A stretch of 34,424 bases of DNA. It comes from a virus. The translations under genes were made by a program, and so were the position numbers. The first letter of the stretch is position 1; every line of letters starts with the position of its first letter. This document shows positions 1 through 34,424 of this stretch, in pieces. The DNA lies in the IMG/VR virus record IMGVR_UViG_3300020180_000069, positions 1-34,424 of that record; one strand, given 5' to 3'. Under the pieces are notes generated by a model. That model ran no database searches and was not told the origin of the DNA. It saw only the letters and a program-made list of their open reading frames with translations.

Positions 1-30
1 CATTTTCTTAGGCTCATCTGCCATCATCAT
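1..30 (-). CDS. Partial: first 10 codons of the small acidic protein also present complete at 33658-33891
   Basis: Read on the minus strand, the first 30 bases encode the N-terminus MMMADEPKKM, identical to the complete gene at 33658-33891. The gene runs off the left contig end. It is not a second gene but the same locus seen again through the end redundancy. Confidence 0.8.
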   Translation of the reverse strand, partial: MMMADEPKKM

Positions 31-44
31 AAAAAGACTCCTTC

Positions 45-413
45 TTATGGTTGAATGGTTGAGTTCTTAAGAACAAGTGTTACATGAATTTTACATGCTG
101 CACTTGGATTTGTTGGCGTCGCTGCTGCATTCAAATTAATCACTACTAGTTTCGTAGTAGAAACTGTTTGGCTTTTTAATTGTGCAACGAGATCGACTGC
201 GGCTGCCGCCTCAACAGTGACTAAACAAGTCAACAATTCAGGATATGTATCTTGAAGAGTCAGCGTGTATTCGCCTGTACCAGTTTTAGTGAAAGTTCCG
301 CCTAAAAGCGTCTGCGATAAAATAGAAGCGTCTGTATGGATACTTACTAATCCAGACAAAATCTTCACTTCTTTATCGAGAGCTTGTAGTGAACTAAAAA
401 TTCTACTTGCCAT
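45..413 (-). CDS. Putative minor head / capsid decoration protein, allele 1 (122 aa)
   Basis: The product is a small, beta-rich, Thr/Ala/Val-rich protein with no signal peptide or membrane segment. It sits directly downstream of the major capsid gene and upstream of the connector gene, the usual place for head-decoration or minor capsid proteins in podoviruses. The start ATG follows a good ribosome site (AAGGAG, about 8 bases upstream). A second allele at 33906-34274 has the same length and differs at only nine residues despite about 17% nucleotide divergence, so it is under purifying selection. The substitutions cluster in the N-terminal ten residues and at residues 62-79. The decoration role is inferred from position; the protein could be another virion component. 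Confidence 0.65.
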   Translation of the reverse strand: MASRIFSSLQALDKEVKILSGLVSIHTDASILSQTLLGGTFTKTGTGEYTLTLQDTYPELLTCLVTVEAAAAVDLVAQLKSQTVSTTKLVVINLNAAATPTNPSAACKIHVTLVLKNSTIQP

Positions 414-429
414 ATTTATTTCTCCTTAG

Positions 430-460
430 AAAAACGAGGGCTTTTTAGGGCCCCGTTTTT
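430..460 (-). terminator. Hairpin with A/T-flanked stem after the capsid gene
   Basis: On the minus strand an AAAAACGGGGC arm pairs with GCCC-T-CGTTTTT around an A-rich loop. A GC-rich stem flanked by A and T runs is typical of a bidirectional intrinsic terminator. It lies between the major capsid gene and the decoration gene and probably attenuates read-through. The same hairpin recurs at 34291-34322. Confidence 0.55.
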
Positions 461-468
461 AATTACCA

Positions 469-1674
469 TTAGCTAGCTAAAGTTACTCGACCATTCCAGC
501 CAGGAGCGCGGCAACCAAGTTGGGCATAGTATCCAACTCGAACTTCTACGCTGTCTGCTGTACCTTCTCGAAGCGTCTTTAATCCGTCAGAATCAAGAAT
601 CTTAGGCGCCATACCTAAGCTGTAGCATTTCCAAACATCCATTTGGAGCATGTAAGCTACGGCAGAGGGACAGTTTTGATCGGCTAAAACCTTCAATTGG
701 TTTTTGTTACCGTCAATCATAACGCCTTTGAATCCAACACTAGCGGGACCAGGAATATCTACGTATTGAACTTTCGATCCCAAAGCTTTTTTCAAGTTCG
801 AGAAATTAGAATAGTTCATAAAGCAATAGTCTGGGCTTCCGCCTTCTCGCTCGATTAAAGCTAGAGCATCAGAAAGAGCTTCTTCGATTGGTTGAGCCGA
901 GCCGTCATATCGTGAGCCGCCTAAGCGGGTAGAATCTGCTGTTCGGTCAACACCAAAGAAGGGTGTAGAAGTAACTGAAGCTGGAATCCAGGCATCTAGT
1001 CCTTTTACTTTACCTTCAAGATCGCCTTGGACACTTATGAAATCGTTAACAGCTAAGCCAGCGATTGTTGTCAAACTTGGCGTAACAACCATGCTACCGG
1101 CAGAACGATTAATTGAAGATACTGTGACCGCTTCGCCTGAATCAACAAGAGTAGCAACAGTAGCCGCTGTCGAAAATTGAAGTTTCATTCCGACTTCAAA
1201 ATTTACGATGTCTACCGTAGTTGCCAAGGTAAGTGACGTTCCAGTAACGGTCGCATTAATACGTCCGATTGATCCGCTTCCATCTCTAAACACAGCAGTA
1301 GCGAAAGAACGAGTGGCAGATTGAATCGCGCCATCAATTTCTACTGTCGCCGCTTCCATGAAAGAGCCTGCGTCATTTTGTGAAGCTTCAAGAGTTTCGT
1401 TATCAATCGAGGCCAATGAATAGTCATGGTTACGAGTCAAAACGAAATCTTTTAAAAGACTGTTGTTTTTATTAGCTTGGGCGGTGGCAAAAGTCGCTGA
1501 TCGTCCAGTAGGATTTCCGTAGATAATTGGAATAGGTAAATTCTTACCGTAGAATTTTTCCATTTTAGGAAGCATGGCTAGAAAAGGATTATTTTTATAA
1601 ACCATGTTTTCGACTTTATCTTTGGTGTAATAAGCCTTGAGCGCTGGCGCAAAGCTTGTAAGATCTAATGACAT
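469..1674 (-). CDS. Major capsid protein (401 aa)
   Basis: The likely product is the main shell protein of the head. The 401-residue length, the position immediately after a scaffold-like gene and before a small head protein, and the N-terminal pattern (NPFLAMLPKME at about residues 29-39, then a conserved segment ending IPIIYGNP) fit the major capsid proteins of many environmental podoviruses. An HK97-type fold is inferred from that family, not visible directly. The start ATG is preceded by GGAGA at about 8 bases. The C-terminal segment is rich in Gly, Arg and Tyr and ends in RVTLAS. The C-terminal coding end appears again at the right contig end (34331-34424). Confidence 0.82.
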   Translation of the reverse strand: MSLDLTSFAPALKAYYTKDKVENMVYKNNPFLAMLPKMEKFYGKNLPIPIIYGNPTGRSATFATAQANKNNSLLKDFVLTRNHDYSLASIDNETLEASQNDAGSFMEAATVEIDGAIQSATRSFATAVFRDGSGSIGRINATVTGTSLTLATTVDIVNFEVGMKLQFSTAATVATLVDSGEAVTVSSINRSAGSMVVTPSLTTIAGLAVNDFISVQGDLEGKVKGLDAWIPASVTSTPFFGVDRTADSTRLGGSRYDGSAQPIEEALSDALALIEREGGSPDYCFMNYSNFSNLKKALGSKVQYVDIPGPASVGFKGVMIDGNKNQLKVLADQNCPSAVAYMLQMDVWKCYSLGMAPKILDSDGLKTLREGTADSVEVRVGYYAQLGCRAPGWNGRVTLAS

Positions 1675-1698
1675 TTTTAATTCTCCAAAAGGGTCTGG

Positions 1699-2610
1699 TT
1701 AGTCTGTAACAAATCTCAGCAACTTTGCCGCCTCTGTTTTTCTTTCTTCATCAGATAGAAATCGAGGTTTCTGAGGAGGTGACTCCTGAGACATTTGATT
1801 TGTTAATGTTTTCACCGTGTTTGCTTTTGGTGCGAGGCTCGGGTCTATCGTTTTTAGCTCAGGTTGAAAGAGCTTGCTTTTGAGTTTTTTAAGGCCGGAG
1901 ATTTTTTTAGCTTCTTGCTCCACCTGTGTTTCAAGATACTTTTCGACTATCTCTGAAGCCTCTTGAATCGAAAGCAATTTCTTGTCCGAGTTAGTCGGAT
2001 CATTAAAATGCTGTTCTATAACACTATAAACTACTTCATGCTGATTAAACGCGTTTATCAATTCAAAATCATCAGCTTTTTCATTTACAAACTTTTTAAT
2101 ATCCGATTTGTAAGAATCGATTTGTTGCGCGGCGCGTTTTTCAGCAGATTCCTTTATGCGATCAGCTTCTCGCTTTTCTAGTTCAGCCAGCTTTTGTTCA
2201 ATCGAAGTAAGCTTATGATCGCCGGGAAGTTTACCATCTCGAAGCACGTGTTCTGTGATTTCATCGTAAGAAAGTCCTGCTTCTTCGAGCCAAGCAAGTG
2301 GATTTTCTTTGGCTTTAGATTTCTTATCTAAGAAAGCTTTATAAGTATTTCTTTCTTCATCGATTTGTCTTTGAAGTGACTTGAATTCGGCTTCTTTTTG
2401 TTGGATTTGCCGCTCTTTTCGGCTTAAAGCTGCGAATTTCGAAGCGAACTTATCGTCGGGATCTTGGGCTACGACTTTTTCTTCACTGCCGCTTAAGGCT
2501 GTTTTTATCGCCGCTTTAATTTCTTCATTGTCTGTTGTAACCTGGGTTAACGGGTTTATGAGTTCTTCATTCGTTCCTGTTGTCTCTGCGGAAGCTTCCT
2601 GAGTATCCAT
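1699..2610 (-). CDS. Scaffolding protein (303 aa)
   Basis: This is a highly charged, Glu/Lys/Gln-rich protein. The N-terminus is acidic and disordered, a long predicted coiled coil covers about residues 50-240, and a short basic C-terminal tail follows (KPRFLSDEERKTEAAKLLRF). It sits between portal and capsid genes, exactly where podoviruses and other tailed phages keep the assembly scaffold that is lost or cleaved on head maturation. An AGGAG site 5 bases upstream supports the ATG. No enzymatic motif is seen. The call is based on composition and synteny. Confidence 0.75.
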   Translation of the reverse strand: MDTQEASAETTGTNEELINPLTQVTTDNEEIKAAIKTALSGSEEKVVAQDPDDKFASKFAALSRKERQIQQKEAEFKSLQRQIDEERNTYKAFLDKKSKAKENPLAWLEEAGLSYDEITEHVLRDGKLPGDHKLTSIEQKLAELEKREADRIKESAEKRAAQQIDSYKSDIKKFVNEKADDFELINAFNQHEVVYSVIEQHFNDPTNSDKKLLSIQEASEIVEKYLETQVEQEAKKISGLKKLKSKLFQPELKTIDPSLAPKANTVKTLTNQMSQESPPQKPRFLSDEERKTEAAKLLRFVTD

Positions 2611-2635
2611 ATTTCTCCTATTTAATTGTGATTAT

Positions 2636-4486
2636 TTATGCGATCGGACCTTGAGGCATCATTGGCTGCTCTGCTCCTACGGTCTGAAAAGGTAATAGAT
2701 CACTTTGGGGCGCTGGTGCTGGCTGTCCAGTGGGCTGAAGCATCGGATCCTGTCCCATTGGCATTTCTGGTTGGGGCGGAGCGATCATTTGATTAGCTTC
2801 GGAGACCCAACGTCTTAGAAGTTCCAGATTAGCCTCCGGAACTTTATTTAATTTTGCCCTTAAGTAAGCGCTTTGAACTTTAGGAATTCCGTATTTCAGA
2901 TTTTGAAAAGGCTCAGGGCTTAGATAATTAGACTTTTCAATCATCTCCTCAATAATCATATCGATGTCTTCTTGCGCCGCAGTAATGAGAGAGGTGACTC
3001 CTTCTAAATCAGGAAAATCTAACAGCCTTAGGCCTTCTTCTTTAGGGATCATTCCAGCTTGTAAGAGTTCTTGAACGTCTTGAAGTCTGCCTGAAGGGGT
3101 TTTAGAGAGAGCCGAGGTGGGAAACATTTGCATGACGTATTGATCTTTTTCTAAGCCGACCTCGTCCCATCCGATTGTCTGTACGTTCTTTTTACCAGGA
3201 ACCATTAACTTTAAATTGCCGCCTTCTTTTTTAGCTTCTTGGGCTAGGTAAATAAACTGCTCCGCAGCTTGCATGAAGAAATCTTCATATTCCATACCGT
3301 TAAGGATAAATCGTTCACTTTCTATATCATTAAATTCTCGTAGAGCTTTTCCAGAATCTAGACCGGTAGGCTTTTTAGATTGAGCAGAGAGCTGAGAGAC
3401 GCCGGCAATTTCAAAAGATCTGGAATATAACCGCTCCAATTGATTAAAAAGATCTGGTGGAACAGCTTGGAGGAAATCGTAAGTTGGCTTAACGCCTGAA
3501 TACTCAATTATTCCTCCGATTTCATTGTTTAAATGGGCGAAGACCGCCTTAGAGCCCTTTTCTACAAATAGTTTAGGGACCGTGAGACGTAAGATCTGAG
3601 TGATAGTTTTCAAGATTCGATTTATTTCAACTTGAATCCCCATGAGTTCCTCGGCTAAGCCTTGGCCTCGCCAGCCCATGAGTCTCTTAGACCATCTCAT
3701 GATTCCAAAAGGAAACGTTGATCTCTCCCACGGCCCCCACTCTAAAACCTGATTAGATATCGATATCGCATGCTTTCCGTCCTTTGCTTCTTTACCACTA
3801 GGTAAATGCCAAGATTCTACAATCTCAATCTGGTCTGAAATTTTATGGTCAAACGAATTTGGGTTATCGGTATCGTTTGCCTGCATGATTTTAGAGTGAT
3901 GCTCTGGGTACATCTCCAAAAGGACGTCTCTTGAGATAGTTTTTACCTGGTGCATTTGACGAGGATCACCATAGAAAGCTTCGGCTTCGCTCACTCGCAT
4001 CTCGAAAGGCAAGACTCTCTCAGCCTTTAGCTCCCCTTCGCTTTGATAAAACTTACAAATGCCAGTCCCGAAAACTTCTGAGTCTCTAAAAAGCTGACTT
4101 CCTAGCTTATAAAGGTCTGTGAAGTAAAAAGCGCCTTCTATAAACTTAGTCAGGTTCTTGGCCTTTTTTTGCAACGAATAATCACCACCATCGGTCAAAA
4201 ACATTGGTCTAGGTCTATTCTTACTGATCTTAGCGTTTACGGTATCAATGGCAGATTTGATCACATTTAAGGTGAGTCGTTTTGTGGAATTAAACTCGGG
4301 AGTCATTTTGTAATAGGTCGCGGAAGTTAGACCGATTATATCGGCGTTACCGTATAGGCGAGCAAAATCAAGATACTCTTGGTTAAGCCAAGACTGGGCC
4401 GTATCCATGTTTTTGACCACAGAGAAAATAGACTCATGAGCCGTCTTTTTATCGAGCGACCACCATTTACTCGTTTCTTTATCCAT
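2636..4486 (-). CDS. Portal protein (616 aa)
   Basis: The product is the likely dodecameric head vertex channel through which DNA is packaged. Length is normal for podoviral portals. The N-terminal part contains Trp/Tyr-rich segments and NRPRPMF (about residues 90-96), a helix-rich centre follows, and the last 40 residues are Pro/Met/Gln-rich and probably disordered. The gene lies between the terminase large subunit and the scaffold gene. No signal peptide or membrane segment is seen. Assignment rests on overall resemblance and gene order. Confidence 0.78.
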   Translation of the reverse strand: MDKETSKWWSLDKKTAHESIFSVVKNMDTAQSWLNQEYLDFARLYGNADIIGLTSATYYKMTPEFNSTKRLTLNVIKSAIDTVNAKISKNRPRPMFLTDGGDYSLQKKAKNLTKFIEGAFYFTDLYKLGSQLFRDSEVFGTGICKFYQSEGELKAERVLPFEMRVSEAEAFYGDPRQMHQVKTISRDVLLEMYPEHHSKIMQANDTDNPNSFDHKISDQIEIVESWHLPSGKEAKDGKHAISISNQVLEWGPWERSTFPFGIMRWSKRLMGWRGQGLAEELMGIQVEINRILKTITQILRLTVPKLFVEKGSKAVFAHLNNEIGGIIEYSGVKPTYDFLQAVPPDLFNQLERLYSRSFEIAGVSQLSAQSKKPTGLDSGKALREFNDIESERFILNGMEYEDFFMQAAEQFIYLAQEAKKEGGNLKLMVPGKKNVQTIGWDEVGLEKDQYVMQMFPTSALSKTPSGRLQDVQELLQAGMIPKEEGLRLLDFPDLEGVTSLITAAQEDIDMIIEEMIEKSNYLSPEPFQNLKYGIPKVQSAYLRAKLNKVPEANLELLRRWVSEANQMIAPPQPEMPMGQDPMLQPTGQPAPAPQSDLLPFQTVGAEQPMMPQGPIA

Positions 4487-4498
4487 TTTTTAACCCTC

Positions 4499-4711
4499 TC
4501 AAGCACTATAAAATAAATCATTTCGGTATAGGTCCTCTGATTCGCTTTTTGAGGGATTAACTAAGTTTTCAAATATCTTTTGCTGTTTTTTTGAAATAAA
4601 GGCTTTTGAATTAAGTTCAATTTCAATTCCATCCAGCTTTAGTTTTTGAATATTGTTTTTGATGGCAAAGGACGTGAGCTTTTTTAACATAGCCAGATTA
4701 TCTAATTTCAT
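4499..4711 (-). CDS. Hypothetical protein between terminase and portal (70 aa)
   Basis: This is a small basic/amphipathic protein without recognised domain. The ATG at 4711 overlaps the terminase stop by four bases (ATGA), and a GGGAGAG site lies just upstream, so it is probably translated by coupling to terL. An upstream in-frame start six codons earlier would lie inside terL and has no clear site. Position suggests a head-assembly or packaging accessory protein, but this is only inference. Confidence 0.6.
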   Translation of the reverse strand: MKLDNLAMLKKLTSFAIKNNIQKLKLDGIEIELNSKAFISKKQQKIFENLVNPSKSESEDLYRNDLFYSA

Positions 4712-6075
4712 TGAAGTCTCTCCCACCAACTCTCACCATTCTGCATACGCCGAACTTCATCTTCAAGCTGTTTCTCTAAGTATTCTTCGCTGTTTCTATT
4801 CAAAACCGGCTGTTTTTCTTTAAAATGGTAATGTTTCAGCTCAAAAAAAGCGTAAATGAAGGCGTCGCATTCATCGGAGGGAAAGCCTTCTTGTTCGATT
4901 CCCTTTTCGTTCTTCTCTATGTGCGTCAATTCGTAAATCAGGCCTTCGAGGTTTGCTTTAACCGAGAGGTGGCAGTCTATGAAGTCGCCATTTAGTAAAG
5001 CAATGTGAGCGGCCTTGTCTCTTTTCTCTGCGGGCTTCACTGGTATGGCATAACGACGTCTCATTTCTTCAGCAATTGATTTACCTAAGCCTCCGGTATC
5101 GGCGACGATGGAAACGGGCGCGTATTTATCGATCAGAACTTGGCATCTTGCGGCGATTTCTGACGGGATCATCTCCGATTTTGATTCGCTGTGAACCACG
5201 TAAGCATGACGAGACTCAAAACTATAGGCCAATATGCAAAAAGCGGTCTTATCGTTATATCCAAAATCAATTCCCATGACATGATTCCAGGATTCCTTTT
5301 CTGGAAGCTCAGAGTAAAGATTCTTATTTGTGAATTTGAAAAGCATGGCGTCAAGATCGAGCACCCATTGATTCATCCACTCACGGAGATAGGTAGGATT
5401 CATCGTGGTCCATCCCCTTCTCTTTAACATTTCTTCGATAAATTCTTTAGCGTTAGGGATATGCGGATTATCTAAGATGGACCATTTATGAACCGAGAAT
5501 CCTTTGTTTTCGTTGGTTACGTCGTAAAAGTAACCTCGAGGAATTAGTCCAGGGGTCCCGAGTAAAGTTAATTGGCCGGACAGATCGACGAGAGCGGGCT
5601 CTAAAACATCGTCGACGAGTTGCTGGATATGATCTCTAAAGGATTGGGCCTCGTCGACAATGGCTTGCTTGATTTTCAAGCCTCTTAAGCGATCGATGAA
5701 GTTTTTTTGATCGGCCCCGATGAGAAAGATTTCACTTTTTTTATTTGGAAAGCGAATGGAAAGGCTAGATTCGGCGGGTTCACATTCGATATGACATCTT
5801 TCTATAATCTGCATCAAAGTTGGCCAAAGTATTCTTCGAGCAGAGTCTCTGGTTAAGGCGATGTAAGGATTTTGTGACCCCTCCGTTTCCGCGCCGTGAA
5901 GAAGTATGGTCGCGGCCGTATAAGATTTTCCAGCTCGTCGAGTGGTTTGCGCGGCTCTAAACGTCGATTCATCAAACTTTAAAGCTCTTTGCTGAGAGAA
6001 TAAATAATCTACGGGATTATAGGGTCCGTAAATTCTTCTTAGGTATTCTCTTAGTAAGTCAGCTTGGGTAGTCAC
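4708..6075 (-). CDS. terL: Terminase large subunit (455 aa)
   Basis: This is the ATPase-nuclease motor that cuts concatemers and pumps DNA into the head. A Walker A-like loop TTRRAGKS is at residues 44-51, Walker B QAIVDEAQ at 137-144 and a coupling motif LLGTPG at about 171-176. The C-terminal RNase H-like nuclease has acidic residues in GIDFG (D270), VADTGG (D326) and SDECDAF (D401/D404). Length is normal. It overlaps the 90-aa gene upstream by four bases and the 70-aa gene downstream by four bases, so it belongs to one translationally coupled packaging cluster with the small subunit at 7138-7575. Confidence 0.95.
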   Translation of the reverse strand: MTTQADLLREYLRRIYGPYNPVDYLFSQQRALKFDESTFRAAQTTRRAGKSYTAATILLHGAETEGSQNPYIALTRDSARRILWPTLMQIIERCHIECEPAESSLSIRFPNKKSEIFLIGADQKNFIDRLRGLKIKQAIVDEAQSFRDHIQQLVDDVLEPALVDLSGQLTLLGTPGLIPRGYFYDVTNENKGFSVHKWSILDNPHIPNAKEFIEEMLKRRGWTTMNPTYLREWMNQWVLDLDAMLFKFTNKNLYSELPEKESWNHVMGIDFGYNDKTAFCILAYSFESRHAYVVHSESKSEMIPSEIAARCQVLIDKYAPVSIVADTGGLGKSIAEEMRRRYAIPVKPAEKRDKAAHIALLNGDFIDCHLSVKANLEGLIYELTHIEKNEKGIEQEGFPSDECDAFIYAFFELKHYHFKEKQPVLNRNSEEYLEKQLEDEVRRMQNGESWWERLQ

Positions 6076-6344
6076 GCCACTTTCTGTTTCTTTGCTTTAG
6101 GCTTTTCGAACTCTTTTAAAAATGGTTCTAGATCTTCTAGGGTCGGGACCCAGTATTGGACGTTATAAAAAGGAACGAATTGAACTGTTTCTTTTCTTTT
6201 AACGATAATGAAATCCATATTGCCATGAGAGGCGGTCATTAATTGTAATTCACCTTTATGTCTCGGGTCTTCAGAGTGAAAAAAAGTGGTGTTGTTTCCT
6301 TCAAATTCTACTACCTGATATGTTTTAAAGCATTTAATACGCAC
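6072..6344 (-). CDS. Hypothetical protein (90 aa)
   Basis: This is a small protein with a probable beta-strand core (residues 1-70) and a Lys-rich C-terminus. It overlaps terL by four bases at its end and the upstream 126-aa gene by 11 bases at its start. No known domain is recognised. The tight overlaps argue that it is a real coding gene in the packaging operon. Confidence 0.6.
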   Translation of the reverse strand: MRIKCFKTYQVVEFEGNNTTFFHSEDPRHKGELQLMTASHGNMDFIIVKRKETVQFVPFYNVQYWVPTLEDLEPFLKEFEKPKAKKQKVA

Positions 6345-6714
6345 TTTTCACTCCTTGATCTAATTCGTTATCGATTTCATTTTTAAGATTAGCGGCGACC
6401 TCTTGATTGGATTTGCCTTTTTGGGAGATAGAGGTCTGAAGTTTGCCGTTAGTTCTTGAGCCTTCGCCTGGCTGAAAGGCTGATCGCATTATGATTTTAT
6501 TATGTTTCATAATCTCATGCACATTCAGCCGGAATTCAATTTGATCGCCGTGACATTTAGCTGTAGCGACAATTTCATCTCTAGGGCCGAAGTAATCAAT
6601 GCCGAACTCTTCGACAGATTTAAGGCACCAAAAGCATTGTGGCGGGGCTACTGTTCCGAATTTTATGAAGAAAGAGTTTAAAACTTCTGTTTTTCGTTTA
6701 TCTAAATTGCTCAT
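6334..6714 (-). CDS. Hypothetical protein with Cys-pair / His motif (126 aa)
   Basis: An N-terminal CFWC pair at about residues 28-31 and a later Cys-His (KCHGD) at about 53-57 could together bind zinc. The C-terminal half is polar and probably disordered. It overlaps the acetyltransferase gene by four bases upstream and the 90-aa gene downstream. Zinc binding is inferred only from residue spacing. The role is unknown; proteins of this kind often sit between phage terminase subunits. Confidence 0.6.
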   Translation of the reverse strand: MSNLDKRKTEVLNSFFIKFGTVAPPQCFWCLKSVEEFGIDYFGPRDEIVATAKCHGDQIEFRLNVHEIMKHNKIIMRSAFQPGEGSRTNGKLQTSISQKGKSNQEVAANLKNEIDNELDQGVKSAY

Positions 6715-7157
6715 GGTTGAACTCCGTAAGGATAATATTTTGCATTAAGAAGCGGGGCTAAAAAAGGAGATGCGTAGGTTTGGTGGGTATAATAACTAGG
6801 TTTATCTAGATCTTTGATGCAAAGGAAGATGGCTTTCTTAGCCAATCCTAGCCTTCTAAAGGCTGTTTTAATATAAATGAAGTGCAGGAGGTTTGAATCA
6901 TTTCTGATTTCATAGCATATAAAGCCGAAGAGGTGGTCTGGGTCTTTTTGATCCACGAGCATCATGGTTTTACTTCTCTTTAAAAGCTCTTCGACAACCT
7001 TTTTATGCATCGTGAAGAATCTCTCGTTAGGAATACCTTGAAAGGCTTTGGAGTCTCTAAAAGATTTTAACCAACAAGAGAGGATGAAATGCTTATCAGA
7101 TTCTATGAAGTCTCTAATGGATATAGGTAGATCATTCTCATTCTTGAGTGGGTTCAT
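6711..7157 (-). CDS. GNAT-family acetyltransferase-like protein (148 aa)
   Basis: The protein has the layout of a GNAT N-acyltransferase. The N-terminal segment ISIRDFIESDKHFIL resembles the start of the fold, beta strands 2-4 include HLFGFICYEI, and the acetyl-CoA-binding motif A is seen as IKTAFRRLGLAKKAI at about 95-109 (RRLGLA replacing the canonical Q/RxxGxG/A). Small GNAT-like proteins near the terminase genes are common in podoviruses; their substrate is unknown. The ATG lies inside the 3-prime end of the small terminase gene, a 20-base overlap. Confidence 0.7.
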   Translation of the reverse strand: MNPLKNENDLPISIRDFIESDKHFILSCWLKSFRDSKAFQGIPNERFFTMHKKVVEELLKRSKTMMLVDQKDPDHLFGFICYEIRNDSNLLHFIYIKTAFRRLGLAKKAIFLCIKDLDKPSYYTHQTYASPFLAPLLNAKYYPYGVQP

Positions 7158-7575
7158 GGGTGCCTTCTTCTAAATGAGCGACCACTAGTTTTTTTAATTC
7201 ATCGTCAGGAATTTTTTGAATGTTAGGAGGAGGATAATAAATCTCGTTTTGTTCTAGTGTTGCATCAATGAGCTTAGGAACTGGTCCAATGGCTCTGTTA
7301 AAGAGGGCTTCTAATCTACCAGGACATCCTTGTTGAACACCCTTAGCGACAATGGCAGCGAGCCAAACTTCTAGAACGGTTGATTTAGGATTATCATGAA
7401 CTTCTTTTAGTTCATCTTTGGTATAGGAAACGGTTTTATTGATAAGACGGTTGACGGAGCCTTTATCAAGTCTCGGAACCCCTTCTACTTCGGGGATAAG
7501 CTTTACAGGATGGCCGCCTAGATAAGGATGGCCCTTAACAAAATCACGTCCGCCGTATTTAGCTCCAGGTGGAAT
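7138..7575 (-). CDS. terS: Probable terminase small subunit with AUU start (145 aa)
   Basis: No ATG, GTG or TTG can start this 146-codon frame before its last dozen or so codons. A strong ribosome site GGAGGG (7582-7587) lies six bases before an ATT codon at 7575-7573, followed by PPGAKYGGRDFVKGHP, which resembles the Gly/Arg/Pro-rich start of DNA-binding small terminase or DUF5681-like proteins. The middle is helical (SVNRLINKTVSYTKDE, then RLEALFNRAIGPVPKL at about 90-105) and the C-terminus is acidic. Position before terL and the acetyltransferase fits terS, which recognises phage DNA and regulates packaging. The frame also joins in phase with the upstream 61-aa gene through a single TAG, so amber read-through is an alternative. 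Confidence 0.65.
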   Translation of the reverse strand: MPPGAKYGGRDFVKGHPYLGGHPVKLIPEVEGVPRLDKGSVNRLINKTVSYTKDELKEVHDNPKSTVLEVWLAAIVAKGVQQGCPGRLEALFNRAIGPVPKLIDATLEQNEIYYPPPNIQKIPDDELKKLVVAHLEEGTHEPTQE

Positions 7576-7581
7576 ACTCGA

Positions 7582-7587
7582 CCCTCC
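7582..7587 (-). promoter_or_regulatory. Strong Shine-Dalgarno placing an AUU start
   Basis: GGAGGG on the minus strand is followed by a six-base spacer TCGAGT and then ATT. Spacing and strength are ideal for initiation at that ATT and there is no conventional start nearby. Confidence 0.6.
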
Positions 7588-7608
7588 AAAACGCTCGTCA
7601 ACGCTCGT

Positions 7609-7794
7609 CTATTTTTGGATAATAAGGAGGTCAATTTCACGCTCTAGCCATTGTAGGCGAGCATTAATGCGTCGAGCATCTGTGACTAGCATTCCTAGTT
7701 CTTTACACATGCTTTCATATCTTTCTTGCTTGGTAGGTGCAGAGACCTCATCTTTGTCGGTCGTCTGAAAGTCTAAAACGTTATCTGTTGTCAT
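7609..7794 (-). CDS. Small coiled-coil protein upstream of terS (61 aa)
   Basis: This is a short, soluble, predominantly helical protein; residues 22-61 could form a coiled coil (heptad-like Leu/Met/Ile positions). The ATG is preceded by GAGGGG at about six bases. It ends in TAG and the same frame remains open through the whole terS coding region, so a low-level 218-aa read-through fusion is possible. A 10-bp tandem duplication (AACGCTCGTC twice, plus strand 7590-7609) sits exactly at this junction. Function is unknown. Confidence 0.6.
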   Translation of the reverse strand: MTTDNVLDFQTTDKDEVSAPTKQERYESMCKELGMLVTDARRINARLQWLEREIDLLIIQK

Positions 7795-7876
7795 CTCTAT
7801 CCCCTCATTTAACTTAGGTTGGGCGTTATGTAGTTGATATTATGAAGGAATGACGCGGAATTAGGCAAGTATAGTT

Positions 7877-8401
7877 TTAAAGGAGCACACCGCAGGAGGG
7901 GCAGTTTGTCATAGCCACTTTTTTCTCGCCTGGCTCAGATTTATCTTTTGGCTCTAGGAAGCTTTCGAAGGTCATTAATTTTTCTATGTCTTTCAATTCA
8001 AAGCCGGTCAATTCCAGATCTATGTCTTTAAAAGAATCGAGATCCAGAAGAAATTCTGTGACCATTGGCAGGTTATTTTCGCCTGCGCTTTTATTAGCGC
8101 GAAGGATGGCCATTTTTTCTTTGGATTCATCCCAATCGACTCTGCGAAAAAAAAAGCGTTCTCCTTGGTGCTCGATGAAGCCTTCGGAGACGGTGCCCAA
8201 TTCGGTGGGCGGGTCGTAGGTTTTAGTAATAGTGGGTTCTTTTAGGCCAAGAATTTTGGCTCTTTGATTACCTCCAAAAATATTGTTGGTTCTAACGTTG
8301 TGCAAAATTCCAGAAATATCACCAAAAGTGGACATGGAGTTTTTCAGCATTTCTAGGCGTTTTTCTGTAACTATACGTGGGTTTTTATCAAGTAACCGCA
8401 T
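7877..8401 (-). CDS. ParB/Srx-fold (ParB N-terminal domain-like) protein with C-terminal Cys pair (174 aa)
   Basis: Residues 1-50 carry the ParB N-terminal pattern: NPR near residue 7, an amphipathic helix KRLEMLKNSMSTFG, then IFGGNQRAKIL matching the GGHQR/GERR phosphate-binding box. The LRANKSAGEN segment at about 108-117 is also typical of ParB-like domains attached to phage methyltransferase or terminase regions. There is no room for the helix-turn-helix and dimer domain of a chromosomal ParB. The C-terminus ends CPSCGVLL, a possible half zinc site. The protein is probably a nucleotide-binding ParB/sulfiredoxin-fold protein of unknown role near packaging genes. A ribosome site with AGGGGA lies about 10 bases upstream of the ATG. 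Confidence 0.72.
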   Translation of the reverse strand: MRLLDKNPRIVTEKRLEMLKNSMSTFGDISGILHNVRTNNIFGGNQRAKILGLKEPTITKTYDPPTELGTVSEGFIEHQGERFFFRRVDWDESKEKMAILRANKSAGENNLPMVTEFLLDLDSFKDIDLELTGFELKDIEKLMTFESFLEPKDKSEPGEKKVAMTNCPSCGVLL

Positions 8402-8515
8402 TTTTAGGGTCCCCTTAAACGAAGATTGATCCTGTCAATTAGAGATCAAAACTTAAAAAAAATGAACTCTTATTACAAGTTTGTGGGGAATTTTTGTAGC
8501 TATGGTTTAGGCAGG

Positions 8516-8743
8516 TTAAGTTCCGGCGTTAAAATCGTCTTTTAATTTTAGTTCTTCCAGGTCGGATTTAAAGGGTGAAGAGCGATCGAAATTTTTATTA
8601 AGAAGTATGTCATATCGTTCTTTGATTTGTTCGAGCTGGTCAAAAGATTCTGAGTATTTTTGGTGGTTAATGATTCCAAAATAGACGCTTACAGAAAAAA
8701 GGATGGCTCCGAGTAGATAGGCTGTGGCGATTACAAATTCCAT
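8516..8743 (-). CDS. Small membrane protein with N-terminal TM segment (75 aa)
   Basis: Residues 2-25 form one hydrophobic segment (VIATAYLLGAILFSVSVYFG) and the remainder is a charged helix, giving a single-pass inner-membrane protein with a cytoplasmic or periplasmic tail. No lipobox and no enzymatic motif are seen. It lies between the zinc-ribbon protein and the ParB-like gene in the minus-strand cluster. A 114-base gap downstream separates it from the ParB-like gene and holds no further ORF. Confidence 0.6.
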   Translation of the reverse strand: MEFVIATAYLLGAILFSVSVYFGIINHQKYSESFDQLEQIKERYDILLNKNFDRSSPFKSDLEELKLKDDFNAGT

Positions 8744-8758
8744 TGGTTACCGTAGCTC

Positions 8759-8938
8759 TCAATGGGCCTTTAAGTCTTTCGATTTTGTGCTTTTGTCTGC
8801 CAACTTTTTGTCCGAACAATTTTTACAATAGGAGTCATATTTCAGAGTGTTGACCTCATACAAAATGAAGACGCTTTTAGGCATATCGAGTTCGATTTGG
8901 CATTGACTGCAACAGGTGGGCTTAACTTTTAAAATCAA
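8759..8938 (-). CDS. Short zinc-ribbon-like protein with TTG start (59 aa)
   Basis: Two Cys pairs, CSQC at about residues 10-13 and CKNC at about 39-42, make a plausible treble-clef or zinc-ribbon site, followed by a Lys-rich tail ending DLKAH. The TTG start has a textbook AAGGAG five bases upstream, immediately after the stop of the 18/19-aa ORF at 8948-9007. No other start is available that keeps both Cys pairs. Function is unknown; a DNA-binding or structural zinc protein is likely. Confidence 0.6.
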   Translation of the reverse strand: MILKVKPTCCSQCQIELDMPKSVFILYEVNTLKYDSYCKNCSDKKLADKSTKSKDLKAH

Positions 8939-8947
8939 GGTGTCTCC

Positions 8948-9007
8948 TTAACATTCGCCGTTTCCTTCTCCTAAACCATCACCATGCACGTTTTTATTTT
9001 GCATCAT
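8948..9007 (-). CDS. Tiny Gly-dipeptide ORF, short form (18-19 aa)
   Basis: The frame starts with ATGATG overlapping the end of the ribbon-helix-helix gene and encodes (M)MQNKNVHG followed by DGLGEGNGEC. The first eight residues after the second possible Met equal the N-termini of the two longer Gly-dipeptide ORFs at 9565-9798 and 9266-9565. Its stop TAA overlaps the AAGGAG site of the next gene. It may be a real micro-protein, or the remnant or ancestral form of the expanded copies. Coding is uncertain because of its size. Confidence 0.35.
   Translation of the reverse strand: MMQNKNVHGDGLGEGNGEC
8980..9006. repeat. Boundary repeat, copy 3 (27 bp)
   Basis: The 27-bp element beginning CACCATGCACG and ending TTTTGCATCA is present here, at 9541-9567 and at 9774-9800. 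On the minus strand it contains the stop of one gene (GCAAAATAA, residues AK-stop) overlapped by the start of the next ORF in another frame (ATGCAAAATAAAAACG). Confidence 0.8.
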
Positions 9008-9266
9008 CGCTGGGAGGAGGAGGATTAATTTCTCTTTGAAAGGCTAATCGCAAAAACTCTTTTTGGAGGAGCTTTTCGATAAAAAGGCTTTTGTCCGCTC
9101 TATCTCGAAGCCACTTAGCCATGAGAGGCGGAAGAGTAAATCCGACCATCACTCTTTTCTTGTCGGGACCCATGGGCGGCCTGCCCACTGAATTCTTTTT
9201 CTTCTTCTTCATAGTTTTATTTAATTTAATTTGAAGAAACTTGTCCATAAAAAACTTACCTCGCAT
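8994..9266 (-). CDS. Ribbon-helix-helix-like small DNA-binding protein (90 aa)
   Basis: A Lys-rich N-terminus and GRPPMGPDKKR are followed by a strand VMVGFTLPP and two helices (LMAKWLRDRAD, then SLFIEKLLQKEFLRLAF), the layout of CopG/Arc-type repressors. The ATG at 9266 overlaps the stop of the preceding Gly-dipeptide ORF as TGATG and has AGGAG seven bases upstream. Internal Met codons (9248, 9212) are possible alternative starts without ribosome sites. It is a candidate for the regulator acting at the inverted repeat near 10.22 kb, which is inference only. The C-terminus PPPPSDDAK shares its DAK-stop DNA with the repeat boundaries. Confidence 0.6.
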   Translation of the reverse strand: MRGKFFMDKFLQIKLNKTMKKKKKNSVGRPPMGPDKKRVMVGFTLPPLMAKWLRDRADKSLFIEKLLQKEFLRLAFQREINPPPPSDDAK

Positions 9267-9565
9267 CAGCCGTCTCCTGTTCCGTCTCCTGTTCCGTATC
9301 CGTCTCCGTCTCCGTCTCCGTATCCTGTTCCGTATCCTGTTCCGTCTCCTGTTCCGTTTCCGTATCCTGTTCCGTATCCGTATCCGTATCCGTCTCCGTA
9401 TCCGTCTCCGAAACCGCTTCCGAAACCGTCTCCTGTTCCGTATCCGTCTCCTGTTCCGTATCCGTATCCTGTTCCGTATCCGTATCCTGTTCCGTATCCG
9501 TATCCGTATCCGTCTCCGTATCTGAATACGCTATCACCAGCACCATGCACGTTTTTATTTTGCAT
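9266..9565 (-). CDS. Gly-dipeptide repeat protein B (99 aa)
   Basis: The ORF starts MQNKNVHGAGDSVFRYG and continues as about 40 Gly-X dipeptides with X mostly Tyr, Thr or Asp, and Phe, Ser or Asn in places. It is encoded by a hexanucleotide array (GGA followed by GAC, TAC or ACA). The start ATG overlaps the stop of copy A as TGATG and has AGGAG seven bases before it. Its own stop forms another TGATG with the next gene. Orientation, ribosome site and coupling favour this frame, although all six frames are open here. No known function; a flexible structural or adhesive Gly-rich peptide is one idea. Confidence 0.5.
   Translation of the reverse strand: MQNKNVHGAGDSVFRYGDGYGYGYGTGYGYGTGYGYGTGDGYGTGDGFGSGFGDGYGDGYGYGYGTGYGNGTGDGTGYGTGYGDGDGDGYGTGDGTGDG
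9270..9520. repeat. Hexanucleotide array 1 (TCC + GTC/GTA/TGT)
   Basis: About 42 consecutive hexamers on the plus strand of the form TCC plus GTC, GTA or TGT, with a few variants (TCCGTT, TCCGAA, and ACC in place of TCC twice near 9412 and 9424). The units are intermixed, not blockwise, as expected from slippage and unequal exchange. No stop codon occurs in any of the six frames inside the array. Confidence 0.95.
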
Positions 9566-9567
9566 CA
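9541..9567. repeat. Boundary repeat, copy 2 (27 bp)
   Basis: This is an identical copy of the element at 8980-9006 and 9774-9800. The similarity extends 20-30 bases further left between copies 1 and 2 (TCTGAATACG then TATCACCAG), showing that the whole unit of boundary plus hexamer array was duplicated. Confidence 0.85.
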
Positions 9568-9798
9568 GCCGTCTCCTGTTCCGTCTCCTGTTCCGTATCC
9601 TTCTCCGTCTCCGTCTCCGTATCCTGTTCCGTATCCTGTTCCGTATCCTGTTCCGTCTCCTGTTCCGTATCCGTATCCGTATCCGTCTCCGTCTCCGTCT
9701 CCTGTTCCGTATCCGTATCCTGTTCCGTATCCGCTCCCGCATCCGTATCCGTATCTGAATACGATATCACCAGCACCATGCACGTTTTTATTTTGCAT
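9565..9798 (-). CDS. Gly-dipeptide repeat protein A (77 aa)
   Basis: This is a paralogue of the ORF at 9266-9565: MQNKNVHGAGDIVFRYG, then about 30 Gly-X dipeptides (Tyr, Asp, Thr, with one Cys, Ser and Glu) ending GDGTGDG. It begins inside the last codons of the DUF6948-type gene (11-base overlap) in a different frame, with only a weak GGA nine bases upstream, and ends in TGATG with copy B. One hexamer near 9736 changes GGA to GGG, silent in this frame. Whether it is translated is unproven. Confidence 0.45.
   Translation of the reverse strand: MQNKNVHGAGDIVFRYGYGCGSGYGTGYGYGTGDGDGDGYGYGYGTGDGTGYGTGYGTGYGDGDGEGYGTGDGTGDG
9570..9752. repeat. Hexanucleotide array 2
   Basis: About 30 hexamers of the same family as array 1 (TCC plus GTC, GTA or TGT; variants TCCTTC, TCCGCT, CCCGCA). 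It is bounded on both sides by the 27-bp boundary repeat. Length differs from array 1, so copy number has changed since duplication. Confidence 0.95.
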
Positions 9799-9800
9799 CA
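9774..9800. repeat. Boundary repeat, copy 1 (27 bp)
   Basis: The first copy in the direction of minus-strand transcription, overlapping the last codons and stop of the DUF6948-type gene. The gene C-terminus (TDTADAK) has the same T-D-T-A-D-A-K sense as the acidic frame of the arrays, suggesting that the hexamers expanded from this gene's 3-prime end. Confidence 0.85.
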
Positions 9801-10153
9801 GCCGTATCCGTCGTCTCTTCATCTTCGATAAAATTCAAAAAAGTAGCCTCGGCCTTGGGTGTTGTCGGGATAAATTCGATAACGTTTGTTAAGTAAACTT
9901 CGTTAGTCCGATTGAGTCTTCCACCTTTGATTCCGTTATTCGCGACTGCGCTTAGGCTTAAGCCTCCGCCTTCCCATTTCCAGAGCCTTAGGGCGTTAAC
10001 GAGCCTGGCTTCGCATCCGTTAATTTCCACAACGTCGCCGATGTGAACCCCCGCCGAATAAGTTCTGAGGATGCAGCGGCGGTTAAGCATAGAATGCTTA
10101 CCTACGCTGCCGGTCTTCATTTCCTGAATTTCTTTTTTTTGATTTAAAGTCAT
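9788..10153 (-). CDS. DUF6948-like protein (121 aa)
   Basis: The core ILRTYSAGVHIGDVV, then RLVNALRLWKWEGGGLSLS and VIEFIPTTPKAEA, matches the small family I know as DUF6948 (YSAGVH-G, RR-W-WKGA-tLS, EiiP), found in phages and bacteria and of unknown function. The family core ends near residue 108; the acidic tail EDEETTDTADAK is extra. The ATG has AAGGAG seven bases upstream. It is the first long gene of the minus-strand transcript. A 20-bp copy of its start region occurs 43 bases upstream (see 10177-10196). Confidence 0.72.
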   Translation of the reverse strand: MTLNQKKEIQEMKTGSVGKHSMLNRRCILRTYSAGVHIGDVVEINGCEARLVNALRLWKWEGGGLSLSAVANNGIKGGRLNRTNEVYLTNVIEFIPTTPKAEATFLNFIEDEETTDTADAK

Positions 10154-10196
10154 GTCGATTCTCCTTATTAGTTTTGTTTTTTTGATTTAAAGTCAT
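10098..10196 (-). other. Possible upstream leader ORF (32 codons)
   Basis: A duplicated copy of the next gene's start (MTLNQK) has its own TAGGAG site about 10 bases upstream and reads 32 basic codons (MTLNQKNKTNKENRHD and on) in a different frame, overlapping the start of the DUF6948-type gene. It could be a regulatory leader peptide or simply a by-product of the duplication. Confidence 0.3.
10134..10196. repeat. Direct repeat of a gene start (20 bp, 43-bp offset)
   Basis: The 20 bases at 10134-10153 (seven T, then GATTTAAAGTCAT) recur exactly at 10177-10196. On the minus strand both read as ATGACTTTAAATC plus an A-run, each preceded by a ribosome site. Confidence 0.9.
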
Positions 10197-10213
10197 AAAG
10201 TTTGATCTCCTAT

Positions 10214-10242
10214 AAATTACATTAATTTAATCTAAATGTAAA
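10214..10242 (-). promoter_or_regulatory. Candidate promoter for the leftward transcript
   Basis: On the minus strand TTTACA (10242-10237) is followed after 17 bases by TAATTT (10219-10214), directly preceded by TG. The elements are weak matches to sigma-70 consensus but lie upstream of the first ribosome site and overlap a perfect inverted repeat. No other promoter-like pair is evident between here and the first gene. Confidence 0.4.
10217..10241. promoter_or_regulatory. Inverted repeat, putative operator
   Basis: TTACATT at 10217-10223 and AATGTAA at 10235-10241 form a perfect 7-bp inverted repeat with an 11-base spacer. It overlaps the -35/-10 region of the candidate leftward promoter, the standard position for a repressor site. 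The phage encodes at least two ribbon-helix-helix-like proteins (8994-9266, 11442-11639) that could bind it. Confidence 0.45.
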
Positions 10243-10283
10243 CTTACCTACTCGCTTTTTAAATCCTTTTTTCTCTCTCTATC

Positions 10284-10289
10284 TATAAT
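10284..10289 (+). promoter_or_regulatory. Perfect TATAAT, possible -10 of rightward promoter
   Basis: TATAAT is present on the plus strand with no good -35 at 16-18 bases. Its last base is the first base of the parS-like site, so a protein bound to that site would cover the transcription start. Promoter activity is uncertain. Confidence 0.3.
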
Positions 10290-10304
10290 GTTTCACGTGG
10301 AACA
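10289..10304. promoter_or_regulatory. parS: parS-like centromere site
   Basis: TGTTTCACGTGGAACA has the reverse complement TGTTCCACGTGAAACA, an exact 16/16 match to the published bacterial chromosomal parS consensus TGTTNCACGTGAAACA. It is the only such match I found in the window and lies in the divergent regulatory region. Chromosomal ParB clamps load at such sites. The phage ParB-like protein at 7877-8401 lacks room for a parS-binding domain, so host ParB is the more likely partner. Confidence 0.7.
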
Positions 10305-10353
10305 ATGGTCTTACCACTAACCCCTTAATTTCATTAGCCTTTTTAGCCCCCCC

Positions 10354-10382
10354 TTGACCCTTTCTTAATAACCCCTTATTAA
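10354..10382 (+). promoter_or_regulatory. Candidate rightward promoter, possibly giving a leaderless mRNA
   Basis: TTGACC at 10354-10359 and TATTAA at 10377-10382 are 17 bases apart. Start of transcription would fall at about 10389, the ATG of the first plus-strand ORF, which has no clear Shine-Dalgarno sequence. Confidence 0.4.
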
Positions 10383-10388
10383 GATTAT

Positions 10389-10622
10389 ATGGAAAATAAG
10401 TCACCGAAAACCTACTCAGACGAGACGTGTATCGAAATTTACAATTATGTTTATAAAGATGGTGAGACACCGACAGTGCTTTATGAATTTTACATGCACG
10501 ATATGCCCTATGGAACGGCGAAGGCGAGGGATGGAGATCCTGATAATTGGCTCGCCGGTCGAGTGGAAATGGTTGAGGAAGATTTTTCTGAGGAAATTGA
10601 GATTGGTAGAAATCTGCGTTAA
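10389..10622 (+). CDS. Hypothetical acidic protein (77 aa)
   Basis: This is the first gene of the rightward cluster. It is a small acidic protein rich in Asp, Glu and Tyr with no recognised motif, no signal and no membrane segment; the C-terminus is strongly acidic (EEDFSEEIEIGRN). It may be translated from a leaderless transcript. Small acidic early phage proteins often inhibit or mimic host nucleic-acid-binding factors, but nothing specific supports that here. Confidence 0.55.
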   Translation: MENKSPKTYSDETCIEIYNYVYKDGETPTVLYEFYMHDMPYGTAKARDGDPDNWLAGRVEMVEEDFSEEIEIGRNLR

Positions 10623-10643
10623 CGAATTGAAAGGACCGAAATC

Positions 10644-10943
10644 ATGACTAAAAGCGAAATAGGGGAATTGATTAAGAACTTTGAGAATCTTCGGATTGAG
10701 ATTGAGAAGATGAACGAGCATAAGCGGTCGATTCAAGAAAAGCTGACTCGGCTTGTCGAGGATGGGGCTACTTATGGGGATTTTAAAACCACTCTTAAGA
10801 TCTACCCAGAAGGCAATAAGTATTTTTCATGGTCTAAGGCAGAGGAAGGACTAACGGAAGCGGTTTTAGAGAAGATTAGGCCCTTTTTAAAGGTCTCCGA
10901 GAGAGTGGTTTTAAGCTTTAAATCTATGGTGAGTTATGACTGA
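10644..10943 (+). CDS. Hypothetical protein with N-terminal coiled coil (99 aa)
   Basis: Residues 1-37 form a charged helix with coiled-coil character (ELIKNFENLRIEIEKMNEHK). Residues 40-99 alternate strands and helices (YGDFKTTLKIYPEGNKYFSW). A GAAAGGA site lies upstream of the ATG. The end overlaps the next ORF by eight bases in another frame. No family recognised. Confidence 0.6.
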   Translation: MTKSEIGELIKNFENLRIEIEKMNEHKRSIQEKLTRLVEDGATYGDFKTTLKIYPEGNKYFSWSKAEEGLTEAVLEKIRPFLKVSERVVLSFKSMVSYD

Positions 10944-11100
10944 GGTTAGGAATGCCCCTAAAGGGCTCTATTCGCCCCTAGAAATTGTGGAGATGGTGAG
11001 CGCCATGAAACTTAGCCTAGGTAGAGAAATAAGCCGTGAGGAGGCTCTGGAAGCTTTAGAAGCGATGGATGAGTTTAGGGTGCGTAATGGGCTCGATTGA
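10936..11100 (+). CDS. Small helical protein (54 aa)
   Basis: ATG at 10936 overlaps the end of the preceding gene; the frame encodes a compact amphipathic helical protein (IVEMVSAMKLSLGREISREEALEALEAMDE split over two helices). The end overlaps the next gene start by 14 bases. GGTGAG a few bases upstream serves as ribosome site. Overlaps on both sides and good composition support it as a real gene, function unknown. Confidence 0.5.
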   Translation: MTEVRNAPKGLYSPLEIVEMVSAMKLSLGREISREEALEALEAMDEFRVRNGLD

Positions 11101-11374
11101 GGCTTTAGATAGCTATAAGGACCGTTATGAGTTTGGGGTATGGCTAAACCTGGATAAGGATGGGGGCTTTATTGTGGAAGCGCATCCGAAGAAGTTTAGG
11201 CATATTTTCTTTCGGATCTCGAAAGAGGCTTTGATGGAAAGTGATTTATTACAGGATAAAGACAAGGCGTATTTAGAAATGCAAAAGACTAATCCTGATT
11301 TTTTACCTGGATGGAAGACCTTTGCTTATGCGAAGGGTAGAACGTTTTTTAATTTAGCGAAGGAGGGAAAATGA
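11087..11374 (+). CDS. Hypothetical protein (95 aa)
   Basis: This is a mixed alpha/beta protein (FGVWLNLDKDGGFIVEA, then HIFFRISKEAL). The ATG at 11087 is preferred over one at 11069 because TTAGGG lies about six bases before it; the longer form adds six residues. The end overlaps the following micro-ORF as ATGA. No domain recognised. Confidence 0.6.
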   Translation: MGSIEALDSYKDRYEFGVWLNLDKDGGFIVEAHPKKFRHIFFRISKEALMESDLLQDKDKAYLEMQKTNPDFLPGWKTFAYAKGRTFFNLAKEGK

Positions 11375-11418
11375 AAAAGAAATCGAATTATGAGAAGCTA
11401 AGGAAGATCGTTTTTTAA
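11371..11418 (+). CDS. Micro-ORF with strong ribosome site (15 aa)
   Basis: ATG overlaps the preceding stop as ATGA and is preceded by AAGGAGGGAAA. The product is MKKKSNYEKLRKIVF, very basic. It could be a true micro-protein, a leader for the next gene, or the stump of a longer gene. Size prevents certainty. Confidence 0.3.
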   Translation: MKKKSNYEKLRKIVF

Positions 11419-11441
11419 TTTATTAAAATTTGGTAGAGAGA

Positions 11442-11639
11442 ATGAGTATGAAACTCAAAAAGTCTAAAATCGTTTCTTTCTCTATGCCTGAAAGCCTCTA
11501 TCAAAAGTTTTGGGATGTAATTCCAGCAAACAAAAAATCCTCTTTTTTTGTATGGGCTCTAAGCCGCCTTGATGAAAAGGACCTCTGCAAATTTCTTGAA
11601 CTTTGTTTTAAACAACAAAAAGACCGAGGGGCCATTTAG
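11442..11639 (+). CDS. Ribbon-helix-helix-like protein (65 aa)
   Basis: The order KSKIVSFSMPESLYQKFWD, a turn, then KKSSFFVWALSRL matches the strand-helix-helix of MetJ/Arc/CopG-type DNA-binding proteins (strand with alternating hydrophobics, PESLY helix cap). ATG at 11442 or 11448 follows a GAGAG sequence; a TTG at 11430 would add four residues. It is likely a small transcriptional regulator of the phage early region. Confidence 0.6.
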   Translation: MSMKLKKSKIVSFSMPESLYQKFWDVIPANKKSSFFVWALSRLDEKDLCKFLELCFKQQKDRGAI

Positions 11640-11646
11640 GGGTTAT

Positions 11647-11673
11647 CCCGCCTTAGAAGGCACCAATAGCGAG
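11647..11673 (+). ncRNA. Stem-loop element, copy 1, just upstream of a start codon
   Basis: CCCGC (11647-11651) and GCGAG (11669-11673) can pair except for one mismatch, with a 17-base loop beginning CTTAGAAG. The 3-prime arm lies at the ribosome-site position of the ATG at 11675. A second copy with the same loop length and a compensated stem is at 11932-11958. Confidence 0.4.
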
Positions 11674-11674
11674 A

Positions 11675-11905
11675 ATGGCAATTTTTTTAACAATGATTGA
11701 TAGATTAATCATTTTAGCGAAGGCATTTCAGCTAAGCATTCCTTATGTTTGGCATTACCTTCAAAGCCTTCGTTATGTTGAAGGTCAGCAATTTCCAAAA
11801 GATCCTGGCAAGGCGAATCATACCGCTGAATTTAAGCGAGAAGTTCTTTTAGGCAAATTTCTTTGGTCTTTAAAGTGTGAGTGTGGTTGGGAGAAAAAAG
11901 TTTAG
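11675..11905 (+). CDS. Hypothetical protein (76 aa)
   Basis: The N-terminal half is hydrophobic (MAIFLTMIDRLIILAKAFQL) but amphipathic, not a clear membrane segment. The C-terminus contains a Cys pair in KCECGWEKK, resembling the first half of a zinc knuckle. Its start is embedded after a stem-loop that could control translation. No family recognised; it ends convergent to a minus-strand gene pair. Confidence 0.5.
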   Translation: MAIFLTMIDRLIILAKAFQLSIPYVWHYLQSLRYVEGQQFPKDPGKANHTAEFKREVLLGKFLWSLKCECGWEKKV

Positions 11906-11931
11906 TTTTTAAAGGTAGAAGATTAGGCCGT

Positions 11932-11958
11932 CCCGTCTTAGAAGCCATCAATAACGGG
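11932..11958 (+). ncRNA. Stem-loop element, copy 2
   Basis: CCCGT (11932-11936) pairs perfectly with ACGGG (11954-11958) around a 17-base loop that differs from copy 1 at two positions. Relative to copy 1 the closing C-G pair becomes T-A, a compensatory change. It lies in the 93-base gap between convergent genes. Confidence 0.4.
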
Positions 11959-11998
11959 AGTGATAATATTTATAACGACGTTATGAAGCGCCGGATGG

Positions 11999-12199
11999 CT
12001 ACCACTGCCAGCCCTGGAATAAGTATAAACTAATAAACAGAATTATAAATCCAAGAAAAATGCCTGTTACGACGCCGAGCAAGAAAGAGTTTTTCTTTTG
12101 CTCTAGGCGATACTTAAAAAGAAGCCTTGTCGTCTCATCCTCGTCTAAAAACTTCCGGCCAACGAGGTCAACCTTGGGCTCTAAACTTCTCGCATCCAT
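11999..12199 (-). CDS. Single-pass membrane protein (66 aa)
   Basis: Residues 1-35 are charged and soluble; residues 38-61 form a strong membrane segment (FLLGVVTGIFLGFIILFISL) and the C-terminus is FQGWQW. This tail-anchored topology would place the charged N-terminus in the cytoplasm. Its start overlaps the end of the 99-aa gene by 19 bases. These two genes form an isolated minus-strand pair inside the rightward cluster. Function unknown; holin, exclusion and host-takeover roles are all possible. Confidence 0.6.
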   Translation of the reverse strand: MDARSLEPKVDLVGRKFLDEDETTRLLFKYRLEQKKNSFLLGVVTGIFLGFIILFISLYLFQGWQW

Positions 12200-12480
12200 G
12201 CCATAGTTCCCATGTTTTTTGATTTAAAATTAGAAATTAAACCTGGGTTAAATTCTCCGAGCACGATTTGATGGCAAGGCTCTTCCTCTTTATCAAAAAG
12301 GATGGCAATTATCTTTCCCCTTTCGACATCTAAAGAAATCTGGATTTTGTCTTGAGAGGCTAGATAAAGCCATCCTGTTAGGGTTTTAAGATCCGAAAGA
12401 ATGTGAGTTTTTATCTTGAGCTCAGATTCCAAGACCTTATTTAAAAGCTTACGATTTAGATCAACTTGAAAAGAGCCCAT
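12181..12480 (-). CDS. Hypothetical protein of the isolated minus-strand pair (99 aa)
   Basis: Residues 1-45 are helical and basic, then a beta-rich C-terminal half (WLYLASQDKIQISLDVERGK, IIAILFDKEEEP) ends in MAWMREV. ATG at 12480 is chosen; a TTG at 12504 would add eight residues (107 aa). Neither has a strong ribosome site. It overlaps the membrane protein gene at its end, suggesting joint expression. No domain recognised. Confidence 0.5.
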   Translation of the reverse strand: MGSFQVDLNRKLLNKVLESELKIKTHILSDLKTLTGWLYLASQDKIQISLDVERGKIIAILFDKEEEPCHQIVLGEFNPGLISNFKSKNMGTMAWMREV

Positions 12481-12567
12481 AAGTTTATTTTGAAGCCAAT
12501 CCAATTAAATTGAAAGTACCGGATTTGAGAGGAACGAAAACCTGCCAAAGGTTAATTGAAAATGCCG

Positions 12568-13185
12568 CTGCTTTTAAACCCCTAAAAAACTATAACAAAA
12601 CCCCTTGAAGCCAGGGTCAACACCCTTGGAAAGTAGAATAAATTCTTTCGCCTTCTTCTTTTTTTTACTAATAAATTAAAAGTGTTTCAGTTTTCAAGAT
12701 CTTCAATAAAATCATCACTACTTCACAGCGCACGAGCTCCGAGGTGGCTTTTTTTACCTTTTTTTAGAGAACTTTTAAACAGAGCTTTAACTTTCACTGC
12801 TTTTAAATCCCTAAAAAATTGTTAATCAAACCCCTTAAAGCCCGAGTCAACACCCTTGGAGATTGAAATAAATTCTTTCGCCTTTTTCTATTTTTTATTG
12901 GTAAATTAAATGAGTGTTTTACCTTTGAAGATCTTTACTAAAGTTGTCAAAATTTCACAGCACACGAGCTTCAAAGAGCTTTTTTTTACTTTTTTTTAGA
13001 GAGCTTTAAATAGAGCTTTCACTTTCAACTCCTATTACTAAAGTCCTCGATATTTCCAAGCGCCCCTAGTTCTTTTCTTTTTTTTTATTCTTTTTTTTAG
13101 ATCTTTCAACTCGCATCACTATTTCGCAGCACACGAGCTTCGAGGTGGCTTTTTTTTAGCTTTTCTTTTCTTTAGGAAGGGAACT
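12568..13185. repeat. Diverged 229-bp tandem repeats (two full, one partial) in a gene-free region
   Basis: Unit 1 is 12568-12796, unit 2 starts at 12797 and runs to about 13025, both beginning CTGCTTTTAAA and containing GTCAACACCCTTGGA, ATAAATTCTTTCGCCTT and CACGAGCT. A third, shortened unit (about 13026-13185) keeps only the second half, with CAGCACACGAGCTTCGAGG then GTGGC and T-runs. Each ends in a short hairpin and a tract of seven or more T. No ORF is convincing. Possible roles: clustered terminators, a replication origin with repeated sites, or a repeated regulatory RNA. Confidence 0.75.
12948..12982 (+). terminator. Hairpin plus T-tract inside repeat unit 2
   Basis: AGCTT-CAAA-GAGCT followed immediately by a run of T resembles a short intrinsic terminator for the plus strand. 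The equivalent positions of the other two units (near 12730-12755 and 13130-13160) have weaker stems with the same T-runs. Confidence 0.35.
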
Positions 13186-13194
13186 TTGAGTCTC

Positions 13195-13800
13195 TTTCAA
13201 GCTGGTAGCTTTTCACCCTGGAGGGCGGGAACGGCTGTTTGGGGACAGAAGGGTTCTAGCAAAATATGATTTACTTTAAACTACTTCCTCCGTCTCAAGA
13301 CCGTGTGGGGAAAGACCCACTCTGGTAATAACTAGAACCATCTAACAGTGATCGTCCGCTTGAACCGGAATGTTTCCTTTTGCCAACCCTTGGAAAACAA
13401 AAGTATTATCGGGAGTACTCCCGTCCCAGTCCAATCATCTTCTACTGCTCAGGATGTGGGATGCCAATCAATCTGCTCCGAATATCTCACCCTCTCGGGT
13501 CGGTATCCGTATGTTTGCCGGTGCTGCACAAGGTTTAAAAGGTTTAAAGCTTAGCTTCATCGCTCCCTTGTGTCGGCCCTACCGGATACCCCAACTCGAG
13601 CTCTGCTAAACTTAGTGAAAAAAAAATTAGTAATTCTGGTGCCGATCTGGCAATCTCAGGCCTACTGTTTTTTTACACAAAAGAATGTAACCCTAGGAGC
13701 ATTGGCTTTCGCAAGCTAATTTCCTCGGGTGCCCAGAAATGGCTTAAAACCCGATTAAGGCTATTTAGAGGTGTGCAAACATTTGCACAGTAGCCAACAG
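13195..13800 (+). ncRNA. Candidate large structured non-coding RNA (about 600 nt)
   Basis: No credible gene lies here, yet inverted repeats are dense. Pairings visible by eye: 13252-13259 with 13332-13339 (8 bp) enclosing 13305-13309 with 13316-13320; 13502-13509 with 13583-13590, then 13517-13520 with 13574-13577, then 13526-13533 with 13566-13573, nested as one interrupted 20-bp helix; palindrome 13410-13423; 13489-13492 with 13497-13500; 13640-13643 with 13649-13652; 13691-13698 with 13722-13729 around 13702-13708 with 13713-13719; and 13759-13763 with 13791-13795 enclosing an 8-bp hairpin at 13772-13789. This looks like a large ornate RNA of the kind known from phages (GOLLD, ROOL, HEARO). 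I cannot assign a class; strand is inferred from loop sequences and flanking genes. Confidence 0.6.
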
Positions 13801-13845
13801 AAGGTTTTCATTTTCTATAAATTCGGATCAATTTAAACTTTCTGG

Positions 13846-14262
13846 GTGGGAAATCCGTTTTTTATTACTTTGAGGCTTTTTCCTGTAGCTCCAACCACTA
13901 ATAATTTGTATGTGAGCGTCGGAAAACGACGAGTGCCTTCTAAGCAACTAAAAATCTATAAACAGCTCGTACACACTTGGTATCTTCAAAACCTGAGGGA
14001 AGTAAACGAGGCCGCCCTTTATCTGAAAGGAAAGGGGCCCTTAACGCTCGATCTGATATGGCGTGGACCAAGGCTTAGGTTTTATACAAAAGATGACCGT
14101 GTCAGGCGATTAGATGCCTCTAACCGCATCAAGGCGTGCGAAGATTCTTTATGCCAGCTTTTATCCATCGATGACTCCGTGTTTTTTAGATGCTCTATCG
14201 AAAAAAGAGTTATAGAAGATAGGCATGAAGAATCAATTGACGTTTTAATAACGAAATATTAA
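13846..14262 (+). CDS. rusA: RusA-like Holliday junction resolvase (138 aa)
   Basis: The endonuclease would cut four-way junctions during phage replication and recombination. The N-terminal segment LFPVAPTTNNLY followed by GKRRVPSKQLKIYK fits the RusA fold, and the C-terminal half carries RRLDASNRIKACEDSL (residues 87-102) and SIDDSVFF (107-114). These correspond to the RusA metal-binding Asp motifs DxDN and DD. The first is atypical: ASN replaces the usual D-N spacing, leaving D90 as the clear acidic residue. A GTG at 13846 gives the natural N-terminus; no strong ribosome site is seen. Paired with the annealing protein at 14510, it forms a recombination module. Confidence 0.8.
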   Translation: MGNPFFITLRLFPVAPTTNNLYVSVGKRRVPSKQLKIYKQLVHTWYLQNLREVNEAALYLKGKGPLTLDLIWRGPRLRFYTKDDRVRRLDASNRIKACEDSLCQLLSIDDSVFFRCSIEKRVIEDRHEESIDVLITKY

Positions 14263-14271
14263 GAAACTTTC

Positions 14272-14508
14272 GTGGATTATCGACAGTTAGCGATTCGCTC
14301 CGTTTTGAGCTTGGCAGAGCACGTCAAATTACATAGTCAAAAACTTAGTAATTTGAATGAAATAAATATCCGAATGAATGCGCTACAACAACTTGGAAAC
14401 TACCAAGCCAGAATGGAGCGGGCGCTATTAAAAAACTTGTTAAAGGCTTTAGCCAAAGAAGACGACTATCACATCGAGCGTCTAAGCAATTTTTTAGGAG
14501 CTTTTTAA
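14272..14508 (+). CDS. Hypothetical helical protein (78 aa)
   Basis: This is an all-helical, Leu-rich protein with coiled-coil character (residues 20-60). It starts with GTG nine bases after the RusA stop and ends one base before the erf start, so it sits within the recombination operon. Function unknown; an accessory factor for Erf or RusA is a guess from position. Confidence 0.6.
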   Translation: MDYRQLAIRSVLSLAEHVKLHSQKLSNLNEINIRMNALQQLGNYQARMERALLKNLLKALAKEDDYHIERLSNFLGAF

Positions 14509-14509
14509 A

Positions 14510-15172
14510 ATGTTTATTGATTCAGTAACTTTGTTAAATGAGATAGCGAAGGCTCTAGTAAGCGCTCAAAAAGAAATCTCGGCTGCTGAGAAGGATAAAA
14601 CTAATCCTCACTTCAGAAGCGACTACGCGACCCTTCAAAGCATTTGGGAAGCTTGCAGAGACTCTTTAACTAAAAATAATCTATGCGTGACTCAAACTAT
14701 CTGCTCGCTTGATGGAAAGCCTTTTCTTAACACAAAACTCATCCACATCTCAGGTCAAAGCATTGAGAGCTCTTGCCCGCTTTTAATGGGTCAGCCGACC
14801 ATGCAAGCCTTGGGCTCGGCTCTTACCTACGCAAGACGCTACGCACTAGCGGCAATCGTCGGAGTGGTGATCAAAGAAGACGAATCAGACGATGACGGGC
14901 AAATCGCCAAAAATCAAAGTGAGCGTGCCATTCTACGTCCGGAGCTTCCTCCTAAAACTTTCGCCAAACAAGCACACGTTTTAAAGCTTTCCGGCATTCA
15001 ACAAAAAGAGATTTTTCGATTATCAAACCAGTTGGGCTGGAAGCCTAACGAAGTGGCCGACTTACTAACCCGCCTAGGGCAAAGCCGCTGGGAATCTGTA
15101 CCAGCCGATGAGTTTGATCTTATAATTAAAACTTTAAAAGGCGATGCTTTGGTTGCTAAAAAAAAACCATAG
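14510..15172 (+). CDS. erf: Erf-family single-strand annealing protein (220 aa)
   Basis: It anneals complementary single strands in phage recombination and in genome circularisation. Family hallmarks are NPHFRSDYATLQSIWEACRD at residues 32-51 and QALGSALTYARRYALAAI at 99-116, followed by acidic EDESDDDG at 123-130. The C-terminal region (about 155-215) is a separate helical segment containing QKEIFRLSNQLGWKPNEV, as often found appended to phage annealing proteins. A TAGGAG site lies eight bases upstream of the ATG. Its presence fits replication through concatemers and circular permutation. Confidence 0.92.
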   Translation: MFIDSVTLLNEIAKALVSAQKEISAAEKDKTNPHFRSDYATLQSIWEACRDSLTKNNLCVTQTICSLDGKPFLNTKLIHISGQSIESSCPLLMGQPTMQALGSALTYARRYALAAIVGVVIKEDESDDDGQIAKNQSERAILRPELPPKTFAKQAHVLKLSGIQQKEIFRLSNQLGWKPNEVADLLTRLGQSRWESVPADEFDLIIKTLKGDALVAKKKP

Positions 15173-15208
15173 ATCCATTGAACCTTAACCTAGTATCCTT
15201 GAGGCACG

Positions 15209-15679
15209 ATGAATTTATTACAGAATTCAAAGCGGGATTTGATAACTTTTATCGTCATGATCCTCGCTTGTATCGCCCTATACTTTTACCTGGTGCAGCG
15301 AGAAAAACTTGATACGGAGGTTATGCTAGAACTAACCTCTTTGAAGGCTAACGTTTACAAACTAGAGAGCGAAATCAAAAAGGGAAACAAAATGGAAGTA
15401 TCAAAGGAATCGAAAAATTGGATAGATGGCTTCGTATCAGCCTGTAGACGAGCCAAAGATATTTTAACCACTCAAACCCCTAGCCTTTACGAGCGAGAAG
15501 GCCGACAAGTTCTCGATGACGCTTGGTCTCAAATCGACAAGCTAGAAAAAACAGCCTTTCAGGAAATGCCTACCGTTATCTCAAATGTCTTGGAATCGGC
15601 ACCGGAAGATCAGCTTCCTTCGCAAGCTCCTGAATATAATAAGACGCCGAGTTTAGATACTGAGCAACAGAAAAACTAA
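15209..15679 (+). CDS. Membrane-anchored coiled-coil protein (156 aa)
   Basis: Residues 11-28 form a membrane segment (LITFIVMILACIALYFYL), followed by a coiled-coil region (30-60) and a soluble helical part (65-130) with a Pro/Gln-rich acidic tail. GAGG lies five bases before the ATG. Topology is N-in, C-out, as for i-spanins, but it belongs to the rightward cluster. The last 104 bases are antisense to the 3-prime end of the minus-strand gene 15576-15824. A host-membrane or exclusion role is possible; not assigned. Confidence 0.6.
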   Translation: MNLLQNSKRDLITFIVMILACIALYFYLVQREKLDTEVMLELTSLKANVYKLESEIKKGNKMEVSKESKNWIDGFVSACRRAKDILTTQTPSLYEREGRQVLDDAWSQIDKLEKTAFQEMPTVISNVLESAPEDQLPSQAPEYNKTPSLDTEQQKN

Positions 15680-15824
15680 GCTTTACCATCTGTTGATGTA
15701 AAAAAAGAATCTTCGCATCCGATAATCTCTTCTTAAATCGAATCGGTTTTTTATCAGGCCCTCGATAGTTTCTCTCGTAGAAATCTTTTACTTCTTCCCA
15801 TTTATCATCAATATCATCGCTCAT
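15576..15824 (-). CDS. Hypothetical protein at end of lysis cluster (82 aa)
   Basis: This is the last gene of the leftward transcript. The ATG overlaps the stop of the lipoprotein gene as ATGA with GGCGGTGG upstream, so its start is credible. Residues 1-35 are charged (DDKWEEVKDFYERN) and the remainder is mixed helix. The final 104 bases run antisense through the 3-prime end of the plus-strand membrane protein gene. Both frames look protein-like there, which is unusual. No family recognised. Confidence 0.5.
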   Translation of the reverse strand: MSDDIDDKWEEVKDFYERNYRGPDKKPIRFKKRLSDAKILFLHQQMVKLSFSVAQYLNSASYYIQELAKEADLPVPIPRHLR

Positions 15825-16084
15825 TTGCCACCGCCTTTTCTTTTACAGTAACGAAAATAATCAAGGGCATCTTGATAAGGTATGGCTATATATTTATCAA
15901 TTTCGTAGGAGCTTCTTTCGATAGAATGGCCGTCTTTTTGAACGCACTCCGCTTTAAATTCCTCGCCTGGTACAGAGTGAAGCACGCAGACTTCTACCAC
16001 CGGCGCATCCTCGCACCCAGAGAGGCTAAGACTTAGCAATAAGATCTTGAATGGCTTTGGCAGATTCCACTTTATCTTTGGCAC
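15821..16084 (-). CDS. Small lipoprotein, o-spanin-like candidate (87 aa)
   Basis: A basic start, a hydrophobic stretch ILLLSLSL and a lipobox LSGC (Cys24) mark a signal-peptidase II lipoprotein, probably anchored in the outer or inner membrane of a Gram-negative host. The GTG start at 16084 has GGAG six bases upstream and lies inside the preceding gene (59-base overlap). Location within the lysis cassette suggests an Rz1-type outer-membrane spanin, but the mature part is not Pro-rich like classical Rz1, so the call is tentative. Confidence 0.6.
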   Translation of the reverse strand: MPKIKWNLPKPFKILLLSLSLSGCEDAPVVEVCVLHSVPGEEFKAECVQKDGHSIERSSYEIDKYIAIPYQDALDYFRYCKRKGGGK

Positions 16085-16232
16085 TCATAGCTCCATTCAT
16101 TTTTCGTTCAATCTCCATAGACTTATCAAACCAATGATTCTCTTCCGCCTTCTTCATCATTTTTATGAGCGATTCTATCTGATTAATCAGACGAGGAATC
16201 GCGAGGAATGCTTGTAGAAGTTGGGAGATCAT
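16026..16232 (-). CDS. Hypothetical protein overlapping the lipoprotein gene (68 aa)
   Basis: The N-terminal 25 residues are amphipathic to weakly hydrophobic (MISQLLQAFLAIPRL) and the rest is a charged helix with coiled-coil tendency (KMMKKAEENHWFDKSMEIER). It begins two bases after the holin-like gene stop. Nesting of a lipoprotein start in its 3-prime end resembles an Rz/Rz1 arrangement, although a convincing membrane anchor is lacking. Confidence 0.5.
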   Translation of the reverse strand: MISQLLQAFLAIPRLINQIESLIKMMKKAEENHWFDKSMEIERKMNGAMSAKDKVESAKAIQDLIAKS

Positions 16233-16234
16233 TT

Positions 16235-16507
16235 TTACTTAGGCTGTCCTTCCGAAGCTTTGGCTTGTCCCTCTTTGGAAACATGCTTCGTATTGGCTGA
16301 CAAGAAATCAACAACCACGGAAGCATAATGAAGAATAGATGTAAGTACGCTGTAAACTTGGTTGTCAATTTTTGTCTCCGTCTTATCTTTAAAGGAAGCA
16401 ATAATGAGGCTTAAGCCTGCCATGCTACCGTTTACAATCCCAATAATAACGAGAATCTGAGCCACCGCTCCAGACTCACCCGACACTAGACCTTTTAAAA
16501 ATTCCAT
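16235..16507 (-). CDS. Holin-like protein with two hydrophobic segments (90 aa)
   Basis: Two hydrophobic stretches, residues 14-38 (AVAQILVIIGIVNGSMAGLS) and about 52-70 (YSVLTSILHYASVVVDFL), are separated by a charged loop (KDKTETKIDN), and the tail is Lys/Ser/Gln-rich. Size, topology and location next to an M15 endolysin fit a class II-like holin that opens the inner membrane at the end of infection. A strong GGGGGAG site precedes the ATG. The second segment is only moderately hydrophobic. Confidence 0.6.
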   Translation of the reverse strand: MEFLKGLVSGESGAVAQILVIIGIVNGSMAGLSLIIASFKDKTETKIDNQVYSVLTSILHYASVVVDFLSANTKHVSKEGQAKASEGQPK

Positions 16508-16559
16508 AATCTCCCCCTATTTTTATTGTTTGGTATCTTAAGAATTTTTACAAGATAAC

Positions 16560-17015
16560 TTAGGGGTTAAAGAAACGTTTTCCACTTACTGTGGGCATCG
16601 TTTGTAAATGCGCCCATCCACCATTCAAACCACCCGTTGCGTCAAAATCTTCCATATATAAATCAAGTCTCTCAAAATGATGAAGATTATCGAGAGCCCA
16701 TCTCTTAAACATAAATCGTGGATCGTAAAGGTCTGCGGCGCTACCAGAAAGATGCATCGACTTCATGGGAGGCGTAAGCATAGGTTTACCCTCCTTTAGC
16801 CTCTTATCGTTAATCACTTTATAGGTAGCAAAATGGTCCTCTAGAGTCCTATAGCCACTATTCCTTCTACTGGTCCAATTGTTGATAATGAGAGGAAATT
16901 TAAAATGGGATCGAATGGAATTAACGGCGTAGTGAAGGTGCTGAAGGTTTAATTTGTGGTCTGGATCTAATCCATCCCAGAGATCAATTCTTACTATTTC
17001 AAAGATACTAATCAT
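16560..17015 (-). CDS. Endolysin, M15-family peptidase (151 aa)
   Basis: This zinc peptidase would cut peptide bonds in peptidoglycan for host lysis. The M15 motif is seen as SMHLSGSAADL (H88, D95) and GGWAHLQ (H136), with NSGYRTLEDH at 52-61 as the substrate-side YR motif. No signal peptide is present, so it needs the holin for export. Length is typical for a single-domain M15 endolysin. GAGGGAG upstream supports the ATG. The bond cleaved (D-Ala-D-Ala or L-Ala-D-Glu) cannot be decided from sequence alone. Confidence 0.82.
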   Translation of the reverse strand: MISIFEIVRIDLWDGLDPDHKLNLQHLHYAVNSIRSHFKFPLIINNWTSRRNSGYRTLEDHFATYKVINDKRLKEGKPMLTPPMKSMHLSGSAADLYDPRFMFKRWALDNLHHFERLDLYMEDFDATGGLNGGWAHLQTMPTVSGKRFFNP

Positions 17016-17035
17016 CGTTCTTCTCCCTCACCTTT

Positions 17036-17344
17036 CTAGTCAGAACTAAGGAGCTTTTTAAGCGCTCTTGAAATCTTCGGCGGCGGCTGTGAGCCCGCCG
17101 CAACGATGCGCGAATCAAACTTTTCCTCAGTGAGATCCCCCACTGTTTGATCCAAGATCCCAATTCTTCTATGCGCGAGTACAGATTCAGTTTTTTCACG
17201 AGCCACCATCTTTCCCACTTCTTCAATGATTCTTTTTTCCTGTTGAAGGAGCTCTCTATTAAACCTGTAAATAGAATGAGAGACCCAGCCTAATAAGCCC
17301 AAAAGGATAGAATAACCCACTCCGTTAACCAATTCGCTAATCAT
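17036..17344 (-). CDS. Membrane-anchored coiled-coil protein, holin or i-spanin candidate (102 aa)
   Basis: Residues 5-25 form one membrane segment (VNGVGYSILLGLLGWVSHSI). A charged coiled coil follows (RELLQQEKRIIEEVGKMVAREK) and the C-terminus is basic with QPPPKISRALKK. ATG at 17344 is chosen because AAAGGGTGG lies about six bases upstream; a GTG three codons earlier is possible. Single-pass N-anchored topology with a coiled coil is typical of i-spanins, and it lies beside the endolysin. Confidence 0.55.
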   Translation of the reverse strand: MISELVNGVGYSILLGLLGWVSHSIYRFNRELLQQEKRIIEEVGKMVAREKTESVLAHRRIGILDQTVGDLTEEKFDSRIVAAGSQPPPKISRALKKLLSSD

Positions 17345-17894
17345 GATAGCCACCCTTTAAATTAGGCTCTTTTAAAAGAATCTCAAAAAGTTTTTGTGGC
17401 CACATAAGCTCAGATTCATCAAATTCAGATAAGAAATCAATGCCAAGAACTTCTCTAAATCCAGTTTTTATGCCTTCTATAAGCTCGAAACAAAGGAGCG
17501 ATTCCTTCTCATCTAACTCGTTAAACTTTGGTAAAGGCTTTCCGAGAATCTTTTTCTTAAAGAAAGCCCATGCTAAATAAAAAAAAGCTCCGATGTCATA
17601 GTTTTTGTTATTGTAAGTTTCTGTGAGTTTAGTGGCGAAGCCCTGCTCCTCATTTTCGGAGAGCTCCATTCTTGGCTCTAATGTCCCAACGATATCTAAC
17701 CCTGGTGTTCTTATATAAGTTTCATAAAGTGAAAAGTGAACACCACTCGAAAGAGTGGAATGAAAAAATAAACCATTTTTGAAAAGTATTCCACAATGAG
17801 AAATCTCATCGGCTTTTCCAAACTTTTCATGGGACCCCCACCTTATCAGCCAAGAGCCTAATTCCAGATTATTTCTTACAAAAACCAGTTTCAT
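17337..17894 (-). CDS. Permuted NlpC/P60-type (YiiX-like) cysteine hydrolase (185 aa)
   Basis: The motif order His first, Cys last fits the permuted papain-like NlpC/P60 enzymes: ISHCGILFKNG (H33), then NYDIGAFF at about 98-105 and SLLCFELIEG (C135). Such proteins hydrolyse or exchange amide or ester bonds, in cell-wall peptides or lipids. They occur in many podoviruses near the tail-fibre and lysis genes and may act in the virion or at lysis. It starts inside the stop of the 231-aa gene (TAATG). There is no signal peptide. Substrate is unknown. Confidence 0.72.
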   Translation of the reverse strand: MKLVFVRNNLELGSWLIRWGSHEKFGKADEISHCGILFKNGLFFHSTLSSGVHFSLYETYIRTPGLDIVGTLEPRMELSENEEQGFATKLTETYNNKNYDIGAFFYLAWAFFKKKILGKPLPKFNELDEKESLLCFELIEGIKTGFREVLGIDFLSEFDESELMWPQKLFEILLKEPNLKGGYHD

Positions 17895-18589
17895 TAATAG
17901 GCTGTATCGATGCGAAGGCTGGCCTTGTGCTGATCCCCCGCTGAATGTTTAAAAACAAATCTCAATTTCGAACTATGAGTGCTGGCGCTATAGGTCATCT
18001 GTTTAGGTACTCTCCCATCGATAACAAAAGCTAACCCTGACCCCATATTCTTTAAATTGGCAGAGGTGGCAAAAGCTATTGAACCACCATAAGCTTCTGA
18101 AACATCCGGAACACCAATGGTCCAAACATAAATATCGTCTGATGGCACTGAGTTTTGATAAAAAGCCCCGCCTATAATTTCATAATTTATGCTGGGAGGC
18201 TCCCAATCAACCACCGTTTTTACGGCATTTAATTCATCAAGCGCGCTTGTGATCTCCACATCACTGGCATCATAGATTTTGTAAGTGCACCATTCCATAT
18301 CATCGCCATTTAACTTCTTATGATAAAGCCCACCTATCTTGGATAAAATTAAATCTATAAAATGAAATCTTACCGAGACGCTAGTTTTAAACATCTTTAA
18401 TCGAGACATAGGCGCGCCGTCACTATCGGATAAAGGAACGCTAAGAATGGTATCGATTATACTGGTCGCGCTAGAGGTGATTGAATGTGAAGTATTAACT
18501 GGGCAAGTCGTGGGCTCAGTCTCTGCCCAAATTGTTTCATAAACCGAATCCGTTTCACAGTAAACACGATATTTAAACAAATCCGCCAT
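17894..18589 (-). CDS. Putative tail-fibre or virion surface protein (231 aa)
   Basis: The N-terminal module (LFKYRVYCETDSVYETIWA then PTTCPVNTSHSI) is one I recognise from many environmental phage tail-fibre region proteins, where a Cys-Pro-x-N-x-S/G-H-x-I segment recurs. The C-terminal part is beta-rich with Ser, Thr and Gly. It is coupled to neighbours at both ends by TAATG overlaps. Probably a receptor-binding or fibre-adaptor component; no enzymatic motif seen. Confidence 0.6.
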   Translation of the reverse strand: MADLFKYRVYCETDSVYETIWAETEPTTCPVNTSHSITSSATSIIDTILSVPLSDSDGAPMSRLKMFKTSVSVRFHFIDLILSKIGGLYHKKLNGDDMEWCTYKIYDASDVEITSALDELNAVKTVVDWEPPSINYEIIGGAFYQNSVPSDDIYVWTIGVPDVSEAYGGSIAFATSANLKNMGSGLAFVIDGRVPKQMTYSASTHSSKLRFVFKHSAGDQHKASLRIDTAY

Positions 18590-19146
18590 TAATCCCAGCC
18601 TAACTGAATTGCATGTAATAATATTTTTTTAGTTCCGCTACCTACTGTTCTTTTAAATTGAATCTCAAAAATAGCCTCCGAGGAAGGGACATTTGAAATA
18701 GAGGGTGCAGTTAATATAGAGCTGGTTGTGGAAGTAACCGTAATAATCCCAATTTGTAAATTATTAGTCACATCATAAAGGCGAACCTCGCCCTCTGTAG
18801 AAGAATTGCTCATTAAGGAGATAATCCTAAGCTTAGTAAAAGCCACACCAAAGGCAGAGGTTCCCAGATAAATAAATTTACCGGCTGTTGTAAAAGTGGT
18901 AGCAGAAGTTTCGGAGTTATAAACAGAAGAATTCATCTGAACGATGTTTTTAAAAGGAATGGACGAGGTAAAGCGAGCATCTTTGAATTGAAGATAATCA
19001 CCTGCGCTTAAATCCAATAAACTATTGTCCGACCCTTCAAAAGAAACACCCTTGAGATCAGCATAATCGGTCTGACTGAATTCTCTTGGAATTGGGACGT
19101 CTTCGTCATCATCATTTATTTTTAAAGGCTTTACTTTGCTTGCCAT
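18589..19146 (-). CDS. Putative virion surface / fibre protein (185 aa)
   Basis: A short charged N-terminus (KPLKINDDDEDVPIPR) is followed by a beta-rich, Ser/Thr-rich domain (about 40-185) typical of trimeric fibre or jelly-roll surface proteins. It lies immediately after a strong terminator and heads a coupled group with the 231-aa and hydrolase genes. No specific family recognised. Confidence 0.55.
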   Translation of the reverse strand: MASKVKPLKINDDDEDVPIPREFSQTDYADLKGVSFEGSDNSLLDLSAGDYLQFKDARFTSSIPFKNIVQMNSSVYNSETSATTFTTAGKFIYLGTSAFGVAFTKLRIISLMSNSSTEGEVRLYDVTNNLQIGIITVTSTTSSILTAPSISNVPSSEAIFEIQFKRTVGSGTKKILLHAIQLGWD

Positions 19147-19176
19147 AAAAAAGCGGAGGAGCCCTAGAGCTCCTCC
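19147..19176 (-). terminator. Strong intrinsic terminator
   Basis: On the minus strand GGAGGAGC (19176-19169) pairs with GCTCCTCC (19162-19155), loop of six, then GC and a run of six T. This is the clearest terminator in the window and separates the fibre gene at 19203-20024 from the downstream surface-protein/lysis group. Read-through or a further promoter must serve the lysis genes. Confidence 0.8.
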
Positions 19177-19202
19177 TTAGTCCCTCTTAGTCCCTATTTT
19201 AA

Positions 19203-20024
19203 TTAAGCCAATCGCCCTAATTGTTCGATATGCAAATGAACTTGAGTTGCGCTTTTTGCATAACCAATTTGAACGATCGTATTTCCCGACCCAACTGGTT
19301 TAGTAGAAGTGATTCCACCTGCTACGGAAGGATTAGCAAAATATCTTGCCCCAGCTGTTAAGCCAGTGAATCCAGCCTTCACGCCTTCGGATTGTACGTA
19401 AACTGGTGCTGTGTCGATTGCTGCGGCGACTGCCAAACCAATTACTCTCGATGACGCCCCACCAGACGATACGTTCGAAAGAGAAACGTTGTCGGCTGCG
19501 CTGATATATAAAAGATCATTGGCGGCCAAAGCTTCGTCAGCTGTGTATAGATTTTGAATAGAATTCGCAGAATCTGAAATCCCTAAGTCATTCCAGGCAG
19601 AACCATTCCACATATAAAGAGACCCGCCGAAAGCGGTTAAATAACCTTGGACAGAACTAAAAGCGGGTGTCGCTGTAGGAATCGCCGCCATGCTAGGAAC
19701 CTTGAAAGAATCCACTTCACCAGCAGAATCGGAAATGGCAGGAAACAAAATTGCCCCCGATGTCGAAATGACGTTGTTTCTTTCTTTCCCCATGATGTTG
19801 TCAGCAATTAAAGCTCCAACAGTTTGGTTAATCGTTCCAACAGAAGGGTCGGTAAATTCTAAATCAGAAAGATCGGTGAGATCTTGTCCATTCATAACAA
19901 TACCAGTTGGGCTCATTTCAGGACCCGCACCAGCAGTAAATGAATTTAGAGTGATGTCATCAGCCGATCCGAACTCTACGCTAACTCCATCGGTATCAAT
20001 TTTTAAAAGTTTAACTTGCGCCAT
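19203..20024 (-). CDS. Tail-fibre-like protein with shared C-terminal domain (273 aa)
   Basis: A beta-rich, Asp/Ser/Thr/Gly-rich N-terminal part (residues 1-160, including YMWNGSAWNDLG, a motif common in fibres) is joined to a C-terminal domain (about 160-273) with IGLAVAAA, GLTAGARYFANPSVAGGI and IVQIGYAKSATQVHLHI. The C-terminal domain is clearly paralogous to the whole 134-aa protein at 20443-20847. Probably a surface or fibre component. The ATG follows AAGGGGAAAA. Confidence 0.65.
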   Translation of the reverse strand: MAQVKLLKIDTDGVSVEFGSADDITLNSFTAGAGPEMSPTGIVMNGQDLTDLSDLEFTDPSVGTINQTVGALIADNIMGKERNNVISTSGAILFPAISDSAGEVDSFKVPSMAAIPTATPAFSSVQGYLTAFGGSLYMWNGSAWNDLGISDSANSIQNLYTADEALAANDLLYISAADNVSLSNVSSGGASSRVIGLAVAAAIDTAPVYVQSEGVKAGFTGLTAGARYFANPSVAGGITSTKPVGSGNTIVQIGYAKSATQVHLHIEQLGRLA

Positions 20025-20046
20025 ATATAATTTTCCCCTTGATTAA

Positions 20047-20439
20047 CTATTTAGTGATAGCCTCACCCATAGAAGGTGGGGCCGGATCGTCCCTGATAAC
20101 TTGAAACACTTCATTAATTATACAGTCTTTTATAGGCGCACCAATAGACGCCTCAATTTTTTTCCTAGAATTTTCTAATTCTTGAGAATGTATATCAACA
20201 GAAACGATAAAATCCTTTATCTTTTGTGAAAATAGCTCGCTGCGCAATTTGCTGATTTCTATATTGCTTAGCATTATTTGGTGTTCAAGCTTTTTCACAA
20301 AAACCTTTTCTTTGGCGACATTCAGCTCTGAGCAGCTTGTGCGCCACTCCCAATAAATCTCTTGAGGAATTGTCCCTAAATAACCTGAAGGATATATCGT
20401 TTCTTCATCTTCTTTAATTTCTTTAATTTTTTTACTCAT
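20047..20439 (-). CDS. Hypothetical coiled-coil protein in fibre cluster (130 aa)
   Basis: The protein has a charged N-terminus, then GYLGTIPQEIYWEWRTSCSE, then a long helical region (40-110) with coiled-coil character and a Pro-rich end. It is unlike its beta-rich neighbours and may be a chaperone or connector for fibres rather than a structural fibre. It sits between two genes sharing a domain. No family recognised. Confidence 0.55.
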   Translation of the reverse strand: MSKKIKEIKEDEETIYPSGYLGTIPQEIYWEWRTSCSELNVAKEKVFVKKLEHQIMLSNIEISKLRSELFSQKIKDFIVSVDIHSQELENSRKKIEASIGAPIKDCIINEVFQVIRDDPAPPSMGEAITK

Positions 20440-20442
20440 CGA

Positions 20443-20847
20443 TTACGTCCCTCTTCTCACTAACTGTTGAATGTCAATATCAATTCTAGTGGCACTACGC
20501 GCTATTCCCAATTGAACTATGCTTTCGTTTATCCCGACTGGCGCCACTTGAGTAATTCCACCGCTAGGATCTACAAAAATTCTAACGTTTTCTGTAAGAC
20601 CAGAAAATCCATCTAAACTTCCACCCTTACGAACCGTCACCGTTTCACCAGAGGCCTGAGTGGTTAAAGCAAATCCTATTATTTTAGACTTATTCACGTC
20701 ATCTGCCCTGCCAGGAGACACGAGGCCAGGGCTACTAATGTAAACAGGATCTCGGATAGTGACGGCATTATCGACTTCCAAGGGCTCTTCTAGAGCTAAT
20801 GCTGCATCTGCTGAAATCGCCCTAGATGGTACATATTGAACGCTCAT
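20443..20847 (-). CDS. Small surface protein with domain shared with 273-aa fibre (134 aa)
   Basis: The segments IIGFALTTQASGETV, GFSGLTENVRIFVDPSGGIT and IVQLGIARSATRIDIDIQQL align in order with the C-terminal domain of the 19203-20024 product. The recurrent G-x-A-x-S-A-T ending is common in small virion surface proteins of podoviruses. It overlaps the upstream gene by four bases (ATGA). Probably a fibre tip or decoration subunit. Confidence 0.6.
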   Translation of the reverse strand: MSVQYVPSRAISADAALALEEPLEVDNAVTIRDPVYISSPGLVSPGRADDVNKSKIIGFALTTQASGETVTVRKGGSLDGFSGLTENVRIFVDPSGGITQVAPVGINESIVQLGIARSATRIDIDIQQLVRRGT

Positions 20848-21251
20848 ATATCTTCAATCTCTACGCCAAAAAGAGTGATCGTTAATTCATCCGCTAAAGA
20901 AGCATCCCAAGCCACGTTTATTCCTGGTCCGATAGTATAATTGGCATTCGTAATAATCTGGGTTTCTTCAGCTATAATATTAGCCTTCGCTATGACACGA
21001 GTTGTTTTGTCATATGTCGTGCCACCAGACGCATCAATATAAAGAGACCACTCTCTAGATGAAACATCAGAGTTTGCAACATTCACTGTGTATATGACGG
21101 CTCTTTTTCCAGCGGGTACTGTGTAAATTAATCGAGGAGTGGTTGTGGTCGCATGATCCTGACCCAAAATCTTTTCTTGATAATTTCTACCAAGAGCTCC
21201 AAGAGTTGTGGAATTAATATTAAGTAATGGTAAATCAATTGATTCAGCCAT
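20844..21251 (-). CDS. Putative virion surface protein (135 aa)
   Basis: This is a beta-rich protein; TTTTPRLIYTVPAGKRAVIY and the later GPGINVAWDASLADELTIT are typical of small phage appendage proteins with a jelly-roll-like domain. There is no signal or membrane segment. It is coupled to the 134-aa gene by a four-base overlap. Role inferred from composition and neighbourhood. Confidence 0.55.
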   Translation of the reverse strand: MAESIDLPLLNINSTTLGALGRNYQEKILGQDHATTTTPRLIYTVPAGKRAVIYTVNVANSDVSSREWSLYIDASGGTTYDKTTRVIAKANIIAEETQIITNANYTIGPGINVAWDASLADELTITLFGVEIEDI

Positions 21252-21253
21252 GA

Positions 21254-21625
21254 TTAACCTGACTTTCCGTTAACCGTAAGAGTTAAATCTAAAGACCCGC
21301 CACTTAAAACTAACTTAAACCGCATCCATCGACATGATATTTTCATGATATTCCACCGATACTTAGTATCTGTAGAAATTGAAAGATCGCTGCCATTAAT
21401 TTTAGTCCAGTCATCATTATCGACGCTGGCGATTCTACTTCCCCCAGTGTCGATAACAATATCTGAGCCTTCGAGATAAGCTGAACACCCAGCAAGTCCA
21501 GCTGAGTTAGAAAATTTAGCTGAAAAACTACCCGCCTCTAAAAACAAAAGCTCTATAGCTTCTGATGTGTAATTAGAAGAAATAGGAAGTTCATTGGCTA
21601 AAATTTTATTTAGCTCTCTTGCCAT
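21254..21625 (-). CDS. Putative virion surface protein (123 aa)
   Basis: The product is a beta-sandwich-like protein (AIELLFLEAGSFSAKFS, then WNIMKISCRWMRFKLVLSGG). Trp/Arg pairs and a final strand LTLTVNGKSG suggest a compact carbohydrate- or protein-binding fold, similar in style to the 114-aa protein at 23058. No family named. Confidence 0.5.
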   Translation of the reverse strand: MARELNKILANELPISSNYTSEAIELLFLEAGSFSAKFSNSAGLAGCSAYLEGSDIVIDTGGSRIASVDNDDWTKINGSDLSISTDTKYRWNIMKISCRWMRFKLVLSGGSLDLTLTVNGKSG

Positions 21626-21651
21626 TAAATCAAACCTTCAAACATCATTAA

Positions 21652-23055
21652 TTAAAAACTCGAATCAAGGGTTACTTTGCCAGCCACTCTAGATACCGCT
21701 GAAACTTCGATCATATGCACTGTATTAGTATTATTAAGAGTGAGCTGAAGAATTCTACTATCGCCAGCTCCTGACCAAGCGATAGTTGGATCAGTAAGGC
21801 CCGACCCAACCCCAGCTGCCAAAACCGAAGTGCCCGCAACAAAAACACCAACTCCACCGCTAAAATAAACGTGTGCGGCCACATTAGTTTCCTCAGCTCC
21901 GCTAGCCGTGATATTAGCGCAAACTACTCTAATGAAAATCCCAACCGCATTCGATGTCGTATCTGCAGAAACGTCTACTGTACAGACATCCAAAGTTAAT
22001 GAAGAGCCTGAAGTACTTTGCATTCTTTGAGCTTTTATGCCGTGTATTGCAGAAGTGGCGGCAGTACCCAAAAAGGTTTTTTGCTCTCCATGAACGATTA
22101 GCCCTGTCGTCGAAAGACTAGAGGAGTTCCCTACTGTTACCTGTCCAGTATCAGAAATCCTTAAAAATTGATTGCTCGCTAGCCCGGTTCCTCTTGCGAT
22201 TACGAATTGATCGCTCGCACTGGCTTCTTGTCCTACTGACCAAAATTTTGAAGTAGTTGTGTTTCCAAACCGCGTAAAGGCCACCCCCCCAGCTGAGGCT
22301 ATGACAACACTCGCTGCCGCCCCAGATAGAAGTGAATTTACAGACACTTCACTACCGATCGACCCAGAGTTGTTTAGTACAAGGTTTGTAAACGAACTAG
22401 CGCCAGCGCTGGAATTTCCTAAGGTTAGGCTAGAAGTTTGGTTAGCATTGACAGCAATTGAAAGACGTCCAACAATTGTATGCGTCTGGGTGAAAGCAGC
22501 AGCTCCAATTGTAATAGCCCCAGTTGTTTCCGCTACTGACAAAACAGTTGTTGAATTTTGTCTTAGGTTTATTCGATCTGGTAGCGTCGCATGACTAGGG
22601 CCGAAAACTTGTAGGTTTCCACCGCCACTGGAGCTACCGCTACCGCTGTAAACTACAGAGCCGTCGTTTACGGAGCAGGAGACAGAAGATGAGCCTGCTG
22701 ATGAAGTGCCTAAAACAATAAACGCATTACCTGATGATTCGCCAACGTCCAACGCTTTTATAGAGTTAGCTGCAATTGTTACTCGATTGGCGCTACTTGT
22801 ATATATGCCCAACGCTGGAATTAACGAGCTAGTTGGAATAAATGACGCACCAGTCACGCTACCAGAAGCTACAAACGTTGTGATTCCAGAAAGAGCGCCC
22901 GCATCTGTTAAAAGAGCTAGGGAGGTTTGAATTAACTTTCCACCAGCTCCGTCAAATCTTGCTACCGCATTATCTGTCGCTGAGCCAGGCCCTACAACAT
23001 CACCCGACCCCGATGATCCACCTGATTCTGAATTTACATAGGTAAAATACGCCAT
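21652..23055 (-). CDS. Tail fibre protein (467 aa)
   Basis: The Gly/Ser-rich N-terminus leads into VVGPGSATDNAVARFDG (about 20-36), a motif shared by many phage fibres, followed by repeated beta strands rich in Ser, Ala, Thr and Gly (GNSSAGASSF-type repeats) to about residue 330. The C-terminal 120 residues (HGIKAQRMQSTSG onward, ending VAGKVTLDSSF) form a more ordered terminal domain. Likely a trimeric receptor-binding fibre. No chaperone or depolymerase motif seen. Confidence 0.72.
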   Translation of the reverse strand: MAYFTYVNSESGGSSGSGDVVGPGSATDNAVARFDGAGGKLIQTSLALLTDAGALSGITTFVASGSVTGASFIPTSSLIPALGIYTSSANRVTIAANSIKALDVGESSGNAFIVLGTSSAGSSSVSCSVNDGSVVYSGSGSSSGGGNLQVFGPSHATLPDRINLRQNSTTVLSVAETTGAITIGAAAFTQTHTIVGRLSIAVNANQTSSLTLGNSSAGASSFTNLVLNNSGSIGSEVSVNSLLSGAAASVVIASAGGVAFTRFGNTTTSKFWSVGQEASASDQFVIARGTGLASNQFLRISDTGQVTVGNSSSLSTTGLIVHGEQKTFLGTAATSAIHGIKAQRMQSTSGSSLTLDVCTVDVSADTTSNAVGIFIRVVCANITASGAEETNVAAHVYFSGGVGVFVAGTSVLAAGVGSGLTDPTIAWSGAGDSRILQLTLNNTNTVHMIEVSAVSRVAGKVTLDSSF

Positions 23056-23057
23056 GA

Positions 23058-23402
23058 TTAATTCCCTTTCCCGGAGATATAAACATTTAAAGAGCCTGAT
23101 CCTGAAGTAAAATCATAAAAAAGTCTGATGTAAGGAAAGGAATAACCTTCTAAATCAATCTCATGATTGCCGCCAGCTCCTGCCGCCGAGATGCTCGCTG
23201 GACTAGTGGTGATACTTCCCCATGTGTTGCCATCCACTGAAGCTTGCACAAAAAAAGAGCCTGTTGGTGATCCAGTGAAAACTAACTGCATGCCAATATC
23301 ATTTATATTTTTTACATTGAATGATGCGCTTATGATGTCTGCTGACATATCCCCAGCGGACACTAATAGATAAGGCTCTAATACTTTTTTACCTGTAGAC
23401 AT
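23058..23402 (-). CDS. Small beta-sandwich virion protein (114 aa)
   Basis: A single beta domain with FVQASVDGNTWGSITTSP (a pattern shared with discoidin/galactose-binding-like phage proteins) and YSFPYIRLFYDFTSGSGSLN near the end. GAGGGG is eight bases upstream of the ATG. Position between the internal virion proteins and the main fibre suggests a fibre-attachment or decoration role. Confidence 0.55.
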   Translation of the reverse strand: MSTGKKVLEPYLLVSAGDMSADIISASFNVKNINDIGMQLVFTGSPTGSFFVQASVDGNTWGSITTSPASISAAGAGGNHEIDLEGYSFPYIRLFYDFTSGSGSLNVYISGKGN

Positions 23403-23445
23403 TTTGATTCCCCTCTAGCGAGCTAGCGCTTAAACGCGCAGGGCC

Positions 23446-26400
23446 TCACTTATTTTGTATTCGTTCTATCTGAGTCTCCCTAGACCCAGATAATTCTAAA
23501 TTCTCGATCCCACTAGCATTCTGACCATCTTGAGGCTCAGAAACCATGAAATTGTTTTGTAACATATTTATAAAGTTTGGCTTCATCACATCATCAAGCG
23601 GAACTTTAAATAAAATGCTTAATTGAATGCGCTTCGCATAAGGAAGCTCCTCATTTAAAGCCGAGGCTTTCTCCATTACTAGCCCTTGAATCTCTGCATA
23701 AAGCTTGGGATAAACCGCTTCTATCGCATTGACCGCCTCATGCGTTAACGTACCTTTTTTTAAATCATCTAAAACAGAAAGAGGGTCTAAGACAGCAACC
23801 ACCGTTCTTTCCCATTTAGCCAATTGAAAATCAGAAGGATTCCATGGGCGCTTACCAAACATTCCTAAGCCAGGATTTTTTGGCGCGGCTTCGTAAATAT
23901 ATTGAAGACCAGTCATGGCTTGCATAACCATCGATTCATTTACTTTCGGAGCTACCGTAGAAATCGCATAAAGATTTTTTGAAAGTATTTCTGCGACTAA
24001 ATATGGATTAGAAGAAAGACGAGCGAGTTCTTCCATTCGATCTTTATAAGCTTCTTGTCTAGAGCTTTCTGATTTAGACCTCTTGCCGTTAAAACTGGTA
24101 TTCCCTAAAATAGTTACAGAAACAGGCGTAATCAGTTTTGATAAATCAGATTTATCGGAGATTTGAGAGCCAGTCACTGCGCTTAATTCCACCTTGGCTT
24201 TAACTTTTTCTGTAGCACCAGCAACGTTTTTAACAAATCCATTTAAAGAAGAAGAAATTCTTTTATTCACGCTCATCGTCATTCGCTCTAGAGCTGCTAA
24301 TCCCTCAACTAAATTTCCAGGATTATTCAGAAGCTTTAAGCCGTAAACAATTCCAATTCCTAAAGGACCACCTACCGCGTAAGAAACAGCTCCCGTTAAT
24401 ATATCGGCAGGAGATAAACCTAAACCTTCTCCGCTCTTCAAAGTCTTTAAATCCGACCTCTTCGAAGCCTGTTCAATCAAATTTTGAATGTGCTTAGTAA
24501 AAGCTTCATTAGGAGCGCCACCCCTAGATAAAATAGGATTGTTTTTTACTAATTCAGAGATCTCGGGAGTCATAGTCGAGATCTCATCCACTTCGCCCAA
24601 TAAACCCTTAGAAGAGTCTAAATATTTTAAAAGCACGTCGTCTTTAATTGAATTATTCGCGCTATCTACATTTCTTGAGTATGAATTAACTTTGATCGGA
24701 GCGATTTTATATTCTATGGCCCCGCTTTTGCTAACGGATTTAACCATGAATTCTTTTTTAAAAGCTTCCTTAGCTTGGTAGAAACTTGAGAGCTTGGCAT
24801 TCACCGATTGCTGAGCTACCGCAGCAGGCCCATAAACAACAGGATTTTCTAAATGGTCTTTAAAAGCTCGCCTTACTTCTCGAAGACGATTTATTGCCCC
24901 TTCTTCTTCAGAAGTAACATTTCTTCCAAACTTCGCGAAGTCATCAATCGCTTTTTTGGTGTCATCAATAGCATTAAACATTTGAAATGGTGTTACTGAA
25001 TCGTCTAATCGAGTATCCATGCCAGAAAGAGCTATTTCTAATTTTCTAGCTACGGAAGGAGCGAATAAATCAGGCTCTCGCCGCATCTCATTAATCGCTG
25101 CCTTAGTTTTGTTTCTTAAATTAATCGCTGAGTTTTGAATTCGGGTCATTTGCTCAACAGGATCTTCTATGCCTGAATCAATAAGATCTTTAACTTTTTG
25201 CCCAAGCTTGCCCGTATCAATGCCTAGAAGCTCATTATAGGCCTGAAAGTTTTTTGCTGTTTTTGATACCGCTGGGTCATCTATATTTAATAAAAGATTT
25301 TGAATCTTCTTTTCTGAGACACCCTTAGACGTTACACCATAGAAAGATAGCTTTCTTTCGAGAGCTTCTAAAGTTCCTAATCTTTCTGAAATAACTTTAA
25401 ATTCTGGAACTTTAGCTGATATCGACGTTTCTAATTGTTCTATGACTAAGGCATAGTCTGAAAGAACTTCAGCCTTAACCCCTGTTTTGATCGCTTTGGA
25501 AGACTGCGCCGCATTTCTATTGGCTTTGTGTTGTTGCAGTAATAGAAATTCTTTTTTGATTTCTGGATCTTTTAAAAAAGAGGAAAGCTTTCTTTCTTCT
25601 TCCTTAACAAAAACTTTCCTGGCGGCCTCAATTTCTGCTTTTGCTTTAGGTCCAGGATTAAAGATTAATTCTAGCTCCTTAGCAGGGATAGGCTCAAAAA
25701 GAGTTTTTCTTTCTAAAGGCCTAATCGTTTGATTTACAATAGAGGCGACGTCCTCCATGTGGGTGTACTGTTCATCTAAAATATTCGTGAGTTCTAAAAC
25801 TCTTTCTTCAGCCTCTTTTTGTGGCAAAGTCGCCAGACGTCTGCCCGCTGCACCTTCTTTTTGAAAAGGTTTTTTGAGCAGGTCTTTTAGAACTTCTTCA
25901 TCTTGACCAGAAAACTTTGATGCTACCTTGGCCACCCCTTGGGCCGCAGAATCTAAAGCACCTCCTGTCAAATCATTAAGACCTGTAAATGCCCTATTGG
26001 TAGCACTTTGAGCTTTTCTTAAAAGAGATGGTGCTGCTGGCCTAATCGCGCCTAATGCTCCACCTAAACCACCGCTTAAAACAGTAGAAAGACCGATGGT
26101 GGATAAAACCTTCTCAGCCGTTAAGTCAGTATCTTCTCCAATCGCTAATTCAGAAATTAACTGACCTCCACCATAAATCGCACCCTCAACTGCAGACCCT
26201 GCACCTGTTGCGAGCCCGCTCTCTAAAACCTTCTTAGCTGTCGACTTAGAAGCGTCTGATACAAATTGCTTTGCCACCGCTTTTTCAACGGCTAAGCCAG
26301 CTTTGCTTGCTCCTATGACACCTTTACCAGCGGTTTGAACTCCCTTAGCGAGAAGTCCAGTGCCTCCACTTAAAAGTAATGGGGCTACCACCGCAGCAAC

Positions 26401-26682
26401 TTCTGAGCCAGTTGAGGCGATTGGATTATATTCTTCTAATTTTCGGAGTGTTTCAGGTTCCACTAACCCTGTTTGAGTTAATGCAACGTCAGACAATCCG
26501 AAAGATGCGCCTCGAGCGGCACCTGCTAAGCCAGCTGCAAAAGGTCTATCGTATTCAATTTCTTCTTTTTCTAGGCGTGCAATGTCCTGATCAGAAAGAA
26601 ATCCTTCTTGAGTGGGCTCCTCGGAAGGCAAAGAGGCTTTCTCTAACTCCGAGATCTCTAAGTCTGTGAGGAATTTCGCCAC
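23446..26682 (-). CDS. Large internal virion (DNA-ejection) protein (1078 aa)
   Basis: This is the largest helical protein of the window, third in a run of three genes after the tail hub, as for the internal core/ejection proteins of podoviruses. The N-terminus has acidic helices, then GLAGAARGASFG and Gly/Ala-rich hydrophobic stretches at about 90-120, 160-215 and 770-790 that could insert in membranes; the remainder is long charged helices. No lysozyme or transglycosylase motif found. A GTG at 26682 is chosen (MAKFLTDLEISELE), one base after the upstream stop; TTG at 26694 would add four residues. Confidence 0.72.
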   Translation of the reverse strand: MAKFLTDLEISELEKASLPSEEPTQEGFLSDQDIARLEKEEIEYDRPFAAGLAGAARGASFGLSDVALTQTGLVEPETLRKLEEYNPIASTGSEVAAVVAPLLLSGGTGLLAKGVQTAGKGVIGASKAGLAVEKAVAKQFVSDASKSTAKKVLESGLATGAGSAVEGAIYGGGQLISELAIGEDTDLTAEKVLSTIGLSTVLSGGLGGALGAIRPAAPSLLRKAQSATNRAFTGLNDLTGGALDSAAQGVAKVASKFSGQDEEVLKDLLKKPFQKEGAAGRRLATLPQKEAEERVLELTNILDEQYTHMEDVASIVNQTIRPLERKTLFEPIPAKELELIFNPGPKAKAEIEAARKVFVKEEERKLSSFLKDPEIKKEFLLLQQHKANRNAAQSSKAIKTGVKAEVLSDYALVIEQLETSISAKVPEFKVISERLGTLEALERKLSFYGVTSKGVSEKKIQNLLLNIDDPAVSKTAKNFQAYNELLGIDTGKLGQKVKDLIDSGIEDPVEQMTRIQNSAINLRNKTKAAINEMRREPDLFAPSVARKLEIALSGMDTRLDDSVTPFQMFNAIDDTKKAIDDFAKFGRNVTSEEEGAINRLREVRRAFKDHLENPVVYGPAAVAQQSVNAKLSSFYQAKEAFKKEFMVKSVSKSGAIEYKIAPIKVNSYSRNVDSANNSIKDDVLLKYLDSSKGLLGEVDEISTMTPEISELVKNNPILSRGGAPNEAFTKHIQNLIEQASKRSDLKTLKSGEGLGLSPADILTGAVSYAVGGPLGIGIVYGLKLLNNPGNLVEGLAALERMTMSVNKRISSSLNGFVKNVAGATEKVKAKVELSAVTGSQISDKSDLSKLITPVSVTILGNTSFNGKRSKSESSRQEAYKDRMEELARLSSNPYLVAEILSKNLYAISTVAPKVNESMVMQAMTGLQYIYEAAPKNPGLGMFGKRPWNPSDFQLAKWERTVVAVLDPLSVLDDLKKGTLTHEAVNAIEAVYPKLYAEIQGLVMEKASALNEELPYAKRIQLSILFKVPLDDVMKPNFINMLQNNFMVSEPQDGQNASGIENLELSGSRETQIERIQNK

Positions 26683-26683
26683 G

Positions 26684-28348
26684 TTATTCTGCAACCTGTT
26701 CTTGCCACTGGTTATCGCCTACTTTTTTGTAAGTCTTGCCACCGATGACTTTTACTTCTTCACTAGAAGCCGCGCCTGGGTTTAATCCCTTACTAAGCGA
26801 TAGATTTTGGAATCCGCTATCTACTAGTTTTTCAAATGCTCCTAACTGAGCCATGGTTGATCCCGTCCATTCAAACTGAGTAGGATCTGCCGGCATTAAT
26901 TTATCCAATAAATCTTGATCCGATTTAGAAAGAACTCCGAGTTGAGCGATATTCTTATATTTTAAAAGCATATCGGTAGCTATAGTTTTGGCTTCTGCGA
27001 CCACCGCTCGATTAGATAATTCAGATCCGTACTTCGTTCTAATCTCTTTCAAGCGATTGATGCCTTGCTTAACAGAATTTCTATCCGAATCAGCTTTCTT
27101 TAATTCCTTCGCATCGTCTGCGGTCAAAGCGTATTGCTTTAACCCTGGCACATACTTATCCGCATTTAAATTAGCTGACTTTGCCTTCGTGTCTGAAATC
27201 TCAGCCGAAAGCTTTGCGAATTGCATAGCTTCTTTTTGTTGCTCTACTGATAAAGCACCTTGAAGTTGGCCTATTTTAGCAGTCGCTTCTTTTCCACCAT
27301 ATTTCGCAGCGACTTGGTCTAGCTTTAGCTTCTGAGCTTCTATGTAATACTGACGAGTGGCGGAGTCTGCCAACCTATCGTCTCCAAACTTCTGTCTCAT
27401 TATTTGATAAACATTTGACTCGGCATCTACTAAACCTTTTTTCTTAGAAATCTCTTCTTTTTGAGCATCAATATCTCTATCGATAATGCGATTGAGAACA
27501 TCAAGAGCCTGGTTATTGCCAGTTCTAGACATTGCTTGGCCAGCGGCTCCTAGGGCTAAGGAAATGCCCATCAGGATTTCGTTACCAGCACTCATTCTTT
27601 TCCAAACCCGGTTAGGGTCCATGTCGGATTTTCTTAAATCATCTTTCGCCACATCTATAATTTTCATTTGATTATCGAGAGTGGTTTTAGCTTCGTTTTC
27701 TCGCTCTAATCTTTTAGCTTCTACATCGGCTAGGTTTTTATCTAGTTGTTCATAGTAACTAGCCGTTTCATTCGCTTTTTGTGTGGCGATATTGGCTTGC
27801 TGTTGTAAGGAAGATTTTTGCTGATTATATCCTGGAGAAAGAGCGTTCAAATAAGGCTCATTTAAAACTTGGCCTTCTATAGCTACCTTTTTAGTAGGAT
27901 CAGCACTTCCAACATTTCTATCAGCTGCATTTCTTTCTTCGACTACAGCTTGTGAGGCAGCAACGTTTTCTTTCTCTTTTGTAGATAGATATTCTTTTAA
28001 TCTTTTCGGCTGTGGAGGAACAGGTAAACCCATTTCTTCTGCCTTCGATTTATAAAGATTGTAGTTATTAGCTAGATTGTCTAAATCCTTCGTTTCTTTT
28101 TGCTTTTTAAGCTCACCTATCTCAGTCTGTTTTTGCTTAATAGTTTGCAGATAATCCATCGATGGAAGCTTTTCTTCAAAACCAATTTGAGGATTAGCCA
28201 TCATGCTCTTCGCCGTCGATTCTGCCGTCATATAATCTGGCACGAAAGCAGGTGGTGGAACCGGATTAGTTTGAGCCGTTCCAGAGAGAACCTTCTTTAA
28301 GTATTCTTCATCTGGATCTGGAACCGAGGAATAAAGTTGTTCAGCCAT
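26684..28348 (-). CDS. Internal virion protein, coiled coil (554 aa)
   Basis: The protein is Gln/Lys/Glu-rich and almost entirely helical. Long coiled-coil segments cover about residues 60-110, 170-270 and 330-450, with a short Gly/Ala-rich hydrophobic patch (LMGISLALGAAGQAMS) at about 255-270. The second of three ejection-type proteins. The C-terminal segment GGKTYKKVGDNQWQEQ is typical of phage internal or tail proteins. Function in DNA ejection is inferred from synteny and composition. Confidence 0.7.
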   Translation of the reverse strand: MAEQLYSSVPDPDEEYLKKVLSGTAQTNPVPPPAFVPDYMTAESTAKSMMANPQIGFEEKLPSMDYLQTIKQKQTEIGELKKQKETKDLDNLANNYNLYKSKAEEMGLPVPPQPKRLKEYLSTKEKENVAASQAVVEERNAADRNVGSADPTKKVAIEGQVLNEPYLNALSPGYNQQKSSLQQQANIATQKANETASYYEQLDKNLADVEAKRLERENEAKTTLDNQMKIIDVAKDDLRKSDMDPNRVWKRMSAGNEILMGISLALGAAGQAMSRTGNNQALDVLNRIIDRDIDAQKEEISKKKGLVDAESNVYQIMRQKFGDDRLADSATRQYYIEAQKLKLDQVAAKYGGKEATAKIGQLQGALSVEQQKEAMQFAKLSAEISDTKAKSANLNADKYVPGLKQYALTADDAKELKKADSDRNSVKQGINRLKEIRTKYGSELSNRAVVAEAKTIATDMLLKYKNIAQLGVLSKSDQDLLDKLMPADPTQFEWTGSTMAQLGAFEKLVDSGFQNLSLSKGLNPGAASSEEVKVIGGKTYKKVGDNQWQEQVAE

Positions 28349-28351
28349 AAA

Positions 28352-29233
28352 TTAAGCCTTTCCTGCGAATGCTGCGCCTACACCTGCCGCTGCTCCCAGT
28401 ACTGGCCCAACTACCGTTTGCATTAGTCCAGGCGTGCTATGTGATGCTGGTGCTAAACCCGCTCCTATCGATTGCCGTTGTAATGATCCACCTTGTTTCA
28501 TTTTCTCTAGCTCAACTTGAGCTGCCATTTGAGCTTGATCCAAGTTCATTCCTGCACTCGTGTAATATTGAATCAATTGGTTTACCATTTGCTGCTCATC
28601 TACAGCTTGGCCTCTACCTTGTCCTATTTGACCACCTAAGGCTTGCTCGGCAGCGGCTTGCTCTTGTGCTCTAAGAACTCCAGCTTGACCCATCACATCC
28701 CCTTGCATCGCTGCATTTTGTCTTAAAGCTTGTCGTGCAAGAGCTGTAGAATTTCCTCTACCAGAATTAGCTAAGGCAAAGTTTTGAGCCATGCCTTGTT
28801 GCATTCCTCTTTGCATTTGAAGCTCCGCTGCCGAGGGAGCTAATCCAGCTGCTCTATTTTGTAATTGAGAAATTAAACCTTTTTGAGCCCCACCATAATA
28901 TTGATCTACTGAGCTTCCTGCACCAGTGGCACCAGCTGCTAAGCCTGATCGAGTAGCGTCGTATTTAGGGATATTAAAAGCCGCTTCATTAACTTTGTAG
29001 CCTGTGTCTTGTAAAACTTGCTGAGCCTCGAACATTCGTTTCGTAGCTTCATAGGGTTCTTCTCTTACGCGCTGGCCAACATACTCAGCCCTCGACCCTT
29101 CGGGAGCCTGAAAATAAGGAGATGCTTTTGGCAATAACGCTAAGTAGCCAGGAGGTTGATTCTGAGCAGGTTGTTGCACTTGCTGTTGGGTGCTACTCGT
29201 CATCATAATCTTTCGGCGTTCTTCTTCTGTCAT
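28352..29233 (-). CDS. Internal virion protein, Gln/Ala-rich (293 aa)
   Basis: ATG at 29233 (MTEEERRKIMM) follows AAGGGGGAG and is preferred over a longer frame that would overlap the tail hub gene. The protein is rich in Gln and Ala, with helical QARQAALRQ-like repeats and a Gly/Ala hydrophobic C-terminus (VVGPVLGAAAGVGAAFAG) that could span a membrane. First of three ejection-type proteins after the tail hub gene. Confidence 0.68.
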   Translation of the reverse strand: MTEEERRKIMMTSSTQQQVQQPAQNQPPGYLALLPKASPYFQAPEGSRAEYVGQRVREEPYEATKRMFEAQQVLQDTGYKVNEAAFNIPKYDATRSGLAAGATGAGSSVDQYYGGAQKGLISQLQNRAAGLAPSAAELQMQRGMQQGMAQNFALANSGRGNSTALARQALRQNAAMQGDVMGQAGVLRAQEQAAAEQALGGQIGQGRGQAVDEQQMVNQLIQYYTSAGMNLDQAQMAAQVELEKMKQGGSLQRQSIGAGLAPASHSTPGLMQTVVGPVLGAAAGVGAAFAGKA

Positions 29234-29243
29234 AAACTCCCCC

Positions 29244-32200
29244 TTAAGCTCTCTTTGTGTAAGGCAACTTACTAATGCCTTTTTTAACTCCAACAATTAA
29301 AGTTAGATTAGTTAACGTGTTACCTTCTAAAAGGTCCCCCGATACCGCAGAATCAACAATCTTAAATCGAATTGCCGAGCACTTTTGATTCCCTATCTGA
29401 AATTCAAATTGAAGTGGATCTCCTGAAGCCGGTGTAAACGTATAAGTCTCTGCATACGAGGTGCTATAGTCATAGCCCACCGAGACGTTAAGCGTATGGG
29501 CTGATTTATATTGCCCTAAAATGATCGCTCTTTTGACTCTCTGATAGCCCTGAATTCCACCAACATTAATCCAGCCTGTTTCTAGGGAAGTGGTGAAGTT
29601 CGTTGGTGCTAAACTAGCATCTATATTTTGAAAACCAGAGGATTGTAAATAAACGCCGGAAGATGAATTACATATCAATGCGATTGAGTCTTCATAAATT
29701 AACATATCAGAAATGGCCGTTATCTCGGTGAAAGTTCTATAACTCCACTGCTGAAAATCATAGTCGTAAATTAAAATGGTGCCGTCATCTAAGAGAAATC
29801 TTACTTGAGCCAAGTCTGGAGTTTTAATCGCACTTAAAACTTTTTGAGCCTTCTTGTTTTCTACATCGGCACCTATAAACGCCGATTCAAGAGATCTTCC
29901 TAAAAGATAAATTCCTTTAGGACTTGAGAACATAACCCCTTGAGGAATCTCTACGGATGAGCCAGTGTCTCTACCACCCACAGGACAAAGAATAGGCTCT
30001 GGATTAGAAAAAGCTCCACCTTCTCCTAAGTTGTTAGGTCCAGATCCTATAAAGTAAAAAGTCCTTTCCTCATTTAAAATAATAAATTTCTCATCGATAC
30101 TAAAAATATCGATCAAAGATTTATTAGTTCTCTCGACCTCTATGGTGAATTCAGCAGGGAATGAAGCTTCTAATCCTCTCTCAAGAGGTTTAGAAAAAAT
30201 GACATTATTTTGATCTGAATCAATACCAAATATTCGATTGGATATTAGTCTTAATTGTCTCGTAGGAGGGACGTTCGCATTTTCTAAAATGCCCCCGGTT
30301 GTATAAAGTACTTCATTGTCAGATATTTCGGCATCTGACTGCGTATCCAATAGCTGAATAGGCGTATTCGTAGAAACTTGATTATAAATTGGCTCCGAAT
30401 CAGGAGTTATTCTATAAAAAGGACTCCCCGAATTTACTAAGGTTCTATATAAAACAAGTTTTATACTTGTCGGGCGATCCGAAACGGTAAACGGTTCTTG
30501 ATCTATTCTAAAACTCGTGGTGGCAGATGCTGAAGTGAGAAGGTAGGGAACACTTGGAGCGCTTCGATGGAGATTACCTTGAAAATCTATAAGCTCTCTT
30601 ACGACAACATACTGATAATTTCCAGTCGCAATTCTTCCTAGCCCTACTGTAATATTTGCGGCGTCTGCCACAACTCCATTCCCACTATTAGTAATTCTAA
30701 CAACATTTCCCGTTACAATTGGGGTCGTGAGTGTTGCAACAGTGTCCAAAACGGTAGCTAATTTTTGAGCCACTTCAGCCGCCGAATCAGTCCCAAATAT
30801 TGTAACTGGTCCAGTTGAGGTCCTGCCTCCTGGTATTGGGTCCGTTCCAGATCCGTTCTTTATAAACCAAGTATAATAAGAAGTGGTCGTGGTCGTGAAA
30901 TTGAAATATTGACCACCTGCTATATAAGCGCCAGCGCTACAAGTAATGTCTGTTATTTCTCGGACCCCCGCCGTACCTTGTTGAGCTATCGATATTGTAA
31001 AATTGCTAAGAGATATGGTCGTGGATGTGCTGCTGGAAATAATTTCAGGATAAGAATGAAATCCAGCCTCTCGAACAGATTGGCCATCAATTACTTTTGT
31101 AACTCCACCCGTCAAATACGTTAATTTATCTAGAGATACGGATTGCGTCTGAATATCCGAATCAAAATCTACGGTTATGATTACGCCACCAAAATTAGAA
31201 CTTACTACATTTCCGTCTGGATCAGATGTTGGGTCAACAGTCTCTGTTATTTGCTTAGTCTTCGCTTGGACTGGTATATAAAATTGACCAGACCCATCGG
31301 TAGATATGAAAGGAATCCCAGAGACTGAATAGCTCCAATCCCCCTGCCTATCGATCAAGGCCTTTGCCACTATTCTTCTATTTAATCCTAGAAAACTACA
31401 TACATAAGCAGCGCCTTGAAAATCAGATTTCAATATCCCTATAAAATAGGCTTCTGATCCATAGACAAACGCCTTAGAAACAATCGCGATATCTTTATGA
31501 ATAAACGTATAAGTTCCGACAACTCCTGCAGATGTGAGGGTGACGGAGTAAATTCCATCACTATCATCAGCCACCCAAGTGATTTGAGTACTTGAATTAA
31601 AAGCCCCGATCATTTGTGTCGTGGCACTTCTATCTCCAGAGCTTGGCTGAGGAAAATTCCATGATGTGGTTAGCGTTGTCTCAGCGAGTGTCCCTGTTAA
31701 TGAGGAATCAAATACTTGTGCGTAAAGAGTCGTAGAAGATGATAAGCCATACGTGACCCATATTGTTCCAGTTGATGAATTTTCTACTATCGACAATGCT
31801 GTCGTATTCTGTGGAGTCGTGGCCGTGAGGGTCACCGTATCGACCTCAGCAAAACTCGTGTTATAAGATTTAATGATTAAACCGCCAGTGCTGACATCTC
31901 TATAAAAAACTTTGAATGTCGTATCATTATATGAAACATCATAAATAATTATGGTTCCGCCAATATCAGCGGTCAACGAACCTGGGCCGCCAGCAGATTG
32001 GCGTCCTATAACTGTATATTGTGCAAAGCCTACATTAGTGGCGTAGTAGACTACTGTCACGGCCGGATCTCCGTTTGAATCAAGTCCGAAAGTAAAAGCC
32101 TGAAAAGAATCGGCGCTTGCGGACAAGGTTCCGCTGTTTATAAGAGTGCCTGATGAAGCGTCGCTGGAAAACCAGTTCAACTGGCCAGTAGATAATAAGA

Positions 32201-32594
32201 ATACTGATATATAATAATCGCCATCTGCACCCGTTGATAGCAATACAGATTTAAAGCCTTTGATTGAAGTACTGTCACCAATCATTTGGTCGACGGAAAT
32301 TTGTGTTTGAGTATGTGCACCTATTAAACTTAACCCCGCTAATTCAGGTGAATAACCTAGAATGAAGCCAGAACTAGTATTATTAACACACAAGACATCT
32401 TTGAAAAGAAAGCCCTTCGACGAAGCTAAAGTAAAAATCTGACTAAACCCAAAATCTTTTTTTAGTTGTTTGGCTTTAGTAAAAACACGATTTACTAATG
32501 AGGAAAGCTTAGTGCCTATCACTTGGGCAAAATCGCTCTTCTGATCAACCCCTTGACCAAAATCTATCGAAACTTTCTGATCTTCTGTCGCCAT
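29244..32594 (-). CDS. Tail tube / tail hub protein (1116 aa)
   Basis: The beginning (VSIDFGQGVDQKSD...) and the late region RQLRLISNRIFGIDS, IDEKFIILNEERTFYFIG, and YDFQQWSYRTF correspond to the large tail tubular or hub proteins of podoviruses (T7 gp12-like, P22 gp10-like), which are beta-propeller-like and sit below the connector. The centre is a Ser/Thr-rich repetitive beta region (about 130-650), longer than in the T7 homologue. It begins at TAATG with the upstream gene. The function is inferred from order: connector, small protein, this gene, ejection proteins. Confidence 0.75.
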   Translation of the reverse strand: MATEDQKVSIDFGQGVDQKSDFAQVIGTKLSSLVNRVFTKAKQLKKDFGFSQIFTLASSKGFLFKDVLCVNNTSSGFILGYSPELAGLSLIGAHTQTQISVDQMIGDSTSIKGFKSVLLSTGADGDYYISVFLLSTGQLNWFSSDASSGTLINSGTLSASADSFQAFTFGLDSNGDPAVTVVYYATNVGFAQYTVIGRQSAGGPGSLTADIGGTIIIYDVSYNDTTFKVFYRDVSTGGLIIKSYNTSFAEVDTVTLTATTPQNTTALSIVENSSTGTIWVTYGLSSSTTLYAQVFDSSLTGTLAETTLTTSWNFPQPSSGDRSATTQMIGAFNSSTQITWVADDSDGIYSVTLTSAGVVGTYTFIHKDIAIVSKAFVYGSEAYFIGILKSDFQGAAYVCSFLGLNRRIVAKALIDRQGDWSYSVSGIPFISTDGSGQFYIPVQAKTKQITETVDPTSDPDGNVVSSNFGGVIITVDFDSDIQTQSVSLDKLTYLTGGVTKVIDGQSVREAGFHSYPEIISSSTSTTISLSNFTISIAQQGTAGVREITDITCSAGAYIAGGQYFNFTTTTTSYYTWFIKNGSGTDPIPGGRTSTGPVTIFGTDSAAEVAQKLATVLDTVATLTTPIVTGNVVRITNSGNGVVADAANITVGLGRIATGNYQYVVVRELIDFQGNLHRSAPSVPYLLTSASATTSFRIDQEPFTVSDRPTSIKLVLYRTLVNSGSPFYRITPDSEPIYNQVSTNTPIQLLDTQSDAEISDNEVLYTTGGILENANVPPTRQLRLISNRIFGIDSDQNNVIFSKPLERGLEASFPAEFTIEVERTNKSLIDIFSIDEKFIILNEERTFYFIGSGPNNLGEGGAFSNPEPILCPVGGRDTGSSVEIPQGVMFSSPKGIYLLGRSLESAFIGADVENKKAQKVLSAIKTPDLAQVRFLLDDGTILIYDYDFQQWSYRTFTEITAISDMLIYEDSIALICNSSSGVYLQSSGFQNIDASLAPTNFTTSLETGWINVGGIQGYQRVKRAIILGQYKSAHTLNVSVGYDYSTSYAETYTFTPASGDPLQFEFQIGNQKCSAIRFKIVDSAVSGDLLEGNTLTNLTLIVGVKKGISKLPYTKRA

Positions 32595-32905
32595 TAAAAA
32601 ACCCAGATGTCTATAGTTACGGTGGCCGTAGAATCTAAAATCAAAAACTTGGTAATATCAGTAGTGGTAATTCCAGCATCCCAAACATCTGCAGCCGCGT
32701 TCTTATTTACTATGAACCAGCCTTGATAAGCTCGGCCCAACTTGTGAGCTATGGTTGTCGTTTGGGTGGTGACGATAATGTCAGAAACTAATTGGCCCTT
32801 TAAGAGAGTCTGATTGATGACGGATTGGGTCCATTCGAAAACGTTGTCTTGAAGGGTGTCAGTTTCCAGTGACTTTGTTCTTAACTTTATAAGCTGAGCT
32901 ATCAA
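32594..32905 (-). CDS. Small virion-associated protein (103 aa)
   Basis: The pattern VFEWTQSVINQTLLKGQLV, then IAHKLGRAYQGWFIVNKNAAADV is one I recognise in small proteins encoded between connector and tail tube in many podoviruses. Probably a minor tail or head-tail joining component. TTG at 32905 overlaps the connector stop as TTGA, with GGGGTG upstream; a TTG four codons earlier is an alternative. Confidence 0.6.
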   Translation of the reverse strand: MIAQLIKLRTKSLETDTLQDNVFEWTQSVINQTLLKGQLVSDIIVTTQTTTIAHKLGRAYQGWFIVNKNAAADVWDAGITTTDITKFLILDSTATVTIDIWVF

Positions 32906-33612
32906 GAAGCACCCCAAAAGCCTTGATCGGATTCAAACCCGATTCTTTGAACGTCCGTAATTCTCGCACTAGACCCAGCATCTCGATTTCCTGCAGCTTC
33001 TTCGATACGAGTAATGAGAGCTTGCTTCGCTCCAATGAAAGTAGAGGCATCTGATTCTTCTTTGCCTAAAAACTTAATACAAACGTCAGTGATGACGTAT
33101 TCTTCCCATCCATTATATCCGTCGAAAGTGTCCCCATCGGCTGAAAGAGTTGTCGGAAGTGGCACATACCAAACGGTAATGGTGTTTGTGGAGGATGGCT
33201 TAGGTGAAAACCAAAGTTTCCCAGCCCGAATACGATAACGCATAAACTCAGCATTCGTTAACCCTCGAACAATTGACCTCGTATATTGATTTCTCTCAGA
33301 AAACATAAAAGGCTTTAGCGTAATCGCCTCATCTGAAGATAATTGAAAATCTACTCCCAACAATTTAAAGAAATCAGAAGGTAGAGCATAAGACTCTGTG
33401 CCGCTCACTAAGGGAAACGTATAAGCAGGATCTTTTACAAAGTAATCGTTACCAAATTTCTGGGTAATTAAGTCGTAAAGCTCAGCGATCGAAGCGTTTA
33501 TCATCGCATTGGCTTCGGAAATTGTAATAAAAGTGCCGGAAGATGCTGGAACCGTGAAATTCACTCGGTTAGCAATTTCAGTTCGCATCGCTGTTAACGT
33601 CTTCGTAGCCAT
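32902..33612 (-). CDS. Head-tail connector / tail adaptor (236 aa)
   Basis: N-terminal helices with a segment like RTEIANRVNF and ASIAELYDLI, then SYALPSDFFKLLGVDFQL, RYRIRAGKLWFSP and ITVWYVPLP match the T7 gp11 / P22 gp4-type tail adaptor that joins the portal to the tail. Length is normal. GGGGGTCC upstream precedes the ATG. The C-terminal part contains LITRIEEAAGNRDAGS, also typical. Confidence 0.78.
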   Translation of the reverse strand: MATKTLTAMRTEIANRVNFTVPASSGTFITISEANAMINASIAELYDLITQKFGNDYFVKDPAYTFPLVSGTESYALPSDFFKLLGVDFQLSSDEAITLKPFMFSERNQYTRSIVRGLTNAEFMRYRIRAGKLWFSPKPSSTNTITVWYVPLPTTLSADGDTFDGYNGWEEYVITDVCIKFLGKEESDASTFIGAKQALITRIEEAAGNRDAGSSARITDVQRIGFESDQGFWGAS

Positions 33613-33630
33613 AGGACCCCCAAAAACTAA

Positions 33631-33648
33631 GGGGCTTTTTAAGCCCCC
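33631..33648 (-). terminator. Intrinsic terminator-like hairpin before the connector gene
   Basis: On the minus strand GGGGCTT pairs with AAGCCCC around a short A loop, followed by TTAGTTTTT. It lies between the 77-aa gene and the connector gene, and probably reduces transcription from head to tail genes. Confidence 0.65.
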
Positions 33649-33657
33649 ATCGTTTTA

Positions 33658-33891
33658 TTATTCTTCTTCGTACTCGGATGAGTCATCAAGAGACTTACAT
33701 ATCACTACGAAATCTTTTAATGCGCTCACAAAAGCCATAGCATCTTTCGATTCCATAGCTTTCATAGCTTCTTCACCGGCACTCATAAGCCCTGGGTCCA
33801 TTTCTTCCTTAGGTTCCCCTTCGGATTCCATTTTCTTAGGGCCTGCTAAAATCAAAGCCGCCATTTTCTTAGGCTCATCTGCCATCATCAT
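33658..33891 (-). CDS. Small acidic head-region protein (77 aa)
   Basis: Met/Glu/Lys-rich, helical and acidic, ending DSSEYEEE. Three consecutive ATG codons start the frame with AAGGAG seven bases before the first. It lies between the decoration protein and the connector. Small acidic helical proteins here may be head-completion factors or scaffold-like; no family recognised. Its first ten codons are repeated at 1-30. Confidence 0.6.
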   Translation of the reverse strand: MMMADEPKKMAALILAGPKKMESEGEPKEEMDPGLMSAGEEAMKAMESKDAMAFVSALKDFVVICKSLDDSSEYEEE

Positions 33892-33905
33892 AAAAAGACT
33901 CCTTC

Positions 33906-34274
33906 TTATGGTTGAATGGTTGAGTTCTTAAGAACAAGTGTTACATGAATTTTACATGCTGCACTTGGATTTGTTGGCGTCGCTGCTGTATTCAAATTAA
34001 TCACTACTAGTTTCGTTGTGGAAACCGTTTGGCTTTTAACTTGAGCTACTAAATCAACAGCAACCGCTGCTTCTACTGAAACTAAACAAGCTAACAATTC
34101 AGGATAAGTGTCTTGAAGTGTTAGCGTATATTCGCCAGTTCCAGTTTTACTGAATGTTCCACCTAAAAGCGTTTGAGATAAAATTGAAGCGTCTGTGTGG
34201 ATACTTACGAGTCCAGACAGAATCTTAATTTCTTTATCGAGCGCTTGGAGTGGTCCAAATATTCTACTTGCCAT
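33906..34274 (-). CDS. Putative minor head / capsid decoration protein, allele 2 (122 aa)
   Basis: Same length and reading frame as the gene at 45-413, with nine amino-acid differences (including SS to GP near residue 7-8, V16I, T42S, T62A, T66S, A71V, L79V, A96T). Flanking genes are the same as for allele 1. In a circular genome only one of the two need be present; alternatively both are real and tandem. Confidence 0.65.
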   Translation of the reverse strand: MASRIFGPLQALDKEIKILSGLVSIHTDASILSQTLLGGTFSKTGTGEYTLTLQDTYPELLACLVSVEAAVAVDLVAQVKSQTVSTTKLVVINLNTAATPTNPSAACKIHVTLVLKNSTIQP

Positions 34275-34290
34275 CTTTATATCTCCTTAG

Positions 34291-34322
34291 AAAAAACAGG
34301 GGCTTTTTAGGGCCCCGTTTTT
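34291..34322 (-). terminator. Hairpin after the capsid gene (second copy)
   Basis: Same structure as 430-460, with GGGGC paired to GCCCC and T/A-rich flanks; two bases of the stem region and the A-run length differ. Confidence 0.55.
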
Positions 34323-34330
34323 AATTACCA

Positions 34331-34424
34331 TTAGCTAGCTAAAGTTACTCGACCATTCCAGCCAGGAGCGCGGCAACCAAGTTGGGCATAGTATCCAACT
34401 CGAACTTCTACGCTGTCTGCTGTA
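34331..34424 (-). CDS. Partial: C-terminal end of major capsid protein
   Basis: Identical in sequence to 469-562, the last 31 codons including the TAA stop of the major capsid gene. It is truncated by the right contig end and represents the same gene as 469-1674. Confidence 0.85.
   Translation of the reverse strand, partial: TADSVEVRVGYYAQLGCRAPGWNGRVTLAS

Follow-up and report, generated by a model that had tools for sequence, protein, structure and literature searches.

A recurrent phage gene pair of DUF6948, with a predicted Sm-like fold, and a glycine-X dipeptide protein encoded by hexanucleotide arrays

The DNA analysed here (the window) is a 34,424-nt virus record, IMGVR_UViG_3300020180_000069, with the terminase, portal, major head protein and Erf annealase genes of a tailed phage. 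On its minus strand, a 121-aa gene of the DUF6948 family (gene A) is followed, in the order of transcription, by GX1, GX2, a 90-aa ORF and GX3. The features of the locus are:

9788 to 10153, minus strand: gene A, DUF6948, 121 aa, with a predicted Sm/LSm-like fold (PF22253, E 3.2e-20; AlphaFold2, Foldseek, VIA)
9565 to 9798, minus strand: GX1, Gly-X dipeptide ORF, 77 aa, translation MQNKNVHGAGDIVFRYGYGCGSGYGTG...
9266 to 9565, minus strand: GX2, Gly-X dipeptide ORF, 99 aa, translation MQNKNVHGAGDSVFRYGDGYGYG...
8994 to 9266, minus strand: 90-aa ORF between GX2 and GX3, with later candidate starts at 9248 and 9212
8948 to 9004, minus strand: GX3, a third mini-copy of 18 aa, MQNKNVHGDGLGEGNGEC, opened by the third exact copy of a 23-nt leader
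9270 to 9755, no strand assigned: hexanucleotide array (Tandem Repeats Finder), reading GGATAC, GGAACA and GGAGAC on the minus strand
9563 to 9567, minus strand: TGATG stop/start overlap from GX1 to GX2, with AGGAG at 9573-9577
9264 to 9268, minus strand: TGATG stop/start overlap from GX2 to the 90-aa ORF, with AGGAG at 9274-9278
9776 to 9798, minus strand: leader cassette, copy 1 (ATGCAAAATAAAAACGTGCATGG)
9543 to 9565, minus strand: leader cassette, copy 2
8982 to 9004, minus strand: leader cassette, copy 3

GX1 and GX2 share the start MQNKNVHGAGD-VFRYG and continue with glycine alternating with Tyr, Asp or Thr. In the long run of GX2, a hand count of the 41 X residues gave 16 Tyr, 11 Asp, 10 Thr, 2 Phe, 1 Ser and 1 Asn. 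The periods of the array (12, 18 and 36) are all multiples of 6, and both TGATG junctions read AGGAG-ACGGCTG-ATG. The first-pass annotation, which was made from the window alone, had already placed the Gly-X ORFs, the hexamer array and the TGATG overlaps with AGGAG seven bases upstream, and in this it was right for both junctions. Its description of two paralogous ORFs with a shared leader holds for GX1 and GX2, but the leader ATGCAAAATAAAAACGTGCATGG is present three times, the third copy being that of GX3. No AGGAG site precedes GX1. Instead, the GX1 start falls within the 3' end of the DUF6948 gene (10153-9788), the key neighbour that this annotation had lacked. The stop of the 90-aa ORF, for which a family search gave no match, is supplied by the GX3 leader. 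Gene A ends in TTDTADAK. Since its relatives finish at about ...FIED, this C-terminus looks like array-type DNA read in a different frame.

Several other features of the window may be recorded. Gene A is partly duplicated at its 5' end (10139-10199, minus strand): its initial 20 bases (ATGACTTTAAATCAAAAAAA) recur just upstream, and the duplication gives rise to a small ORF that overlaps. At 8759-8938 (minus strand), an AAGGAG lies 3' of the GX3 stop and before a 59-aa ORF with a TTG start, and GX3 may be coupled to this further gene. A search of window positions 7500-11000 against Rfam gave zero matches. The presumed tail region (23446-32594, minus strand) contains several large genes of 1082, 554, 314 and 1116 aa; all but the 314-aa protein are without a match in PHROGs.

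A cassette was taken to be a same-strand Gly-X ORF that overlaps or abuts the end of a DUF6948 gene; the window has this arrangement, with the GX1 start 11 nt inside gene A. Among 114 distinct DUF6948 cores, the 97 with at least 250 bases of downstream sequence could be assessed for it, and an adjacent Gly-X array on the same strand was found in 96 of them (93 by script and three, L046, L142 and L158, by reading of the loci). The sole exception, L201, is a truncated DUF6948. The reverse search started from a DNA pattern for GYGYGYGDGYG only, so that DUF6948 played no part in finding the arrays. In a first pass, DUF6948 was nearby in 31 of 60 arrays and missing in 29, most of which have a divergent DUF6948 sister (hhalign E 5e-6; two of five sisters tested exceed the Pfam cutoff). 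With both models, a DUF6948-superfamily partner lies within 1 kb on the same strand in 47 of 53 arrays, a locus set slightly different from that of the first pass, compared to 28% of random positions in the same stretches; for the other six arrays there is no partner at this threshold.

DUF6948 relatives are present on 571 IMG/VR contigs. In a set of bacterial and archaeal genomes, an alignment-based contig search identified 38 DUF6948 loci, and a search of such contigs with a single protein identified none. In a separate sample, one of 299 genomes contained DUF6948, a rarity that fits a phage gene. Cultured examples are the Pectobacterium phages Sabo, Taid, Koroua, Ymer, Abuela, Amona, Pappous and Setonix, Iodobacter phage phiPLPE, Chlorobiaceae phage CV-1-33 and Vibrio phage IKEMa6-1. 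A DNA search of an annotated phage collection with the locus, and a search of IMG/VR for the exact leader, returned nothing. In some loci (L234, L276, L286, L296), a small N-terminal domain (type ADDIIRAGAC.DGV or SIADAIEAGA) is fused to the front of the Gly-X array, and a gene of the DUF6948 superfamily lies upstream. In others (L277, L311, L264), a third divergent family (AGGFYFFGNEV...NAAMFGGFSGGKGMPG) is found near Gly-X arrays, and is perhaps a further DUF6948 relative.

The hexamer arrays leave other reading frames open as well, and openness alone is therefore no proof of coding. The ends of the arrays are more informative. A stop codon within two codons of the array end is present in the Gly-X frame in 59 of 97 loci, and in the other two frames in 2 and 9. 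At the 60 near-stop loci, all five hexamers before the stop have the GG, and at 58 of them only zero to two of the five after it do. Gly-X starts lie inside the DUF6948 ORF in 93 of 103 cases; they are mostly ATG, often after a GGAGG-like site. Over 116 arrays with 3141 units, X is Ser (33%), Tyr (28%) or Asp (23%) in most cases, and 24% of the X residues are acidic, 31% aromatic and 0.8% Lys or Arg. All four glycine codons are used, 44 of the 116 arrays mix them, and serine is encoded by both TCY and AGY. We regard the DUF6948/Gly-X pairing together with the Gly-X coding frame as well supported by these comparisons, and have very little doubt about either. The data support the view that the Gly-X ORFs behave like real genes, and they are probably translated.

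An antisense (Pro-X) reading was ruled out, as no locus has a longer Gly-X run on the antisense strand. Deposited annotations do not always follow the Gly-X frame: in Chlorobiaceae phage CV-1-33, the array is annotated in the wrong frame (MAMAMALA...). Wrong-frame annotations of this kind were seen at L043:4283-4528 and L046:1505-2077, in the case of L046 with one fused to DUF6948. The Gly-X proteins have no meaningful match in PADLOC, PHROGs or NCBIfam; weak matches to TrAA12 and ser_rich are low-complexity artefacts.

The first-pass annotation had proposed that array lengths vary by multiples of six with the Gly-X frame kept, and that copy number varies too. Both expectations were borne out in relatives. 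The Gly-X ORFs of the eight Pectobacterium phages range from 162 to 270 nt, and all differences are multiples of six. Among the relatives as a whole, which do not include close relatives of the window itself, we found 38 length-differing pairs with near-identical flanks, with differences that are all multiples of 3 and nearly all multiples of 6. Metagenomic pairs agree with in-frame length change, although repeats may be shortened during assembly. Between Abuela and Amona, there are 0 substitutions in 2300 upstream positions and 31 in 2000 downstream positions, yet their arrays are 12 unit edits apart, out of about 30. Taken together, the sequence comparisons show reciprocal pairing, an overlapping start, a kept frame and length changes by whole hexamers. 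Any benefit to the phage from varying array length is hypothetical.

Three Gly-X ORFs are present in L007, four each in L033, L037 and L040, and eight in L038, several of them with overlapping stop and start codons. In view of this recurrence, the duplication of the Gly-X gene to three copies in the window phage is one case of a recurrent design. The flanks of Pappous and Abuela are 6% divergent upstream and differ at 1 of 2000 positions downstream, and Sabo and Setonix are divergent in the downstream flank; mosaic joints therefore lie at the Gly-X array or close to it. Such joints of mosaic recombination between phage lineages were noted in L041, L047 and L086-L091. L022/L023 contain three dispersed silk-like GAGAG arrays (GX ORFs near 4004, 5230 and 8916/9024), with copies that have a common C-terminus, TYAPPTEMECTTPYMTDKTEWLRLREKLIEATT. 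A diversity-generating retroelement as the source of X variation was put aside, because X in the Pectobacterium phages is almost wholly Ser, Tyr, Asp and Phe and not of a wide NNY spectrum. The arrays resemble the in-frame coding tandem repeats of low-complexity prokaryote and phage proteins (PMC6821194) in having a unit that is a multiple of three, so that slippage keeps the frame. They differ in that the Gly-X protein is array throughout past its short leader, and is tied to one partner gene.

Genes near the cassette mostly belong to early recombination, replication and regulation (RecT, exonuclease VIII, Sak4, Gp157, SSB, methyltransferases, repressors). The pair of the Pectobacterium phages forms a short unit, preceded by a promoter-like site (a match at chance expectation only) and followed by a terminator-like hairpin.

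Gene A belongs to PF22253 (DUF6948), to which Pfam assigns no function, with a score of 72.5 bits against a curated cutoff of 27. Its AlphaFold2 model, built from a 60-sequence alignment, has a pLDDT of 92, and its best 50 Foldseek PDB and VIA matches are all Sm/LSm proteins (best Foldseek E 1e-3; VIA Z up to 9.1, where values of 8-9 are only slightly over the tool-reported background of 7-8). The sister subfamily, modelled separately (pLDDT 92.5), also matched Sm/LSm proteins (Z up to 8.7), among them the Sm-like protein of PDB 3by7 (Z 7.7). The latter, from an uncultured source, represents the Sm-like proteins of phages and metagenomes, to which the predicted fold of the DUF6948 sister family is similar. 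The models predict that gene A shares the five-stranded bent barrel of the Sm fold. Sequence comparison did not reveal such a relation. In hhalign, DUF6948 scored against the archaeal Sm profile equal to or worse than shuffled controls, and a Pfam search of DUF6948 gave no LSM match and a weak SM-ATX match in 4 of 60 members. The RNA-contact motifs Sm1 DxMN and Sm2 RG are not conserved in DUF6948, as judged from the A2 invariant columns and, by eye, from the predicted loops. Since both the Sm profile and the RNA-contact motifs gave negative results, gene A is not filed here as an Sm protein. PADLOC had no match for gene A, GX2 or the Sabo pair, and a link of DUF6948 to Gly-X genes or to the Sm fold was not found in the papers searched.

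The closest analogy is Hfq of Acinetobacter baumannii, which has an Sm core and a disordered C-terminal domain of GGFGGQ repeats with an acidic tip, and for which repeat number matters for function (PMC11617691). What the two have in common is an Sm-type fold combined with a disordered chain that is acidic, repetitive and rich in Gly. In the phages, however, Gly-X alternation is strict and the putative tail has an overlapping gene of its own. DUF6948 is phage-borne, its RNA binding is conjectural, and it has no detectable sequence homology to Sm proteins or Hfq. In the account that we favour, DUF6948 would form an Sm-type ring or barrel, and the Gly-X protein would dock on it via its short basic/hydrophobic leader (MSKLxKP, MxNLLKIKxRHHG, here MQNKNVHG). 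The tail that it would then supply would be long and disordered, with abundant Gly, Ser/Thr, Tyr and Asp, and could make many weak contacts. Encoding the tail as a separate protein would leave its stoichiometry and length free to drift, and with hexamer coding, slippage or recombination would quickly alter the length of the array and the order of its residues while leaving the frame intact. The pair would probably be an early-acting one, working close to proteins of recombination and replication; its target would be nucleic acid or a host machine that handles RNA or DNA. An in-frame fusion of DUF6948 to GX, which would be direct support for the tail role, was not found. We put forward this account as a whole, a conserved coupled cassette in which Gly-X is the separate disordered tail of an Sm-fold partner, tentatively and at slightly less than even probability. 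It is possible, with rather less confidence, to go further and suppose that an Sm-fold ring recruits the separately encoded, hypervariable two-residue-repeat polymer to form a tunable ribonucleoprotein-like body or decoy in early infection, with an array that evolves fast and keeps its frame through continual expansion and contraction.

Other explanations of the arrays have to be considered. The Gly-X protein might work on its own, as the scaffold of a condensate or gel or as a silk-like beta polymer, and take up host or defence proteins like a multivalent sponge, with DUF6948 only regulating or nucleating it. Its Tyr/Ser/Asp-Gly low complexity, the GAGAGY-like silk arrays in L022/L023 and the stand-alone two-gene unit of the Pectobacterium phages with its promoter-like and terminator-like sites are compatible with such a role. 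The near-obligate pairing and the overlap with an Sm-fold gene favour a joint complex instead, PADLOC offers no match, and we think a free-standing scaffold unlikely. Slightly less likely still is selection for the change in array length or copy number itself, as in a contingency locus that would quickly switch the size or dose of Gly-X, an idea close to that of the first-pass annotation. The quick in-frame change between identical flanks and the range of one to eight tandem copies agree with it. However, neutral slippage of hexamers under a loose Gly-X constraint gives the same pattern, and the length changes never turn the frame off.

It is also conceivable that the array works as RNA or DNA, being two-tier G-quadruplex-prone or recombinogenic, and that the Gly-X reading is a by-product. 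GGN NNN coding forces a GG every six bases, array RNA folds better than shuffled sequences (z -3.5), and the mosaic joints at or near the array in Pappous versus Abuela, and in Sabo and Setonix, could be explained in this way. Yet the stops at the array end favour the Gly-X frame, and the GG periodicity ends with them; the leader, the start and the ribosome-site-like positions within DUF6948 are conserved; and X is limited to Ser, Tyr, Asp and a few others despite differing codon choices. A nucleic-acid element thus appears improbable. Least probable of all, and in our view very unlikely, is translational control, in which translation of the Gly-rich array would set downstream expression by TGATG reinitiation. 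TGATG with AGGAG at both window junctions, and the TAATG and ATGA overlaps in L007 and L033, speak for it, and coupling to the next gene had been the main point of the first-pass annotation. In general, however, the conserved coupling is to the upstream gene, DUF6948, inside which 93 of the 103 Gly-X starts lie. The Pectobacterium phages have Gly-X as the final gene and the terminator-like hairpin directly 3' of its stop, and in L035/L036 the order is reversed, with Gly-X before DUF6948.

The first-pass annotation knew of no described phage family of this design. A search of the literature for DUF6948 and for GYGDG-type motifs likewise yielded no relevant paper, but with DUF6948 relatives on several hundred contigs the design itself is widespread. 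What is new is the cassette as a system: the pairing is absent from the family libraries and papers searched, and gene A falls outside the Sm proteins in two membership tests. As its components (an Sm-like fold, a coding repeat that stays in frame) both belong to known classes, one could also argue for a new variant.

The pair is common in phages and prophages of many bacterial phyla and in some archaeal genome bins, and neither the papers nor the family libraries that were searched give a function for it. In some GenBank records, the Gly-X gene is annotated in the wrong frame. As a fast-evolving coding repeat, the Gly-X array is usable as a population marker. The near-obligate partnership of a protein of predicted Sm-like fold with a hypervariable low-complexity protein offers a cultured and genetically simple model, in the Ymer-genus phages of Pectobacterium and in Iodobacter phage phiPLPE. 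Such a model would address how low-complexity tails work, and why viruses retain them.

Follow-up and report, generated by a model that had tools for sequence, protein, structure and literature searches.

A stretch of about 650 bases between two divergently oriented gene blocks of an uncultured phage raises the question of whether it encodes a large structured RNA of a new class or serves as a control region for the early genes beside it. The window, that is, the whole stretch of DNA analyzed, corresponds to a virus record in IMG/VR and is 34,424 bases long. Its two ends (1-562 and 33862-34424) match each other at 89-98% in the aligned parts, and the record was therefore taken as a complete, circularly permuted phage genome of ~33.9 kb from an uncultured lineage. 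In the record, the copies of the terminal overlap differ slightly from each other.

Genomic setting of the stretch

The genes of the window include those for MCP, portal, large terminase, the ERF annealing protein, and the RusA resolvase. Searches with the window MCP and portal found nothing in the collection of phage isolates, and the listed matches of the terminase are only 22-24% identical. Recognized DNA-metabolism genes are limited to ERF and RusA, plus a ParB-like protein; none of the window proteins tested was recognized as a helicase, polymerase, or replication initiator, and the whole window holds no tRNA genes. A degenerate 12/18-bp tandem repeat of the CCGTATCCGTCT type, with open frames on both strands, occupies ~490 bases at 9270-9755 of the window, and similar GGCTACGGAGATGG repeats are present at ~3870-3790 in a relative, L075.

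The flagged stretch sits in a 1.34-kb gap from which gene blocks diverge, the bordering gene at 12181-12504 reading leftward and the RusA-ERF operon rightward (Table 1). T-rich repeats fill the left half of the gap. Their hairpin and T-run units are conserved within the repeats and face rightward, and may serve to insulate the gap from the genes at 10389-11905, which read rightward.

Table 1 Features of the gap and its bordering genes (window coordinates; promoters are predictions)
Feature	Position	Strand	Details
Leftward gene bordering the gap	12181..12504	-	107 aa, without family
T-rich repeat, 231-bp, 2.5 copies, left half of gap	12572..13170	+	hairpin and T-run at 12718-12755 and 13119-13157, rightward terminator-like
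Noncoding stretch between T-rich repeats and RusA	13190..13846		no period-3, no family or Rfam matches; fold z -3.56 (+) / -3.67 (-)
Best-defined folded domain, closed by 13598-13591/13205-13198	13198..13598	-	MFE z -2.9; p>0.9 pairs 0.168 per nt
Predicted sigma70-like promoter, TTGCCA-18-TATTAT	13380..13409	+	10/12 consensus; best score in gap, above window top-20 threshold
Perfect 14-bp palindrome CGGGAGTACTCCCG	13410..13423		directly 3' of promoter-like site; read from sequence
Predicted weak sigma70-like promoter, TTGCCA-18-TAATTT	13624..13653	-	points into minus-strand domain; above window top-50 threshold
Terminator-like hairpin (13628-13667) followed by T7	13628..13674	+	dG -10.8 (+), -9.4 (-)
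17-bp interrupted hairpin	13690..13730		GCGA tetraloop on minus-strand reading; p 0.95
115-nt closed domain CCCAGAAA...TTTCTGGG	13732..13846		minus-strand helix p 0.96; ends at predicted RusA start codon
RusA-type resolvase, first gene of rightward operon	13846..14262	+	PF05866 E 5.7e-7; phrog_34
ERF single-strand annealing protein	14510..15172	+	PF04404 E 1.3e-22

The stretch is noncoding and matches no Rfam family

The stretch at 13195-13845, about 650 bases, is truly noncoding. The original prediction, made from the sequence, had seen no convincing gene in 13195-13800, and this was borne out: the longest open reading frames encode 68-79 aa, and neither PHROG nor Pfam matches were found for the short frames even at E<=10. 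Period-3 power is 0.8 in the stretch versus 2.0-7.1 in the window genes tested, no codon-like pattern was seen that would refute the original prediction, and the relatives hold no convincing translated trace of the stretch. One short frame encodes a CxxC-like peptide, which was considered as a coding candidate and rejected, as it has neither a family nor a translated trace. The G+C content is 47-52% over 13200-13600, compared with 28-40% in the T-rich repeats to the left.

Rfam searches, which included GOLLD, ROOL, HEARO, OLE, and group I/II introns, gave no match at the gathering threshold, and at E<=10 neither strand of 13195-13845 contained a match. The claimed fit to GOLLD, ROOL, or HEARO by size and context is thus unsupported, and the statement that no known class could be matched agrees with the Rfam search, which finds no family within the stretch. 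A group I or II intron is likewise unsupported, since there was no Rfam match at E<=10 and the stretch lies between genes, with no interrupted gene.

Inverted repeats and folding

Inverted repeats in the stretch had been described as abundant and consistently nested, but their count is near the shuffle level. Perfect repeats of at least 6 bp number 16 versus 12.1+-3.4 in shuffles (a count equaled or exceeded in 30 of 200 shuffles), those of at least 7 bp number 8 versus 2.9, three of the eight being one A-run/T-run pair, and those of at least 8 bp number 2 versus 0.8. The count is therefore not evidence for a structured RNA. The interrupted helix named at 13502-13533/13566-13590 does exist, consisting of 8 bp (GGTATCCG/CGGATACC) and 7 bp (CACAAGG/CCTTGTG), with pair probabilities (13502..13590) of 0.99-1.0 on the minus strand and of 0.96 and 0.83 on the plus strand. 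The long-range 8-bp repeat GGTTCTAG/CTAGAACC (13252-13259/13332-13339) is exact in its letters but absent from the helices with p>0.6 on either strand, and its bases (13252..13339) are taken up by better competing helices. As this example shows, counting inverted repeats overstates the case when used alone, and folding controls resolved by strand are required.

Folding against shuffled controls, for which the original prediction had also called, showed the stretch to be moderately more stable, with z about -3.6 for 13190-13845 on both strands (Table 1). Most runs on 13195-13840 gave z of -2.4 to -2.6; the more negative value of 13190-13845 is attributed to the closing helix 13732-13739/13839-13846, which is lost in the shorter cut. 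On the minus strand, the p>0.9 pairs of 13845-13190 had z +3.1. The region 13610-13845 folded with z of -3.6 to -3.8 on both strands.

Coding sequence from this genome, cut into 416-nt control windows, likewise folded better than shuffles (mean z -0.8), and 5 of 48 such windows reached the MFE z of the core domain, 13198-13598, so that its stability alone is not exceptional. For minus-strand 13605-13190, none of the 48 coding controls had a density of p>0.9 pairs as high (0.168 per nt) or an ensemble diversity as low (0.133 per nt). Unpaired bases of the minus-strand core domain are 47% A (z about +2.4 versus shuffles), whereas the plus strand has no such excess. These figures are suggestive only, as the minus strand and the domain borders were picked after inspection. 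The well-defined fold is that of the minus strand, a distinction between strands that the original prediction had not drawn.

Transcription signals

Matches to promoters occur in a chance number overall (3 found versus 2.4 expected). The palindrome at 13410-13423 lies in an operator-like position and may serve as an operator. The terminator-like hairpin is possibly bidirectional, given a T9 run at 13626-13618 on its opposite side. Terminator-like sites are not rare in this genome, with 15 on the plus strand that have T6 or more and dG <= -9.

Counterpart gaps in related phages

A scan with MCP yielded 55 related loci. Among the 38 larger records searched, G013 alone also had a RusA match, and its head genes, ERF, and RusA are syntenic with those of the window (MCP 72%, TerL 55%, ERF 48%, and RusA 28-30%). 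Across the RusA, ERF, TerL, and MCP scans, only G013 has a counterpart gap directly beside RusA (L021 1066-1752), which is noncoding and has the same size and place as the window stretch. Alignment of the window stretch with this gap gave no alignable similarity. A 13-nt match to L021 on the same strand, AGCAGYAGAAGAT, was judged to be chance (BLAST E 1.8, no alignment signal, and a motif that recurs elsewhere). The G013 gap folds better on the strand opposite RusA, with z of -3.2 to -3.7 and unpaired A at z about +2.2, and in L021 it ends, before RusA, in a strong rightward terminator (dG -22.4, T7) with an overlapping promoter-like site. The clade of L021 is populated (MCP 94-95%, DNA 77-83%), and no clade contig fetched extends to the gap.

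In a third relative, L103, the gap before the early operon spans 816 bases, with RusA further down that operon. This gap folds weakly (z -1.3 to -1.9), and a strong hairpin (dG -21) followed by a T-rich tail precedes the operon. The window is arranged in the same way as L021 and L103, with a weaker hairpin (dG -10.8, T7). Genes for DUF559 (Vsr-like) nucleases adjoin or lie near the noncoding gap in both relatives (L021 2120-2674 and L103 6023-6409), and none was recognized there in the window.

Viral and genome scans revealed no relative closer than G013, and blastn of the stretch found nothing in phages and plasmids. A direct DNA pattern scan with an 18-mer returned three contigs without further similarity, and the genome scan with MCP returned one distant contig only. 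Rfam at a relaxed threshold gave only chance matches for the window stretch and the L021 and L103 gaps, and gathering-threshold scans of the other relatives gave nothing. In the relative G016, a gene-free segment of 600 nt (L072 5400-5994) lies inside a leftward operon and folds with z of -6.0/-6.7; this is partly explained by diverged direct repeats, and the segment has no Rfam match.

Interpretation of the stretch

Divergent operons, a noncoding gap, and a terminator before the early operon form an anatomy that the window shares with its relatives and that favors a structured leader or an attenuator, set among divergent promoters. We tentatively prefer the reading that the stretch is a divergent noncoding control region, in which the rightward transcript is a structured leader of the RusA-ERF operon. 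This transcript would start inside the stretch, where the promoter-like site at 13380-13409 is followed by the 14-bp palindrome at the expected start, and it would form a structured leader containing the terminator-like hairpin at 13628-13674 and the closed stem that ends at the RusA start codon. Together, this hairpin and stem may attenuate or time early gene expression, while a leftward transcript would carry the well-folded domain of the minus strand, either as a leader that is not translated or as an RNA in its own right. Transcription at the stretch, its direction, and attenuation are what we infer from these signals. The fold z of about -3.6 supports the leader, as does the placement of the RusA start where a stem ends. 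Against it, the terminator-like hairpin of the window is modest, and the composition and ensemble definition of 13198-13598 favor the minus strand and not the leader strand. A leader would point to RNA-level timing of the recombination genes.

The clean minus-strand fold keeps in play a discrete large structured noncoding RNA of 400-650 nt, which would start at about 13617 or 13846 and be read leftward from the minus strand, belong to a class outside Rfam, and act as a stable trans RNA or in an RNA assembly. It could explain why the pair density and low ensemble diversity of minus-strand 13605-13190 go beyond 48 of 48 coding controls, why the unpaired A fraction is 0.47, and why the full 13845-13190 reaches z -3.67 with an excess of p>0.9 pairs; the better fold of the G013 gap on the strand opposite RusA agrees with it as well. 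However, we found no sequence or structure homolog that could reveal covarying stems, the predicted promoter is weak, a minus-strand transcript from 13846 would be stopped at the T9 run, and the strand and borders were selected after looking, which makes this reading rather doubtful. It is also distinctly unlikely that the lineage keeps, between its divergent operons, a new phage RNA class of 400-650 nt on the strand opposite the early operon, fast-evolving in sequence and constant in position. The data do not suffice to establish a new giant RNA class, and an ordinary control region with promoters and a structured leader is more likely than a proven new giant RNA. If confirmed, a discrete RNA would be a further class of giant RNA, encoded by a phage lineage that is uncultured and has no isolates.

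The same locus could be promoter and operator DNA without functional RNA structure, in which phage regulator sites lie between divergent promoters and folding is incidental. Divergent promoters are expected here, the palindrome follows a good promoter-like site, the number of inverted repeats is near chance, an equally good fold is reached by 5 of 48 coding windows, and the sequence is not conserved in the syntenic relative. Nevertheless, 650 nt would be a lot of sequence for a compact genome to devote to operators alone, the minus-strand fold definition exceeds controls, and the overall z is -3.6; we think this account is probably not the correct one. ColE1 RNAII is a structured transcript that primes replication, and by analogy the stretch might be a replication origin, perhaps primed in that manner. 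The region is gene-poor and beside T-rich repeats, GC skew changes sign near 12-13 kb, and the short list of recognized DNA-metabolism genes, with no initiator among them, would fit such a role. Yet DnaA-box matches are at chance level (3 found versus 3.25 expected), gene direction also accounts for the skew change, and many window genes are without assignment; we regard an origin as very unlikely. Least probable of all is a remnant of decayed genes, which the CxxC-like peptide might suggest, given that no family or translated trace was found and that G+C and folding are unlike neutral decay.

Comparison with known systems

GOLLD and ROOL often occur near tRNA islands and are supported by extensive covariation (PMC12286853). 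The stretch resembles GOLLD, ROOL, and OLE in being large, structured, and noncoding, and GOLLD and ROOL are likewise encoded by phages or prophages (PMC12286853). However, it differs from all three in having no Rfam match, nearby tRNA, or recognizable conserved region, and from GOLLD and ROOL in lying between divergent operons and not near tRNA islands. The put RNA of HK022 mediates RNA-based antitermination of early genes (PMC9378689). Its position upstream of early phage genes is comparable to that of the stretch, a likeness that is an analogy of place only. Phage divergent control regions with leader attenuators are known as a kind, and the stretch shares with them divergent promoter-like sites, a palindrome, and, before the first early gene, a terminator-like hairpin. 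Unlike a bare operator region, however, it is longer (650 nt) and better folded than such a region needs to be.
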